A stretch of DNA of 64,000 nucleotides from Colwellia sp. 39_35_sub15_T18 (lineage in GTDB: Bacteria; Pseudomonadota; Gammaproteobacteria; Enterobacterales; Alteromonadaceae): NCBI GenBank assembly GCA_002162675.1, contig MAAE01000025.1, positions 62,001 through 126,000 of the forward strand. The letters are read 5' to 3'. The notes under the pieces are model-generated. The model made no database searches, was not told where the DNA came from, and worked only from the letters and a program-made list of their open reading frames with translations. This document shows, piece by piece, positions 1-64,000 of the stretch. Each line of letters opens with the position of its first letter. The first letter of the stretch is position 1. The translations under genes were made by a program, and so were the position numbers.

Positions 1-2
1 TT

Positions 3-737
3 ACCTTGATGGGAAGCTTAATTTTACTGTTATTATTGCTGTCAACATTAACAATAAAGCCTCAGCATAGTTTCAATAAAAATAAACAAGCGCCAATAGC
101 TATTCGAGCAAAGCTCTTTGAGTCTCGTTTTGTTGTGTTCTTTATTGCGGGCATATTATTGCAAATAAGCTTTGGTCCTTATTATGGTTTTTTTGCTCTG
201 TTTTTACGTGATTTAAGCTACTCTGGTTTTGCTATTGGTTTATTAATATCGCTCGGCGTGGTCGCTGAAATCATGGTGTTTATTTATGCAGGCACTTTTT
301 TTAAAACGTTTACTTTAAAACAATTATTGGTTTTTAGCTTGGCGATTACGGCGTTGCGTTGGTACTTGGTGGCATTATTTGCAGACTCGGTGTGGGTATT
401 GTTATTAACACAAGTCATTCATGCGGCAAGCTTTGGGCTTTATCATAGTGCCAGCATGTTATTTATTAGTGAACACTTTAGCGCTTGTCAACAATCACGA
501 GGGCAGGCGATATACCTTGGCGGAGTGTATGGTCTGGGTGGTGCTGTAGGTGCTTATTTAGCAGGAATATTATGGCTTGATGGTCAAGGAGCAAAAACAA
601 CGTTTATTGTTGCCAGTTGCGCGGCTTTATTGGCTACTTTTTTGATGCTTTTCTTTAAGGAAAAAGCCTTTTTTGAAAAGCCTTGGCAGAAAAAAGCCCA
701 GTCAAAGATTGGGCAAAAAAGTACCATAAATAACTAA
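3..737 (+). CDS. MFS transporter, C-terminal part (cut by window start)
   Basis: The reading frame is open to the left edge, so this is the C-terminal part of a larger protein; the track's first Met is a TTG and probably internal. About six hydrophobic segments with short charged loops are visible, the pattern of the C-terminal half of a 12-helix major facilitator. The conserved look of the helices (FGPYYGFFALFL, SFGLYHSASMLFI) resembles the HcaT/PPP-like MFS subfamily, but the substrate cannot be read. It ends in a lysine-rich cytoplasmic tail. A hairpin in its last codons and another just after the stop probably terminate transcription between it and the convergent ibpA. Confidence 0.75.
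   Translation, partial: TLMGSLILLLLLLSTLTIKPQHSFNKNKQAPIAIRAKLFESRFVVFFIAGILLQISFGPYYGFFALFLRDLSYSGFAIGLLISLGVVAEIMVFIYAGTFFKTFTLKQLLVFSLAITALRWYLVALFADSVWVLLLTQVIHAASFGLYHSASMLFISEHFSACQQSRGQAIYLGGVYGLGGAVGAYLAGILWLDGQGAKTTFIVASCAALLATFLMLFFKEKAFFEKPWQKKAQSKIGQKSTINN
691..714 (-). terminator. Possible intrinsic terminator of ibpA inside the MFS 3' end
   Basis: On the minus strand GCCCA and TGGGC pair around an 8-9 nt loop and are followed by a run of T. It lies in the last codons of the convergent MFS gene and could be a second terminator for ibpA. The stem is short, so confidence is modest. Confidence 0.4.
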
Positions 738-752
738 AATAAATAACAATAA

Positions 753-793
753 TTAGGCTAATTCTTTAAGGGGGAGGAATTAGCCTAAATTTT
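753..793. terminator. Bidirectional terminator between MFS gene and ibpA
   Basis: A 12-bp perfect inverted repeat, TTAGGCTAATTC and GAATTAGCCTAA, around a purine-rich loop, with A/T runs on both sides. It sits between two convergent stop codons and can serve both genes. Confidence 0.7.
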
Positions 794-798
794 AACAA

Positions 799-1269
799 TT
801 AACTTTCGCTAAGTAAGCTTTTGCCATTAATTGCTATCTTACGGGGTTTTAATGCTTCAGGAATTTCTCGTTGTAAATCCACATGCAGTAAACCATTTTC
901 CATAAAAGCACCAATGACTTTTACATGGTCGCCTAATTGAAATTTTCGTTCAAAATTGCGCTCGGCAATGCCTTGATGTAAAAATCTTCGACTGTTAGTT
1001 GTTTTATCGTCACTTGCTTTGTTAGCACCGATATTTTTAGTGCCAACAATAACTAAGCTGTTGTCTTTGGACTCAATATCAATATCTTCTTCACTAAAAC
1101 CTGCAACAGCCATGGTAATTCTGTATTGATCTTCAGCGAGTAATTCGACGTTATAAGGAGGATAAGACGATTGTTTATCGGCGCGCGATGCTTTGTCTAT
1201 TAAACCAGCTAAGTGGTCAAAACCGATGAATGAACGATATAAAGGGCTGAAATCTGTAGATGTACGCAT
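799..1269 (-). CDS. ibpA: Small heat shock protein, Hsp20 family
   Basis: A 156-residue alpha-crystallin protein of the IbpA/IbpB type. It starts MRTSTDFSPLYRSFIGFD as IbpA does, carries the alpha-crystallin domain from about residue 35 to 130 (YRITMAVAGFSEEDI, then HQGIAERNFERKFQL and ENGLLHVDL) and has the C-terminal IAI motif (I-x-I) that docks neighbouring subunits. Members are ATP-independent holdases that bind unfolding proteins in the cytoplasm and pass them to DnaK and ClpB. It is single-copy in this window. An AGGA ribosome site lies 11 bases before the ATG, in a long AT-rich leader; no clear sigma-32 promoter was recognised. Confidence 0.95.
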   Translation of the reverse strand: MRTSTDFSPLYRSFIGFDHLAGLIDKASRADKQSSYPPYNVELLAEDQYRITMAVAGFSEEDIDIESKDNSLVIVGTKNIGANKASDDKTTNSRRFLHQGIAERNFERKFQLGDHVKVIGAFMENGLLHVDLQREIPEALKPRKIAINGKSLLSES

Positions 1270-1578
1270 AATAAAATATCCTAATAAATAGCAATAAAAA
1301 TATTATTAAAGCAATAAGTGGCTGTGGCTGTTGATTTCTATACTTTGCTACTTTTACCAATTAAATTGCCTAAAAGTGTTTTACATTGCTTGTATAGATA
1401 ACTCAGCCGTACTCATTGATAAAATAATGCTGCCTTTCTTGCCTAAAATAGGCGTTAACGAACAGGCAATGAGTTTAATGTAGTCCCTTACGGCGACTAC
1501 ATTATTAAAGATGGGGATAAGGAATTTTATTTCAATAAGAAATTGAAATTATTTTTTAACCGATTGAATTTATATGGT
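1270..1578. other. Intergenic region upstream of ibpA with hairpins
   Basis: This 309-bp gap holds the minus-strand leader of ibpA and the region after tpx. It contains a 10-bp inverted repeat, TAATGTAGTC and GACTACATTA (1476-1504), and a weaker one around 1351-1376 (CTTTTA...TAAAAG). Neither has a T run, so they may be attenuators or processing sites. No ORF with coding character and no RNA gene was recognised. Confidence 0.4.
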
Positions 1579-2259
1579 TTATTTTTTAGTTTCTGCTGAT
1601 GTAGCAACATCGTCTTTATTTTCATCTTGCACAACTAACACAGGAGCAATGTCTTTTATGGCAATCAATGCTTTTGAGTAGTCTGGGTGCTGTGAAATAT
1701 TGGCGACTAATTCTTTATATTTTACTTTTCCGTGTTCATCAATAATAAAAATAGCGCGAGTTAGCAAGCCCATATCTTTAATAATTAAACCATACTTTGC
1801 TCCAAAGTCTCGCCAAACAGAGTCAGATAATACTTTGATTTTATCAATATTTTCCACTTTACAAAAACGTTTTTGTGCAAAGGGCAGGTCATTACTGATA
1901 GTGAGAAGAGTGATGTTTTTAGCTAATTTTGCGCTTTCTTCATTAAAGCGTTTAGTTTGCAAAGAGCAAACACCCGTGTCTAAACTTGGCACAACCGAAA
2001 TTAACAGTGTTTGACCAGTGAAGTCAGTTAATTGCACTGGAGCAAAGTTTTTATCTACTACTTTAAAATTAGGTGCTTGTTCGCCAATATGAACCTGTGT
2101 GCCTAACAAGGTAACGTACTTATTATTAGCTTTTACTAAATTTTGCGTTTCAGTAAGCGAATTTTTTTGGTAAGCATTAGCTTGAAAACTATAGATAGAG
2201 ACACAATTGGTAAAAAATAATATAAATAAAAGTTTACTAAAGGTAGATAATTTCATCAT
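1579..2259 (-). CDS. tpx: Thiol peroxidase (Tpx-type peroxiredoxin), exported form
   Basis: An atypical 2-Cys peroxiredoxin that reduces hydrogen peroxide and lipid hydroperoxides. Residues 48-200 carry the Tpx fold: GEQAPNFKVVD, the peroxidatic site PSLDTGVCSLQTKRFN (C98), and the resolving cysteine in AQKRFCKVEN (C133), as in E. coli Tpx. Unlike the usual protein of about 165 residues, it has an N-terminal hydrophobic segment ending QANA-Y, a likely signal peptide, and an acidic C-terminal tail, so it probably works in the periplasm. No lipobox is present. Two Met codons open the frame (ATGATG), with no clear Shine-Dalgarno. It is divergent from the response regulator gene. Confidence 0.85.
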   Translation of the reverse strand: MMKLSTFSKLLFILFFTNCVSIYSFQANAYQKNSLTETQNLVKANNKYVTLLGTQVHIGEQAPNFKVVDKNFAPVQLTDFTGQTLLISVVPSLDTGVCSLQTKRFNEESAKLAKNITLLTISNDLPFAQKRFCKVENIDKIKVLSDSVWRDFGAKYGLIIKDMGLLTRAIFIIDEHGKVKYKELVANISQHPDYSKALIAIKDIAPVLVVQDENKDDVATSAETKK

Positions 2260-2421
2260 TAATTGGAATAATTAGGTTACAATAATTGAGTTTACCGTTT
2301 TTCTTATTAACTTTCTATAAAGACTTTCTTCATTATTTGCTGTAAAGATAATGCTGAATAACCTATTGTTAATATTAACGAGTTTAACACTACATCATTT
2401 CTCCAAAGGTTATACTTTTTT

Positions 2422-3543
2422 ATGTCAACGAAATTACTTATTTGTGATGATTCAAATATGGCGCGTAAACAACTTGCGCGCTCATTACCAGACGGTTGGG
2501 ATGTTGATGTTAGTTTTGCGGCTAATGGTATTGAGGGTATAGAAGCAATAAAGGCGGGTAAAGGAGATGTGCTGCTACTTGATTTAAACATGCCAGAAAT
2601 GGATGGTTATCAAGTGCTGGAAGCTATTCTACAACAAGACTTACCCACCTTAACGATTGTTGTGTCTGGTGATATTCAACCTGAAGCCCATAAAAGAGTT
2701 ACTGGTTTGGGCGCTCTAGACTTCATTCAAAAACCGGTTAATAAAGAAAAACTCACTGAAGTACTGCTTTCTTATGGGGTTTTTACTAAAGATGAAAATA
2801 ACCTTGAAATTGACTTAAGTAATCAAAATGAACAGCCACAAGCAAGTGTACCGATAGTAAAAGAGCGAGTTCCTAAAAAAACAGAGAGAGCACCATTAAA
2901 AATATCACCAGTCAGTGTTTCTTCACCTGCTCCTACTTCTGAATTAACTCTTTCAGCTGATTTAAGAGATTGCTATCAAGAAATAGCCAATGTTGCCATG
3001 GGGCGGGCAGGTGATCTGTTAGCTCGCTTATTAAATGTTTTTGTCGAGCTTCCTATTCCTAATGTTAATTTTATTGAAGTTAGTGAATTAAGAATGGCCT
3101 TGAAAGATGTTGAAGCTAACGATAGTACTTCGGGTATTTGCCAAGGCTTTATTAGCGCGGGCATTTCAGGTGAAGCACTGCTGATTTTAAACGACTCAAG
3201 CTTTAAAGATGTCGCTTCACTAATGAATTATCAATATGAAGAAGATAAAGGCACTGAATTAGAGTTATTGATGGATCTTGCTAATGTTTTGATTGGAGCC
3301 TGTTTAAAAGGCGTGTCAGAACAGCTAGATATTGATTTTAGTCAAGGTCATCCTGTGGTTTTAGGTCAACATAGAAAAATCTCTGAATTAATAGCCAATA
3401 ATGCTGATAAGTGGAAAAAAACACTCGCCATAGAGATTAGTTATAGCATTGAAAACTATCCTATAAAATGTGATTTGCTGTTGCTGTTTACCGAACAATC
3501 AATGCACACACTTAACAATAAATTATCTTATTTGCTGGATTAG
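2422..3543 (+). CDS. Response regulator with CheC-like phosphatase domain
   Basis: Residues 1-125 form a receiver domain: LLICDDSN acidic pocket, phosphoacceptor D54 in LLLDLNMPEMDG, switch S/T in VVSGD and the conserved lysine in DFIQKPVN. After a Pro/Ser/Lys-rich linker, residues 175-373 resemble the CheC/CheX/FliY family (YQEIANVAMGRAGDLLARLL and, in a second half, ELLMDLANVLIGACLKG), which dephosphorylates CheY-P. Both helices keep the E/N character of the phosphatase motif. The fusion suggests a regulated phosphatase or adaptor in chemotaxis or motility signalling. The next gene is a diguanylate cyclase 42 bp downstream, so the two may be one signalling unit. The function is inferred from domains. 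Confidence 0.85.
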   Translation: MSTKLLICDDSNMARKQLARSLPDGWDVDVSFAANGIEGIEAIKAGKGDVLLLDLNMPEMDGYQVLEAILQQDLPTLTIVVSGDIQPEAHKRVTGLGALDFIQKPVNKEKLTEVLLSYGVFTKDENNLEIDLSNQNEQPQASVPIVKERVPKKTERAPLKISPVSVSSPAPTSELTLSADLRDCYQEIANVAMGRAGDLLARLLNVFVELPIPNVNFIEVSELRMALKDVEANDSTSGICQGFISAGISGEALLILNDSSFKDVASLMNYQYEEDKGTELELLMDLANVLIGACLKGVSEQLDIDFSQGHPVVLGQHRKISELIANNADKWKKTLAIEISYSIENYPIKCDLLLLFTEQSMHTLNNKLSYLLD

Positions 3544-3585
3544 CGCACTAACTGCTAAGCACTGAGTTAACATACGGGATTGTCC

Positions 3586-4554
3586 ATGTCGTTAGAAGCT
3601 TCACAATTAAATGAATTACACTGGTTGATGGAAATGTTGCATAACATTGACGTTGGCTTAGTCGTGTTAGATAAAAACTATAAAGTGCAAATATTCAATG
3701 GCTTTATGGAAAATCATAGCGGTTTGCTTCCTAGAGAAGTAAAAGATGAATCCATTTTTGATTTATTTGCTGAAATACCGCAAGACTGGTTTGAGCGAAA
3801 AGCTGAATCGGTTTTTTTACTTAAAAATAAAGCGTTTACTATTTGGGAGCAGCGACCTTATTTATTTAAGTTTGATAGTTATCGACCTGTTACGGGTAGT
3901 GCCGACTTTATGTATCAAAACACAACATTTATTCCCTTGCTTTCTTCTACCGGACTTGTAAGCCACTTATGTTTGCTAGTTTATGATGTCACTGATAATG
4001 CCGTGCATAAATTAAGTTTAGAAAAAGCTAACGAAGAACTTGCGATACTGAGCCAAACAGATGGTTTAACTAAACTGTTTAATCGCATTCACTGGGAAAG
4101 TTGCTTACAAGCTGAATATAAACGTTGGACGCGTAGTCAACACTCCAGCTCACTGGTTATGCTAGATATTGACCATTTTAAAAATGTTAACGATACTTAT
4201 GGGCACATGGTAGGGGATGAAGTGATCCGCCATCTTGCTGCTTTGATCCACGAGCTTGTTCGAGAAACTGATATTTCAGGGCGTTATGGTGGTGAAGAAT
4301 TTGTTATATTGCTGGCAGATACATCATTGAAAAACTCTTATATTTTCGCTGAACGCTTGCGTAAAGAAGTTGAGCAAGCGGTTGTTAAATATAATGATAT
4401 TGAGGTTAATTATACTATCAGTTTAGGGATAGCCGAAGTCGAGCCTTGTATTAAAAATTATGAAGCTTGGATTGAATGCGCGGATGCAGCCCTTTATCAT
4501 TCAAAAGAGAATGGTCGTAACAAGATTAGTTTGCACCCAAAACAGAGCAAGTAG
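3586..4554 (+). CDS. PAS domain diguanylate cyclase (GGDEF)
   Basis: N-terminal residues 10-140 form a PAS-like sensor (NIDVGLVVLDKNYKVQIFNGFMENHSG). After a short coiled linker, residues 155-320 form a GGDEF domain with LVMLDIDHFKNVND, the active loop GGEEF at 235-239 and an RxxD inhibitory site at 226-229, so it should make c-di-GMP and be feedback inhibited. The track starts at a TTG (3580); I prefer the ATG at 3586, six bases after GGGA. It follows the receiver-CheC gene on the same strand and likely shares its transcript. It has no membrane segment, so it is cytosolic. The PAS ligand is unknown. Confidence 0.9.
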   Translation: MSLEASQLNELHWLMEMLHNIDVGLVVLDKNYKVQIFNGFMENHSGLLPREVKDESIFDLFAEIPQDWFERKAESVFLLKNKAFTIWEQRPYLFKFDSYRPVTGSADFMYQNTTFIPLLSSTGLVSHLCLLVYDVTDNAVHKLSLEKANEELAILSQTDGLTKLFNRIHWESCLQAEYKRWTRSQHSSSLVMLDIDHFKNVNDTYGHMVGDEVIRHLAALIHELVRETDISGRYGGEEFVILLADTSLKNSYIFAERLRKEVEQAVVKYNDIEVNYTISLGIAEVEPCIKNYEAWIECADAALYHSKENGRNKISLHPKQSK

Positions 4555-4569
4555 ACGGTAGCCTAAAAT

Positions 4570-6147
4570 TTATTTACGCTTAAAAATATTAATGATCATG
4601 ATAGGCACTAAAATCATTAATAATAATATCAACCTTGGCCATTGGCTATAAGGTGTCTGCCCTACAACGAGAGGCACTTCTGTTTTCAAAACAGCCTCTT
4701 TAAATTGTGGAATGCGCGCTATAAAGTTTCCTTGGTGATCTACCACCCCAGTAATACCATTATTAGTAGCGCGAAGTAATGGTCTACCAAATTCAAGTGC
4801 TCGCATGCGCGCTATTTCCATGTGTTGATGTGGCCCATGAGAGCCACCAAACCAAGCATCATTACTCACCGTAAGTAGTAAATCAGTACTTTTAGTTAGG
4901 TTTGCAGCTAGCTGGTGCGGAAAGGCAATTTCAAAACAGAGTAAAGGCAATAAACTAAACTCTTTAGCAATTAAGTTCTGTTGTTGATAGTCGCCACGAC
5001 TAAAAGAAGACATGGGTAAATTAAATAAAGGGGCAATAGGGCGAAGCAGTTCTTGAAAAGGTACAAACTCACCAATAGGCAATAAATGGTGCTTTGAATA
5101 GCGATTACTGTGATTATAAAAATAACCCTGTTCATCATCTAAATGTTTTTTACCTAGCACTATTAAGCTATTAAAGTATTGTTTCGTTTCAAAATTGTAA
5201 TTAATTATACCAGTGATTATTGCGCTGTTATTTAACAAAGCAGAGCGGTTAACGCTAGTTAAATAGTCTTGTACAGCCGGCTCTATGGCTGGGATGGCTG
5301 ACTCGGGCCAGACAATGATATCGGCATCAAAGTTAACGCGGCTAAGATCTAAGTACTTAAGCATAGTAGGCCATTCTTGCTCGGGAGCCCATTTGATCGC
5401 TTGTTCAATGTTACCTTGTACTAAAGCAACCTTAACGGTTTTATTGGTAAGTTTAACCCAATTGCTTTGTGAAAAAAAAGTGCCTGTGCCAGTGATGAAT
5501 ATCAACAGGATAATAGGAAGGACGAAGGATGATACTTGACGGCGTTTTATCGCAACTATGATTTTAACCAAAAATATATTAATCAATAAAACCAATGCCG
5601 TGATGCCCACTTCACCTATTACGGGGGCGTAAACAGATAAAGGGCCGTCAATTTGACTATAGCCAAGTGATAACCAAGGGAAGCCTGTTAATACAACTGC
5701 ACGTAAATATTCAGCAAACAACCAAAATGAGGGTAGTAACCATAAATTAAGATTTTTGTCTTTTGAAAAACGTGCGGCTAAATAGGCAGAAAATGCAGGG
5801 AAAATAGCTAAATAAAGAGATAAAATTATCATTAAGCCAATTGAGACCACTAAGGGTAAACCACCAAATTGGTCAATACTAACATGCACCCAGCTTATAC
5901 CACTTGCGAACCAACCAAAGGCAAAAATTCCAACCAGTTTAGCGGCATATTTAGGTGCTCTGTTTTGGATTAGATAAAAGACAATACTGGGAATAAAAAG
6001 TGCTAAATACCAGAGCGAGAATGGTGCATAAGCAAATACTAAGCTTAACCCAGCAGCAAAGCATAACCAGTTTTTTTTATTGGTTAAGTTGTTTTTTAAT
6101 CGCTTAGCTAGCCGAAAAACCCGTGGTGATAAACGTGTTTTAGTCAC
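4570..6147 (-). CDS. lnt: Apolipoprotein N-acyltransferase
   Basis: Inner membrane enzyme that adds the third acyl chain to the N-terminal cysteine of lipoproteins. There are 525 residues: about six N-terminal membrane helices, then a periplasmic nitrilase-like domain with VWPESAIP (catalytic Glu), the lysine in NRYSKHHLLPIGEFVPF and the nucleophile cysteine in LLCFEIAFP, and a final membrane helix. It starts at GTG and overlaps the end of corC by 8 bp, so it is translationally coupled. It is the last gene of the miaB-ybeZ-ybeY-corC-lnt operon, the same order as in E. coli. Confidence 0.95.
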   Translation of the reverse strand: MTKTRLSPRVFRLAKRLKNNLTNKKNWLCFAAGLSLVFAYAPFSLWYLALFIPSIVFYLIQNRAPKYAAKLVGIFAFGWFASGISWVHVSIDQFGGLPLVVSIGLMIILSLYLAIFPAFSAYLAARFSKDKNLNLWLLPSFWLFAEYLRAVVLTGFPWLSLGYSQIDGPLSVYAPVIGEVGITALVLLINIFLVKIIVAIKRRQVSSFVLPIILLIFITGTGTFFSQSNWVKLTNKTVKVALVQGNIEQAIKWAPEQEWPTMLKYLDLSRVNFDADIIVWPESAIPAIEPAVQDYLTSVNRSALLNNSAIITGIINYNFETKQYFNSLIVLGKKHLDDEQGYFYNHSNRYSKHHLLPIGEFVPFQELLRPIAPLFNLPMSSFSRGDYQQQNLIAKEFSLLPLLCFEIAFPHQLAANLTKSTDLLLTVSNDAWFGGSHGPHQHMEIARMRALEFGRPLLRATNNGITGVVDHQGNFIARIPQFKEAVLKTEVPLVVGQTPYSQWPRLILLLMILVPIMIINIFKRK

Positions 6148-7018
6148 TCAATTTACCACGAACGTTATGCTTTTTATCCACTGTTACTTGTAACATTTGT
6201 AGACGTCTACTGTCAGCCGCTAACACTTTAAACTCAAAGTGTCCTAAGGAGACTTGCTCACCTTTTTTGGGCATATGATTTAGTTGCCCGATAATAATGC
6301 CGGCAATAGTATCAGCAGATTTTTCATTAAACTGACAATTAAAATATTCGTTAAAATCTTCAAGATCTGTTAAGGCGCGAACATTATAAACATTACCCGC
6401 AAGTAGTTTGATATCTTCTTCAATCTCATCGTCAGTTTCATCTTCAATTTCACCAACAATTTGCTCAAGGATATCTTCAATAGTGATAACGCCTGAAATA
6501 CCACCATATTCATCAGCGACAAGCGCCATGTGATATCGATTTGAGCGAAACTCTTTTAAAAGTGGTTCAACCTTTTTACTTTCAGGAACGATAATCGCAG
6601 GGCGAATAATATCTTTTAAACTAAATTCACCCGCTTCACTGCTAAAACCAAATGCCAGCAAGTCTTTTGCTAATAATATGCCATCGACATGATCTATATC
6701 TTCGTTGACAACAGGAAAACGGGAGTGACCAGATTCAAGAATAATGGGTAAAAACTCATTTAAATTATGATTACGATCGATAGTGACCATTTGTGAACGG
6801 GGGATCATAATATCGCGAACTTTCATTTCTGATACTTCGAGCACTCCTTCAATCATTAGTTTGGTTTCAGGATTGATCAATTCACGATTTTGAGCATCGG
6901 CTAAGACATTAACCAGCTCATCTTTATTTTTTGGCTCAGGGCTAAACCATTGAATAATGTTTTTCAATAATGACTTTTGTTTTGAGCCGTTGTTCGAGTG
7001 GGGGCTATCATCGCTCAT
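6140..7018 (-). CDS. corC: CorC/YbeX family CBS domain protein
   Basis: A 292-residue cytosolic protein with a short N-terminal stretch, two CBS domains (VRDIMIPRSQMVTIDRN at about 70-125; VEPLLKEFRSNRYHMALVADEYGG at about 140-195) and a C-terminal CorC/HlyC transporter-associated domain. It has no DUF21 membrane domain, which fits CorC/YbeX. The family is linked to Mg/Co efflux with CorA and, through its operon partners, to ribosome maturation. It sits between ybeY and lnt, as in most gammaproteobacteria. Confidence 0.93.
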   Translation of the reverse strand: MSDDSPHSNNGSKQKSLLKNIIQWFSPEPKNKDELVNVLADAQNRELINPETKLMIEGVLEVSEMKVRDIMIPRSQMVTIDRNHNLNEFLPIILESGHSRFPVVNEDIDHVDGILLAKDLLAFGFSSEAGEFSLKDIIRPAIIVPESKKVEPLLKEFRSNRYHMALVADEYGGISGVITIEDILEQIVGEIEDETDDEIEEDIKLLAGNVYNVRALTDLEDFNEYFNCQFNEKSADTIAGIIIGQLNHMPKKGEQVSLGHFEFKVLAADSRRLQMLQVTVDKKHNVRGKLSD

Positions 7019-7091
7019 AGAGCTTATTATCTTCCTTTAATTTGATTAAGTTAAGTTAAATATAATATTGTTTTTAACATAAAAAATAGCT

Positions 7092-7541
7092 TTAGTAAGG
7101 ATCAGCTATCGCTAATTTAGCTAAAATACTAATCTCTAATGCTTCCATTTCTTGTGCATCGCTATCGTTTATATGATCATATCCCAATAAATGCAAGCAA
7201 CCATGAATCACTATATGTGCCCAATGATCAAATAGGGCTTTGTTTTGGGCTTTTGCTTCTTGTTCAACAACATGGGCGCAAATAATTAAGTCGCCCAATA
7301 AATTAAGATCGATGCCATCAGGTACCTCAAAAGGAAATGATAAAACATTGGTAGGTTTATTGATATGACGATATTGATGGTTGAGTTGCTGGCTTTCATC
7401 CGTGTTTACCAAGCGAATTGTCAGTTCAAATATTTTACTAGTAACACTTTGCAAAGCTGCATCTGTCCAACATTGAAACTGTTCAAGTGAAGGAAGTTTT
7501 TTTTCATCACAAACAATTTGTAAGTCCAGCGTATTAACCAT
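7092..7541 (-). CDS. ybeY: Endoribonuclease YbeY (rRNA maturation)
   Basis: Small zinc-dependent endoribonuclease for 16S rRNA 3' end processing and 70S quality control. The family signature HGCLHLLGYDH near residue 120-130 supplies three zinc-binding histidines, and the upstream conserved patch TNVLSFPFEVPDG is present. The 149-residue length is normal. The start overlaps the last base of ybeZ, consistent with translational coupling with the PhoH-like partner. Confidence 0.95.
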   Translation of the reverse strand: MVNTLDLQIVCDEKKLPSLEQFQCWTDAALQSVTSKIFELTIRLVNTDESQQLNHQYRHINKPTNVLSFPFEVPDGIDLNLLGDLIICAHVVEQEAKAQNKALFDHWAHIVIHGCLHLLGYDHINDSDAQEMEALEISILAKLAIADPY

Positions 7542-8641
7542 TATTTAGACTCATCATTGTTGTCATTTTGGGCTTTATTCTGATTGTTTACTTTTTGCTG
7601 TTTTTGTCGATTGATTTTTTGCTCATAAGCTTCATAAGCTTCGACTACCCGCCCAACAACAGGGTGGCGAACAACGTCTTTTGCCTGAAAAAAGTTAAAA
7701 CTTATGCCATCAATATTTTGTAAAACTTCAATGGCGTGTCGCAAACCCGAACGTTGGTGTTTAGGCAAGTCAACCTGAGTTATATCGCCAGTGATAACCG
7801 CACGAGAGTTAAAGCCAATACGGGTTAAAAACATTTTCATTTGCTCAACGGTAGTATTTTGACTCTCATCTAAAATAATAAATGCATCGTTTAGTGTTCT
7901 ACCACGCATGTAAGCTAATGGTGCAATTTCAATGACATTACGCTCTATCATTTTTTCAACACGTTCAAAACCAAGCATTTCAAACAGTGCATCGTAGAGA
8001 GGTCTTAAATAGGGATCTATTTTTTGAGATAAATCACCCGGTAGAAAACCCAATTTTTCGCCTGCTTCTACGGCGGGGCGAGTTAATAAAATTCGGCGAA
8101 CTTCTTGTCGCTCCAAGGCATCAACGGCACACGCAACGGCGAGATAAGTTTTACCTGTACCAGCAACACCAACACCAAAACTAATATCATGGGTTAAAAT
8201 ACTTTGCACATAATCTTGTTGGTTACCATTGCGAGGTTTCACCATACCGCGCTTAGTTTTAATGGTGACCATTTTGTCATAATTTGCTCCAAGCTCAGCT
8301 GCTTCTTTGCTTGTTGGCAAGTCTTGTTCAAGCACATTCGCTTCAACTATGGCAAGGTGTACCATTTCACCAGTGATCTGAGTACTTTGTCCTTTGACTG
8401 GAGCTGTCTCAATATAAAGATTCTTTAATAGCTTAATTACTGCTTGGCAATTTTTATCACTGCCCAGTATTTTAAATTGATTGCCACGGTAACTAATTTC
8501 AACACCTAAGCGACGCTCAATGGTTTTAAGGTTATCATCTATTGGCCCACATAAATTGGCTTGACGCTCATTATCAATAGGTGAAAGCGTTAATTGATGG
8601 TTTGCCTGCTTTAATATTTGCTGTTTAGTTGTTGCGCTCAA
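7541..8641 (-). CDS. ybeZ: PhoH-like ATPase YbeZ
   Basis: A cytosolic P-loop ATPase of the PhoH family, 366 residues, with a KH-like N-terminal region (about 20-90) and an ATPase domain with Walker A GVAGTGKTYLA and Walker B AFIILDESQNTT. YbeZ interacts with YbeY and is thought to act in rRNA processing. The C-terminus is a Lys/Gln/Asn-rich tail. The start is a TTG; no in-frame ATG precedes the conserved region, so the TTG is likely real. It is 25 bp after miaB. Confidence 0.93.
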   Translation of the reverse strand: MSATTKQQILKQANHQLTLSPIDNERQANLCGPIDDNLKTIERRLGVEISYRGNQFKILGSDKNCQAVIKLLKNLYIETAPVKGQSTQITGEMVHLAIVEANVLEQDLPTSKEAAELGANYDKMVTIKTKRGMVKPRNGNQQDYVQSILTHDISFGVGVAGTGKTYLAVACAVDALERQEVRRILLTRPAVEAGEKLGFLPGDLSQKIDPYLRPLYDALFEMLGFERVEKMIERNVIEIAPLAYMRGRTLNDAFIILDESQNTTVEQMKMFLTRIGFNSRAVITGDITQVDLPKHQRSGLRHAIEVLQNIDGISFNFFQAKDVVRHPVVGRVVEAYEAYEQKINRQKQQKVNNQNKAQNDNNDESK

Positions 8642-8666
8642 TGTGTTTTCCAGTCATTTTCAAAAG

Positions 8667-10118
8667 TTAAGGGGTATGTGTTCCTACGCCCAAATCATCC
8701 ACGTTACTGATGATTGATTTAGATGATTTATGGTGACTATTCGCTAATATGTCAGCAGGGGAGTGAGCAATACGCAATCCCATATCGCTTTCTTGGCGAA
8801 TTAGTTCACCACGTAAAGAGTTTGCATAAACATCGGTAATTTTTACATCAACAAATTGACCAATAACTGAATGTGGAGCGACAAAGTTAACGGTACGATT
8901 ATTTTCTGTTTTACCTCGTAATTCCATCGGGTTTTTCTTTGAAGGGCCTTCAACAAGAATACGTTGTTCAGTGTTGAGCATTTGTCTGGCAATGCGTAAC
9001 GCTTGTTGAGTAATTCTGTTTTGTAAAATTTGTAAGCGCTGTTTTTTCGTTTCATCGCTAATATCGTCAGGTAAATCAGCGGCAGGTGTTCCGGGGCGAG
9101 CGCTGTATATAAAACTAAAGCTTAAATCAAAATTCACCGCTTCAATTAAATTCATCGTGGCCATAAAATCGTCTTCGCTTTCACCAGGAAAACCAATGAT
9201 AAAATCAGATGACATGCTAAGCTCAGGGCGAACTTTTTTCAATTTACGAATTTGTGATTTGTACTCTAAGGCGGTATGGTTACGTTTCATTTGTGTTAAT
9301 ATTCTATCACTGCCGCTTTGTACGGGTAAGTGTAGATGGTTTACCAATTCAGGTACATCAGCGTAAGCCTCAATAATATCGTTAGTAAATTCCACGGGGT
9401 GTGATGTGGTGTAACGAATACGGTCTATACCATCAATCGTTGCAACCAAGCGTACTAAATCGGCAAAGCGACAAATACTGTCATCGTGCATTTCACCGCG
9501 ATAAGCATTAACATTTTGTCCAAGCAAATTAACTTCGCGTACACCTTGCTCGGCAAGTTGGGCTATTTCATAAAGCACATCGTCAAGAGGACGGCTAACT
9601 TCTTCACCACGGGTATAAGGTACGACACAAAAAGTACAATATTTGCTACAACCTTCCATGATCGATACAAAAGCACTGGGTCCATCGGCCGTCGGTTCAG
9701 GCAAACGGTCAAACTTTTCTATTTCAGGAAAACTTACATCAACTATAGGGTTACTGCTTTGATAAAGCTGGTTAAGCATCTCAGGTAAGCGATGTAAGGT
9801 TTGGGGACCAAAAACCATATCAACAAAAGGGGCGCGTTGACGAATGGCTTCGCCTTCTTGTGAAGCAACGCAGCCTCCAACACCAATGAGTAGATCTGGT
9901 TTATTGTTTTTTAAGTTTTTCCAACGACCAAGCTGATGAAAAACCTTTTCTTGCGCTTTTTCTCGGATAGAGCAAGTGTTAAGCAAAATAACATCAGCAC
10001 TTTCGGCCTCTTCGGCCAGCTCAAAACCATGAGTTGAGTCTAATAATTCAGCTATCTTTTGCGAGTCGTACTCGTTCATCTGACAGCCCCAAGTTTTGAT
10101 GTATAACTTCTTAGTCAT
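8667..10118 (-). CDS. miaB: tRNA-2-methylthio-N6-dimethylallyladenosine synthase
   Basis: Radical SAM methylthiotransferase that converts i6A37 to ms2i6A37 in tRNA. The N-terminal UPF0004 domain holds the auxiliary cluster cysteines ([34 protein letters not shown]). The radical SAM motif is [18 protein letters not shown] (CxxxCxxC) near residue 157, and a TRAM domain follows at about 380-445. At 483 residues it is slightly longer than E. coli MiaB because of a Ser/Asp-rich C-terminal tail. First gene of the operon ending at lnt. Confidence 0.97.
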
Positions 10119-10251
10119 TTACTTCACTCTTTACGCGTTTTATTTACTGGTATGAAATCACTTACCGAACGACAAAGCTTACAGCCGCTTCGATACTCGA
10201 TAAATAAAAGGAGGCGTATTTTATATTAAATTACAGTGTATTTCGAGCTTA

Positions 10252-12999
10252 TTAATTGTTCTGCTCTAATGGCAGACTTAATATTAATTGGCTACCGTTA
10301 TCTTGTTCATGAAATGTGTTGATTGAGCCTTTATGTTTACTGGCTATTTGACGAATATAATACATAGAGATATCAAACTTTATTTTGCTATCAAAATGAA
10401 TGAAACCTTGCTCGTCATCATAAATATTTAGCCAAACTTTGTTTTTAAACACTTGTAGCAACACTTTAAAATTTCGACCACTGCCTTTTATTACCACACA
10501 AGTTATGGCTTCAAATATTATCCGGTAAAGATCGGCTTGTAATTCATAGTTAAGGCTGTTGTCTTGAACATTTAGTTGATAAGTTAAATTAACTTGATAC
10601 TTGTGCTGCAAGTAATTGACGAAAAATGGCAACGCGATAGATAAAGTTTTGCCATCCAATGTATTTGGCTCAGGTGATGCTTGATGATTACCTAAATCAT
10701 CAAGACATTGTGCTAACAATGGTTTACTTTGCTCTACTTCGTCTTGGTTTATTAAATCTTGTACTAGGGTTAATTTTCTTTTTACTTGCAAGCTTACTTT
10801 GCCGTAATTATTGATATCATTCTTTAAAACATCATGAATATAGGCAATTGATTTACTGCGTAAATAGAGTAACCAAACGATTAAACCAACCACACAAAAT
10901 AACAGCAGGGCATAAAACAAACGAATTTTTGGTGTCCAATACCAAGGGAAGGCAACATCAATCTCAGTGTAGGCTTTAAAATTGCTCCATTGACCTAAGC
11001 TATTAGTGGCCATTATTTCAATGTGATATTCACCTGATGCTAAGCCGGTTAATGTTAATTGGTTACCATTAATTTGGTTCCAAGTGCTATTGTTTAAACG
11101 ATAACGAAACTGTTTTGGTGCTCCCGGTCTAAAGTCTAAGCTTGCTAAGTCTAAAGTAATCACATCATTACCACTGGCTATTGACATGGTTTTATTGAGT
11201 AAATAAGACTGACCTGAAATAGTCGTTTTGCTAATGTAAACTTTAGGGTTAAATTGCACTTGTGGAGCTAAATCTAAAGACAAAATGCCACTGTAATGGG
11301 AAGCGTAAACAATATTTTTATGTAATATAGTACTGCCGACAAAGGAATACTGCTCGGTATTTTCTATCATACTGAGTTGATAATTTCTCGGGTTAAAGCG
11401 ATATAAACCAGGCCTTCCTGCCACCCAAACTTCATCATTGACAAGTATCATATGACTAAATCGGTTACCTTGACCAAATTGAGCCAGTAATACCCCTTGT
11501 TTATTAAAGGCATAAATACCATCACCTAACGTAGAAGCAAATATTTTATTATCTGCTTCGAGTAAAGAAATAACTTTACTTGAGCTAGGTAAAGTTAAAT
11601 TTTCAATGGCTTTACTTTCGTTGATGACAATGTCGATGCCTGCTGTTGTGGCTAACCAAGTCGCGTCATTATCAAGGGGTAAAATATCAATGATCTCAGC
11701 TGAACTTAATCCATGCTCTGGTGCTATATGATCAATAAGTGATTTATTTGTTAAATCATAAATATAGACACCATTATGGTTAGTACTAAAATAAAGTAAG
11801 TTATCTTTATATTCCATTTTTAAAATAAGCTTATCATTATCAGAAAATGTTAATTTAGCAGTCTGCTGAGTTTCAGGGTTAAAACGCCATAGTCCATCAA
11901 AGGTTGCTATATATAATATGCCATTGATAGTTTCAATATTCGTGATGCTTAACCCTTGTTTGCTAAACGCTTCATTTACGTGATTATTAAAGACAGGTGA
12001 ATTAAAGTTTTGTAAACCAGCACCATAACTGCCAATGATAATTTCATCATTATATAATGCTAATTCATTGGCATTAATACTGATATCAAACACTTTTGGA
12101 ATATTTTTAATGGTACTCTCAGTGAGTTGGTTAATACCTTGACTACTTGCTACCCAAAGTACACCCGAACTATCATGTAGAAAACTTCTTGCCCTGACGG
12201 GGTTGGTATCACCAAATTTATGGGGGAGTTGCTCTAATGTTTTTCCAGAAAACTTGCTAACTATGCCTTGGCTACTGATGGTAAAAAAATTATTACTGCT
12301 GTATTCTTTTGTGGCGGCATAAATTTTGTGTGGTGATTCTATTGTTGTTTTATTGCCCTGATGATCAAAATGATAAATGTGTGTTTTAGCTATTGCTATA
12401 ACGCCAGAAGAAAGAGCAACAGTTGCTAGAATAGGCTCTGCTAGTAGTTGCTTTAGTTTGTTCTTTGAATCCAAGTTGTTTAACTGGTACAGGCCTTTTT
12501 TACTTGCTACGTAAAGGTGCTTATTATTATGTACTAACGTACTTATTTTAATATTATCTTTAATGAGGGAGATTGTTTTGGTATCGATATGATAACGATA
12601 AAGCTTGTCAGGAGCGTTGATAAAATAGCTGCCTTGAAAGCTGACTACGTCATAATAACTTTTACGTTCTATATCGGTAAATATTTTATCTGCTTGCCCA
12701 GTTTCAGGGTTAAAACGCCATAAACCATCGGTTTCTGTGGCTAATAATAAATGTTTTCCATCAAGAGTAACATCATGCAGCCAGTTAAATGATAGTGGCC
12801 ATGATTGATTGTTTGATGAAAAGCTGATGATTTGCTTACCATCAAAACGAGTGAGGCCACGCTGTCCAGCAAACCAAATAAAGCCTTTATTATCTTGTAC
12901 TAGACTACTGACATTAGCCATAGTACTTATCGATGATGTGTTATTTGCTAGGGAAGAAAAGCTATTAAGAATAGAAAAGCATAAAATAAGTGGCAGCAT
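10252..12999 (-). CDS. Beta-propeller sensor with degenerate histidine kinase module
   Basis: The domain order is that of one-protein hybrid propeller sensors: signal segment (LPLILCFSILNSFSSLA), about a dozen two-component-regulator propeller repeats (DNKGFIWFAGQRGLTRFDG, LLLATETDGLWRFNPETG), a Y_Y_Y domain (FRYRLNNSTWNQING...GEYHIEIMATNSLGQW), one membrane helix, then a cytoplasmic kinase-like region. The dimerisation segment has no canonical E/H motif and the ATPase N-box reads EAITCVVIKG without the asparagine, so it may be a pseudokinase. The track start at 13152 lies inside the upstream gene; I use the ATG at 12999, just after that gene's stop, but a start inside the overlap is possible. 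No response regulator is adjacent. Confidence 0.75.
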   Translation of the reverse strand: MLPLILCFSILNSFSSLANNTSSISTMANVSSLVQDNKGFIWFAGQRGLTRFDGKQIISFSSNNQSWPLSFNWLHDVTLDGKHLLLATETDGLWRFNPETGQADKIFTDIERKSYYDVVSFQGSYFINAPDKLYRYHIDTKTISLIKDNIKISTLVHNNKHLYVASKKGLYQLNNLDSKNKLKQLLAEPILATVALSSGVIAIAKTHIYHFDHQGNKTTIESPHKIYAATKEYSSNNFFTISSQGIVSKFSGKTLEQLPHKFGDTNPVRARSFLHDSSGVLWVASSQGINQLTESTIKNIPKVFDISINANELALYNDEIIIGSYGAGLQNFNSPVFNNHVNEAFSKQGLSITNIETINGILYIATFDGLWRFNPETQQTAKLTFSDNDKLILKMEYKDNLLYFSTNHNGVYIYDLTNKSLIDHIAPEHGLSSAEIIDILPLDNDATWLATTAGIDIVINESKAIENLTLPSSSKVISLLEADNKIFASTLGDGIYAFNKQGVLLAQFGQGNRFSHMILVNDEVWVAGRPGLYRFNPRNYQLSMIENTEQYSFVGSTILHKNIVYASHYSGILSLDLAPQVQFNPKVYISKTTISGQSYLLNKTMSIASGNDVITLDLASLDFRPGAPKQFRYRLNNSTWNQINGNQLTLTGLASGEYHIEIMATNSLGQWSNFKAYTEIDVAFPWYWTPKIRLFYALLLFCVVGLIVWLLYLRSKSIAYIHDVLKNDINNYGKVSLQVKRKLTLVQDLINQDEVEQSKPLLAQCLDDLGNHQASPEPNTLDGKTLSIALPFFVNYLQHKYQVNLTYQLNVQDNSLNYELQADLYRIIFEAITCVVIKGSGRNFKVLLQVFKNKVWLNIYDDEQGFIHFDSKIKFDISMYYIRQIASKHKGSINTFHEQDNGSQLILSLPLEQNN

Positions 13000-13027
13000 A
13001 AACTGCCACAGTACTTTAATATCTTTA

Positions 13028-13477
13028 TTAAATGATACTTTGAAAGTTGGTTTCGGGATGATCTCTTTGACCACAAGCGACAAAAACTTGCGGTAGTTCA
13101 TCGTCTGATGAGGGCTTTTGTACCAAAAGGTAAGTAGGTTTTCGTGGATCATCTGGGTGCTCTTTTACTGCCCAAGCTTGTTTTATTTTATCAGCATATT
13201 GCTGCCCGTATTTTACTGCGAAGGCTGTAGTAAGTATTTCAACACCAAAGTCATCCATTACCATCATAGTATTGCCATGGTAGCCACTTGTACTATCAAA
13301 ATCTATATCTACCGTTAAAATTTTATTTGATGGCAGTACTAAATCAGCACGTAGTTTTGCAACAACGGCTCTATCTGGATGTGATTTTAAATTGGTTCTA
13401 TTAGGCTTCTCTGTTAAATCGTACACTAGTTTAATATCATCATGTAGTCTTAATTCTTCTTTTTTTGCTGCAGTCAT
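13028..13477 (-). CDS. Conserved protein of unknown function
   Basis: A 149-residue soluble protein that I do not recognise. It has no signal peptide or membrane segment. An AAGGA ribosome site lies directly before the ATG, supporting translation. It is mixed alpha/beta by appearance, with an acidic central patch (LTVDIDFDSTSGYHG) and a C-terminal HPDDPRKPTYLLVQKP segment. It ends about 28 bp before the likely start of the propeller sensor and is probably cotranscribed with it. Confidence 0.7.
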   Translation of the reverse strand: MTAAKKEELRLHDDIKLVYDLTEKPNRTNLKSHPDRAVVAKLRADLVLPSNKILTVDIDFDSTSGYHGNTMMVMDDFGVEILTTAFAVKYGQQYADKIKQAWAVKEHPDDPRKPTYLLVQKPSSDDELPQVFVACGQRDHPETNFQSII

Positions 13478-13653
13478 AATCTTTCCTTTTTACCGTGTAA
13501 AGTGATTAAATATTGAAGTGCTTTTAAAACAAAGCTCTTTTAATATAGCGAATATTTTTTTTTAAACAAGCAAAAAATCAATTAATTGATAGGCTTACTT
13601 AATGTCGTTAGGTAGAATAATATTTTCATATAAAATGTGGTAACGATAAACGG

Positions 13654-14898
13654 ATGAGTGATTTTGATTGTGTTGTTATTGGTGGGGGAATGGTTGGTGC
13701 CGCTAGTGCCTTAGCCTTGGCAGAACAAGGCTTGAAAGTTGCGGTTATTGAGAAACATCAGCCTGATACCTTTGCCAATGAACAAGCATTAGACTTGAGA
13801 GTGTCGGCTATTTCATTATCGTCTCAATATTTACTTGAACAACTTGGTGCATGGTCGCAAGTAAAAGAATGGCGTGCCTGCCCTTATAAGCGTTTAGGTG
13901 TTTGGGAGCAGGAATATGCTTATACAGAGTTTAATGCTCAAGATATAGAGCAAAAACATTTAGGGCATATTGTCGAGAATCGCCTAATACAGCTTGCTTT
14001 ATGGCAACAAATTGCAGCGCATGACCGCGTAAGCCTTTTTTGTCCTGAAAGCTTAGTTAATTTAGAACAAGATAATGATAAGGTGACGTTAACGCTTTCA
14101 CAACATACTATTACTGCAAAATTAGTTATTGGCGCTGACGGGGCAAATTCACAGGTACGTAAGCTAGTTAATATCGGTATTACCGCATGGGATTATCAGC
14201 AATCAGCCATGTTGATTAATGTTGAAACGACACTTGGCCAGCAAGATATTACTTGGCAGCAGTTTTTTCCTACCGGACCTGTTGCCTTTTTGCCTCTGTC
14301 CAAACCGTTATCAAAACCTTTATCAAAGCAATCGCTTGCAAGTAAACAAGATGAACATAAAAAAAATGTTGGTTATGCTTCATTAGTTTGGTATCACCAG
14401 CGTGATGAAATTAAACGTTTATCATTATTATCAAATGCCCAGTTACAACAAGAAGTCTTAGCTCACTTCCCCAAACGATTAGGGGAAATTAAAGTGATTG
14501 ATAAGGCTGCTTTTCCGCTTACTCGTCGACATGCCAATAGTTATCAAAATAATAGAGTCTTGTTGCTTGGTGATGCCGCTCACACTATTAACCCGATGGC
14601 AGGTCAGGGTGTTAACTTAGGTTTTAAAGATGTTGTTGCTCTGCAAAATGTTATTGCTTCAGCAATCGCCGAGGGAAAATGTTGGCATAATATTGAGGTG
14701 TTAGCTCACTATGAAAAAATGAGACGTAAAGACAATTTATTAATGCAATCAACCATGGATGCTTTATATTTTAGCTTTAGCCACCCATCACCATTAGTAA
14801 AGTTATTACGAAATATAAGTTTGTTCGCGATTAATAAATTACCTGTTGTTAATAGTACCATCAAAAATAAAGCTTTGGCTTATGCCTGCGGTTTATAG
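13654..14898 (+). CDS. ubiF: FAD-dependent ubiquinone hydroxylase, UbiF/VisC family
   Basis: Flavoprotein monooxygenase of the UbiH/UbiF/VisC family in ubiquinone synthesis, 414 residues. Visible are the FAD-binding Rossmann motif VIGGGMVGAASALALAEQG near the N-terminus, the ATG/DG motif VIGADGANSQVRK, and the GD motif LLLGDAAHTINPMAGQGVNLGFKD. The closest impression is UbiF, which hydroxylates C6 of the demethoxy quinol, but UbiH or UbiI activity cannot be excluded. A Lys/Ser/Pro-rich insertion with a repeated LSKP unit near residue 215 is unusual and may be a surface loop. It is expressed alone and is convergent with the GNAT gene. Confidence 0.82.
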   Translation: MSDFDCVVIGGGMVGAASALALAEQGLKVAVIEKHQPDTFANEQALDLRVSAISLSSQYLLEQLGAWSQVKEWRACPYKRLGVWEQEYAYTEFNAQDIEQKHLGHIVENRLIQLALWQQIAAHDRVSLFCPESLVNLEQDNDKVTLTLSQHTITAKLVIGADGANSQVRKLVNIGITAWDYQQSAMLINVETTLGQQDITWQQFFPTGPVAFLPLSKPLSKPLSKQSLASKQDEHKKNVGYASLVWYHQRDEIKRLSLLSNAQLQQEVLAHFPKRLGEIKVIDKAAFPLTRRHANSYQNNRVLLLGDAAHTINPMAGQGVNLGFKDVVALQNVIASAIAEGKCWHNIEVLAHYEKMRRKDNLLMQSTMDALYFSFSHPSPLVKLLRNISLFAINKLPVVNSTIKNKALAYACGL

Positions 14899-14992
14899 CC
14901 TAGGCATTATAATCTATACTTTATCGCCTATGCTTTATAGCTTATGCTTTATACCTTATAGATTACGCTAGTGGTTTAGGTATAGCTAGGCT
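14897..14992. repeat. Nested inverted and direct repeats between convergent genes
   Basis: Outer arms AGCCTAG and CTAGGCT and inner arms AATCTATA and TATAGATT enclose near-repeats of TATGCTTTATAG. The element fills the gap between the stop codons of ubiF and the convergent GNAT gene, so it may serve as a transcription end, though it lacks a clean T run. Confidence 0.45.
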
Positions 14993-15471
14993 TAATGATT
15001 GAGATAATATTTTGCTTGGCTAACATCTGCTCTAGCCGCATTTATAGCACACGCCATTTGCTGCTTTGGCAAACCTGCTTCCATGAAAACTGAACCAACA
15101 GGATAGAAGTGGTGCTCTCTAAAGTAGGCTACACGCTCTAAAGGGCTGTAGATATAAACTTCTGCTAATGCTAATTCTTCAGCAATGCGAAACAAGCCTT
15201 GCATAACTATTTTATCAATGGCTGCTTGTCGATATTCCATGACTACAGCTATACGGCTAATTTGACCAGAAGACGATATACGCCCTGTTGCAATGGGCTC
15301 TTGAGAATTGTCATCACACACTAGCATATGAAATGCAGTTCGGTCATTGACATCAAATTCTATTCTTTTCGGAATACGCCTTTCACAAACAAAAACTTTT
15401 TCACGAACATTTTTTAATAGTGGTGCTGCTTGTTGCCACACCACCCTAGATACACTGTAGGACATACTCAA
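14992..15471 (-). CDS. GNAT family N-acetyltransferase
   Basis: A 159-residue single-domain acyl-CoA acyltransferase. The region GRISSSGQISRIAVVMEYRQAAIDKIVMQGLFRIAEELALAEVYIYS, split by its loop, follows the GNAT strand 4 to helix 3 to strand 5 pattern, with a weakened Q/RxxGxG/A pyrophosphate loop. The C-terminal FREHHFYPVGSVFMEAGLP is the usual closing element. The substrate is unknown. The 327-bp gap upstream contains its promoter and the purB terminator. Confidence 0.8.
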   Translation of the reverse strand: MSMSYSVSRVVWQQAAPLLKNVREKVFVCERRIPKRIEFDVNDRTAFHMLVCDDNSQEPIATGRISSSGQISRIAVVMEYRQAAIDKIVMQGLFRIAEELALAEVYIYSPLERVAYFREHHFYPVGSVFMEAGLPKQQMACAINAARADVSQAKYYLNH

Positions 15472-15799
15472 TAACCATTCTTTTTATGATTTAACGCAAC
15501 TGATATTAGCTAATTTAGTTAACATTACTTGACGTTAGTGAATGTTAACTTAGTCAAAAGGTAACACTATTAGATAAAAATTAGGTGAAACGATACTCAG
15601 AATAGTTATTGTTGTTGGGTGTGAAAATCGTAAACCTTACTTAAGCCTAGTTCATGTTTGGTTGTTTTTCAAACGATATAAACGTTTTTATTTATTATTA
15701 TACTCACTGCTATGATCGACTTGAATTTGATGAGTAATGAAACAAAAAAAGAAGACCGAAGTCTTCTTTTTACCAGTAACAAGTTAGCAATTATTCGAG
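15472..15799. other. Intergenic region between GNAT gene and purB
   Basis: This 328-bp stretch has no credible gene. It holds the upstream region of the GNAT gene and, near its right end, the purB terminator listed separately. Short near-repeats of GTTAAC/TTAGTTAACA occur around 15510-15560 and could be a regulator site, but this is weak. Confidence 0.4.
15744..15771. terminator. purB terminator, UUCG-type hairpin
   Basis: GAAGAC and GTCTTC flank CGAA on the plus strand, which reads TTCG on the minus strand, an extra-stable tetraloop, with A and T runs on both sides. It is placed 28 bp after the purB stop and can work in both directions. Confidence 0.85.
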
Positions 15800-17173
<1,374 letters not shown>

Positions 17174-17250
17174 TTATTCCTAGGTTGATTATTTTTTAAA
17201 AGTAATTCTAAAAGTAATATTGTTAAATTGTGTTGATTAAATTATGTTAG

Positions 17251-17889
17251 CTAAATTGTATTTAAGAGCTGTTTTGCGGTGTTTACTAATTTAGCTCTGC
17301 TAAATAAAACCGTTCTACGTTTACCGCCAACTTGGCGCCATAAAACGGCAGCTCTAATCCCCGCAAGTAGTAAGGCTCTTATTTTATGTTGATTTATCGT
17401 TTGTTTTAAAATACTTGGTTCGCCAGTTACTTGAATACGTGCACCAAGAGGGCTAATGATGTCACTATATATACTAGCAAAACTTGATACCAATGTTTCA
17501 CTGGCGATTGAGTAATGCTCAAGCTGCCTTTTACTGGCTTCAATGCGTTCACCAAGCTGGGTAAGTTGCTTAGGCTGTTTAATTAATCTTCGCTCTAAAT
17601 TGATCAAGCTAATAAGGTAGCGAGTAAATTCAGGGTCTTTAACTTTATTTTTCTTGGACGAATTATCACCTAAATGATCAATGAGTAATTGCAGGCCCCG
17701 TTTTATATTGACTAATTGACCACCATAAACGGCTAAAGTATTTTCTGGTGATGTTTCGATTATGCTCTGCAATAGCACTTCTAGATCGTGATTTTCTTGT
17801 TCTGCAAGAGAAAGCCCATGGCGAGAAATTTGTTGGACAAGATATGCTACTTGGCATATAGCGGCAAAAGTTATAGTTTGATCTTTCAT
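17251..17889 (-). CDS. hflD: HflD homologue (lysogeny regulator family)
   Basis: A 212-residue helical protein of the HflD/YcfC family, peripheral on the inner membrane, always found between mnmA and purB. E. coli HflD binds the lambda CII activator; its host role is not settled. The N-terminal pattern (AAICQVAYLVQQISRHG) and C-terminal KIRALLLAGIRAAVLWRQVGGKR are characteristic. Confidence 0.92.
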   Translation of the reverse strand: MKDQTITFAAICQVAYLVQQISRHGLSLAEQENHDLEVLLQSIIETSPENTLAVYGGQLVNIKRGLQLLIDHLGDNSSKKNKVKDPEFTRYLISLINLERRLIKQPKQLTQLGERIEASKRQLEHYSIASETLVSSFASIYSDIISPLGARIQVTGEPSILKQTINQHKIRALLLAGIRAAVLWRQVGGKRRTVLFSRAKLVNTAKQLLNTI

Positions 17890-17935
17890 TTATGCTCTAA
17901 ACTGTTTTGTTGATTGTATAAGTTGCGATTGTTTT

Positions 17936-19105
17936 TTAACGGACAAGGGTATTTATAATACCACCGCCTAAGCAAACATCATCTTGATAAAAAACGACTG
18001 ATTGCCCGGGTGTTACAGAGCTTTGTGGTTCATCAAAATCTATTTGGTATTCGTTTATACTTGCTTGTGTATCTATTGGTGAAACAGTACAAGCGACATC
18101 TTGTTGTCGATAACGGGTTTTTACTGTGCACCTAATTGGCGTTGATAATTCTTGGCGATCAACCCAGTGCAACTGGTTAGCAATCAGACCTTTTGAAAAC
18201 AGGCGAGGGTGGTTATGCCCTTGACCGACAATGAGTACATTGCGCAATAAATCTTTTTCAACGACATACCATGGCTCTTCGCCAGCAGCAGCTAAACCAC
18301 CTATACGTAAGCCTTTTCGCTGACCTAAGGTGTGATACATTAATCCGTCATGATGACCCACTTTTACACCCTCAGCAGATTCTATAATGCCGGGTTGTGC
18401 GGGTAAATACTGGCCTAAAAAATCTTTAAATTTACGCTCTCCAATAAAGCATATACCTGTGCTGTCTTTTTTATTATGAGTAACTAAACCTGCTTGTTCA
18501 GCAATAGCACGTACTTCAGGTTTTTCAATATGGCCAACAGGAAATAAAGTATGAGCAAGCTGTTTTTCATCTAGCGTATAGAGAAAATAACTTTGATCTT
18601 TATTGTTATCTAAACCACGGATCATTTTCCAATGACCGTCTCTACTTTCTTTTTGTACATAATGGCCTGTGGCAATGTAATCTGCGCCGAGATCTTCACA
18701 GGCAAACTCTAAAAAGGCTTTAAATTTAATCTCTTTGTTACACATGATGTCTGGGTTTGGTGTACGACCCGCTTTATATTCTGCTAAGAAGTACTCAAAA
18801 ACATTATCCCAGTATTCAGTCGCGAAATTAATGGTATGCAATTTTATTGATAATTTGTCACAAATCGCTTGAGCATCTTTTAAGTCGGTGGCAGCAGCGC
18901 AATATTCATCGGTGTCATCTTCTTCCCAGTTTTTCATAAACAAACCTTCCACTTGGTAGCCTTGCTCTTTTAGTAAGTAAGCAGATACCGAGGAGTCGAC
19001 ACCACCTGACATGCCAACGATGACCTTCTTTTCTTGCGGAGAAGGGTCTTGTGGTAAAAAATGCGGTAAGGATTTTGATTGTGAATTTGAAGATGAGAGA
19101 GACAT
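17936..19105 (-). CDS. mnmA: tRNA-specific 2-thiouridylase
   Basis: PP-loop ATPase that thiolates U34 of tRNA Lys, Glu and Gln using sulfur relayed by the Tus system. It shows the PP-loop [15 protein letters not shown], the catalytic cysteine in [11 protein letters not shown] and the partner cysteine in [12 protein letters not shown], then the C-terminal beta-barrel. The track starts at a TTG (19129); I chose the ATG at 19105, giving 389 residues. Upstream of hflD in the usual cluster. Confidence 0.96.
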
Positions 19106-19183
19106 TTTAGTTATTGTGCTAATTAACAAGGCGCAAAATTATACCATGCGCATTAGTTTGGTGAAATAGTGAGAAGAGATTAG

Positions 19184-19789
19184 TTATTTAATTATCTTAT
19201 AACAACCGTTGTCAATATTATCGATAGTCCATTGTCCTATGGCGTAGCGAATTAATCTCAAGGTTGGAAAGCCAATATTAGCCGTCATTCTACGTACCTG
19301 CCTATTTCGACCTTCAGTAATAATGATTTCAAGCCAAGTCGTGGGAATGCTAGCGCGCTCTCTAATAGAAGGCACTCTAGGCCAAACATTTGGCGTTGTT
19401 ATGATGCGGGTTTTAGCGGGTAGCGTCATACCATCTTTAAGCATAACGCCTTGCCTAAGCTTATCTAAATCATTTTTCTGTGGCCTACCTTCCACTTGAA
19501 CCCAATAAGTTTTTGCGGTTTTCTTTTTTGGATGGGCAATCTTATGTTGTAATTGACCGTCGTTAGTTAACAGTAGTAAACCTTCACTGTCTCTATCTAA
19601 TCTACCTGCAGCGTAGATGCCCTCTATCTGAATAAAGTCTTTTAATGTTTGACGGTTCTCTTGGTCAGTAAATTGGCATAAAACATCAAAAGGCTTATTG
19701 AAAAGCACTAATTTGCGATCTTCTATCGCTGGTCGTACCTTGGTACTCGTTCTTGTGCTACGTCTTATGCTACCGTTGTTATTGTTCAT
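19184..19789 (-). CDS. rluE: 23S rRNA pseudouridine synthase RluE
   Basis: RsuA/RluE-subfamily synthase with the catalytic aspartate motif [19 protein letters not shown] and the conserved [10 protein letters not shown] segment. It lacks an S4 domain, as RluE does; RluE modifies U2457 of 23S rRNA. The ATG at 19789 (201 residues) is preferred over the track's TTG at 19819. It is divergent from icd, as in E. coli where rluE flanks icd. Confidence 0.92.
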
Positions 19790-19867
19790 TACTGCCTTGG
19801 GTTTTTGTGGTAAAAGCAATTAGTGCTTATACATAGCTATTTAACTATGCTATGAATTATTATAATA

Positions 19868-19879
19868 TATCGCGCGATA
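19868..19879. promoter_or_regulatory. Palindrome in the rluE/icd divergent region
   Basis: TATCGCGCGATA is a perfect 12-bp palindrome in otherwise AT-rich sequence between the divergent rluE and monomeric icd genes. It could be an operator; no regulator is identified. Confidence 0.35.
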
Positions 19880-19939
19880 AAATGAATGTTAAATAATAAC
19901 GGTTAACCAATGATTCGTTAATCGACTTAAGCGAGTTAA

Positions 19940-22216
<2,277 letters not shown>

Positions 22217-22524
22217 ATTTTTTAAATTAAAATAAGTAAAATGCGTTAAAGGGCTAAGTTACAACGCTTAGCTCTTCTTTTAATGTGCTTTTGGGTATTA
22301 TTTATTCAGGTATTATTTAATAAGTTTATTTTCATTATCACCAATAAATGATTAGTGTAATTACTCTTTTTAATCTACCTTAGCCAAAAAAAGCTATATC
22401 TATTATTAGATTAAGTAAAATAAATCAATCTTTACTTTAATATCCATTGATTTATCGTATTGTTTCTTTTATAAAAATCATAAGCATTGTTCGATGCTTA
22501 GACTTCCAATTAGGAGTGCACTTT
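22217..22524. other. Intergenic region between the two icd genes
   Basis: This 308-bp gap contains a terminator for the first icd gene and then an AT-rich stretch with a direct repeat GTATTATTTA (two copies spaced by 5 bases, near 22296-22320). The dimeric icd therefore probably has its own promoter here. No ORF or RNA gene is supported; the track extends the dimeric icd into this region without a ribosome site. Confidence 0.5.
22251..22281 (+). terminator. Terminator after monomeric icd
   Basis: GGGCTAAG and CTTAGCTC form an 8-bp stem with one G-T pair around an 8-base loop, followed by TTCTTTT. It is 35 bp after the stop codon. Confidence 0.65.
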
Positions 22525-23775
22525 ATGACAAGTAAAATCTCAATCCCCAGTTCAGGTGGAAAAATCACAGTTTCAAATGGAAAGTTATTAGTTCCTAATA
22601 ACCCTATCATTCCCTTTATTGAAGGTGATGGTATTGGTATTGATGTGACTCCTCCTATGATCAAAGTAGTCAATGCCGCCGTTGAGAAAGCATATCAAGG
22701 CGTTAAAGAGATTGTCTGGATGGAAGTGTACGCAGGGGAAAAAGCAACACAAGTATATGACTCTGAAACTTGGCTACCTGATGAAACTTTAGCTATGTTT
22801 AAAGAATATAAGGTTGGTATCAAAGGACCATTAACAACACCGGTCGGTGGTGGTATGCGCTCCTTAAATGTGGCACTAAGACAAATACTCGATTTATATG
22901 TATGTCAGCGTCCAGTACAATGGTTTACTGGCGTGCCTAGCCCAGTTAAAAAACCTTGTGAAGTTGACATGGTTATTTTTCGAGAAAATACTGAAGATAT
23001 TTATGCAGGTATTGAATATAAAGCGGGTAGCGATGACGCTAAAAAACTCATTTCATTTTTATCAGAAGAAATGGGCGTGACTAAAATACGCTTTACTGAA
23101 GATTGTGGTATAGGGATTAAACCCGTATCAAAAGAAGGCACACAACGTTTAGTTCGACAAGCCATACAATATGCTGTTGATCATAATAGAGACTCTGTGA
23201 CGTTAGTACACAAAGGTAATATTATGAAGTTTACTGAAGGTGCCTTTAAAGATTGGGGTTATGAGTTAGCGTGTGAAGAATTTGGCGCTCAACTACTTGA
23301 TGGTGGTCCTTGGTGTAGTTTTAAAAACCCAAAAACAGGCAAAGAAATCATCATTAAAGATGTTATTGCTGATGCGATGTTGCAGCAAATATTACTGCGT
23401 CCAGCTGAATACAGTGTTATTGCCACGTTGAACCTAAATGGTGATTACTTATCTGATGCTTTAGCCGCGCAAGTGGGCGGTATCGGTATTGCGCCAGGTG
23501 CTAATTTAAATGATGATGTTGCTATTTTTGAAGCTACTCATGGTACAGCACCTAAGTATGCAGGTAAAAACAAAGTAAACCCAGGCTCTGTTATTTTATC
23601 CGCAGAGATGATGCTAAGACATATGGGCTGGACTGAGGCAGCTGATTTGCTTTTAAAAGGTATGTCGGGAGCCATTGGTGCTAAAACAGTCACCTATGAT
23701 TTCGAGCGTTTGATGGATGATGCAACGTTAGTGACTTGTTCGCAATTTGGCGACTGTATTATTGAGCACATGTAG
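22525..23775 (+). CDS. icd: Isocitrate dehydrogenase, dimeric NADP type
   Basis: Homodimeric NADP-isocitrate dehydrogenase of the E. coli Icd type, 416 residues. Substrate loop [13 protein letters not shown] keeps the serine that IDH kinase/phosphatase modifies in E. coli; other signatures are [27 protein letters not shown] and [17 protein letters not shown] with the metal-binding aspartates. The start is the ATG at 22525, nine bases after TAGGAG; the track's longer form has no ribosome site. It stands in tandem with the unrelated monomeric isozyme, so the cell has two routes to the same reaction. Confidence 0.96.
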
Positions 23776-23830
23776 TTGTTAAAATATAAGTACTGAAGTG
23801 AATAAAAAATAGAAATAAAAAGTACAAATA

Positions 23831-23862
23831 AAAAAACACAGCAAATAATGCTGTGTTTTTTT
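23831..23862 (+). terminator. Terminator after dimeric icd
   Basis: ACACAGCA and TGCTGTGT flank a 5-base loop with A residues before and seven T residues after, a textbook intrinsic terminator placed between icd and the convergent cspD. Confidence 0.9.
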
Positions 23863-23974
23863 ATGTCTAACTGCTCGTTTGTTTTAATATTTTAAAGCAA
23901 GGTTAGACATATAAACATTGATAAGCTTTATATTGATGCTTATAAATGAAACAGTGAAAACTATTATAAAGTGG

Positions 23975-24193
23975 TTAATCTATTTCAGAGTCTGATGGCT
24001 TTATACTTGCCGCATGGTGACCTTTAGGTCCATCATTTAACTCATAATTGACATCTTGCCCGGCTTTTAGGGTTCGATAACCATCCATTTCAATGGTTGA
24101 GTAGTGAGCAAATATATCTTCACCACCACTATCTGGACGAATAAAACCAAAACCCTTTGCATTATTAAACCATTTAACTGTACCGTGAGCCAT
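23975..24193 (-). CDS. cspD: Cold shock domain protein, CspD type
   Basis: A 72-residue single cold shock domain with RNP1 KGFGFI and RNP2-like DIFAHYS, binding single-stranded nucleic acid. Its place divergent from clpS-clpA matches E. coli cspD, a stationary-phase inhibitor of replication, and the acidic C-terminal extension also fits CspD better than CspA. The 254-bp divergent gap is very AT-rich and holds both promoters. Confidence 0.88.
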   Translation of the reverse strand: MAHGTVKWFNNAKGFGFIRPDSGGEDIFAHYSTIEMDGYRTLKAGQDVNYELNDGPKGHHAASIKPSDSEID

Positions 24194-24447
24194 ACATCTA
24201 CTTCCTTCTATATCCTTTAGTATTATAGCTGTGACTAGCTTATTTTATTTTGTTAATTTTAGTATTAGTAAAATAAATATATAATAGCTATTCACAATCA
24301 ACTACGCGGCTAAAAAATAGCCACTTATTGAATCGTAGATAAAATAATAAATTAGTCAAGTGATATTAGCGGAAATTTATCATTTTTTTAAGATTTATTG
24401 ATAAAAAAGTTACAGCAAAAATTAACGGTAGAGACTAAGATAAATAT

Positions 24448-24768
24448 ATGAGCAACTGGAAAGAGTTAATTGACAGTCAAGAGCTTGTCGAAGAAGATGT
24501 TAAAGAAAAAGTAGAAAAACCGCCTAAATATCATGTTTTTTTACTGAATGATGATTATACGCCAATGGACTTTGTTGTTGAGGTACTATGTCGTTTTTTT
24601 AATAAAACCTCTGAACAAGCTACCGACATTATGTTAACAATACACTATGAAGGCAAAGCGCTTTGTGGCACATTTACTGCGGACGTAGCAGAAACAAAAG
24701 TTGATCACGTGCTTCGATTTGCTTTAGATAATGAACATCCATTAAAATGTGTATTAGAGAAAGATTAA
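24448..24768 (+). CDS. clpS: ATP-dependent Clp protease adaptor ClpS
   Basis: Adaptor that delivers N-degron substrates to ClpAP. The core [27 protein letters not shown] contains the N-degron pocket (NDDYTPM), and the histidine and C-terminal region follow the family. At 106 residues it has the usual size. clpA follows 56 bp downstream. Confidence 0.95.
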
Positions 24769-24824
24769 TAGATGTTAGATTTTAAAATAAAGAAAAGTTC
24801 GCAAGGATTTAATTTGGAGTACCT

Positions 24825-27086
24825 ATGCTTAACAAAGATTTAGAAATTTCGCTAAACTTAGCCTTTCGACAAGCAAAAGAGTCTCGTCATGAATTTATGA
24901 CCGTAGAACATTTGCTTTTAGCCCTTTTAGACAACCCCTCAGCAATCGAAGCATTAGGTGCCTGTGGTGCAGATCTCGCCAAACTCAAAAAAAGTTTATT
25001 AGATTTCATTCAAGAAACTACGCCAGTCATTCCTGTGGATGAAGGTGAGCGAGAAACTCAGCCAACGTTAGGCTTTCAACGAGTACTACAACGGGCTGTA
25101 TTTCATGTGCAATCTTCAGGTAAAAGTGAAGTTAACGGCTCTAATGTATTAGTCGCTATTTATAGTGAGCAAGAATCGCAAGCCGCTTATATATTGAAAA
25201 AAGCGGATATAACTCGTCTTGATATCGTTAATTATATTTCTCATGGTATCGCTAAAATAGATTCACCGAATGACGGTTCAGCAATTGAAGAAGGTGAGCG
25301 AGTTACAGAAGAAGAACCACGCACTATTGACAACTTCTCAGTAAACCTTAACGAAGAAGCGATTAAAGGTAATATTGATCCCTTAATAGGTCGAGACTCC
25401 GAATTAGAAAGAACTTTACAAGTATTAAGCCGTCGCCGTAAAAATAATCCTTTATTTGTTGGCGAAGCAGGCGTTGGTAAAACGGCCATTGCTGAAGGTT
25501 TAGCTAATCTTATCGTAAATAAGGAAGTGCCTGAGTTTTTAAGTGATGCGACTATTTATGCTTTAGACATGGGCGCTTTACTGGCCGGAACAAAATACCG
25601 AGGTGATTTTGAAAAGCGCTTTAAAGGCTTGTTGAAAGAACTTGAAGAAGACGCTAATGCAATATTATTCATTGATGAAATTCATACTATTATTGGCGCT
25701 GGTGCGGCTTCTGGCGGTATGCTAGATGCTTCTAACTTAATTAAACCACTATTGTCAGCTGGAAAGCTCCGTTGTCTGGGTTCTACCACCTATCAAGAAT
25801 ATCAAAGTATCTTCGAAAAAGATCGGGCGCTAGCAAGGCGTTTTCAAAAAATAGATATTGTTGAGCCTAGCGTGGAAGATACCACTAAAATTTTGCAAGG
25901 CTTAAAAGAAAAATATGAGTCTCATCATGGTATTCGATACACCAATGCAGCATTAAGAGCTGCGGCACAACTGTCGGCAAAATACATTAATGAAAGGTTT
26001 TTGCCTGATAAAGCTATTGACGTTATTGACGAGGCAGGAGCGAAACAACAATTAGTGGTTGCTTCTAAACGCAAAAAAACAATCAATAATACCGATATTG
26101 AGTCTATTGTCGCAAAAATGGCTCGCATCCCCGAAAAATCAGTGTCACTGACAGAAAAGGATAGCCTGAAAAATCTTGATCGTAACTTGAAATTAGTCGT
26201 TTTTGGTCAAGATACAGCGATTGAAGAATTAACGTCAGTGATCCGTTTATCGCGAGCTGGCTTAGGCAGTGATGAAAAACCCGTTGGCTCATTCTTATTT
26301 GCAGGCCCAACAGGGGTAGGTAAAACTGAAATCACCCAACAACTGGCTAAAATTTTAGGTGTTGAACTCTTACGTTATGACATGTCAGAGTATATGGAAA
26401 AACATGCAGTAAGCCGTTTGATTGGCGCACCTCCTGGGTATGTTGGTTATGAGCAAGGTGGTTTACTAACCGACGCGGTATTAAAGCATCCTCACTCTGT
26501 GGTATTGCTCGATGAAATAGAAAAAGCTCATGAAGATGTTTACAATATTTTGTTACAAGTTATGGATCATGGCACGTTAACTGATAATAACGGTCGTAAG
26601 GCTGATTTTAGAAATATTATTCTAGTGCTAACGACTAATGCTGGCGTACAAGAAACCGTGCGTCAATCTATTGGTTTTAAACAACAAGATCATAGCCTAG
26701 ATGCCCTAACGGAGATTAATAAAGTATTTTCTCCAGAATTTAGAAATCGCTTAGATAATATTGTCTGGTTTAATCATCTTGATAATGAAGTGATTCAGCA
26801 AGTTGTTGATAAATTTATTGTTGAACTACAAGTTAAACTTGACGAAAAAGGTGTCTCGCTAGAATTAACAAGAGAAGCTAAAAAATGGCTTGCAGAGCAC
26901 GGTTATGACAAAGCGATGGGAGCGCGGCCAATGTCTCGATTAATCCAAGAAAAATTGAAAAAAGAGCTCGCCAATTCATTACTCTTTGGTGAGTTAGTCA
27001 ACGGTGGTGTTGCAAAAGTTGGTGTGAAAAAAGATCAATTAGTGATTAGTTATGAAAATAAAAAAGAACTTATGACAGAGAAGTAA
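24825..27086 (+). CDS. clpA: Clp protease ATP-binding subunit ClpA
   Basis: Hexameric AAA+ unfoldase that feeds ClpP. It has an N-terminal Clp_N double repeat (1-145), AAA-1 with GEAGVGKTAIAEG and FIDEIHTIIGAG, AAA-2 with GPTGVGKTEITQQ, the pore loop GYVGYEQGG and the ClpP-docking IGF-type tripeptide in RQSIGFKQQD, then a C-terminal small domain. At 753 residues it is typical. It lacks the ClpB middle coiled coil. Ends at a strong terminator. Confidence 0.97.
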   Translation: MLNKDLEISLNLAFRQAKESRHEFMTVEHLLLALLDNPSAIEALGACGADLAKLKKSLLDFIQETTPVIPVDEGERETQPTLGFQRVLQRAVFHVQSSGKSEVNGSNVLVAIYSEQESQAAYILKKADITRLDIVNYISHGIAKIDSPNDGSAIEEGERVTEEEPRTIDNFSVNLNEEAIKGNIDPLIGRDSELERTLQVLSRRRKNNPLFVGEAGVGKTAIAEGLANLIVNKEVPEFLSDATIYALDMGALLAGTKYRGDFEKRFKGLLKELEEDANAILFIDEIHTIIGAGAASGGMLDASNLIKPLLSAGKLRCLGSTTYQEYQSIFEKDRALARRFQKIDIVEPSVEDTTKILQGLKEKYESHHGIRYTNAALRAAAQLSAKYINERFLPDKAIDVIDEAGAKQQLVVASKRKKTINNTDIESIVAKMARIPEKSVSLTEKDSLKNLDRNLKLVVFGQDTAIEELTSVIRLSRAGLGSDEKPVGSFLFAGPTGVGKTEITQQLAKILGVELLRYDMSEYMEKHAVSRLIGAPPGYVGYEQGGLLTDAVLKHPHSVVLLDEIEKAHEDVYNILLQVMDHGTLTDNNGRKADFRNIILVLTTNAGVQETVRQSIGFKQQDHSLDALTEINKVFSPEFRNRLDNIVWFNHLDNEVIQQVVDKFIVELQVKLDEKGVSLELTREAKKWLAEHGYDKAMGARPMSRLIQEKLKKELANSLLFGELVNGGVAKVGVKKDQLVISYENKKELMTEK

Positions 27087-27104
27087 TAAATTCACTTGGC
27101 TTAC

Positions 27105-27134
27105 TTAGAAAGTGCTAGAAAGTGCTAGAAAGTG
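27105..27134 (+). repeat. Three tandem 10-bp units after clpA
   Basis: Three consecutive copies of YTAGAAAGTG lie between the clpA stop and the terminator. A slippage-prone microrepeat in untranslated sequence; no role is apparent. Confidence 0.7.
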
Positions 27135-27140
27135 ATTATT

Positions 27141-27180
27141 AAAAAAGGTCTTAGCTTTAGTTGAAGCTAAGACCTTTTTT
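27141..27180. terminator. Bidirectional terminator between clpA and azlD
   Basis: An 11-bp perfect stem, GGTCTTAGCTT and AAGCTAAGACC, around a 6-base loop, with six A before and six T after. It separates the convergent clpA and azlD genes. Confidence 0.93.
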
Positions 27181-27191
27181 GTATTCATAGA

Positions 27192-27515
27192 TTAATAATA
27201 AATTAACTGCAAAGCTACGAATACCGCAATGCTGATTATTACCACCAATAGCGTACTTTTAAGTTTAAGGCTTAAAGCAATAGTTATTAAACCCGCTATC
27301 AGAAATGGACTGTCCAAAAAAGATTTTTCAATGTGTTGGTAACTTAAAAAAACAATGGGCACCCACATTGCTGTCAATACTGAAGGTGCTGTATAAGCTA
27401 AAGCTCTTTTCGTTTTTACGCCAAGGGTAAAAGGTAGTTTTTTAGCGAAAAACAGATAGCGACAAGTGAATGTTATGCATGTCATACCTAGTAATGCCAG
27501 CCAATAATTATTCAT
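27192..27515 (-). CDS. azlD: AzlD-type branched-chain amino acid exporter subunit
   Basis: A small AzlD/BrnE protein with four membrane helices that pairs with AzlC/BrnF to export branched-chain amino acids. I chose the ATG at 27515 (MNNYWLALLG), eight bases after AAGGA; the track's start lies inside azlC. It overlaps the azlC stop, so the two are coupled. Confidence 0.85.
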   Translation of the reverse strand: MNNYWLALLGMTCITFTCRYLFFAKKLPFTLGVKTKRALAYTAPSVLTAMWVPIVFLSYQHIEKSFLDSPFLIAGLITIALSLKLKSTLLVVIISIAVFVALQLIYY

Positions 27516-28242
27516 GCTCTTCATCCTTACTTGCAGTAAAAAAGCCAGTTGCCATGCCAATGAAAGTGGCAATAATTAATGCATGCTCATTATTCATAAG
27601 TGAAAGAATCAACACACTGATACCACTTGCTAGCACAGACATTAAGACTGAAAAACTATTAATAGAGGGAATAACAATGGCGATAAAAGTGGCGGCGATG
27701 GCAAATTCAAGCCCTAAGCTTTCAATGTTTGGAATGAATTGCCCAGCAGTGATGCCAATAAAGGTAGCGGCATTCCATACTAAATAAAAGACAATACCAG
27801 CACTGATCGCATATAAATGACTAAACGATTTGTATTTTTCGAGATAAGCACAGGTAACAGCAAACATTTCATCTGTTAAGAAAAAGGCCGTGCAACAGCG
27901 AGTGGTGAATGAACTCTGTCGAACATGCTCCCTAAATACGGCTGAGTAAAGTAAATGTCTCGAGCTAATAACAAAGGTAGAAGAAAATATTGATGATAGA
28001 GCGCCTGCTCCCCCCATAAGTGTTAAGCTTGCAAGTTGTGCTGCACCTGCAAATACGAGTAAAGACATAAGCTGAGCTTGAATGGGTGATAAACCTATTT
28101 TTATAGCAAGCGAGCCACATAAAATTCCCCATGGGATGACAGCGATTGCTAATGGTAATATATCAGCAGTCGCTTGATAGATGAGTTGTTGCTTATTACC
28201 ATGATGAGTTGTATTTTTAGAAGTATCTAGACTGCCTAACAT
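27508..28242 (-). CDS. azlC: AzlC-type branched-chain amino acid exporter subunit
   Basis: A 244-residue inner membrane protein of the AzlC/BrnF family with LAIAVIPWGILCGSLAIKIGLSP and FAGAAQLASLTLMGGAGA, both family hallmarks. With AzlD it forms an exporter for branched-chain or other hydrophobic amino acids. The AraC gene 41 bp upstream on the same strand is a likely regulator. Confidence 0.9.
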   Translation of the reverse strand: MLGSLDTSKNTTHHGNKQQLIYQATADILPLAIAVIPWGILCGSLAIKIGLSPIQAQLMSLLVFAGAAQLASLTLMGGAGALSSIFSSTFVISSRHLLYSAVFREHVRQSSFTTRCCTAFFLTDEMFAVTCAYLEKYKSFSHLYAISAGIVFYLVWNAATFIGITAGQFIPNIESLGLEFAIAATFIAIVIPSINSFSVLMSVLASGISVLILSLMNNEHALIIATFIGMATGFFTASKDEEHE

Positions 28243-28283
28243 AATTTCATTCCCCGTTAATTTGTTAGTAGTTTATGATTTTG

Positions 28284-29126
28284 TCAGGTGTTTTTCTTGT
28301 ACATAATTGCTTGTTTTTGAAAGCGGCTGGGGGTTGTTCCCAGTGCTCTTTTAAAGTGATGAGTAAAGTGACTCTGATCGTGAAAGCCACAATCAATAGC
28401 AACTTGGCTTGGCTTAATCGCTAATTTTAAAAGTGTTTTAGCTTTTTTTAATCTAGCCTGTATTTGATAACCGTGCGGTGTTAAATCGAAATGCCTTTTA
28501 AATTGTCTAATAAAGTGAAATTGGCTTAACCCCGCTATTGTTGCTAACTGCGCTAATGAAATATCTTCTTCGGGGTAGCTGTCTAAAAATTCTTTAGCTA
28601 ACAATAGTTTATGTTTGCTTCCTGAAATATCTTTTGGAATGTTAGCGGTACTAGAATGACGCAAAGTCAAATTAATCAAAGTAGCATAAAATAAAGTTTC
28701 CATTAAAAGCTTGGAACTATTAACTTCTATTTGAGCAAATATTAACCTGAGCTGCTGCGCTAGTTGCGGGTCTTCTATAACCGATGAACGGAAATAGGGA
28801 GTGATGTCTTTTCCGTTATATAAATCAGTACTTATTTGATTGAAATGCTCAGGCGTGGGATACATAGCTCTATATCCCCAACCGTCAGGTGTAGCTGATT
28901 CACCAGTGTGAACATCGTCAGCATTAACCAAAATGATACTGTTTTTACCTGCGATATGGGAGTCACCGCTTCGATAAAATCGTTGCGCTCCATATTCAAT
29001 AACGCCAATGGTGTAGCCTTCGTGCACATGCTTAGAGAAGGTTTGTTTTGTATAGTTTGCATTAACAACTTCAATGCCATTGAAGGCATTCGCTATTTCA
29101 AAATTAGCCTTTTCTTCTTGTTTCAT
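28284..29126 (-). CDS. AraC family transcriptional regulator
   Basis: An N-terminal cupin-like AraC-binding domain (about 10-150, HVHEGYTIGVIEYGAQRFYR) and a C-terminal double HTH (about 180-275; LAQLATIAGLSQFHFIRQFKRHFDLTPHG and VAIDCGFHDQSHFTHHFKRALGTTPSRF, each a standard AraC half). It precedes azlCD on the same strand and probably controls them, an arrangement common for this exporter. The effector is likely an amino acid, by inference. Confidence 0.9.
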   Translation of the reverse strand: MKQEEKANFEIANAFNGIEVVNANYTKQTFSKHVHEGYTIGVIEYGAQRFYRSGDSHIAGKNSIILVNADDVHTGESATPDGWGYRAMYPTPEHFNQISTDLYNGKDITPYFRSSVIEDPQLAQQLRLIFAQIEVNSSKLLMETLFYATLINLTLRHSSTANIPKDISGSKHKLLLAKEFLDSYPEEDISLAQLATIAGLSQFHFIRQFKRHFDLTPHGYQIQARLKKAKTLLKLAIKPSQVAIDCGFHDQSHFTHHFKRALGTTPSRFQKQAIMYKKNT

Positions 29127-29376
29127 ATTTTAATATCTATTGGATTAATGTATTTGGCAGTTTTTGTATAAAATTGCTCATTTCACCCGAGCTGATTGGA
29201 TATTTTCTATATTTATAACATAAAAATGAAAGCTAGTACTGAGAAAGGTAATTATGCTGGGTAGTATATCAATTGATTTTCGTTAAATTCGTTGAGGTTA
29301 TTGTTTAAAAATCACTTAACTGATATTTTTAACTTAAGTTAAAACGAACAGATTCAAACATATAAGGCAATAGTTC

Positions 29377-30168
29377 ATGAAATTGAAAGTGCAATTTATT
29401 AATGCTTTTACGAATACTTTATTTAAAGGCAACTCTGCTGCGGTCATTATTATTGACGACTGGCTCAGTGATGATGTTATGCAATTAATCGCAACTGAAA
29501 ATAATTTGTCAGAGACGGCTTTTGTCAAGCCGATTGGCAAACAAAAGTATGAAATTAGATGGTTTTCACCGATAACAGAAATTGATTTTTGTGGTCATGC
29601 AACACTTGCCGCGTCGTATGTGATCTTTGCTAACAATAAATCAACAACGATGATAACTTTTTCAACGAAAGCGGTAGGCGAGCTATCAGTGATTGAGGAA
29701 GAGAATGGCTATATTCAAATGAGCTTTCCAAAGCGCTTGCCTAATAAGCTAGCAATAATACCTGAAGTACTTAAAAATGGTTTATCAATAGAGCCAGTAG
29801 AGGTTCTATTAAGTGAGCAAGCTTACTTTGTTGTTTATAACTCAGAGTGTGATGTAAAAAATGTTATTCAAAATAATGAATTATTAAAACAGCTTGCCCC
29901 TTATGATGTCGTTGTTACTGCTCAATCTGAACAGTATGATTTTATCTCTCGATACTTTTGGCCTGCGAATGGTGGCGACGAAGATCCAGTAACGGGCTCT
30001 ATTCATGCTGGGTTAGCGCCATATTGGGCTAATAAGTTAAATAAAACCGAACTCCTCGCTTTTCAAGCTTCTAAGCGGGGTGGCAAGCTAAAATGCAAAG
30101 TTGAGAATGAAAGAGTGATTATTTCAGGTGCAGCTGTTCAGTATTTGGAAGGTATAGTAACAGTTTAG
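29377..30168 (+). CDS. PhzF family epimerase/isomerase-like protein
   Basis: A 263-residue protein of the PhzF/diaminopimelate epimerase-like fold: QFINAFTNTLFKGNSAAVIIIDDW at the start, the catalytic glutamate region NLSETAFVKP, WFSPITEIDFCGHATLAASYV, and GDEDPVTGSIHAGLAPYW. The in vivo reaction is unknown; phenazine synthesis is not implied, since no other phz gene is near. It is divergent from the AraC gene and ends just before the tRNA-like remnants. Confidence 0.88.
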   Translation: MKLKVQFINAFTNTLFKGNSAAVIIIDDWLSDDVMQLIATENNLSETAFVKPIGKQKYEIRWFSPITEIDFCGHATLAASYVIFANNKSTTMITFSTKAVGELSVIEEENGYIQMSFPKRLPNKLAIIPEVLKNGLSIEPVEVLLSEQAYFVVYNSECDVKNVIQNNELLKQLAPYDVVVTAQSEQYDFISRYFWPANGGDEDPVTGSIHAGLAPYWANKLNKTELLAFQASKRGGKLKCKVENERVIISGAAVQYLEGIVTV

Positions 30169-30190
30169 AGCTACTGATATCACTGATAAA

Positions 30191-30230
30191 GAACACAATC
30201 CATCACTCTACCAACTAACACTTGGGGAAT
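30191..30230 (-). pseudogene. 5' fragment of a tRNA-Asn-like copy
   Basis: On the minus strand it reads like the acceptor, D-arm and start of the anticodon arm of tRNA-Asn (GTTAGTTGGTAGAGTGATGG), then diverges at the anticodon. No T-arm or CCA follows before the phzF-like stop. It is similar to the fuller copy at 30292-30401, including an altered TTCTTTA after the anticodon stem. Confidence 0.6.
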
Positions 30231-30291
30231 AGACTTTTTTAAGGCAAAAAAAAACTGCAATAAGTAGGTTTCAAATCTTACCTAAGTAATG

Positions 30292-30401
30292 TGGCTCCCA
30301 GCTTTTTATAAGAAAATGGGCTCGAACCAGTGACACATGCATTTACTTAAGGTAAGTAGTTAAAGAGTACAGTCCATCGCTCTACCAACTGACAATTGGG
30401 A
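30292..30401 (-). pseudogene. Degenerate tRNA-Asn-like gene with expanded anticodon arm
   Basis: Read on the minus strand: TCCCAAT acceptor, D-arm GTCAGTTGGTAGAGCG, ATGGACTGT, an insertion of about 25 bases where TTAATCC is expected, then GTGTCACTGGTTCGAGCCC and a 3' end GGGAGCCA with encoded CCA. It is about 110 nt rather than 76, has extra bases before the 3' acceptor and a mismatch in the T stem. The sequence blocks point to tRNA-Asn (GTT) ancestry. It probably does not make a working tRNA. Confidence 0.65.
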
Positions 30402-30420
30402 ATAAGTATTTTTAGACAAT

Positions 30421-30452
30421 AAAAAAGGCCATGATTTCTCGTAGCCTTTTTT
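30421..30452. terminator. Terminator between tRNA-like copies
   Basis: AAAAAAGGC and GCCTTTTTT form a 9-bp stem with a 14-base loop, T-rich on both strands. It lies between two tRNA-like copies, as terminators do in tandem tRNA arrays. Confidence 0.6.
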
Positions 30453-30457
30453 ATTTT

Positions 30458-30475
30458 ATGTGGCTCCCAGCTTTT
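30458..30475 (-). pseudogene. 3' end of a tRNA-like copy, cut by the prophage
   Basis: ATGTGGCTCCCAGCTTTT repeats the 3' end of the copy at 30289-30306, then switches at base 30476 to TGTAACC, the proposed prophage left end. The rest of this copy should lie beyond the right end of the prophage. Confidence 0.65.
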
Positions 30476-30659
30476 TGTAACCAGTCATTAAGAATGAGAA
30501 ATACCGAGATAATCTAAAAATTGGCGGAAATTTGTGGGAAGGCTTTATTTAAAGGGTTTTAAAGATAAATTTAGGAAGGTTTTAAAAATTGTTTTAAAAT
30601 GAGAAATTAAAGACGATTTAAAGGGCTAGGGGTTTAAATCGCTTAAAATGGGAAACTTA
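30476..30659 (+). promoter_or_regulatory. Prophage left end with three transposase-binding-like repeats
   Basis: The core ATGRGAAA, preceded by a TTAA-rich block, occurs at 30494, 30599 and 30648. The first sits at the same distance from the end as L1 of Mu, and its register (TGTA...CATTAAGAATGAGAAA) can be aligned with the Mu end. The first two copies are 105 bp apart and the next two 49 bp, close to the L1-L2-L3 layout of Mu. The third overlaps the stop codon of the lipoprotein gene. Confidence 0.7.
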
Positions 30660-30983
30660 GCAATAAGCTTTTCCTAATTCTACCCAGTTACCTGACTTTA
30701 CTTTTACCACGTCAATAATCTGAACAGTTTTATTTTTAGCTATACCATGCTCACGAAGTACCTCGCACACATACATAGCATAGCCTTTTTGGTTAGTTCC
30801 ATTATCAATCACACCAACTTTGAATAACTTCCCAGTAGCCCATAATGCATCTAATGCTTTTGCTTCACTGCTGCTTTTAAAGTGTTGTTTAACAGCTTTA
30901 TATGCGCCTACTGTCGTGTCTATCTTGTCACCACAGCCAGCGAGTGCTAGAACTAAAATTAAGTAAATTACTTTCTTGTACAT
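30657..30983 (-). CDS. Small lipoprotein, lysogeny-expressed candidate
   Basis: A 108-residue protein with a lipoprotein signal (MYKKVIYLILVLALAGCG, lipobox LAGC). The mature part has cysteines near the middle and at the C-terminus (YVCEVL, KAYC) that could form a disulfide. I chose the ATG at 30983, seven bases after AAGGA. It lies 16 bp downstream of the repressor gene on the same strand, so it should be transcribed in the lysogen. Family unknown. A surface role such as superinfection exclusion or host conversion is inference from position only. Confidence 0.75.
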   Translation of the reverse strand: MYKKVIYLILVLALAGCGDKIDTTVGAYKAVKQHFKSSSEAKALDALWATGKLFKVGVIDNGTNQKGYAMYVCEVLREHGIAKNKTVQIIDVVKVKSGNWVELGKAYC

Positions 30984-30999
30984 AAACATATCCTTGTTA

Positions 31000-31764
31000 T
31001 TAGTATAAATCTTTACCAATCCAAACAACTTTACCAATGATGGCTAGTTGCTCTAGTTCGTTTTCTTTTACTATTTGCTCGTCATACTCTTTGTTATCGC
31101 TGATTAAGCATACAGAGCCGTCAAAGCGTTTTTGTAGGCGTTTGGCGTAGAGTTCTTGGCCAAAACGTAGTACGTAGATAGAACCGTCTTTTAATTGAGT
31201 GTCAGATAAGTCTACTAATATGCTGTTGCCGTTATGGATGGTTGGCTCCATCGAGTCGCCGTGAGCGAATACAACGGCTAGGTCTTTAGCGTTAAGTTTT
31301 CTAAACCTTAGCCACTTGCTACGAAAAGCTAGCTGACGCTTAATTTCTGCATCACCATTCAATGCGCCATGGCCTGTGCTTACAGATACATGATAGCCAG
31401 GTATAAGCACATACTCTTCATTAAATTCAGCTACGTCAACGATGGCACAGCCGTAAGAATTATCAGATTTATCAGCAGGACTAACATCTCCAGACACACC
31501 TTTAATAAGCCAATTGAAGTTTACTTTAGCCTCCATAGCTATTTTCTCAACAACACTTAGTTTTGGATCTTCACCTTTTAGAATTCTGCGTAAAGTACCT
31601 TCAGATACATCAATTCTTGACGCAAAAGCTCGTATGCTGTCAGGTTTTATTGCCTGTTCTACTCTACTCGCTAGAGATCCGTTTCTATTATTAAGTAAGG
31701 GATCACAGATCCCTTTCTTATCATCCCGATCCGTTGTATTACTTTTTTCTTTTAAATCAGTCAT
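31000..31764 (-). CDS. Prophage repressor, HTH plus S24 peptidase (CI/LexA type)
   Basis: A 254-residue repressor. An N-terminal HTH (about 42-65, IRAFASRIDVSEGTLRRILKG) is followed by a LexA-like autoprotease with catalytic S171 in HGDSMEPTI and K208 in ELYAKRL. This architecture predicts RecA-stimulated self-cleavage and SOS induction, unlike the repressor of Mu itself. It is divergent from the Ner-like gene across a region with palindromic operators. No strong ribosome site precedes the ATG. Confidence 0.9.
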   Translation of the reverse strand: MTDLKEKSNTTDRDDKKGICDPLLNNRNGSLASRVEQAIKPDSIRAFASRIDVSEGTLRRILKGEDPKLSVVEKIAMEAKVNFNWLIKGVSGDVSPADKSDNSYGCAIVDVAEFNEEYVLIPGYHVSVSTGHGALNGDAEIKRQLAFRSKWLRFRKLNAKDLAVVFAHGDSMEPTIHNGNSILVDLSDTQLKDGSIYVLRFGQELYAKRLQKRFDGSVCLISDNKEYDEQIVKENELEQLAIIGKVVWIGKDLY

Positions 31765-31786
31765 TTGTTTGTTTTCTTATTCGTGG

Positions 31787-31908
31787 TGCGTAAAAAACGA
31801 AACGGATCGCGTAATATATATTGCAATGCGCAAGAAACGGATCTAATATGTTCCATAAGTTACGCAATGCGTAATTTATTAAATGCGACAAAACTTACGC
31901 ATTGCGAA
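31787..31908. promoter_or_regulatory. Operator region with TTACGCA/TGCGTAA palindromes
   Basis: The clearest sites are TTACGCAATGCGTAA (31860-31874, perfect), TTACGCATTGCGAA (31895-31908) and ATTGCAATGCGCAA (31820-31833), with half sites GTGCGTAA near 31786 and CGCGTAA near 31809. They lie between the divergent repressor and Ner-like genes, where Mu has its operators and transpositional enhancer. They probably bind the repressor, the Ner-like protein, or both. Confidence 0.8.
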
Positions 31909-31938
31909 CATTTAAGATAATAACATGAGTTTATATTT

Positions 31939-32166
31939 ATGCAGATAGAAAAAGCAAATCATATACATGCAGCACTCCTTGCTCAGGGCATGAGTTGCAG
32001 GTCTTGGGCTATTTCTAATGGTTATAAGCCAAGAACTGTACAGAAGTATGTGCAGTGGTTTGCCCCTGAAACAGGGCGAAAGCCAAAGCGTAAGTTAGCT
32101 ATAGAAATATTAACAAAGCTATCAGAAACAATTGGTTTTGATTTAATAGGAGTAAAACATGGCTAA
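31939..32166 (+). CDS. Ner-like small HTH protein
   Basis: A 75-residue basic DNA-binding protein; residues 20-40 (CRSWAISNGYKPRTVQKYVQW) can form an HTH. It is the first early gene, directly before MuA and overlapping its start by 8 bp. The position and size match Ner of Mu, which turns down early and repressor transcription. Sequence alone does not prove the Ner family. Confidence 0.7.
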   Translation: MQIEKANHIHAALLAQGMSCRSWAISNGYKPRTVQKYVQWFAPETGRKPKRKLAIEILTKLSETIGFDLIGVKHG

Positions 32167-34441
32167 GGATTGGTTCACAGCATTAGAAATTTCTGACTTA
32201 CCAGGGACACCAAATAACGCTAGAAATATTCGCTTGAAAGCAGCGAAAGAAAGTTGGCAAAAAAGGAAGTGTTCTGTTGGTAAAGGTCATGAATACCACA
32301 TCAATTCTTTACCACAAGCTACGCAGCAATTTTTAGCCAAGCAAGCGGCTCAAACGTTAGTTGAAACTAATACCGCACCAGTATTATCAGCGCGACAGCT
32401 GGCGGCAGAGTTAACACGTCAAGCTGTTGTTGATAAAGAGCAAAAACAAGCGGTAAAAGTGCAGGGTGCTATAGATTTTAATTGTTTACCTAAAAAGTCA
32501 CAAACAAGAGCTGAAGCTAAGCTACTGATCATGAAAGCTTATGAGGTTTATATCGTGCCACACAAATCTGTTGGTAAAGAAGTTGATGGCTTACACCAGT
32601 TTTTAACTGAATATAAAGCTCGTTCGCTTGAATTGCCGCAGTGGATTTATAGCGCGGTTAAAACTATTTCAAAGAACTTTAAGTACCGTTGGAAAAATCA
32701 TCTTGATAACGGAGGCTTGTCTGCCTTAGCAGGAAACTACACGAGCACTCGTGGTAAATCAGTTATTAACCAACAAGACGAAGTTGAGCAATTTTTAATG
32801 GGTTTTTTATGCAAAATGCCTCATCTAGCTAGTAAGCCTAAAGCCATTCACCAGTCGTTAGTAGTAATGCAGCAAACCGATTATCCGTACTGGGAAATTC
32901 CTTCAATAAGCAGCGTGCAACGTTGGGTAAATAGTTGGGTAAGAAAGCATAGCGCTGAATTTGCCTTCGTCACTAACCCTGATGCTTATAACAGTAGTCA
33001 TAGACCTTTATATGGTACTGCTTATATGCACCAACGCCTTGCAGCACCCAATGATATTTGGGAGTTCGATTCAACCCCTGCCGATGTCATGCTTAAAGAT
33101 GGCCGTCATAGCATTATTGCCGTTATTGATGTTTTTACTCGTCGCGTTAAATTATGGGTAGCGAAAACATCAAACAGCGAGGGTATTTGTTTACTACTGC
33201 GCAAAACCATACTTGATTGGGGCATGCTCAATGAAGATGGCTTAGCGGTTACTGATAATGGTAGTGATTATGTTAGTAAGCGTGTTGGTGCTTTGTTTGA
33301 CATGCTTGAAAATAATCAGCACAGAACTAAAGCCTATTCAGGTTGGGAAAAGCCCTTTGTTGAACGTTTTTTCAGAACGTTAAGCCACTCTATTGTTGAA
33401 AAACTACCTAGTTATATTGGTCACAATGTTTCAGACAGAAAACAAATTGAAGCAGCAAAAAGCTTTGCTGAGCGTATTAGTAAAAAAGAAACTCGTGATG
33501 ATAAAAAAGTTGAGGAGTTAAAGCTTACCAGTACTGAACTACAGCAATTCTTTGATGAATGGATGGAGTATAACTATCACCACAGCGTACATAGCGAGTT
33601 AGGTGATACGCCTTTTAATATCTATCAGCAATCTGCATATCAACCACGCATGATAACTAACCCAGATGCACTCAACTTACTGCTTAACTTTATTGGTGAA
33701 GCAACGGTTATACGCGGCATTGTTAAAGCCGGTAGCGTGAAATATACCGCCCCTGAATTGATGGAAGCCGTATGGGATCGCAAAAAAGTACGAGTATTTA
33801 TTGATCCAAGTGATGTTGGCCGCGCGGTTTTATATCCACTTGATGCTATTGGTGAAGATACCAGTTGGATAGAGGCCGTTAACCAAGAGCTAATTGGCAA
33901 CGAGATCAGTCCACAAGCCTTTGCTGAACGTCGTAAAGCTGAACGTAAAGTACTGAGTAAATTTCGAAAATCCGCAAAAGAATATGCTGAAATATTTGGT
34001 ATTGATGATATTCACGCCAAAGAATTGGCCTACCACAAAGCCCAGAACAGCAGCTTAGCGGCATTTCCTAAACCTAGTTTACCTAATGAAAATGGCATGT
34101 TGTCAGCACTTGATGATTACAAACCTATTTCAGCCATAGGCGATGACAATGATAAACCTAATTATAGCGAAGCTGAGCTTACTGCTATTGCTGCAAGACG
34201 TGAACAGCGTAGCCGACAGCAAGCAATGACGGCTGAAAATAACGCCAAATTGACTCGCTCAGAATTAGAAATTGCCTGGGAACATGCCCGTAAATCAGTG
34301 CATACAGCATTAACGGAAAAAGAAAATAAATGGTTTAAAGATTATTTGCGTAGCCATGTCATGGCAGCGAGAAGAATTAACAAATTTTTAGAAGAAGCAC
34401 GCCACCAAACAGACTCGAACCTAACTGGTGACGCGCTTTAA
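32159..34441 (+). CDS. Transposase A (MuA-like DDE recombinase)
   Basis: A 760-residue transposase that integrates and replicates the phage. The N-terminal Mu-type DNA-binding domain (DWFTALEISDLPGTPNNARN) is followed by further HTH regions, the catalytic core with D304 (WEFDSTPAD), D366 (VTDNGSDY) and E402 (KPFVERFFRT), spaced as DD35E, then a Mu-transpos_C beta-barrel and a charged C-terminal region likely to contact MuB. AGGAG precedes the start. Confidence 0.96.
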   Translation: MAKDWFTALEISDLPGTPNNARNIRLKAAKESWQKRKCSVGKGHEYHINSLPQATQQFLAKQAAQTLVETNTAPVLSARQLAAELTRQAVVDKEQKQAVKVQGAIDFNCLPKKSQTRAEAKLLIMKAYEVYIVPHKSVGKEVDGLHQFLTEYKARSLELPQWIYSAVKTISKNFKYRWKNHLDNGGLSALAGNYTSTRGKSVINQQDEVEQFLMGFLCKMPHLASKPKAIHQSLVVMQQTDYPYWEIPSISSVQRWVNSWVRKHSAEFAFVTNPDAYNSSHRPLYGTAYMHQRLAAPNDIWEFDSTPADVMLKDGRHSIIAVIDVFTRRVKLWVAKTSNSEGICLLLRKTILDWGMLNEDGLAVTDNGSDYVSKRVGALFDMLENNQHRTKAYSGWEKPFVERFFRTLSHSIVEKLPSYIGHNVSDRKQIEAAKSFAERISKKETRDDKKVEELKLTSTELQQFFDEWMEYNYHHSVHSELGDTPFNIYQQSAYQPRMITNPDALNLLLNFIGEATVIRGIVKAGSVKYTAPELMEAVWDRKKVRVFIDPSDVGRAVLYPLDAIGEDTSWIEAVNQELIGNEISPQAFAERRKAERKVLSKFRKSAKEYAEIFGIDDIHAKELAYHKAQNSSLAAFPKPSLPNENGMLSALDDYKPISAIGDDNDKPNYSEAELTAIAARREQRSRQQAMTAENNAKLTRSELEIAWEHARKSVHTALTEKENKWFKDYLRSHVMAARRINKFLEEARHQTDSNLTGDAL

Positions 34442-34486
34442 CTAGAGTAAACGCCCGAAAGGGCAATCACACTAAGGATAATACCT

Positions 34487-35206
34487 ATGAAATTGAAAAC
34501 TGTCGAAGTAAAAAACGTTTTACGCTGTGAAGAGTTGTTTGACAACTTAAATAGCCGTAGTGCAATTGTTGAAGGCATAGGCCTTGTACATGGTCCGAGT
34601 GGCTTTGGTAAAACAACCACCATGACCTGGTTATTCAACCAAGATCATGTAGATGCTATCTATGTTCGCTGCCGTGCGACTGATACCCCGTCATCATTAT
34701 TAACCAAAATTGCCTTTGAAATGGGGCTTGAGCCTAAATACCCGTTAGGCCGTATGGTTGACGATATTGTTGAACGTATGCGTTACAAAGAATTGTCATT
34801 GTTTATTGATGAAGTTGATTACGTGATTGGCTCTACTCGTATTATGGAGTCACTACGCGATATTTACGACTTAACCCAACAGCCAGTACTACTTATAGGT
34901 ATGGATCAAATTGCACGCCGCATAAGCCATCGTAAACAACTATTTAATCGTATTAGTGAATGGATTGAATTTAAACCGGCTGATTTGGAAGACGTTGCAC
35001 TATTTGCCGATGAGCTGTTAGAAAATGAAATTCGCTTATCAGAAGACTTACTTGACGCTATACAGAGTAAAGCTAATGGTGAAGTTCGCCGTATTTTATC
35101 TGCTTTAGAGAAAATAGAGCGTAAAGCCATTGCTGCAGACCGAGACAAAATTTCATTAGATGATGTAGATATTCGTGAAATATTCCTTGATAGCCGCCGC
35201 CGCTAA
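34487..35206 (+). CDS. MuB-like AAA ATPase target selector
   Basis: A 239-residue ATPase with Walker A HGPSGFGKTTT (about 35-45), Walker B LSLFIDEVDYV (about 103-113) and a sensor region LLIGMDQIARR. MuB binds target DNA, stimulates MuA and gives target immunity. The N-terminus is short compared with MuB of Mu, as in B3-like phages. It follows transposase A after 45 bp. Confidence 0.92.
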   Translation: MKLKTVEVKNVLRCEELFDNLNSRSAIVEGIGLVHGPSGFGKTTTMTWLFNQDHVDAIYVRCRATDTPSSLLTKIAFEMGLEPKYPLGRMVDDIVERMRYKELSLFIDEVDYVIGSTRIMESLRDIYDLTQQPVLLIGMDQIARRISHRKQLFNRISEWIEFKPADLEDVALFADELLENEIRLSEDLLDAIQSKANGEVRRILSALEKIERKAIAADRDKISLDDVDIREIFLDSRRR

Positions 35207-35243
35207 ACTCCACTAAAACAAGTATTAAAAGAAGTAATTAAAA

Positions 35244-35837
35244 GTGAAAACAAACAATAAAAATCAAGTATGTCAAAGGATTTGGCAGTACATGCTTGCA
35301 AAGGATTGTTTAGTTAGCAGCCTTGAAGTTGCTAAAGAGCTAAAAATATCAGTTAACCATTGTCGCAATGTACTAAATGGTTTTGTTCAACAAAAATGTG
35401 CAGTAAAGCAAAAAGTAGGTCGTATTTATCACTTTGCCGTTATTGCTGCATCAAAACCAATACTAACAGCAGGTAGAAGTACTGTTTCAAAACGTCAATA
35501 CAAGAAAACAGGCCGTCAAAAAATTTGGAACAGCTTAAAAATTCAACGAGTTGTTTCTGTTGCGGATCTAGTTTGCCTTGCTGCTGTTACAGAGGCAAAT
35601 GCAAGTTTGTACCTTCGTAAATTAGTTAACTCAAGCTATGTACGCGTTAAGTATGCCGTCAATACAGCCTTACCTAATTGTGAAGTTAAGGGGAGAGCCA
35701 GTACTTATCAATTACTAAGAGATACTGGGCGTTTATGTCCGATAGTTCGCAAAGATGGTTGTTGGGATCAAAACGAACAGCAACTTTATCCATTCAATGG
35801 AACGAATAAGGAAAATCATCATGATCAAGTGGCTTGA
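35244..35837 (+). CDS. Early phage protein with two winged-helix-like repeats
   Basis: A 197-residue basic protein I cannot name. Two similar segments (CQRIWQYMLAKDCLVSSLEVAKELKIS and RQKIWNSLKIQRVVSVADLVCLAAV) look like duplicated winged-helix motifs, so it probably binds DNA. It starts at a GTG. It lies between MuB and another small HTH protein in the early operon. Confidence 0.65.
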   Translation: MKTNNKNQVCQRIWQYMLAKDCLVSSLEVAKELKISVNHCRNVLNGFVQQKCAVKQKVGRIYHFAVIAASKPILTAGRSTVSKRQYKKTGRQKIWNSLKIQRVVSVADLVCLAAVTEANASLYLRKLVNSSYVRVKYAVNTALPNCEVKGRASTYQLLRDTGRLCPIVRKDGCWDQNEQQLYPFNGTNKENHHDQVA

Positions 35838-36360
35838 AGTACTTCGTCAACAGGTAGCTGAAAGCGGACAACCTAAGGTTGCCAAAATGCTTGGTGTATC
35901 CACTGCCTGTATATCTCAGGTAGTTAATGAAAAATATCCAGGAGATATGCAACGTATTGAAAAGTTAGTTGAAGGGGCATTTTTACAACGGTGTGTTAAT
36001 TGCCCTGTGTTAGGTGAATTAGCTTTGCATGAGTGTATGCAGCATCAAGCACGTAAAGGAATTTCAAGTAATCCTCTTTATATGCAGTTGTATAAGTCCT
36101 GCCGTAGTGGCTGTCCACATAGCAGTTTAACTGAACGATTAAAGCGTCCAGTGAACATTGCTTTTGATGCTACTAGAACGGTTAAAAGCTATGACTATCA
36201 AAGTGCAGTTCGCCGGTTAACACGACAAGCTGATGGCGCCAATAGCTTTGCTACAGCTCAGCACTTAAACGAGCTACTCATCAGTGAATTAGAAGTGCTA
36301 GGTATTAAATACAACCGCTTAATTAAAGGTATTGGTAAAAAGGAAAATAATAATGATTAA
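35821..36360 (+). CDS. Early phage HTH protein with cysteine cluster
   Basis: A 179-residue protein from the ATG at 35821 (AAGGAAAA upstream; the track's earlier start lies in the previous gene). Residues 15-40 (PKVAKMLGVSTACISQVVNEKYPG) form a Cro/C1-type HTH. Further on RCVNCPVLG, HECMQHQ and SCRSGCPHS give a five-cysteine, histidine-rich patch that could bind zinc or an iron-sulfur cluster. Likely an early regulator; the exact role is unknown. Confidence 0.7.
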   Translation: MIKWLEVLRQQVAESGQPKVAKMLGVSTACISQVVNEKYPGDMQRIEKLVEGAFLQRCVNCPVLGELALHECMQHQARKGISSNPLYMQLYKSCRSGCPHSSLTERLKRPVNIAFDATRTVKSYDYQSAVRRLTRQADGANSFATAQHLNELLISELEVLGIKYNRLIKGIGKKENNND

Positions 36361-36622
36361 AAGCAGGCAACAACATAATAAACAAAACAACTTGATCATT
36401 AAACAGATGAACAAGGCACAACGTGCGATTAGCGATTTAATCAGCAAAGGCATCACGGTATTAAACGTAGAAATGGCACGCCAAAAGCCACGTATTGAAA
36501 TACAAGCACCGCGTAGTGAGTTACCTAGTGAAACCTTAGTTATTCGTGGCACTAAAAACGGCATACGAGAAGACATTAATTTTAGCACCCTAAATGGCTG
36601 CATCATCTTTTGGAAAATATAG
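36353..36622 (+). CDS. Small early phage protein, unknown
   Basis: An 89-residue basic protein starting at 36353 after AAGGAAAATA, overlapping the end of the previous gene by 8 bp. An amphipathic helix (MNKAQRAISDLISKGITVLNV) is followed by a short beta-rich half. I do not recognise the family. Confidence 0.6.
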   Translation: MIKSRQQHNKQNNLIIKQMNKAQRAISDLISKGITVLNVEMARQKPRIEIQAPRSELPSETLVIRGTKNGIREDINFSTLNGCIIFWKI

Positions 36623-36633
36623 GAATGATAGAA

Positions 36634-37278
36634 ATGACAGAACAAGCAGTAAAAAACACAGCACTAACAGCAACACAAGTGCCAGCAGGCTATCGTACTA
36701 ATGCCGCAGGCCACTTGGTGCCTGAATCAAAAATTGATGCCATTGATCTGCTTCGTGACGAATTGGTGAAAGAGTTAACCGCTGAGGCACAAGCTATCGC
36801 CAAGCAGCTGCAAGAGTTCAAGGTAAAAGCTTTGATGCGCATTCAAGACTTTATTGACTTAAGCGCGCAAACCTATGGCCAACAAATCGGTGGTAAAAAA
36901 GGTAATGCCAGCCTAGTTAGCTTTGATGGCAACCAAATGCTCAAACGTAGCATAAACGAAAATATAACCTTTGATGAGCGCTTAATTGTTGCCAAATCGT
37001 TAATTGATAATTGTATTCATGAATGGACACAAGGCGGCAATGACAACATTAAAGCCTTGATTGAGCATGCTTTTCAAACCGATAAAGAGGGCAATATTTC
37101 AGTTACCCGTATTTTAGGTTTACGTCGACTAGATATTGAAGACGAACAGTGGTTAAAAGCTATGGAGGCCATTGCTGATTCAATCTCAATTACTGGCTCT
37201 AAAACCTATCTGCGCTTATATCAACGTAATGCTAAAGATGCCATGGAGCAAATTAGTTTAGACATTGCTAACGCATAA
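36634..37278 (+). CDS. DUF3164 family phage protein
   Basis: A protein of about 214 residues typical of the early region of Mu-like phages: VPAGYRTNAAGHLVPESKI at the N-terminus, LQEFKVKALMRIQDFIDLSAQTYG in the middle, and a C-terminal TGSKTYLRLYQRN. The family function is not established. I place the start at 36634, nine bases after AGGA; an ATG nine bases earlier is possible. Confidence 0.85.
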   Translation: MTEQAVKNTALTATQVPAGYRTNAAGHLVPESKIDAIDLLRDELVKELTAEAQAIAKQLQEFKVKALMRIQDFIDLSAQTYGQQIGGKKGNASLVSFDGNQMLKRSINENITFDERLIVAKSLIDNCIHEWTQGGNDNIKALIEHAFQTDKEGNISVTRILGLRRLDIEDEQWLKAMEAIADSISITGSKTYLRLYQRNAKDAMEQISLDIANA

Positions 37279-37311
37279 GGCGCGATTACTATTTAGTAAC
37301 AGGAGTGAGTT

Positions 37312-37533
37312 ATGAAACACGGTTTAGAAATTATTGAAGAGATTGGCGCGGCTACTAAAGCTCAAGAAAAGCACGGCACGGTAATGTGTGAGGATGCCAC
37401 GTTTGAAGAGGGCGTAATAGCCGCCTTGCTTTGGGTAATAGGTAGTGAAGGCCAAACAAGCTTAATGGTGGAATGTCTTGAAGAGTTTGAGCAAGCCAAT
37501 GGCTTTGAAAATGCAAAAGAGGTAGCAGCATGA
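37312..37533 (+). CDS. Small early phage protein, unknown
   Basis: A 73-residue acidic helical protein with AGGAG before the start. It overlaps the next gene by 4 bp (ATGA), and its last residues (EVAA) are the same as those of the next gene, as if the junctions were duplicated. Family unknown. Confidence 0.6.
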   Translation: MKHGLEIIEEIGAATKAQEKHGTVMCEDATFEEGVIAALLWVIGSEGQTSLMVECLEEFEQANGFENAKEVAA

Positions 37534-37736
37534 GTTTAGTTGAATTTGGTGAAAAATTTCCTATTGGCACTAAGGTGAAATACTTCCCTCTTGCTACCAA
37601 TAGTTACTTTGAAGAAAGTGAAATAGCATCAGAGCCCTGGCTACTTGGGCATGGTGAAGTTGTTGTGAAATTGAAAGGAAAGTCAGGCTGTTATGGCACT
37701 GAGCATATTGAATTAAATGAAGAGGTAGCAGCATGA
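37530..37736 (+). CDS. Small early phage protein, unknown
   Basis: A 68-residue protein coupled to its neighbours by ATGA overlaps at both ends. It looks mostly beta (TKVKYFPLATNSYF, GHGEVVVKLKGKSG). It may be a modulator of a host enzyme, but nothing in the sequence says which. Confidence 0.55.
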   Translation: MSLVEFGEKFPIGTKVKYFPLATNSYFEESEIASEPWLLGHGEVVVKLKGKSGCYGTEHIELNEEVAA

Positions 37737-37900
37737 GTCAACCAAGCCATGAGCAAAAGCAAGCTATTACTATGATGTTTGCTAAAAAAATGCAACATAA
37801 AGCAACGCAAGACAGGTCAGATATGGCGGCAGTATCAAGGCGCAGGCGTATTGAAGCATTAGAAGAGCAAAAGCGCTTTGATGCTGAGTTTGCCTTGTGA
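37733..37900 (+). CDS. Very small early phage protein, 55 residues
   Basis: Not in the ORF track. It begins with an ATGA overlap with the previous gene and encodes MSQPSHEQKQAITMMF..., a highly charged helix (RSDMAAVSRRRRIEALEEQKR). The coupling and codon pattern support translation. Confidence 0.55.
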   Translation: MSQPSHEQKQAITMMFAKKMQHKATQDRSDMAAVSRRRRIEALEEQKRFDAEFAL

Positions 37901-37919
37901 TTTACCTTAACTAAGCGAA

Positions 37920-37962
37920 ACCCTGTTTCATTACAGGGTCTACCCAATGTGGTTATTGGGTA
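37920..37962 (+). promoter_or_regulatory. Two adjacent perfect hairpins
   Basis: ACCCTGT and ACAGGGT (loop 6 bases) and, one base later, TACCCAAT and ATTGGGTA (loop 6 bases). There is no T run, so they are more likely an RNA processing or attenuation site in the early transcript than a full terminator. The track's ATG at 37947 lies inside the second hairpin. Confidence 0.55.
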
Positions 37963-37991
37963 CTGATGAGCAGCCTTTGAGAGAAATATTG

Positions 37992-38132
37992 ATGGATATT
38001 ATTCAAGAATTACAAATAGCAGAAGTTATTAAACAATTAACCGATGACGGTATTAGCCATGGTGAGATACGTGTGCTTATTGAAGATCACATTGAATGGG
38101 TTTTGTCATCAATAGGTAATAAAAATGCGTAA
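37992..38132 (+). CDS. Small acidic early phage protein
   Basis: The start at 37992 (MDIIQELQIAEV, after GAGAG) is preferred to 37947, which is in a hairpin. The 46-residue helical protein overlaps the start of gemA by 8 bp. Family unknown. Confidence 0.5.
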   Translation: MDIIQELQIAEVIKQLTDDGISHGEIRVLIEDHIEWVLSSIGNKNA

Positions 38133-38796
38133 CCGATTAATACAGCTAGTTCATGTAGCCAAGCGAGAGCTTAACCTTGATGAAGACATTTACCGTAGCA
38201 TTTTAAACAATGTTACAGGCAAAAGCAGTTGCGCCAAAATGAGCATTAAAGAGCTTGAGCAAGTACTTGAACACTTTAAAAGTGTCGGCTTTACTGTGAA
38301 GAAAAAGCAAGTGAAAAAGAAAAGTAGCACTAACAAGCGAACAGCACCAAAGCTTAACCGTAGCGTATCACCAGAAAGTGGCAAAATTCGCGCTATTTGG
38401 ATAACCATGCACCAACAAGGCTTTGTGCGTGATGGCTCAGAGCAAGCCCTTGATAATTATATTAGCAGAATGCTTAACCGAAAAACGTTAGGTAAAAACA
38501 TCAGCTTTCATTGTCAGTTTTTAAACGGGCAACAAGCTTACAAGGTATTAGAAATCATTAAGAACTGGCACAAACGCGAGTTAATAAAGTGTCTTGATGA
38601 AAAATGGCAAGCGCTGCGTCTTCATAAACGCTTTACCTCATTAAGTCATTGTACTGCTTTGCTTTCAGGTAAAGCACCTAAACAAGAAAGTTATCAAAAC
38701 CTTTGTTTTATTTTTGATGAAGCTACAGGACAATGTGCTCCTGCATTGTCTAATCAGTCACATCCATGTGACGTAGGAGTAAGTAAAGAATTATGA
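38125..38796 (+). CDS. gemA: GemA-like protein (Mu gp16, DUF1018)
   Basis: The N-terminal domain (IQLVHVAKRELNLDEDIYRSILNNVTGKSSCAKMS, split across helices) and the C-terminal IRAIWITMHQQGFVRDGSEQALDNYISRM match the DUF1018/GemA family of Mu-like phages. Mu GemA affects host gene expression and DNA supercoiling. A Lys-rich linker joins the halves. There is an extra C-terminal stretch of about 50 residues beyond the core. Confidence 0.85.
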   Translation: MRNRLIQLVHVAKRELNLDEDIYRSILNNVTGKSSCAKMSIKELEQVLEHFKSVGFTVKKKQVKKKSSTNKRTAPKLNRSVSPESGKIRAIWITMHQQGFVRDGSEQALDNYISRMLNRKTLGKNISFHCQFLNGQQAYKVLEIIKNWHKRELIKCLDEKWQALRLHKRFTSLSHCTALLSGKAPKQESYQNLCFIFDEATGQCAPALSNQSHPCDVGVSKEL

Positions 38797-39326
38797 AATT
38801 AGGCAGATGTCCAACGTGTCACGCCGCTGTTCACGTTGATGCCATGGTTCAGGATGAAGCAGGTAGAGAATTAATGGCCACACTGGCTAAATTGAATAGT
38901 AAAACGGGCAGTAGTGTTTTGCAATATGTAGGTTTATTTCGCCCAGCTAAAAGTGATTTAAACAATGGCCGAGCGTTAAAGTTACTTACCGAAGCATTAG
39001 AGTTAACCCCTAATTTACAATTACTTTCGGCTGGTTGTGATGCAACTGTGCGCAATATTCATGGTAAACGTAGCTCTTCACAAGGAACGGGCGAAACCGT
39101 TAAACCGTTAACCAATCACAACTACTTAAAACAAGTTTTAACAGGGCTTAAAGAGCAGTTTAATCACCCCGTTAACGGCATGAAAAGTGGTGCTAAAAAA
39201 GCAACTGATATGGGTAATGCTCAAGTCAAACATTACCACACGTTAAGTGATGTTGAGAATGAGCGTCTTCGCCAGGAACAATTAGCCAAGTTTAAAGTAA
39301 GTAAAAGAGCAGGAGAAAGCGCATGA
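38793..39326 (+). CDS. Phage protein with N-terminal CxxC motif, unknown
   Basis: A 177-residue protein starting MKLGRCPTCHAAVHVD, possibly half of a zinc ribbon, followed by helical and basic regions. Coupled to gemA and mor by ATGA overlaps. The position just before the Mor-type activator is usual for such phages, but no function is known to me. Confidence 0.65.
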   Translation: MKLGRCPTCHAAVHVDAMVQDEAGRELMATLAKLNSKTGSSVLQYVGLFRPAKSDLNNGRALKLLTEALELTPNLQLLSAGCDATVRNIHGKRSSSQGTGETVKPLTNHNYLKQVLTGLKEQFNHPVNGMKSGAKKATDMGNAQVKHYHTLSDVENERLRQEQLAKFKVSKRAGESA

Positions 39327-39742
39327 GCCAGCAAGAATCGTTAACCCTTGATTTAGGAAGTGATGACAACCTCAATGATTTATTAGCGCATAGCGACAGC
39401 TTGGCCAATGATGACCTCGCATGGCCTAAAATGTTAGCTGACTTAATTACCGTTAATGTTGCCGAACTAAAAGATGATGGCTTTGAACATAACGAAGCAT
39501 GGCGTATTGCCAAACGTTTGATCATACGTCAATCACACTTCTTAGGTGGTGGCATGGTCTATTTACCACGTAACGACAAACTTAAAAAAGCCTTGCGTGA
39601 TGCCAATTTGTACCATGATTTTAATGGCCATAACCACAGGGCGTTAATGAAAAAATATGATCTTACTCAGCAATCGGTTTATCAGATATGTGCAGAGCAA
39701 CGTCAGTTGTTCATTGATAAGAGGCAGGGGAAGTTGTTTTGA
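39323..39742 (+). CDS. mor: Mor-type transcriptional activator
   Basis: A 139-residue member of the Mor/C family. The dimerisation region (WPKMLADLITVNVAEL), the GGGMVYLPRND turn and a C-terminal HTH (ALMKKYDLTQQSVYQICAEQR) are typical. In Mu, Mor and C bind just upstream of promoters that lack a -35. No second Mor/C gene is seen here, so this protein probably drives both late promoters found at 41993 and 50850. Confidence 0.9.
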   Translation: MSQQESLTLDLGSDDNLNDLLAHSDSLANDDLAWPKMLADLITVNVAELKDDGFEHNEAWRIAKRLIIRQSHFLGGGMVYLPRNDKLKKALRDANLYHDFNGHNHRALMKKYDLTQQSVYQICAEQRQLFIDKRQGKLF

Positions 39743-39942
39743 TTCACTCTTGGATAAAAGTTGTTGATGAATTACCAAATGAAAGCTGCGAAGTATTAGC
39801 ATTTTTTAATACTCTAGGGTGCCAAGCTAAAGCAATTGTTTGGTATTCATCAGTGAAGCAAGAGTTCTTGTCATTAGAATGTGATGAAAAGTTAAGTATA
39901 CCAACGCATTGGATGTACTCACCAAATGAACCTAATCGCTAA
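39739..39942 (+). CDS. DUF551-like small protein
   Basis: 67 residues with the DUF551 pattern: HSWIKVVDELPNESCEVLAFF at the start and PTHWMYSPNEP at the end. It starts at a TTG that overlaps the mor stop (TTGA). DUF551 proteins are frequent in phage accessory segments; function unknown. Confidence 0.65.
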   Translation: MIHSWIKVVDELPNESCEVLAFFNTLGCQAKAIVWYSSVKQEFLSLECDEKLSIPTHWMYSPNEPNR

Positions 39943-39994
39943 ATAATGGGCGTGACAGTCACGCAAAAAAAACGATAACTAACAAGGTGTCACG

Positions 39995-40351
39995 ATGAAA
40001 AAAGAACAGGCAGAAGCTGAGAAAGCAAGAATACGAGAACAAGCACGTTTACGCAAGCAAAAACAACGGGCTAAAAAGGCTGAGCTAGTGGTGAAAACCT
40101 TGGAAGTAAACGCCAGTGCTACCGAGCAACAGCAACTTAATGAGCAAGCTATAACGCGAGGCTTTGATAGTATCAGTGAATATTTAATGACACTGATGCG
40201 TATTGATGGTGATCGCATTGAACATGATCAAGCAGCTATTGGTACTTGCAATAGTTGTAAATTGCCATTACCACAAGGCTGTAACGCTGTTTTTAAAGGG
40301 CAGTTTGATTGTAGTTATATTCATGGCTTGCCGTTGATGAGTGTTAAGTAG
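39995..40351 (+). CDS. Ribbon-helix-helix-like protein with Cys-rich tail
   Basis: 118 residues. A charged N-terminal helix (EAEKARIREQARLRKQKQR) leads into a segment like ribbon-helix-helix repressors (LEVNASATEQQQLNEQAITRGFDSISEYL, split). The C-terminus has CNSCKLPLPQGC and FDC, a possible zinc site. It may be a DNA-binding regulator. Not assigned to a named family. Confidence 0.6.
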   Translation: MKKEQAEAEKARIREQARLRKQKQRAKKAELVVKTLEVNASATEQQQLNEQAITRGFDSISEYLMTLMRIDGDRIEHDQAAIGTCNSCKLPLPQGCNAVFKGQFDCSYIHGLPLMSVK

Positions 40352-40425
40352 CTGTTATTATCCTCAGTGTTCACACCTTGAATCGTATGTAAATCACCCA
40401 AATCCCACTTAAATCCCACATTAAG

Positions 40426-40454
40426 TTGAATTGAAAAACGTTAATGTTTAATAT
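40426..40454 (+). promoter_or_regulatory. Sigma-70-like promoter of the moron cassette
   Basis: TTGAAT and TAATAT are separated by exactly 17 bases. The promoter lies in the non-coding gap before the three-gene cassette and about 90 bp before its first start codon. Confidence 0.6.
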
Positions 40455-40484
40455 TCGCTTATCAAATATATGTAAACAAATCCT

Positions 40485-40510
40485 AAACACTTACTTTTAA
40501 GTAGGTGTTT
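40485..40510 (+). promoter_or_regulatory. 12-bp hairpin in the moron leader
   Basis: AAACACTTACTT and AAGTAGGTGTTT pair over 12 bases (one G-T) around two T residues. It lies between the promoter and the AAGGAG ribosome site of the first cassette gene. It could be an operator, an RNA stabiliser, or the terminator of the early operon. Confidence 0.6.
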
Positions 40511-40543
40511 CATTTTGAATTGTTCAAGGAGTTAATTATTTCA

Positions 40544-41044
40544 ATGGAAGCCTCAAATAAAATTCAGGGAATATTGCCGCCAGTGTTCATGGAAAAAGTA
40601 AGAAATGGACAAATTAAAGGTATGCCTACAGAATTACGAGACAATTTATTAAATGGGAAAATTAAAGGCTTACCACCAGAAATAATAGAAGCTTTCGAAG
40701 CTGGTACAGTTAATCAAGGGATCCCTCCTGAAGTTTTGGAAAAAATGGGTAATGGTCAAATGAAGCCAGGCATACAGCACAGAAGAGCTTCAAAGTATTC
40801 TGTTGAGTCGGTAACTGGTGCTGTATGCCACCAATTGAATGATAATAGGCTTGAATTATCATTTTACGCAGATCGCCCTGTTTGTGAATTTGAACTTCTT
40901 CCAGCCCTAGGAGAAAAAGGTGGTGAAATACATAGCGTTCCAACAAAAGAACATGTTACTGCTATAAACGTTTCATTAGATGATTTGAAAAATATACATG
41001 AAATGCTTTCAACTGTAATTGATAGAATGGAGCAAAGTAAATAA
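40544..41044 (+). CDS. Moron gene 1: 16-residue repeat protein
   Basis: 166 residues from the ATG at 40544 (AAGGAG is 12 bases upstream; the track's GTG start is in a hairpin). Residues 8-72 hold four repeats of about 16: PPVFMEKVRNGQIKGM, PTELRDNLLNGKIKGL, PPEIIEAFEAGTVNQGI, PPEVLEKMGNGQMKPG. The C-terminal 85 residues look like an alpha/beta domain ending in a helix (VSLDDLKNIHEMLSTVIDRM). No signal peptide. I do not recognise the family. Its stop overlaps the next start (TAATG). Confidence 0.7.
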   Translation: MEASNKIQGILPPVFMEKVRNGQIKGMPTELRDNLLNGKIKGLPPEIIEAFEAGTVNQGIPPEVLEKMGNGQMKPGIQHRRASKYSVESVTGAVCHQLNDNRLELSFYADRPVCEFELLPALGEKGGEIHSVPTKEHVTAINVSLDDLKNIHEMLSTVIDRMEQSK

Positions 41045-41616
41045 TGCAAAGCATTGTTTCTACAAGCACCAAAGAATACGCTAATGATACTTCAATGGAT
41101 AATACTTTGATTTCATTAAGTTCAACTTCAATATCGTCTATTGCTTCAGTTAGTTCTATTTCAGTTGGGTCAGGAGTGACTTCTAGGACAATCTCATCTG
41201 TTGGTTCTGCAGGGATAATGGGAGCTGCATTGGCTGCATTCATTGCAGTTAATCCAGCCTTACCCCTTAAATTTAATGAACTAATATCTTTAGATTCATC
41301 TATAATGAGTGAAGCAAAGGAAAAAGATTCTTTTGTAGATAATATGCTACAAGTTAAAAGTACAAATGTGCTTGAGACTACTACTCTGACAGAGAGAGTT
41401 GCGATGGAAAATGATTTAGTCAAAAAAGAAAAGATATTAAAGCTAGGGGTTAATATTTCTTCGCTTGGCTGCATTCTTTTAGTTGGGGCTGCCGTATCAG
41501 GCATTCTTCCTGCTCTTACATGGATACCTGGGGCATTTTCAGCAGCAGGAGTCTTACTTTCTTGTGGCATTCAATTAAATAAAGTGGATGAAAAACGCAA
41601 AGGGTTGAGCACATAA
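41044..41616 (+). CDS. Moron gene 2: Ser/Thr-rich membrane protein
   Basis: 190 residues. The first 55 are almost all Ser, Thr, Ile and Val, then AGIMGAALAAFIAVNPALPL is hydrophobic; residues 140-180 form one or two membrane segments (LGVNISSLGCILLVGAA, ILPALTWIPGAFSAAGVLL). A charged stretch separates them. It is coupled to gene 1 and followed after 1 bp by gene 3. Family unknown; the pattern suggests an inner membrane effector or anchor. Confidence 0.65.
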   Translation: MQSIVSTSTKEYANDTSMDNTLISLSSTSISSIASVSSISVGSGVTSRTISSVGSAGIMGAALAAFIAVNPALPLKFNELISLDSSIMSEAKEKDSFVDNMLQVKSTNVLETTTLTERVAMENDLVKKEKILKLGVNISSLGCILLVGAAVSGILPALTWIPGAFSAAGVLLSCGIQLNKVDEKRKGLST

Positions 41617-41617
41617 A

Positions 41618-41893
41618 ATGGCTTTTTTAGAACCATTGTTAAATTTTTTTCCTAATTTAGTTAAATCATTAACAAAAGCATTTCCAAAAAGTGATAATCA
41701 TAAGCTTAATATGATTTTTGATATATTGGGCTTTGTTGTCTTGATTGTTCTTGCGGGTATGTGGTTTGATAAAATGCCTAAAGTTACATTCGAGCAATCA
41801 AGCCAAATAGCGGAACTTTTAGCATATCCTTTTGTCTTTTGGTTTGTCTTTTCTTTGATTTGTTATTTAACGACATTATTTAAATCAAAATAG
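41618..41893 (+). CDS. Moron gene 3: small two-helix membrane protein
   Basis: 91 residues with two membrane helices (FDILGFVVLIVLAGMWF and LAYPFVFWFVFSLICYLTTLF) and a short loop between. The topology also fits a holin, and the endolysin gene follows, but a strong terminator and the late promoter lie between, so it is not in the lysis operon. Taken with genes 1 and 2, an accessory membrane system is more likely. Confidence 0.6.
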   Translation: MAFLEPLLNFFPNLVKSLTKAFPKSDNHKLNMIFDILGFVVLIVLAGMWFDKMPKVTFEQSSQIAELLAYPFVFWFVFSLICYLTTLFKSK

Positions 41894-41902
41894 TTATTCA
41901 AT

Positions 41903-41928
41903 AAAAAGCCTTTAGTTAGGCTTTTTTA
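41903..41928 (+). terminator. Strong terminator closing the moron cassette
   Basis: AAAAAGCCT and AGGCTTTTTT pair around TTAGTT, with six T residues. It isolates the cassette from the late operon. Confidence 0.92.
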
Positions 41929-41992
41929 TTGCCTTAAATTTATCAAATAAGTTAAATTCGTTATTAGACTATCCATTTAAAATAGATTCAGA

Positions 41993-42049
41993 AGCATTAA
42001 TGCTGTTGAATCTCACCTAACTTAACCATGCCGCCATACTGGCGGCATG
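41993..42049 (+). promoter_or_regulatory. Late promoter element 1 (before endolysin)
   Basis: AGCATTAA at -54 and TGAATCTCA at -40 relative to the start codon, then a dyad CATGCCGCCA-TAC-TGGCGGCATG whose last three bases are the ATG. CATACT in the dyad could be a -10 box placing transcription start at the ATG. The same element precedes the gene at 50904 at identical spacing. It holds the place of Plys in Mu and is probably activated by the Mor-type protein. Confidence 0.75.
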
Positions 42050-42613
42050 AAACAAAATAACCTACCACATAAAATATTACTCGTTGATGATTCGCTACCA
42101 CCGGTAGCGAGTCAGGCCATTCTACGCATCCTTGAAGAAGAAAAAGGTTACGTTAATAACCCTAATGATAAAGGTCTTGAAACCAAGTATGGTATCACTA
42201 AACGCTGGTATCCAACCCTTGATATTAAAAACCTCACCTCAGTAAAAGCTTCGAAAATTTATTATCGTGATTATTGGTGTTTCAATAAGTGCGATAAGTT
42301 GCCGCAAGATATTGCCTTAACGCTTTTTGATAGTGCCGTAAACCAAGGGGGGAACTTCGCCCGTAAAGCTTTGCAACAAACTTTAAACGTTAAAGCAGAC
42401 GGTATTATTGGCAGTAAAACTATTGCGGCTGCCTTTGCTGCTCCTAGCCTTATTTTAATTACACAATTTACCCGATTGCGTTGCCAGCAATATACTAATT
42501 TAGTTCAAGCTGATATTAGCCAAGTTGAATTTATTGAAGGTTGGGTTGATCGCGCCTTAGATATTCTCCTTGAATGCCAGATAATTGCCGTATTTGGTGG
42601 TGATGCCCCATGA
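42047..42613 (+). CDS. Endolysin, glycoside hydrolase 108 type
   Basis: 188 residues. The GH108 signature is EEEKGYVNNPNDKGLETKYGI split around the catalytic glutamate, then TKRWYP, YRDYW and LFDSAVNQGGNFARKALQQ, followed by a C-terminal peptidoglycan-binding domain (VKADGIIGSKT). It has no secretion signal, so it needs a holin. The first 22 residues (MKQNNLPHKILLVDD...) precede the domain and overlap a second perfect hairpin (42089-42113). No other in-frame ATG, GTG or TTG is near, so the ATG in the dyad seems to be the start. Confidence 0.9.
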   Translation: MKQNNLPHKILLVDDSLPPVASQAILRILEEEKGYVNNPNDKGLETKYGITKRWYPTLDIKNLTSVKASKIYYRDYWCFNKCDKLPQDIALTLFDSAVNQGGNFARKALQQTLNVKADGIIGSKTIAAAFAAPSLILITQFTRLRCQQYTNLVQADISQVEFIEGWVDRALDILLECQIIAVFGGDAP

Positions 42614-42879
42614 CTCACGCCTTTAATTCAATCAAAGCCCGTAAACGATACTTTGAAGGTCGCCAAGCACGACTGCGCAAAGAAGTATTTAGCCGTTTGC
42701 AAGATTTACCTATTAATTACAGCTGTGTTTATCTTCGCCCTGAACATGCACGGCAGTACCGTCGTGGTTGGGATAGTGTCACGGCAATAGATATTGATGT
42801 AGCCGTTAAAAAAGTAAAAGCAGGTCAAGCCAAGTTACTACCTGAAACGCCACGCGTCCTTGGAGTGAATCATGCCTAG
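42610..42879 (+). CDS. Small late phage protein, unknown
   Basis: 89 basic residues, coupled by ATGA to the endolysin gene and overlapping the next gene by 8 bp. Arg-rich helix first, then YSCVYLRPEHARQYRRGWDS. Unknown family. Confidence 0.6.
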   Translation: MTHAFNSIKARKRYFEGRQARLRKEVFSRLQDLPINYSCVYLRPEHARQYRRGWDSVTAIDIDVAVKKVKAGQAKLLPETPRVLGVNHA

Positions 42880-43291
42880 CAATAAAACGAGAAAACATAA
42901 AAAGTCGCCTTATTTTATTGGCCGAGTACTCACGCACTGGTTGGCGCTAGAGTCTCGAAAAATGTTACTAGAAGAATCGTTTTCTTTTGTAGATGGCAAA
43001 GGTATTAAGTGGACAGCTCCTGCTGGCTCTATTATTGATGGTGCCAGTATTCCTCGCATTTTTTGGTACTGCATTGGCTCGCCATTTAACGGTCATTACC
43101 GCCGTGCCAGCGTGATACATGATGTTTATTGTGTCACTAAATCACGCCCTCACAAGCAAGTACACCGTATGTTTTATGACGCTATACGCGCTGATGGCGT
43201 AAGAAAAAGTAAAGCAAAAGCTATGTATATCGCTTTGAAAATTGGCGCACCTCGTTGGAAAAATTACCAAGAAAAAAGGAAAGGAATATGA
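42872..43291 (+). CDS. DUF1353 family protein
   Basis: 139 residues with the DUF1353 hallmarks TAPAGSIIDGASIPRIFW, SPFNGHYRRASVIHDVYC and HRMFYDAIRADGV. DUF1353 proteins are common in lysis or tail regions of phages; the biochemical role is not settled. The conserved DGASIP and HD residues suggest an enzyme. Confidence 0.85.
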   Translation: MPSNKTRKHKKSPYFIGRVLTHWLALESRKMLLEESFSFVDGKGIKWTAPAGSIIDGASIPRIFWYCIGSPFNGHYRRASVIHDVYCVTKSRPHKQVHRMFYDAIRADGVRKSKAKAMYIALKIGAPRWKNYQEKRKGI

Positions 43292-43506
43292 AAAAGATAA
43301 CTTTAATGGTGTTAGTTGCACTCACTACTGCTTGCTCAAGCTATGAATTTGGCGATGTTTCACGTGTTTATTGTGCTACTACAAGCACTGAACTTCGAGC
43401 CCAAATTAAAGTCACGCTAAAAGAAAACGGGGTAAGTATTGGCGTTGATTACTGTGCCAGTGCTGGCTTAGTTGATGCCATTTTAATTAAAAGCCCTAAG
43501 GAATAA
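43288..43506 (+). CDS. Small lipoprotein, possible outer spanin
   Basis: 72 residues from the ATG at 43288 (AAGGAA upstream, ATGA overlap with DUF1353). The signal MKKITLMVLVALTTAC ends in a lipobox-like cysteine. The lysis-region location suggests an Rz1-like role, but it is not proline-rich and no embedded Rz is seen, so this is tentative. Confidence 0.6.
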   Translation: MKKITLMVLVALTTACSSYEFGDVSRVYCATTSTELRAQIKVTLKENGVSIGVDYCASAGLVDAILIKSPKE

Positions 43507-43508
43507 CC

Positions 43509-43739
43509 ATGACTGACGTAGTAGATAAAGCTTGTGAACTTGAACAAAAACAGCGTGAACAAGCATTAGCTGCGGCTAGAGTGACAATAGAAAAGCCTAA
43601 GGAATTACATGGTCATCGTTATTGCCTTGACTGTGATCTTGAGCTAGATACAAATCGCTTAATTGCTAACCCAAAAGCAGTGCGTTGTGTTGATTGTCAA
43701 ACCTTGCTTGAGCATAAAAATAAGAGGTTTTATCCATGA
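43509..43739 (+). CDS. TraR/DksA family zinc finger protein
   Basis: 76 residues. After an acidic N-terminal helix comes a C4 zinc finger, YCLDCDLEL ... RCVDCQTLLEH, the TraR/DksA C-terminal signature. Short members bind RNA polymerase in its secondary channel and change promoter choice. Such a gene is usual at this place in Mu-like phages. Confidence 0.85.
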   Translation: MTDVVDKACELEQKQREQALAAARVTIEKPKELHGHRYCLDCDLELDTNRLIANPKAVRCVDCQTLLEHKNKRFYP

Positions 43740-44038
43740 TTAATTGGTTGCTGAAGTATTACCCTTTGGTATTTTTAGTGTTTAACGGTGTGTTTTGGCT
43801 AATTGTTTATGTATTGCATAAAACCTATGCCAAGCGTGAATCAGTAGACAATTTAGAAAAAGAGGTGCTACTGATTAAAACCAACATTAATAACCTGCCT
43901 GATAAAGATTTAGTGCATAAGTTAGAGCTGCGTATTGAAGAATTAAGCGGTGACATTAAGCGAATAGAACCAGGGCTTATCTCTGTTAAAAATTTATCTG
44001 ACATGTTGTTAGAAAACGAGTTGAAAAGTAAAGGCTAA
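43736..44038 (+). CDS. DUF2730 family membrane protein (Mu gp25-like)
   Basis: 100 residues: one N-terminal membrane helix (YYPLVFLVFNGVFWLIVYVL), then a coiled coil (VDNLEKEVLLIKTNI...KLELRIEELSGDIKRI). Location and shape match Mu gp25. The type II or inner-spanin-like topology would fit a lysis function, unproven. Confidence 0.75.
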   Translation: MINWLLKYYPLVFLVFNGVFWLIVYVLHKTYAKRESVDNLEKEVLLIKTNINNLPDKDLVHKLELRIEELSGDIKRIEPGLISVKNLSDMLLENELKSKG

Positions 44039-44050
44039 AAGGAAAAAACA

Positions 44051-44344
44051 ATGGCGATAGACAAAGTAATGAGCGAACACCAACGACTATCAATTTTATT
44101 AGCTCTTGGCGCAATGAATGGTTACCAAACTAATGATTCAATGCTGCAAAGTGCTTGTGCGGCTTATGGTCATACCATGAGCAATGACCGAGTGTTAAGT
44201 CATTTAGCCTGGTTAAAAGAACAAGGTTTAGTGTCATTAGAAAGCAATGGCGCCTACACCATGGCAACTTTATCAGGTCGTGGCCAAGATGTAAGCAACG
44301 GTATGGCTACTTGCCCAGGTGTTAAAAAACCGAGGGCTAAGTAA
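44051..44344 (+). CDS. Mu gp26-like, ArsR/winged-helix-like protein
   Basis: 97 residues. The middle (DRVLSHLAWLKEQGLVSLESNGAYTMATLSGRGQDVSNG) looks like a winged helix with its wing, as in the VpaChn25_0724-type phage proteins placed between DUF2730 and DUF3486 in Mu-like phages. Function unknown. Confidence 0.75.
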   Translation: MAIDKVMSEHQRLSILLALGAMNGYQTNDSMLQSACAAYGHTMSNDRVLSHLAWLKEQGLVSLESNGAYTMATLSGRGQDVSNGMATCPGVKKPRAK

Positions 44345-44622
44345 TGGCTAAAATTAAAGCTTTTACTGCAGGTGAAAAACGAGTTTTTCACAAGTTAGCT
44401 TTAGCAATGATTGCTGCAGAAATAGAAAGCCAAGTAATTAAACCTGCGACTGAAAAGGAAACGGGTAAGCCATATCAGTCAAAAGGCGGTTATTTAGATA
44501 TTTATTTAAAGAGTGATCCAACAGTTAAGCGTGTTTGGAATGCTTTTCAAAAAGAAGTTCAAAAGGTTCGTAGTGACTATTTAAAATATGCGGAGGCAGA
44601 GAAAGCTAATGAAGGAACGTAA
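44344..44622 (+). CDS. Small late phage protein, unknown
   Basis: 92 residues, basic, helical, with a TAATG overlap with the previous gene. It lies between gp26-like and gp27-like genes, where Mu has no extra gene of this kind. Family unknown. Confidence 0.6.
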   Translation: MAKIKAFTAGEKRVFHKLALAMIAAEIESQVIKPATEKETGKPYQSKGGYLDIYLKSDPTVKRVWNAFQKEVQKVRSDYLKYAEAEKANEGT

Positions 44623-45181
44623 AACACGCGGAAAACCCTCAAAAGTTAACCAGCTGCCCGATGCGATTAAAAGCAAACTTGATCAACTGCTTCGAGATGG
44701 TCGATTAACGCAAACAGCCATCCTCAACAAAATCAATAAAATGATTGAAGAGGCTGAGCTTGCACAAGACGAGCAGCTGAGTAAATCAGGGTTAAATCGT
44801 TACTCAAGTAAAATGCAAGAAATAGGCTCACGTATCGCTCAAGCACGTGCAGTGTCTGAGCAATGGGTTGCTAAGTTAGGCGACAAGCCAAGTGGCGATG
44901 TCAGTAAAATATTGATTGAAATGGTACGGACTTTAGCGTTTGACAGCGTATTAGATGCCTCTAATTCAGACCAACCAGTACATCCTAAATTTATCAAAGA
45001 CCTTGCTATAGGTATTGAAAAACTAGAGAAAGCAGCAACAGAATCAACTAAACGTGAGAAAGAAATTCGTAAGGCGTTTGCTGAAGAAGCGGCGGCACTG
45101 GTGGAAGATGCAGTGGTGCAAGCAGGCTTAACCAGTGATGGTGCTAATGCCATTAAACGTGAAATTTTAGGTATTGTCTAA
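44609..45181 (+). CDS. DUF3486 protein, probable small terminase (Mu gp27)
   Basis: 190 residues from the ATG at 44609, 11 bases after GGAG; the track's start is upstream of the ribosome site. Basic N-terminus with an HTH-like region (DGRLTQTAILNKINKMIEEA), then long helices typical of DUF3486. It precedes the large terminase directly (TAATG overlap), the position of a small terminase subunit. Confidence 0.85.
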   Translation: MKERKTRGKPSKVNQLPDAIKSKLDQLLRDGRLTQTAILNKINKMIEEAELAQDEQLSKSGLNRYSSKMQEIGSRIAQARAVSEQWVAKLGDKPSGDVSKILIEMVRTLAFDSVLDASNSDQPVHPKFIKDLAIGIEKLEKAATESTKREKEIRKAFAEEAAALVEDAVVQAGLTSDGANAIKREILGIV

Positions 45182-46794
45182 TGACTAACATGACGTCTGA
45201 TTTTAGAAAAACTAAACTAGCAGTTGAAATGGGAGACTATACACCATTTGACGAAAATGAATTATTACTCGGTTATCAAAAACGCTGGATAGCCGACGAA
45301 TCACCGTTAAAGATAGCCGAAAAATCTCGTCGTACTGGGTTAACTTGGGCTGAGGCTGCCGATGCGGTATTAGCTGCCAGTAAAACTAAAGCTGCCCACG
45401 GTACTAATCACTTTTATGTTGGCTCAAACAAAGAGATGGCGCGCGAGTTTATTGACGCGGCCGCTATGTGGGCGAAAGCCTTTGATAAAGCTGCAGGTGA
45501 TATTAAAGAAGATATATTCATTGATTCAGGGCAAGACGGTAAAGAAATTCTCACCTTTGCCATTCACTTTGCCAGTGGTTTTAAAATTCAAGCTTTAAGC
45601 TCAAACCCGTCAAATCTTCGTGGTATGCAAGGTAACGTCACCATTGATGAAGCTGCTTTTCATGACCGACTAGCTGAAGTACTCAAAGCAGCCTTGGCGC
45701 TTACCATGTGGGGTGCAAAAGTACGTTTAATATCAACTCACAATGGCACCGACAACTTATTCAATAACATTATTCAAGATAGCCGTGCAGGTAAAAAACG
45801 TTACTCAGTACATCGTATTACCTTAGATGATGCTTGTAACGAAGGTTTGTATCAACGTATTTGCCAAATTAAAGGTGATACTTGGAGTCGTGAAAAAGAG
45901 CAAGCATGGAAAGATGGTTTACTCGGTGATACAGCAACAGAAGACGATGCCTTAGAAGAATACTTTTGTGTGCCTAAGCAAGGCGGTGGTGTTTATATCA
46001 AGCGCGTTCTGGTTGATGAGGCCATGAAATCTGATATTCCTATTTTACGTTTTACTGCAGACAAAGATTTTTTAACGTGGTCAGTACGGCATAAACAAAT
46101 GCAAATTAAAGAATGGCAAGAGTCATTAAATCCGCATTTAATCGCCCTTAAAAAAGACTTAAATCATGCTTTCGGTGAAGATTTTGCCCGTAAAGGGGAT
46201 TTATCAGTATTTGTGCCATTACAAATAAATAAAGACTTAAGCAAACGTGTGCCGTTCTTACTGGAAATGAGCAACCTCACTTACGATGCCCAAAAAGAGT
46301 TGTTGTTTTATTTATGTGATCGACTACCTAGATTACAAGGTTTAGCCTTTGATGCTACGGGTAATGGTGGTTATTTAGCTGAGGCAGCTGCAGAGCATTA
46401 TGGCTGTGAAATGGTTGAGCAAGTCATGCTAACCGATAAATGGTACATGGAATGGATGCCTAAGCTTAAAGCTGAGTTTGAAGACTTCAATTTAGAAATT
46501 CCTCGTCACCAAGATGTGCAAGATGATCTTAACCAAATTCAAACCATTCGTGGTATTCCAAAAATAGACAAAGGCAGTACTAAAGGCAGTGATGGTCGTC
46601 AACGCCATGGTGATACCGCTGTAGGCTTAGCTATGGCCATTCGTGCCAGTTGGATGGATGGTGGGGTAATTGAATATACAGAGTTATCTCAAAAAGCGGG
46701 TACTTGGCACCAAAGCGAAAAAACCTTAAAAGATTACATGCGATCTGATCACAGTGGCGACAACCAACAGAATTATGACCAAGGAGCTTATTAA
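45181..46794 (+). CDS. Large terminase subunit (Mu gp28)
   Basis: 537 residues. The motor has the Walker A-like KSRRTGLTWAEAADAV and Walker B VTIDEAAFHDR near residues 40 and 155, plus the coupling motif LISTHNG. The C-terminal RNase H-like nuclease has LAFDATGNGGYLAEAA and RHGDTAVGLAMA. It cuts and packages DNA headful into the prohead, taking host DNA at both ends as Mu does. Confidence 0.93.
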   Translation: MTNMTSDFRKTKLAVEMGDYTPFDENELLLGYQKRWIADESPLKIAEKSRRTGLTWAEAADAVLAASKTKAAHGTNHFYVGSNKEMAREFIDAAAMWAKAFDKAAGDIKEDIFIDSGQDGKEILTFAIHFASGFKIQALSSNPSNLRGMQGNVTIDEAAFHDRLAEVLKAALALTMWGAKVRLISTHNGTDNLFNNIIQDSRAGKKRYSVHRITLDDACNEGLYQRICQIKGDTWSREKEQAWKDGLLGDTATEDDALEEYFCVPKQGGGVYIKRVLVDEAMKSDIPILRFTADKDFLTWSVRHKQMQIKEWQESLNPHLIALKKDLNHAFGEDFARKGDLSVFVPLQINKDLSKRVPFLLEMSNLTYDAQKELLFYLCDRLPRLQGLAFDATGNGGYLAEAAAEHYGCEMVEQVMLTDKWYMEWMPKLKAEFEDFNLEIPRHQDVQDDLNQIQTIRGIPKIDKGSTKGSDGRQRHGDTAVGLAMAIRASWMDGGVIEYTELSQKAGTWHQSEKTLKDYMRSDHSGDNQQNYDQGAY

Positions 46795-46796
46795 CT

Positions 46797-48419
46797 ATGG
46801 CTAACAACACGGCTAACCCCATTCAAACCGATAGCAACGGCAATAAGTTCCGCATTAAATATTTAAAAGAGCAGCAAACTGATGATGCCAAACTTGGCCA
46901 TTTACGCAACCATTACAGTGACCACCCAAGCAGAGCATTAACACCACAAAAACTAGCCGATATTCTAATAGGTGCAGAACAGGGTAATATTATTGCCCAG
47001 TGTGAACTAGCTGAAGACATGGAAGAAAAAGACGGTCATGTATTTGCTGAACTGCAAAAGCGCCGCCGTGCTTTGTTGGGTGTCGATTGGAAAATAGTGC
47101 CGCCGCGCAATGCCAGTGCAAGCGAGGTTAAAGACGCTGAAATGCTGCAAGAGCTATTCGAAGATATGACCTTTTTAGATGATGTCATCTTTGACATGTC
47201 TGATGCTATTTTAAAGGGGTTTTCTAATCAAGAGATCACTTGGCAACAGCAAAGTGTAGGTGCAAGCAAAGTGTGGCTACCATCTAATATTGAGTTTAAA
47301 GATCCCAGTTGGTTTATGACTCACCCAGCGCAAGAGTTAGGACAAAACCGCAATGAACTACGCCTGCGCGATAACAGCGCTGATGGTGAAGCATTACAGC
47401 CCTTTGGTTGGATCTCTCATTGTCATAAAACTAAATCAGGTTACTTAGCCCGCTCAGGCTTAACGCGTGTACTGGCTTGGCCGTATCTATTTAAAAATTA
47501 TAGTGTCCGTGATTTAGCCGAATTTTTAGAGATTTATGGTTTACCGCTTCGCCTTGGTAAATACCCAACAGGTGCTAGCCCAGAAGAAAAAAACACCTTA
47601 CTTAATGCCGTAATGAGTATTGGCCACAATGCAGGTGGCATTATTCCTAAAGGTATGGAAATAGATTTTCAAGAAGCAGCCAAAGGTACACAGCAGCCGT
47701 TTGAATATATGGTTAGTTTGATGGAAAAAACTATCTCTAAAGCTATTCTTGGCGGCACACTTACCAGCCAAGCAGACGGTAAAAGCTCAACCAATGCCTT
47801 GGGTAATGTACATAACGAAGTTCGCCAGGAACTGCGCGATAGTGACCTAAAACAAATTGCCAATACCTTAACGCGTGATCTCGTTTTTCCCATGTATTAC
47901 TTAAACGGCAAAAGTTATCAGCACCCACAACGGTGCCCGAAGTTTGAATTTGACATCACCGAAGCGGAAGACTTAAAAGCGTTCGCGGATTCTTTACCTG
48001 CGTTAGTTGATGTTGGTTTTAAAATCCCACTGAACTGGGCACAAGAAAAGGTACAAATACCTTTACCCAAAGATAACGAAACTGTTTTAGCTAAAGGTCA
48101 GTTAGTGGAAGAAATTGACGAAAGAAGCACACAAACAAAACTAAAAGCTATTCGCAAAATAGCGGCGCTTAAAGCTAAATCAGTAGCGCCTGAACAATTA
48201 GACAGCTTCACCAAGCAACTTACCAATGAAATGTCATCTGTTCTTCAAGGTTTTACAGGTGAAGTGCAGCAGCTGGTGGAGCAAGCTGAGTCATTAGAAG
48301 ATCTGCAATTATTACTAGCAGATTTAGATTTAGACGTAAATGAAGCAAACGAAGTGATGCAGCAAGCTTTTGTGGCCGCAGAGCTTGGCGGTCGTTTTGA
48401 TGTAAATGAAGGCGAATAA
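46797..48419 (+). CDS. Portal protein (DUF935, Mu gp29)
   Basis: 540 residues of the DUF935 portal family: QKLADILIGAEQGNI and LAEDMEEKDGHVFAELQKRR, split, at the N-terminus, and FLEIYGLPLRLGKYP in the middle. The portal forms the dodecameric DNA entry ring. It follows the terminase after 2 bp. Confidence 0.92.
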   Translation: MANNTANPIQTDSNGNKFRIKYLKEQQTDDAKLGHLRNHYSDHPSRALTPQKLADILIGAEQGNIIAQCELAEDMEEKDGHVFAELQKRRRALLGVDWKIVPPRNASASEVKDAEMLQELFEDMTFLDDVIFDMSDAILKGFSNQEITWQQQSVGASKVWLPSNIEFKDPSWFMTHPAQELGQNRNELRLRDNSADGEALQPFGWISHCHKTKSGYLARSGLTRVLAWPYLFKNYSVRDLAEFLEIYGLPLRLGKYPTGASPEEKNTLLNAVMSIGHNAGGIIPKGMEIDFQEAAKGTQQPFEYMVSLMEKTISKAILGGTLTSQADGKSSTNALGNVHNEVRQELRDSDLKQIANTLTRDLVFPMYYLNGKSYQHPQRCPKFEFDITEAEDLKAFADSLPALVDVGFKIPLNWAQEKVQIPLPKDNETVLAKGQLVEEIDERSTQTKLKAIRKIAALKAKSVAPEQLDSFTKQLTNEMSSVLQGFTGEVQQLVEQAESLEDLQLLLADLDLDVNEANEVMQQAFVAAELGGRFDVNEGE

Positions 48420-48421
48420 TT

Positions 48422-48559
48422 ATGCTAGCCAAATTCATTAAACGATATAAGCGTTGGCATAATCGTTATCAGTTTAATAGGCTAACTATTATTGACCAAA
48501 AGTTATTTAAATTTCTTGAGCTTGATCCTGATTCACTTATCAAAAGAGGTGAGTTATGA
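48422..48559 (+). CDS. Very small protein, DUF1127-like pattern
   Basis: Not in the ORF track. 45 residues, MLAKFIKRYKRWHNRYQF..., with basic first half and LTIIDQKLFKFLELDPDSLIKRG in the second. The spacing resembles DUF1127 (basic helix, then L-x-x-LDD-x-x-L-x-D-h-G-h), but the match is weak. Its stop overlaps the next start (ATGA), supporting translation. Mu has no such gene between portal and F. Confidence 0.5.
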   Translation: MLAKFIKRYKRWHNRYQFNRLTIIDQKLFKFLELDPDSLIKRGEL

Positions 48560-49968
48560 CAGCCCGTTATGGCTCTTTACCCTTTAAAGAGGCGATAAGT
48601 TTTTTTCAAAATAAGTTAAACATACCGTCAGAACGTTGGGTTGATGTTTGGCGTGATGGCCATAACAGCGGCTTTATGGTCGCTGGTGCATTGAAAGATG
48701 ATTTGCTTAACGATTTTCGAAGAGCGGTTGATAGTGCGATAGCAGAAGGCAAAAGTATTGGTTGGTTTAAAAAAGAATTTAAAACCATTGTCGCTAAGCA
48801 CGGCTGGAGCCATACAGGTGAAGCCAATTGGCGTGCTAAAGTGATTTACGATACCAATATGAGACAAAGTTATAATGCTGGCCGGTATGAGCAGCTGCAG
48901 CACTTTGACTTTTGGGAGTATCAACATGGCGACAGCGTGCACCCAAGAGCAATGCACTTATCCTGGCACGGAACTGTTTTACCCAAAGAACATGACTTTT
49001 GGCAAACACACTTTCCACAAAATGGTTGGGGCTGTAAGTGTAAAGTGCGAGGCCGAACAGCTAAACAATTAGAGCGCCAAGGTAATAAAGTAAAGCTACC
49101 ACCTAAGACTGAAATTACCGAGTGGACAGATAAAGCCACAGGCAAAGTACATAAAATACCGAAAGGTATTGATCCAGGTTTTGATTATGCCCCGCGAAAA
49201 GTCGTAGTTAAGCAACAGCAACAAAAGCTTAGTGTTGAAAAAGCTAAGCCATTTGAACCACCAGAACGTATAGCCCCAACAGCATTTAGTACGGTAAAAG
49301 GTGCTGATGTTCATAGTTTAAATAGTAAATTAGCTGAATTTAAAACCGCTAAGCCTCAGTTTGACTTACTTGGTAAATTTTTAACAAAACACGAGGTTAA
49401 AACGTTATTTGTTAAAGCAAGTGAAATGACACCTCGCAGTAAAGCATCAAGGAAAATTAATGATGCGGTTATGGCTTATTTGCCTGACGCAGTTAAAAAG
49501 TATGGTCACAATAATTATACTTATCGCGCTAAAAGAGGCGCTATGCCTAACGGCTGGACGGCAGCAGAGCTTAATCATATAACTGTAAAGCTTGAGAGTA
49601 ACGCCAATTTTAACAAAGTAAATGTGAGTGAACTGATTAACGTAGTAGAGCTTGCTATACTTCAAGGTAAAGGCAATATTCCTCGTACATTATCTTCGAT
49701 AATTAGACACTGGGGAGATAGCGGTAATCATGGTGGTGCTATTATTACTTGGTTACATGAGCTTGGTCACCAAGTACATTTTAAAGCAGGTAGTCCTAAG
49801 CCACCTATGAACCGCAATATTAGTTTAACGCGGTACGGAAGTGATTTAGATGTTGAGTGGCATGCAGAGCACTTTGCTGCTTGGATGTTAAATAGAGAAG
49901 CGCTTGCTCGGTGGAATAATAACATTGCCGTGTATTTTGATAATTTGATGAAGAAGGCTTTACAATGA
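48556..49968 (+). CDS. MuF-type head protein with C-terminal HELGH metallopeptidase-like domain
   Basis: 470 residues. Residues 1-165 are a Mu F/SPP1 gp7 minor head domain (PFKEAISFFQNKL, IYDTNMRQSYNAGRYEQL, HFPQNGWGCKCKVRG). After a Lys/Gln/Pro linker (170-245), residues 250-470 form a separate domain with IITWLHELGHQVHF (HELGH at 401-405) and, 33 residues later, EWHAEHFAAWM, where E438 may be the third zinc ligand. The head domain alone would do for assembly; the appended domain is the layout of MuF polymorphic toxins. The small gene after it may be its immunity gene. Confidence 0.88.
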   Translation: MTARYGSLPFKEAISFFQNKLNIPSERWVDVWRDGHNSGFMVAGALKDDLLNDFRRAVDSAIAEGKSIGWFKKEFKTIVAKHGWSHTGEANWRAKVIYDTNMRQSYNAGRYEQLQHFDFWEYQHGDSVHPRAMHLSWHGTVLPKEHDFWQTHFPQNGWGCKCKVRGRTAKQLERQGNKVKLPPKTEITEWTDKATGKVHKIPKGIDPGFDYAPRKVVVKQQQQKLSVEKAKPFEPPERIAPTAFSTVKGADVHSLNSKLAEFKTAKPQFDLLGKFLTKHEVKTLFVKASEMTPRSKASRKINDAVMAYLPDAVKKYGHNNYTYRAKRGAMPNGWTAAELNHITVKLESNANFNKVNVSELINVVELAILQGKGNIPRTLSSIIRHWGDSGNHGGAIITWLHELGHQVHFKAGSPKPPMNRNISLTRYGSDLDVEWHAEHFAAWMLNREALARWNNNIAVYFDNLMKKALQ

Positions 49969-50225
49969 GTTCGCTTGATAAAATGCTAAACAAAATGAAA
50001 ACAGATCCTATTAACCATAGCGTACCTTTACCTTTGGTTGATGAGGCTTTTGTTGTTATTAGCAGCATAGGTCTAACTTTTACTGAAAAGAAAATTCGCA
50101 TTGAACGACTAGAGCAACAAGCAAAAGGTTACGAGCTAACCTGTTTTTCTGATGTTCATGAATCATTAATAGTTACCTCTAGCATAGATGAGTTATCAGC
50201 ATTAAATGATTCAGAGCAAGACTAA
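49965..50225 (+). CDS. Small acidic protein, candidate immunity protein
   Basis: 86 residues, no signal peptide, acidic C-terminus (SSIDELSALNDSEQD). It overlaps the MuF fusion gene by 4 bp and the next gene by 1 bp. Mu has no gene between F and G, so it is an insertion linked to the metallopeptidase-like domain. An immunity role is inferred from position, size and acidity. It resembles no family I know. Confidence 0.65.
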   Translation: MSSLDKMLNKMKTDPINHSVPLPLVDEAFVVISSIGLTFTEKKIRIERLEQQAKGYELTCFSDVHESLIVTSSIDELSALNDSEQD

Positions 50226-50665
50226 TGGCAGGTTCATTCGTTAGCGTTGATGTTCGTGGCCAAAAACAAATAAGCCAGGCATTAAACCGTTTATTAAAGC
50301 AAGGTAGTGATCTTGAACCTGCCTTTAGGGACATTGGCGAGTATTTACTTGAGTCAACCCAACAGCGTTTTATTGATCAACAAGCACCAGACGGTGAACC
50401 ATGGGAGCCGTTATCACCTCGCACCCTTAAAAAGAAAAAGCGCCAAGACAGAGTACTCACCGAAACAGGCACGTTAGCAGATACACTTAATTATCAATTA
50501 GGCGCTAATCAATTAACGTTTGGTTCAAACCTTGAGTATGCATCAACCCATCAGTTTGGACGTGAAGCTGACGGCATACCTGCACGACCATTTTTAGGTG
50601 TTGCCCCATTTGAACGAATAGAAATACTCGATATTTTACGTGATCATTTAATTGATGGTATTTAA
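50225..50665 (+). CDS. Phage virion morphogenesis protein (Mu gpG-like)
   Basis: 146 residues. ESTQQRFIDQQAPDGEPWEPLSPRTLKKKK and YASTHQFGREADGIPARPFLG, each split, are hallmarks of the gpG/tail completion family. It probably acts at the head-tail joint. Last gene of the first late operon; the next gene has its own late promoter element. Confidence 0.9.
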   Translation: MAGSFVSVDVRGQKQISQALNRLLKQGSDLEPAFRDIGEYLLESTQQRFIDQQAPDGEPWEPLSPRTLKKKKRQDRVLTETGTLADTLNYQLGANQLTFGSNLEYASTHQFGREADGIPARPFLGVAPFERIEILDILRDHLIDGI

Positions 50666-50849
50666 TGCTACTCAATGATTTAACTCAAAGCCCTGTAAGC
50701 GATTTTATCGCCTTAAGTTGTAAATCTGGTATATTGCCCTAAGAAATTTAAACAAATTCAACTGAGAGGTTTTTAAACGGGTGTTAAATGGGTGTGTTGA
50801 TTGAATATAACTACCTAGAGATTACCCCTTAAGAAAACAACTTGAATTT

Positions 50850-50906
50850 AGCATTAACCCCCCTGAATCTCAGCAATTAACCTCATAACGTCATACTGGC
50901 GTTATG
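50850..50906 (+). promoter_or_regulatory. Late promoter element 2 (before protease)
   Basis: AGCATTAA at -54, TGAATCTCA at -40 and dyad CATAACGTCA-TAC-TGGCGTTATG ending in the ATG, at the same spacing as element 1. Two stem pairs differ from element 1 in a compensated way. It holds the place of PI in Mu. The rest of the gap (50666-50849) shows only a short hairpin near 50699-50711 and no gene. Confidence 0.75.
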
Positions 50907-52130
50907 AAAATACTTCTAGCACAAAAAGCAACCAAAAAATCACTTAGCCAAGACATAGGTCTTGCCGTTCTAACCAAGCAAGCTGCAACAAATGTGGCTG
51001 TGCTCACGTTTGGTGGTTGCGCTATTGCCTCACTATCTAGTAAAGGCGAAAGTAACCGCGTACAAATTTTACCTGATGGTTATTTTGTGCCAACCGATGG
51101 CCGTGAAGTCGATGTAGAAGGTGGGCAGTGGTTGATGGATGCACAAGCATTCGCCTCTTTAACAGCAAATATTTCCCTACGTAAAAACGACTTTATGTTT
51201 GATTACGAACATCAAACACTTTACACCGAACAAAATGGCAAGCCTGCTCCCGCTGCTGGTTGGTTTAAAAAATTAGACTATGTGCCAGGTGAAGGGTTGT
51301 TTGCTGTCAATGTCGATTGGACGCCAACAGCCACTAAACATATTAGCGATAAAGAATATCGTTATACCTCTGCTGTTTTTTCTTATGACCTTAAAACAGG
51401 TCGCCCCATTGAATTAATGCACGTTGCATTAACCAACGAGCCAGCACTTGATGGCATGAAAGCTATTGCGGCTTTAAAAACAAAAAATCACTTAACTGGC
51501 AAATCTGCCCCCTCAACTGGAGATATCCCAATGAATGAAGCCTTAAAACTCATGCTTGATTTGTTAGGCGTTGCACATACCGATGATGATTTATCGAATG
51601 TGGCGGCGTTAACTGCAATTCAAGATAAAGCCAAGGTGGCCATTGCTGCGCTTAAGAGTAAAGCAGATCAAGCAGGTCAACTTGAAAAAGATTTAAATAC
51701 TGCACAAACATCGGTTACCGCGCTAAAAGCTACTGCAGCGAACACTAATGGTGCTGTTGATTTAGCTAAATTTGTCCCTGTTGAAACCTATAACGCGCTA
51801 GCTACTAATTTTGCCGCTTTAAAAGCAGGGAGTGATAGCAACTCGGTTGAGCAGTTACTAAAAGACAACACTGACAAAGTGTTTGAATCTGAAATTGGCT
51901 ACTTAACGGATTTTGGCAAACAGCAAGGTTTTGCCGCATTAAAAACCATGGTTGATGCTCGCCCTGTGATTGCGGCCTTAAAAACCACCCAAACAAAAGG
52001 CAAAGAAAAGCCTGGTGAAACTAACACAGGCATAGCGGCACTTACCGCTGAGCAAAAATACACCGCTGATCAACTTGGTCTTAGTCATAAAGATTTTCTA
52101 GCAACACTTAATAATAAGGAAACTAAATAA
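50904..52130 (+). CDS. Prohead protease with nested scaffold (Mu gpI-like)
   Basis: 408 residues. The protease half (about 40-205) shows VQILPDGYFVPTDGREVDVEGGQWLMDA, DFMFDYEHQTLY and ELMHVALTNEPALDG, split, the family pattern of Mu gpI. The C-terminal half is helical and Ala/Lys-rich scaffold. The start ATG lies in the 3' arm of the late dyad, with no Shine-Dalgarno. Confidence 0.9.
   Translation: MKILLAQKATKKSLSQDIGLAVLTKQAATNVAVLTFGGCAIASLSSKGESNRVQILPDGYFVPTDGREVDVEGGQWLMDAQAFASLTANISLRKNDFMFDYEHQTLYTEQNGKPAPAAGWFKKLDYVPGEGLFAVNVDWTPTATKHISDKEYRYTSAVFSYDLKTGRPIELMHVALTNEPALDGMKAIAALKTKNHLTGKSAPSTGDIPMNEALKLMLDLLGVAHTDDDLSNVAALTAIQDKAKVAIAALKSKADQAGQLEKDLNTAQTSVTALKATAANTNGAVDLAKFVPVETYNALATNFAALKAGSDSNSVEQLLKDNTDKVFESEIGYLTDFGKQQGFAALKTMVDARPVIAALKTTQTKGKEKPGETNTGIAALTAEQKYTADQLGLSHKDFLATLNNKETK
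51531..52130 (+). CDS. Nested scaffold protein (Mu Z-like), internal start
   Basis: An in-frame ATG at 51531 with GGAG eight bases before it could start a separate 199-residue scaffold (MNEALKLMLDLLG...), as Mu does for gene Z inside gene I. The segment has the helical coiled character of scaffolds (AALKSKADQAGQLEKDLNTAQ, split) and no protease motif. Confidence 0.65.
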   Translation: MNEALKLMLDLLGVAHTDDDLSNVAALTAIQDKAKVAIAALKSKADQAGQLEKDLNTAQTSVTALKATAANTNGAVDLAKFVPVETYNALATNFAALKAGSDSNSVEQLLKDNTDKVFESEIGYLTDFGKQQGFAALKTMVDARPVIAALKTTQTKGKEKPGETNTGIAALTAEQKYTADQLGLSHKDFLATLNNKETK

Positions 52131-53038
52131 TGGCGATTGTTACTCCCGCATTAATTACCGCGCTTTTTACTGGCTACAACGCCAACTTTGAAGCGGGTAA
52201 ATCAGAAGCCCAACCGCAATTTAGTAAAATTGCTTCGGTTATTAAATCAACCACTGCTAGTAATACTTATGGTTGGTTGGGTAAATTTCCAAGCTTAGCT
52301 AAATGGATTGGCGATCGTAATATTCAGTCAATGAAAGCTCATGGTTACACCATTATTAATGAAGACTATGAATCAACCGTGGGTGTTGATCGTAACGACA
52401 TTGAAGATGACAACCTTGGTATTTACGCGCCAATCTTCAAAGAAATGGGGCGTGCGGCGGCTATTCATCCTGATGAAGAGTGCTTTTCATTACTCAGTGC
52501 AGGTTTTACTACTGACTGTTATGACGGTCAATTTTTCTTTGATACCGATCACCCCGTAAATCCAGAAGCTGATGGCTCAGGTGTTGATGTCTCAGTGGCC
52601 AATGTGGAGATTGATGGTGGTTATGCCGGCGAACCTTGGTTTTTACTCGATACCAGTAAAGCCATTAAGCCTATTATATTTCAAGAGCGCAAAATGCCAG
52701 CCTTAATCAGTATGACTAAAACTGACGATGAAGCGGTATTTATGAGCAAGCAATTCCGTTATGGCGTTGATTGTCGTGATAAAGCTGGTTATGGCTTTTG
52801 GCAAATGGCCTTTGCTAACAAGCGTGAACTTAACGCAGATAATTTATGGGACACCATTGCCGCTATGCGTGCTTTTACCGCTGATGGTGGTCGTAAATTA
52901 GCGATTAAACCTACTTTGTTAGTCGTACCACCAAGCTTAGAAAAGCTAGCCACGCGTCTAATGGAACGTGAGTTAGATGCCAACAGCTCCAACGAATTAA
53001 AAGGTCGCTTAGAAATATTGGTTGCTGACTATTTATAA
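52130..53038 (+). CDS. Major head protein (Mu gpT-like)
   Basis: 302 residues of the Mu-like major capsid family: LITALFTGYNANFEAGKSEA at the start, TYGWLGKFPSLAKWIGDR, and DNLWDTIAAMRAFTADGGRKLAIKP, split, near the C-terminus. It is an HK97-fold protein. TAATG overlap with the scaffold gene. Followed by a terminator. Confidence 0.93.
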   Translation: MAIVTPALITALFTGYNANFEAGKSEAQPQFSKIASVIKSTTASNTYGWLGKFPSLAKWIGDRNIQSMKAHGYTIINEDYESTVGVDRNDIEDDNLGIYAPIFKEMGRAAAIHPDEECFSLLSAGFTTDCYDGQFFFDTDHPVNPEADGSGVDVSVANVEIDGGYAGEPWFLLDTSKAIKPIIFQERKMPALISMTKTDDEAVFMSKQFRYGVDCRDKAGYGFWQMAFANKRELNADNLWDTIAAMRAFTADGGRKLAIKPTLLVVPPSLEKLATRLMERELDANSSNELKGRLEILVADYL

Positions 53039-53059
53039 CGTAAACAGCTAACTCCCTTT

Positions 53060-53098
53060 GGCTAGCCATGTATTACACAGGCATGGTTAGTCCTTTTT
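53060..53098 (+). terminator. Terminator after major head gene
   Basis: CTAGCCATG and CATGGTTAG pair over 9 bases (one G-T) around an 11-base loop and are followed by TCCTTTTT. It probably lowers transcription into the head-tail genes while leaving capsid mRNA high. Confidence 0.7.
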
Positions 53099-53128
53099 AT
53101 TCATTCCAAATTTTGGAGTAAACATGAA

Positions 53129-53632
53129 ATGGCTAAAACTAAGCTTAAATATAAAGTATCTCTTATTGCCGCTGTCATTATTAGTGCAATGCACACAGGC
53201 TATCGCCGTGCAGGTATTGCGTTTGATAAAGGTGACAACACCGTTGAAATTGATGAATTGCAACTGGCGCAAATCGAACAAGATAGCAACCTATTGGTAC
53301 AATCAACTGAGTCTATTGAACCAAATACGGATCACTCAACGCAAGGGAACTTGGATGCAGATGGTTTGGGCATGTCTGTAAATTCAAAAGATGAAATTCA
53401 TTTAGATAATGCCATTTTTGATGGCGCACCACCTGAATTAATTCATTTTGTTATTACTTTGCATTTGTTACACCAAGAAACACCATTAGCTAAAGCTCCA
53501 AAGTGTGACGAACTCGAATGTGAGTTTGTTGATGAAGATAACAACACTAAAATGGTGAAACCATCAGCAGCACAGCGCGATGCTGCGTGGGTTTGGTATC
53601 AAGATAACATTATTAATCACGTGCCAGGTTAA
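53129..53632 (+). CDS. Mu gp35-like / HI1506-related protein
   Basis: 167 residues. SLIAAVIISAMHTGYRRAGIAFDKG resembles the N-terminus of HI1506-related Mu-like proteins placed after the major head gene. The middle is acidic, the C-terminus ends WVWYQDNIINHVPG. The start at 53129 is used; the ATG at 53124 opens another frame without coding character. Confidence 0.75.
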   Translation: MAKTKLKYKVSLIAAVIISAMHTGYRRAGIAFDKGDNTVEIDELQLAQIEQDSNLLVQSTESIEPNTDHSTQGNLDADGLGMSVNSKDEIHLDNAIFDGAPPELIHFVITLHLLHQETPLAKAPKCDELECEFVDEDNNTKMVKPSAAQRDAAWVWYQDNIINHVPG

Positions 53633-53637
53633 TCATT

Positions 53638-54060
53638 ATGCCTTATTGCACTAAACAAGACTTGATAGACCGCTTTGGTGAGGACGAGTTAATTGATTTA
53701 ACTGACCGTGACAACATGAGTGTTATTGACGAAACCGTACTTGACCAAGCTATTGCAGATGGCAGTGCTGAAATGGACGGTTACCTAGGTGGTCGTTATC
53801 AATTACCACTAGTAACCGTACCGCCAGTACTTAAAGCGCTTTGTTGCAATATTGCCCGTTACAAGTTGTACGACGAGCAAGCCAGTGAGCAAGTAACCAA
53901 ACGTTACGACAGTGCTATTAAATTTTTATTTAGTGTTTCTAAAGGTGAAATTAGCTTAGGTGTTGATGGTTCAGGGGCAAAAGCGACCAGTACAGATTTA
54001 GCCGACATTCAAAGCGCTGGTAGTATTTTTGCTCGAAATGTTAGTAAGGGTTTTATTTAG
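53638..54060 (+). CDS. DUF1320 protein (Mu gp36), head-tail connector
   Basis: 140 residues, YCTKQDLIDRFGEDELIDLTDRD at the start and YLGGRYQLPL in the middle, the DUF1320 signature. Mu gp36 family, likely a head completion or adaptor protein. Five bases after the previous stop. Confidence 0.9.
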   Translation: MPYCTKQDLIDRFGEDELIDLTDRDNMSVIDETVLDQAIADGSAEMDGYLGGRYQLPLVTVPPVLKALCCNIARYKLYDEQASEQVTKRYDSAIKFLFSVSKGEISLGVDGSGAKATSTDLADIQSAGSIFARNVSKGFI

Positions 54061-54507
54061 ATGTTTACTGCCGTTAAGCAACGTGTAGAGCAGATTGATA
54101 ATGCGCAAGGACAGCGTGTATTTGATCAAGTTAAGTCAGCGTTAAATATGGCCGCACTTAAAGGTAAAAGTATACCTAAATCCTATTGTGCTTATGTCGT
54201 CCCTGTAAGTGATTTACCTAGAAGTTTAGCTGATGATTTAGCTGGCTCCGTTGAAGAAATCACATCAACTGTTGCTGTAGTTATCGGTATTCAAAGCCGT
54301 AATGATCCAACAGGAGAAAAAGGAAATGAACTATTACAAGAAACATTAAGCCAAGTGCGTAAAAGTTTGCTGGCTTACTCACCAAAAGCAGGTTATCGCG
54401 GTTTTAAGCTAGCAGGTGGTAATTTGCTTAATATGGCTGATAACGGTATTTGGTGGTTAGAAAAATTTTCAACAACTTACTATTTGGAGTCAACTTATGA
54501 CAACTAA
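54061..54507 (+). CDS. Tail terminator-like protein
   Basis: 148 residues with an alpha/beta pattern and ALKGKSIPKSYCAYVVPVSDLP, VAVVIGIQSRNDPTGEKG, as in the gp37-type tail terminator proteins of B3-like phages. It probably caps the tail tube at the head. No gap to gp36. Confidence 0.75.
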   Translation: MFTAVKQRVEQIDNAQGQRVFDQVKSALNMAALKGKSIPKSYCAYVVPVSDLPRSLADDLAGSVEEITSTVAVVIGIQSRNDPTGEKGNELLQETLSQVRKSLLAYSPKAGYRGFKLAGGNLLNMADNGIWWLEKFSTTYYLESTYDN

Positions 54508-54691
54508 CAAAAAAGATATCCCAGCAAACAGTGCTGTTGCTAAATCGGCTTCAGTTGAACAAGTGCTAAATAAGCATGATAAATCAGCTGTTGAAGCGGC
54601 TAAAACCAACACTAAAAACGATGGCTCGCACATTGCTAAGCAACGCCAAAAGCTTATTGATAATGCTAACGCTGCTAAGGAGACTAAATAA
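54497..54691 (+). CDS. Small Ala/Lys-rich phage protein
   Basis: 64 residues, hydrophilic, disordered-looking (NKHDKSAVEAAKTNTKNDGS). It overlaps the tail terminator by 11 bp and the tail tube gene by 1 bp. Function unknown. Confidence 0.6.
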   Translation: MTTNKKDIPANSAVAKSASVEQVLNKHDKSAVEAAKTNTKNDGSHIAKQRQKLIDNANAAKETK

Positions 54692-55620
54692 TGCCTATTT
54701 TACTTGCTGAATACGTTTTTGCTGCCAAAGTTGAAGCAACTTACGGTACTGATGCTACGCCAAATACCACCTTAAATGCCATGCGCGTTAAAGCAAATAT
54801 TGACGTAGCCAAGGTGGACACTGAAGAAATGGATTACGATTCAGGCCGCAGTGGCGCAAAAGGCACTATAGAAAAAACTCGTCGTGTTGAAGGCTCACTT
54901 GATTCTTATATGGCAGGCTCTGGTACTGCAATTGTACCTCCCGCTATTACCCCGCTATTAAAAGCTGCAGGGTTAAGTGTAACGGCAGCAGCTGATCATG
55001 TAGCAATTGCTTTAGCTGATTTGAAAAATTTAGACTCAATCACCGGAAAATTCTTTCGCGGCTTAACCAGTCAAACCCATGTAGGTGCGCGTATGAATTG
55101 GGAAATTGAACTTAGCCTGGACGCTTTACCTAAAATTAAATTCCCTAGCTATATGGCGCTTTATGCCCCACAAGTGGTTGAAGGTGGTGCACCTAATGTT
55201 GATTTGTCAGCGTTTAAAAACCCTAAACCTTTAACGCCAGTTAACTTTGTTAAAACCGATGTGTTTGGCTATTCCGCTTCTATTTCTAAAGTCATGATCA
55301 AAGGCAATAACGAGGTGATTTATAGCCCAGAGTCACAATCAATTGAGATTATTGACCGTAAAGTCACTATTGATATTGAACTACAAGAGCCAAGCCCAGA
55401 CGTGAAAGATTTTTATGAATTAATTGGCTCCTATGGCGTTATTGATATTCAAAAAGGTGTTGATGTTGTAGATGAAGGTCATATTTTTGAAGCGCTAGCT
55501 TCTAATGCCCAACTCGCCAATGTTACCAGCAGCGAACGTAACAAAATTAGCTACCTTAATTGTTCGTTTGTTTGTGTGCCAACTGCTGCAAATAACGAAA
55601 TAGCGATGAAAACCCGTTAA
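54691..55620 (+). CDS. Major tail tube protein
   Basis: 309 residues. EYVFAAKVEATYGTDATPNTTLNAMRV, split, DYDSGRSGAKGT and the beta-rich body match the phage tail tube family of siphoviruses. It indicates a long non-contractile tail instead of the Mu sheath. It is followed by a hairpin and then the tail chaperone genes, as in lambda. Confidence 0.88.
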   Translation: MPILLAEYVFAAKVEATYGTDATPNTTLNAMRVKANIDVAKVDTEEMDYDSGRSGAKGTIEKTRRVEGSLDSYMAGSGTAIVPPAITPLLKAAGLSVTAAADHVAIALADLKNLDSITGKFFRGLTSQTHVGARMNWEIELSLDALPKIKFPSYMALYAPQVVEGGAPNVDLSAFKNPKPLTPVNFVKTDVFGYSASISKVMIKGNNEVIYSPESQSIEIIDRKVTIDIELQEPSPDVKDFYELIGSYGVIDIQKGVDVVDEGHIFEALASNAQLANVTSSERNKISYLNCSFVCVPTAANNEIAMKTR

Positions 55621-55640
55621 CCGCTTTTATCACTAATTAA

Positions 55641-55660
55641 ACGGGGGTGCACGCCCCTTT
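55641..55660 (+). terminator. GC-rich hairpin after tail tube gene
   Basis: GGGG and CCCC flank a GTGCAC-containing loop, followed by TTT. The T run is short, so it may be a partial terminator or an RNA stabiliser for the abundant tail tube message. Confidence 0.5.
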
Positions 55661-55708
55661 ACTTATAAATAGTCACCAAAGTAAACCAACCCCAATAGGA
55701 AGAACATT

Positions 55709-56185
55709 ATGCAATTTCAAGTTGAAGCATTAAAAGAAGGTCGTTTTAAGAAGCCCGTAGAAATTTCAGTACCTAGTGAAGAGATGAACAATGCAGGTAA
55801 AACAATTTATCACAAAGCGCACTTTGTTGCTGAATACATCAATGTGGATGATAAAGAAAGAGAAGCTAATCAAAAGCAGTTACAAGAGATAAGCGATAAA
55901 GCTGAAGCACTGCCCGATGATGCTAGTTTTGAAGACCGTCAAAAACTGACTAAAGCAGTTAAAACGCTAAAAAATAGTTTTATTCAAAAGTATCTGGTTG
56001 GTATTGAAAAACATAAAAAACATCCATTTCCATTTTTGAGCGGTAAGGAAGAGTTTAAAGATATCCCAATTTTACTTGATATTCGCTTATTTCAAGAAGC
56101 TGTTTCTGATGCTTATGAAGATGAAATTAACAAAAATCAAAATGAAAAATTATCGAAAGTACTGTCGGGAAACTTAAAGCGGTAG
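55709..56185 (+). CDS. Tail assembly chaperone, short form (gpG-like)
   Basis: 158 residues, charged and helical (EVEISVPSEE-type start, DDASFEDRQKLTKAVKTLKN), placed between tail tube and tape measure genes like lambda G. GGAAG precedes the ATG. A slippery GGGAAAC lies four codons before the stop, so a fraction of ribosomes should move to the -1 frame and make a fusion of about 297 residues. Confidence 0.82.
   Translation: MQFQVEALKEGRFKKPVEISVPSEEMNNAGKTIYHKAHFVAEYINVDDKEREANQKQLQEISDKAEALPDDASFEDRQKLTKAVKTLKNSFIQKYLVGIEKHKKHPFPFLSGKEEFKDIPILLDIRLFQEAVSDAYEDEINKNQNEKLSKVLSGNLKR
56167..56173 (+). other. Programmed -1 frameshift site GGGAAAC
   Basis: In the upstream frame it reads G GGA AAC, the X-XXY-YYZ form. 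Slipping back one base gives GGG AAA and enters the open frame that continues to 56601. Lambda uses GGGAAAG for its G-T shift. Confidence 0.85.
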
Positions 56186-56229
56186 CCCAATATTACGCCA
56201 GTCTTTCTTTTGTTGGGAAAACAGATGAA

Positions 56230-56601
56230 TTGACCGGCGATTTATTGGGGGAAACCCTCAGAGACATGCAAGTCTGTGATGAGGAAATAAAGGAAGTATT
56301 AGCTGCACAGGAGGCGAACGGAAGCAATGTCGTTGAAAGTGCAAGCAAGATGCCTGAAGTACAGCCGGGTAATCTTGCCATCGTAGAGTTGTTCTTTGCG
56401 GTTGGAAAGTATTGGGAACGTGCAGGCATGGATGCCACCCGACTTTGTTTAGATCCATTAAAAGTTGAAGCACGGGCATCAAAACTACGTTGGTACAAAA
56501 ACCTTGACGATGAAGCAATAGAGCTGATTTGGCAAGGATTAGACATTATGGAAAGCGCCTGTTTAACCACTTGGTCGGAGCATAAAAAGAATAATGAGTG
56601 A
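56230..56601 (+). CDS. Tail assembly chaperone, frameshift extension (GT-like)
   Basis: The frame has only a TTG at 56230 without a ribosome site, but is open back to 56146, past the slippery site, encoding KLKAVAQYYASLSFVGKTDELTG before the TTG, so it is most likely made only as a fusion. The residues LAIVELFFAVGKYWERAGMD and LRWYKNLDDEAIELIWQGLD suit a T-type domain that recruits the tape measure protein. It overlaps the tape measure gene by 8 bp. Confidence 0.8.
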   Translation: MTGDLLGETLRDMQVCDEEIKEVLAAQEANGSNVVESASKMPEVQPGNLAIVELFFAVGKYWERAGMDATRLCLDPLKVEARASKLRWYKNLDDEAIELIWQGLDIMESACLTTWSEHKKNNE

Positions 56602-59600
56602 TTTAAAACTAGCGATAAAGCTTACTACTGACGGCGGCAAAATTGTTGTAAAAGATTTACAGCAAATTGACGATGCTGCAGATAAAGTGAATCACTCATT
56701 AACCGGCACAGGTAAAAGCGGCCGTGTTGCTGGTCAAGGCTTAAATCAAGCCAGTGGCGGTGCAGATGTACTAACGGGTTCGTTAAAGTCTATGCTTGCA
56801 CAAGCCGCAGGTGTTATTGCCCTTGGTTTTGGTATAGACAAAATTGCTTCTGGTATGTACGACGGTATTGATGCCTTTCAAGGCTACCGTGGCCAATTAA
56901 AAACCATCACTGGTGACTTTGACTCTGCCAGTGTTGAACTTGACCGACTTATTAACCTTTCAAAAGAAACGCCATTTACCCTAGCACAATCAGTTGAAGG
57001 CTTTAGCAAGCTTACTCACTTAGGTTTAGACCCGTCTAAACAATCTATGATCAGCTATGGCAACACTGCAGCGGCCATGGGTAAAGATTTAATGCAAATG
57101 ATTGAAGCGGTAGCCGATGCTAGCGTTGGCGAGTTTGAACGCTTAAAAGAATTTGGTATTAAAGCCAGTTCTCAAGGTGAAAACGTTCGTTTTACCTTTC
57201 AAAATGTTAGTACCACCATTAAAAAAGATGCGGCTAGCATTCAGCAATATTTAATTGATTTAGGTAACAATAAGTTTGGTGACGCAATGGGCGACCAAAT
57301 GGGTCGCTTAAGTGCTAAATCAAGCAACTTACAAACCTCTATCGCACAACTTTATAATGAAATGGGTAACTTAGGTGCTGCAGACAGTATTGGTAATTCT
57401 ATTGATGGTATTGCTTCACTTATTGATGAAATAACCAAAAACTTACCTGAAGTTTTAGAAAACATTACCACGCTTTTTGAAGTAATGGCCGTTGTTGTTG
57501 GTGCTAAATTATTACCTGCCTACACAAGCCTTGTTGCCAATGGCATTAAAACCTACATAGCCAGTAATATTGCAGCAAGCGTAAGTACCAATGCTATGGG
57601 GCAAGTTATTAGCCGTACTACCGTGAAAATGAATTTAATGGCTGCGGCAGGCCGTGCGGCTAAAGGTTCGTTAGCGCTAATTGGTGGCCCTATTGGTGTT
57701 GCTGTGTTAGCAGGCTATGCATTGTATGAACTAAATGACGCAATGGGTGAAACCAGAACAGGTGCAGAACAGCTTGAAGAGACTTTAGGAAAAACCAGAA
57801 AAGCCATTGAAGACATGACACGTGCTGAGCAGCTATCAACACAGGCTGCTTACAAAAAGCTTATCAATGAAAAGAAAGCGGCTATTGATGAATTAAAAGC
57901 CCTGGCAAAAGAACAAGCACAACAAGCTAATAATACTAACGGTAAAAATTCATCAACCGCGTCTGGTGTTCAGTTATGGGGAACTAGCGAACAAGCAAAA
58001 ACAGCGACTAAAGAACTTGAAGCGTTAAAAAATTCATTGTCAGATGTTGAAGGTGCTTTGTTTGATGCGGGCATGGCTGGCATTCAATGGAATAAAGTTA
58101 TTGTAAAAGGTGTTGATTTAGCCAAAGCAAAAGCTGAAGCCGCTAAAAAGTCAGCTAATAACGAAAAAATTAAATTAACCACTAACCAAAAACTGATCGC
58201 ATCGCTTAAACAGCAGTTAAAAATAAGCAAACTAACTGGCATAGAGAAGCTGGAAGAAATCAACCTAAGCAAACTTTCAAGTGAAATTAAAGACGGTGAA
58301 ATAGCTAAGGTAAAAGAGCTTACTGCCGCATTATATGAACAGTCACAAATAGCAGAGCAAAAACAAGATGACAGTGATTATTATCAGTCAGTCATCGATG
58401 GCGCTAATGATATTAGCGAAAGTTGGAACGCTGCTGGTAACGTTATTGTTAACACTTTTGGCACAATCGGTGAGCAATTAGACAAGCTTGCCCAACAACA
58501 AGAAAGTTACGCCAATAAACAAAGAAAACTTGCTGCAGACAAAGTTAAATATGCCGATGATCCTAAAAAATTAGGTGAAATATCCAAGGCTGAAAACGCC
58601 CTCGCTAAACAAAAAGACCGAAACGCGATAAGTGAAATAAGCTCTTATCGTGCTATTACTGATTCTGCCGCCAGTATGTTTAGTGAAAACTCTAAAGGCC
58701 GCAAAGCCATGCAAGCCGCTAGTGATGTTTTTACTGCAATAGAATTAGCAAATTCAGCATTACGAGTTGGTAGTTATGCTATCGAGGCGGTTACCGCCGC
58801 ATTCGCAGCACCATGGCCTATCGGCTTCGCCAGTGGTGCTGCCATGATAGCCATTATGGCAGGCTTAGGTGTTGCTGTTTCTGGTGGCTCAGGCTCTGCG
58901 CCAGAAAGTGCAGAGCAACGTCAACAAACCCAAGGCACCGGCACAGTACTTGGCAGTGATGATAAATCAGCCTCTATTTTAAACAGCTACGAACGCATTG
59001 AAGAGTTAGAACTCGATCAATACGCAGAGCTGCGTGAAATGAATGCTAGCTTGAATGATTTGAATAACAACATTACGAATTTGGTTGCTAATTTAGTCAG
59101 TAATTTTGGCCGCTTTGATGAAGCCAGTTACGGCGGCCAATTAGGCAACCAAAGCACAACTTCTAAGTTTGAAGAGTTGTTGATTGGTGGCGGTATTGGG
59201 CAAGTTTTAAAATCATTAGATCCAACGGGCATAGTAGGCAAAATTTTTAGCAGTTTTTCTAGTAAAAAGAAATCACTGGTTGACTCGGGCATCAGTATTG
59301 TCGCGCAAACTTTCGGCGATGTTATCGATACCGGGCTTTTACAAGCCCAAGCTTATTTTGATATAAAAACTAAGAAAAAGAAATTTTGGGGCATATCATC
59401 ATCAACCAGTTATAACACCGAATACCAAAGTATCGGCTCACAACTTGAGCATGAAATGGCGCTGATTTTTGGCGACATTGGTAACTCAATTAATCAAGCG
59501 GTTGACGTGCTTGACTTAGATGTTTCTAAAAGCCTAGATGATTTTGTTATTGATTTGCCTAAAATAAGTTTTAAAGATTTAAGCGGTGATGAGATTCAAG

Positions 59601-61588
59601 CGGAACTTGAAGCCATGTTCTCTAGTCAGTCTGACTTAATGGCCACTTACTTAGTACCAGGACTACAAGACTTTCAACAAGTCGGAGAGGGTTTATACGA
59701 AACACTTATTCGCCTTGCGCAAGAGCAAGCTGTTTTCAACTCAGTGCTTGAAATCACCGGCAACACCTTGGCCGATGTTGACGCTAACCAAACAATTGAG
59801 GCTACTCAGGCCATTATTGGCTTTGCTGGCTCAATTGAAGCGTTGCAAAGCGCAGCAAGCACGTATTTCAATGAATTTTATAGCGAAGCTGAGCAGTTTG
59901 ATTATTTACAAAAACAGCTTAATGAACAGTTTGCAGCATTAGGTCTTAGCGTGCCAGCAACACGCGATGGCTTCAAAACACTGATTAGTGTATTAGACCC
60001 GCTAAACGAAGCTGACCAACGTTTATATGCTCAATTATTATTATTATCAGGACAATCTGCTGAATATTACGATGCCCTTGAAAACCAAGGCACGGCTATT
60101 GACGACACGCTTGAAAAAGAAAATGAACTAGCGGCAGCAAGACAAGCCTTTGTTGAAGACATTCAAGGTCAGCTTGAGCGACTTGATATGTCGCCCTTGC
60201 AAATTAAACTGGATGATTTACAAAAAACATTTTTAGACTCGTTTGAAGACGCCCAGCAGTTGGGTGCAGAAACCGCATTATTAGAGCAACTGTATGCTAA
60301 CCGTCGTCAAACCATTGTTGAAGATGCATTAGAAAATGTGAATGCCGTACATCAACGTTCAATGGACACATTAACCCGTGACCATGAAGAAGTAGTCAAT
60401 GATTTAGTAAACAATAACACTCGTTTAGTGTCAGCGTTTAGCGCATTGAATGCCAGTATTGCCAATAGTATTTTATCTATTAGACGCCAAGGCAGTAACT
60501 GGTCTGAAAGTAACTATCAAACAACTCAAATCAGTGACTTGTCATCGTTACTTGGCGAAGGCTCAGTTGAAGAGCAAATTAGTAACATTGACAGCTTACA
60601 GCAAGCTTATGTTAATAAGTATAACGCAGAGCTTCAAGGGCTTAATGCCAGCCGTGATGCAGCACAAAGCGCTTATGATAATCAGCTAAATCAAATTGAA
60701 AACAGATACCAAGCCGAGCTAGAAGTATACAACGGCATGCGCTCTGCACTTGATTCGCTAAAAGATGCGGTAGATAACTTATTACTCAGTGATTTATCAA
60801 CGCTGACTAATGAGCAAAAATTAGCAGAGTCTAAATCGCAATATCAAACCACTTTAGCCAGAGCTAAAACGGGCGATGTTGATGCTATTTCTAGTCTCGG
60901 TAATGTTCATAGAAACTACTTGTCTGAAGCTCAAAACATGTATTCCAGCAGTGATGCCTTTCAAAATATTTTTGATAAATCATTTGCTGAAGTTTCTGCC
61001 ATTTCAGCTAAAAACATTCATTCACCAAGTAAGCAACGCGCACCTTCAGTACCTGCGGCTATTACTCGCCACAACGTTAAAGTGCAAGAGTTGCAAACCT
61101 CCACCGTTGAAAGCCTCCAAGAACTACACGAATTAAGTAAAGCGCTAGAAGCTGAGAACCAAACCGCGTTTGATATTGCCATGAGTGATTTAACGCTTCA
61201 GCTTGACACTAACAAAACACTGTTAATAGCAGAACTAAGTGCCAATACCCTTGAAATTAATACCCAAGCTGCCGCTGACGCACAAACTCTAAATGAAGCC
61301 ATGCAAAGACAATTAGAAGCTAGGGCCCAACAAAACGCTGCAGTACAGCAAAACAACGAAAAACAAACCGATGCCACCAATAAAATGAGAGAGCAAGTAG
61401 TCGCAGAGTTACGTTCGGTTAAAGCTGAGCTTAACGCGCAAACTAAAAAGCAGAATCAACAAATTTTACAAGCGCAGCAACAAGCAGCTGATGCTCAAAA
61501 AAGAGCAGAAAAGTTAGCACGTCAATTGAAAGAACAAGCCACAATTATTGAGAACCAAAGCGATGCATTTATGCGAGCACTACCATAA
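56594..61588 (+). CDS. Tape measure protein
   Basis: 1,664 residues. The N-terminal region has the tape measure pattern GYRGQLKTITGDFDSASVELDRLI, split, and FTLAQSVEGFSKL; hydrophobic segments occur near 300-380 and 700-770; long coiled coils (KQRKLAADKVKY, EIEAR-type heptads) fill the rest, ending in a Gln/Ala-rich helix. Its length sets tail length; at about 0.15 nm per residue the tail would be near 250 nm. No frameshift or stop interrupts it. Confidence 0.93.
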   Translation: MSDLKLAIKLTTDGGKIVVKDLQQIDDAADKVNHSLTGTGKSGRVAGQGLNQASGGADVLTGSLKSMLAQAAGVIALGFGIDKIASGMYDGIDAFQGYRGQLKTITGDFDSASVELDRLINLSKETPFTLAQSVEGFSKLTHLGLDPSKQSMISYGNTAAAMGKDLMQMIEAVADASVGEFERLKEFGIKASSQGENVRFTFQNVSTTIKKDAASIQQYLIDLGNNKFGDAMGDQMGRLSAKSSNLQTSIAQLYNEMGNLGAADSIGNSIDGIASLIDEITKNLPEVLENITTLFEVMAVVVGAKLLPAYTSLVANGIKTYIASNIAASVSTNAMGQVISRTTVKMNLMAAAGRAAKGSLALIGGPIGVAVLAGYALYELNDAMGETRTGAEQLEETLGKTRKAIEDMTRAEQLSTQAAYKKLINEKKAAIDELKALAKEQAQQANNTNGKNSSTASGVQLWGTSEQAKTATKELEALKNSLSDVEGALFDAGMAGIQWNKVIVKGVDLAKAKAEAAKKSANNEKIKLTTNQKLIASLKQQLKISKLTGIEKLEEINLSKLSSEIKDGEIAKVKELTAALYEQSQIAEQKQDDSDYYQSVIDGANDISESWNAAGNVIVNTFGTIGEQLDKLAQQQESYANKQRKLAADKVKYADDPKKLGEISKAENALAKQKDRNAISEISSYRAITDSAASMFSENSKGRKAMQAASDVFTAIELANSALRVGSYAIEAVTAAFAAPWPIGFASGAAMIAIMAGLGVAVSGGSGSAPESAEQRQQTQGTGTVLGSDDKSASILNSYERIEELELDQYAELREMNASLNDLNNNITNLVANLVSNFGRFDEASYGGQLGNQSTTSKFEELLIGGGIGQVLKSLDPTGIVGKIFSSFSSKKKSLVDSGISIVAQTFGDVIDTGLLQAQAYFDIKTKKKKFWGISSSTSYNTEYQSIGSQLEHEMALIFGDIGNSINQAVDVLDLDVSKSLDDFVIDLPKISFKDLSGDEIQAELEAMFSSQSDLMATYLVPGLQDFQQVGEGLYETLIRLAQEQAVFNSVLEITGNTLADVDANQTIEATQAIIGFAGSIEALQSAASTYFNEFYSEAEQFDYLQKQLNEQFAALGLSVPATRDGFKTLISVLDPLNEADQRLYAQLLLLSGQSAEYYDALENQGTAIDDTLEKENELAAARQAFVEDIQGQLERLDMSPLQIKLDDLQKTFLDSFEDAQQLGAETALLEQLYANRRQTIVEDALENVNAVHQRSMDTLTRDHEEVVNDLVNNNTRLVSAFSALNASIANSILSIRRQGSNWSESNYQTTQISDLSSLLGEGSVEEQISNIDSLQQAYVNKYNAELQGLNASRDAAQSAYDNQLNQIENRYQAELEVYNGMRSALDSLKDAVDNLLLSDLSTLTNEQKLAESKSQYQTTLARAKTGDVDAISSLGNVHRNYLSEAQNMYSSSDAFQNIFDKSFAEVSAISAKNIHSPSKQRAPSVPAAITRHNVKVQELQTSTVESLQELHELSKALEAENQTAFDIAMSDLTLQLDTNKTLLIAELSANTLEINTQAAADAQTLNEAMQRQLEARAQQNAAVQQNNEKQTDATNKMREQVVAELRSVKAELNAQTKKQNQQILQAQQQAADAQKRAEKLARQLKEQATIIENQSDAFMRALP

Positions 61589-63006
61589 TGACTATTCAAG
61601 AGTGGCTAGAATCGCCATCAAAGCAACGCACCTTACTCGCTAAAGTTGAGTACTTAAATAACGGCGCTCAAACTGCTTACTTATCAACAGCGCCTTTTGT
61701 CAGCTTGCCTGACGATTTACCGGCTAACATTGCTTTTGATGATTTTATTTTAGAATCTCCAACTTTTTCAAAAAGTATGGCCATTTTCTCGAATGGTTCA
61801 ACCGCGAGTCGAAGTGCGTTAACGTTATTTGCAGATGAAAGCTTAACGCCACTATTTTTGGGTAATGTGTTCAAGCGTCAAGTAACTTATTTACTCGGTG
61901 ATGAAGAGTGGCGACTCAGTGATTTTGTGGTGATAGCCAAGCAACTCGCTGAACGAGTTACCGCCCGTAATGATGAATATAGTATTGAATTACGCGACCC
62001 GTCTTTGAAGTTAGATAAAGTCATTGATACAGGCACATTTGCGACGGGAGTAAATGCAGGAAAATCAAAGCCTATCTGTATCGGTGAAGTGTTTAACATT
62101 GAACCGATGCTTGAAGATGCAGCCACGCATAAATATTGTGTTAACTACATTAGTGTTGAAGATGTAGTTGAGGTGCGCGATAACGGCCTCGCGATTAGCA
62201 TCAACAAAAACAATGCCGACGGCAGCTTTACTTTAAATCAAGCGCCTGTTGGTCGCATAACGTGCGACGTTAAAGGGGCAAAACCAGCCACACATATACA
62301 GTACCCGGGTGACGTTATTACCTGGCTATTAACCACCTTTGTAGGTGAAACGGTTGACAATATTGCTGACCTTTCAGCGTTACCACTCTACAAAGTTGGT
62401 ATTTATCAGCGCGAGCCACGCACAGTACGCACGGTTATCGACACAATTTGTAAGTCAATTATCGGTTATCACATGTACGCGCGTAACGGTCAGTTTGTCG
62501 CTAAGATCATGCCTGCAATCACGGGTATTCCTGCGCATGCACTAACGCTAGATGATATTGTTGAAGATGGCGTAAGTGTTAGAAAAACCATTGAGCCTGC
62601 ATCGCAAGTAACCATTAATTACAAGCAAAACCATACTCCGCAAAATGACGGTTTAGCCGGTGGCGTAAGTGCAGAAAATAGAGAGCTATTTAGCCAACAA
62701 TATCAAACGAAAACAGTAGTCAATAACTTGGTTGACTACCCCGATGCCTCGCCAATAACGCGCAATACTTGTTTAGTTGATGAAGTTGATGCGGGTGCGG
62801 TTGCAGCTAAATTAGCAGGCATGTACAGCGTCAAGCGCATTATTCATAAGGTTCACGGCCTAGCCGCGCCCTTTTTGTTTGATTTAGGCGGTGAAGTTAT
62901 ATTTTACTATTGGGATTTCAGCTTAAGCGCAGGCCGTAATGCGATTATTATTGGTTTAGAAGACAACCCCGTTGATGGTGAAGTAACCGTTGAGCTTTGG
63001 AGCTAA
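61588..63006 (+). CDS. Distal tail protein, B3/D3112-type
   Basis: 472 residues, beta-rich, with TIQEWLESPSKQRTLLAKVEY at the start and a C-terminal WDFSLSAGRNAIIIGLEDNPVDGEVTVELW. By position (after the tape measure) and style it is a distal tail or hub component of the type found in transposable siphoviruses. The exact role is not visible. Confidence 0.75.
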   Translation: MTIQEWLESPSKQRTLLAKVEYLNNGAQTAYLSTAPFVSLPDDLPANIAFDDFILESPTFSKSMAIFSNGSTASRSALTLFADESLTPLFLGNVFKRQVTYLLGDEEWRLSDFVVIAKQLAERVTARNDEYSIELRDPSLKLDKVIDTGTFATGVNAGKSKPICIGEVFNIEPMLEDAATHKYCVNYISVEDVVEVRDNGLAISINKNNADGSFTLNQAPVGRITCDVKGAKPATHIQYPGDVITWLLTTFVGETVDNIADLSALPLYKVGIYQREPRTVRTVIDTICKSIIGYHMYARNGQFVAKIMPAITGIPAHALTLDDIVEDGVSVRKTIEPASQVTINYKQNHTPQNDGLAGGVSAENRELFSQQYQTKTVVNNLVDYPDASPITRNTCLVDEVDAGAVAAKLAGMYSVKRIIHKVHGLAAPFLFDLGGEVIFYYWDFSLSAGRNAIIIGLEDNPVDGEVTVELWS

Positions 63007-63009
63007 AGC

Positions 63010-63852
63010 ATGGCTATAACTAAAAATGTGAGAATGCTGATGGTGAATGATGCTGACACAGCAGCACTAAGTCTAGCAACAGGCTCAGAAGTGGCAACGC
63101 TACCGTTAACTAATGTGCAATTACCGAGTAATTCACGCACGTTTCGCTCGCTAGATATTGCGCAAGTGCAAATAGTAATGACCTGGCAAAACCCCGTTTT
63201 ATTATCAGGCGTTGCGCTTAACCGCATCAATGTCAGCGACGGCGCCACGTGGCGCGTTGAGGTGTTTAGTGATGTTGCTATGACAACATTAATTCATGAC
63301 TCGTTAGTGCTGCAAGCTGTTCAGCAAAAAAACCTAGGTGAATTAGAATTTCTCATTGATCCGTTAGTTTCTGCTGTTGTCAGTATGAAGATTACCGCCT
63401 GTGATTATTGGTTCGAGAGTGGCATAGCACAAGCCGTTCGTATCACAATTATTGATGTAAACAACGCCAATGGCTTTATTGATATTGGGCGTATTTTCGC
63501 AGGCCGAGCACTACAGCCCAAAATCAATTTTAGTTATGGCCATAAATCAGGCTGGATAAGTCAAACTGAAAAAAGAAGAACAGCAGGCGGCAGTGTTCAC
63601 GCTAAGAAAAAAGCCAGACCCCGCAAATTGTCATTTTCGCTTAAATACCTCGATGAATTGGACAGACCTCATTTTTACAACGCTATCCAACGTGTAGGTG
63701 ATGACACCACTTGGTACATTTCCATGTTCCCTGGCGTTGGCGGTCAAAAAGAGCGTCAATATGCCATGTCGTGCATGTTTGAAATCTTACCTGAAATTGA
63801 TGGTGCATTTTATAATAATTTTAAAGCAGACTTTACAATAAGAGAGGCATAA
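63010..63852 (+). CDS. Tail tip protein, beta-rich
   Basis: 280 residues. The N-terminal half (residues 15-165) resembles a carbohydrate-binding jelly roll (VTWQNPVLLSGVALNR-type strands, VRITIIDVNNANGFIDIGRIF, split). The C-terminal half has a basic patch (HAKKKARPRKLSF). A component of the tail tip or baseplate is likely. Two bases after the previous gene. Confidence 0.7.
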   Translation: MAITKNVRMLMVNDADTAALSLATGSEVATLPLTNVQLPSNSRTFRSLDIAQVQIVMTWQNPVLLSGVALNRINVSDGATWRVEVFSDVAMTTLIHDSLVLQAVQQKNLGELEFLIDPLVSAVVSMKITACDYWFESGIAQAVRITIIDVNNANGFIDIGRIFAGRALQPKINFSYGHKSGWISQTEKRRTAGGSVHAKKKARPRKLSFSLKYLDELDRPHFYNAIQRVGDDTTWYISMFPGVGGQKERQYAMSCMFEILPEIDGAFYNNFKADFTIREA

Positions 63853-64000
63853 TGGCTGAACAATTCCCCTTAATTGAGTGGCAATTTAGTGCTGAAGATT
63901 ACGGCACTCATAGCGGTAACTATCTACAAAAACTAAAAGATTTAGTGACTGAATACAACGGTGTTCTTACTGCTGTTAACGCGCAACTAGTAGCAGCTGA
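63852..64000 (+). CDS. Tail protein, N-terminal part (cut by window end)
   Basis: The ATG overlaps the previous stop (TAATG). The visible 49 residues begin MAEQFPLIEWQFSAEDYG and continue as a helix (LQKLKDLVTEYNGVLTAVNAQ). Probably a further tail tip or fibre protein; too short to name. Confidence 0.6.
   Translation, partial: MAEQFPLIEWQFSAEDYGTHSGNYLQKLKDLVTEYNGVLTAVNAQLVAA

Follow-up and report, generated by a model that had tools for sequence, protein, structure and literature searches.

Bacteriophage Mu is the textbook random integrator. Transposable prophages in general are described as near-random in their choice of site, with conserved locations within one species being ascribed to clonality or benefit (PMC6776037, PMC8705779), and no report of oriented recurrent sites of Mu-like phages was found in open-access text. 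The closest described phage to the element analysed here is Shewanella vB_SspS_MuM16-1 (MZ568827), with a transposase that is 42% identical. As MuM16-1 virions carry variable host ends, transposition during lytic growth does not use specific sites in this family (PMC8541194). The window, the 64,000 bp stretch of DNA that was analysed, comprises bases 62001-126000 of a 326,915-bp contig. The joint reading that best explains the data, and that we hold to be highly probable, is that the window contains the left end of a Mu-like prophage whose integration is target-directed, with the more weakly drawn addition that a winged-helix protein selects the target. The prophage end itself belongs to a known kind; oriented recurrent integration is the surprising part.

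The host repeat ends at 30475 and TGTAACC, the start of the prophage, begins at 30476. The right end is in the same contig, 4.7 kb past the window (window-equivalent 68701), at a locus marked by a 99% identical copy of the left host repeat. The right junction reads ...TTTTTTTCGCGCGGCTACA/CTTTTATAAG and, in a longer reading, ...CTCGTTTTTTTCGCGCGGCTACA/CTTTTATAAGAAAATGGG (the slash marks the junction), with the right terminus, GGCTACA, followed by CTTTT at L008:8703-8707 (L and G numbers are our own designations). The prophage is therefore 38,226 bp in length with TGTA...TACA termini, of the TG/CA type. A near-identical phage, with a transposase 99% identical, is present in the metagenomic contig L033, where the left junction, GTGACACATG/TGTAACC, is 32 bp to the right of the site used by the window prophage. 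L033 reads through the window insertion point with one CTTTT, a natural empty site, and the window flanks when joined with one CTTTT match L033 with zero mismatches across the join. L172, from the same sample as L033, supplies the right end of the L033 phage, with ACATG. The left boundary is fixed because several independent observations, namely the right end, the CTTTT duplication and the empty site, agree on position 30476 to the base. The initial annotation had placed the boundary at this base, and had predicted a CTTTT host duplication, TG/CA termini and inverted motif copies at the right end; all are present, the inverted copies as R1 (ACGAGAAA) and R2 (ATGAGAAA), at 19 and 41 from the right end, respectively. 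The uninfected relative that it proposed for comparison is provided by L033. Termini, duplication and empty site are thus established at the level of sequence.

Table 1. Features of the prophage and of its host flank, in window coordinates
Feature	Coordinates	Strand	Remarks
Host target, degenerate tandem copy of tRNA-Asn gene unit	30289..30475	-	30304-30468 repeated at 99% just right of prophage
CTTTT, left copy of 5-bp target duplication	30471..30475	.	same 5 bp after right terminus; single copy in L033
Prophage, part in window	30476..64000	+	continues to window-equivalent 68701
L1, outermost MuA-type site	30481..30502	+	22-bp frame from prophage base 6, as in Mu
L2, MuA-type site	30586..30607	+	prophage base 111, as in Mu
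L3, MuA-type site	30635..30656	+	prophage base 160; Mu 151
Accessory lipoprotein-like gene between L3 and repressor	30657..30989	-	PHROG 7191
Repressor, HTH + S24 (LexA-like) peptidase domain	31000..31764	-	
Operator/enhancer-like region, TTACGCAATGCG-type repeats between repressor and ner	31765..31938	.	putative role, from position
Ner-like small HTH protein	31939..32166	+	position as ner in MuM16-1
MuA-type DDE transposase, Mu DNA-binding domain + integrase core	32159..34441	+	
MuB-type AAA+ ATPase without N-terminal HTH	34487..35206	+	AAA_22; PHROG 296 positions 299-522 only
Two-winged-helix protein, candidate target selector	35244..35837	+	
HTH protein, 201 aa, two genes after ATPase	35755..36360	+	PHROG 296 positions 216-280 (MuB N-terminal HTH segment)
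DksA/TraR-type zinc-finger protein gene, phage late region	43509-43739		
Mu-type portal protein	46797..48419	+	PF06074, 3.5e-99
Mu-type head protease (protein I)	50904..52130	+	PF10123, 1.4e-91

The genes of the prophage (Table 1) include a transposase with matches to PF02316 (4e-12) and PHROG 310 transposase (2e-95) and an rve match (3e-7) just under Pfam's cut-off. By homology with Mu, this MuA-type protein would bind the L and R sites, pair the ends, cut them and join them to a staggered target. Judged from its profile matches, MuB appears to be split, the AAA+ and HTH parts being encoded by two genes that flank the winged-helix gene (34487-36360). The TTACGCAATGCG-type repeats at 31765-31938 likely constitute an operator/enhancer. 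The accessory gene located between L3 and the repressor varies among relatives, L034 (L034:403-1349) and L035 (L035:396-1313) having sequences encoding DUF4145 proteins there. The late region contains Mu-type portal, F-like and I head genes. The transposase, MuB, the termini with their duplication, the end sites and the head genes support identification of the element as a complete 38,226-bp Mu-like transposable prophage; membership of the genus Muvirus is not indicated, as Mu is absent among the best transposase matches listed.

Intact tRNA-Asn genes are located 159 and 455 bp past the right end of the prophage, and the host array (30289-30475; L008:8703-9240) has degenerate, interrupted tRNA-Asn copies alongside intact ones. 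Insertions of the clade were collected by phage sequence alone, using MuA and patterns for the left and right ends. Five independent insertions are located within ~200 bp of the tRNA-Asn array, all in one orientation with the right end toward the 3′ end of the tRNA genes. They are the window prophage (CTTTT), L033+L172 (ACATG), L035+L175 (GCTGA at both ends; G328 has the empty site, at 189 bp from tRNA-Asn), L173 (AGAGC, right end only) and L176 (ACAGC, right end only), the last being 24 bp from L173. The sequence flanking L173 matches these arrays as found in Colwellia-like congeners. The L035 flank (L035:131-209) belongs to a short repeat that is dispersed in many copies across the genus. 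Five of the six clade insertions are therefore in one region, the exception being L034, which is not at tRNA-Asn but interrupts the gene I (L034:1-214) of another, related Mu-like phage, this gene being 87% identical to the gene I of the inserted phage itself. The hit L174 is a chance match. The clade reuses one region, downstream of the tRNA-Asn array and convergent with clpA, in one orientation, a recurrence that was beyond the reach of the initial annotation.

Recurrent sites are also present in related clades, here designated Aeromonas-like and Shewanella-like, labels that we presume from gene sequences and the names of related records. Five Aeromonas-like insertions (G130, L075, L131, L100, G697) are within ~240 bp of one transporter gene, L076 and L085 are 11 bp apart, and L107 and G703 are 10 bp apart. 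Three Shewanella-like insertions (G234, G766, G796) are on the upstream side of an acetate-symporter-like operon and 22-34 bp ahead of a conserved ACCTTAGTCTAAGG, three (G754, G757, G773) are between tRNA-Asn genes and uvrB, and G806 and G803a are at 63 and 85 bp, respectively, from tRNA-Pro. G005, G701 and G758 are without a shared site, and a scan of genome contigs added few new relatives. Duplications longer than 5 bp are present in L223/L237 (G757; 13 bp), L224/L238 (G773; 14 bp) and L220/L234 (G758; 9 bp), and there is no clean duplication in G754 and G766. G803 (L218/L232) has two prophages in one contig, one of them between right-end-like remnants beside tRNA-Pro. As comparison of left flanks with left flanks reveals only pairs in the same orientation, right flanks were also compared with left flanks; this right-versus-left comparison revealed no co-located pair in opposite orientations. 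In the E. coli control, Mu prophages are dispersed over malG, mhpC, arcC, pspG and other genes.

Recurrent, oriented integration is well supported as a pattern, with its mechanism at the level of hypothesis. The repeated loci with one orientation argue that integration is target-directed rather than near-random. L034, the insertions without a shared site and the variable host ends of MuM16-1 virions weigh against this reading. Alternatively, a prophage with a Mu-like end might integrate near-randomly, the loci being hot spots made by the host or the positions at which lysogens survive best, as reported for Pseudomonas phage Ab30. Hot spots for Ab30 are in tandem repeats and at a distance of 55-61 bp from a REP-like palindrome (PMC5977238), the tandem tRNA-Asn array at the window site has a terminator hairpin, and hairpins are slightly enriched near the insertions (p 0.046), mainly at terminators. 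Ab30 has, however, no orientation bias and only ~5% of its insertions are at hot spots, whereas here all co-located pairs have the same orientation, hairpins are not a general feature, the clade is concentrated in one region, the Aeromonas-like transporter cluster sits inside a coding gene, and related phages of one genus use different loci. We consider this alternative unlikely. Candidate attractors were also evaluated and rejected. The best guide-like match between target and phage was 17 nt (E 0.59), transposase-end-like sequences are not enriched in the targets except at a resident prophage end (G803a), most relatives have no nearby tRNA, contrary to general tRNA targeting, and the weak signal for a hairpin hot spot is driven by the terminators. 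No motif common to the different Aeromonas-like target loci was found.

It is very improbable that each cluster goes back to one old insertion passed on with the chromosome. Some hosts are congeners, L115 and L127 differ by only 1 bp, and G116/L085 and G766/L111 each represent one event and were entered once in the count. Against inheritance, the insertion points, duplications and phages vary within clusters (CTTTT, ACATG and GCTGA; GTTTT and AAATC; GAAAA and ACTCT), and L033 carries the empty version of the window site. Unless the junction sequences are wrong, inheritance is untenable for the clusters at the symporter promoter and the transporter gene and for that in Colwellia.

The three motif copies at the left end are read as L1, L2 and L3, the putative binding sites of the transposase. 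The motif ATGRGAAA starts at 30494, 30599 and 30648, with spacings of 105 and 49, all as originally annotated. There are four copies on each strand of the whole 64 kb, and three of the four on the + strand are those at the left end, leaving a single + copy elsewhere; the probability of three on one strand within 184 bp by chance is ~6e-8. Counted in the 22-bp frame of the MuA consensus, the sites of the window prophage begin at L1=6, L2=111, L3=160, R1=6 and R2=28, and those of Mu at L1=6, L2=111, L3=151, R1=6 and R2=28, with an inverted R3 at 56. The positions agree with those of Mu to the base for L1, L2, R1 and R2, in support of the Mu-like spacing that had been proposed, and the distance from L2 to L3 is 49 bp rather than the 40 bp in Mu. 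The sequences had been considered different from those of Mu; they are not very different, with L1 having 14 of the 20 specified positions of the MuA consensus, a score reached by ~0.1% of window positions. Approximately 25 other left ends of relatives start with TGTAACC and have a similar layout with different flanks. In relatives, the L2 cores are mostly at 124-127 and the L3 cores at 166-178. In 15 of 18 phages, the cores at both ends have the same pair of variable letters (AG, AA, GC, TA, AC/AT), compared with a mean of 4.9 on shuffling (p 1e-5), as predicted by co-evolution with one transposase. Given this agreement between ends, the recurrence of the layout in relatives and the match to Mu positions, it is barely tenable that the motifs are promoter, packaging or chance repeats rather than transposase sites, even in an AT-rich region with further short repeats. 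That a tyrosine or serine integrase acted site-specifically at a tRNA gene, as the tRNA-Asn array might suggest, has next to no credence, with a DDE transposase present and no integrase identified among the scanned proteins, a 5-bp duplication that is different at each insertion and no att core common to phage and tRNA.

If integration is target-directed, the rapidly exchanged winged-helix gene after muB is a candidate for the target selector. In the Aeromonas-like phages, MuB proteins are mostly 97-99% and MuA proteins 85-98% identical, whereas the winged-helix types are only 42-54% alike. Phages with the same target tend to have the same winged-helix protein (75% versus 50% identity, permutation p 0.0001), with corresponding p values of 0.024 for MuA, 0.34 for MuB and 0.30 for the HTH protein, in a test that leans on the transporter-gene cluster for 10 of its 14 same-site pairs. 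As exceptions, G703/L107 and L076/L085 each have a common site and different winged-helix types. AlphaFold predicts two winged-helix domains (pLDDT 82), for which a structure search returned only generic winged-helix matches and no TniQ. More weakly, the protein might position the adjacent AAA+ MuB, which lacks the DNA-binding HTH present in Mu's MuB, as TnsD/TniQ places TnsC. It is possible, and proposed here tentatively, that a large group of Mu-like siphoviruses uses dedicated, oriented attachment regions picked by an exchangeable two-winged-helix protein that places the HTH-less MuB, with a gene swap moving the locus, and with random transposition kept for the lytic cycle. If true, a Mu-related family that returns to the same oriented loci would connect Mu with the way in which Tn7-like elements use target selectors, explain which genes such phages disrupt or spare, and supply Mu-type transposases with a targeting module that is natural and exchangeable. 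Target choice by MuB-type ATPases, an old question, would become testable through one small gene.

MuM16-1 and the window prophage have the same gene order, TGTAACC...GCTACA termini, L1, R1 and R2 positions, S24 repressor and muA-muB-winged-helix-HTH block. They differ in MuA (42%) and far more in the winged-helix gene, and integration by MuM16-1 is described by its authors as random, based on the variable virion ends (PMC8541194). Shared with Mu (NC_000929) are the L1, L2, R1 and R2 positions, TG/CA termini, 5-bp duplication, MuA/MuB logic and Mu-type head genes. The core is, however, CGAAA in Mu and ATGAGAAA in the window prophage, in which L3 is 9 bp further, no inverted R3 was seen, the MuB HTH is a separate protein, the repressor is of the S24 type and the target site is recurrent. 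Ab30 similarly has insertion hot spots near particular DNA features, and differs in the REP consensus of these sites as well as in the orientation and frequency noted above (PMC5977238). No TnsA, TniQ or TnsD domain matches were found in the scanned early proteins; the likeness to Tn7-like transposons with TnsD/TniQ is one of behaviour rather than membership. As in those transposons, a DDE transposase has an AAA+ partner and there is a recurrent locus, beside tRNA or other genes, that is entered in one orientation, whereas here the insertion points are spread across tens to hundreds of bp.
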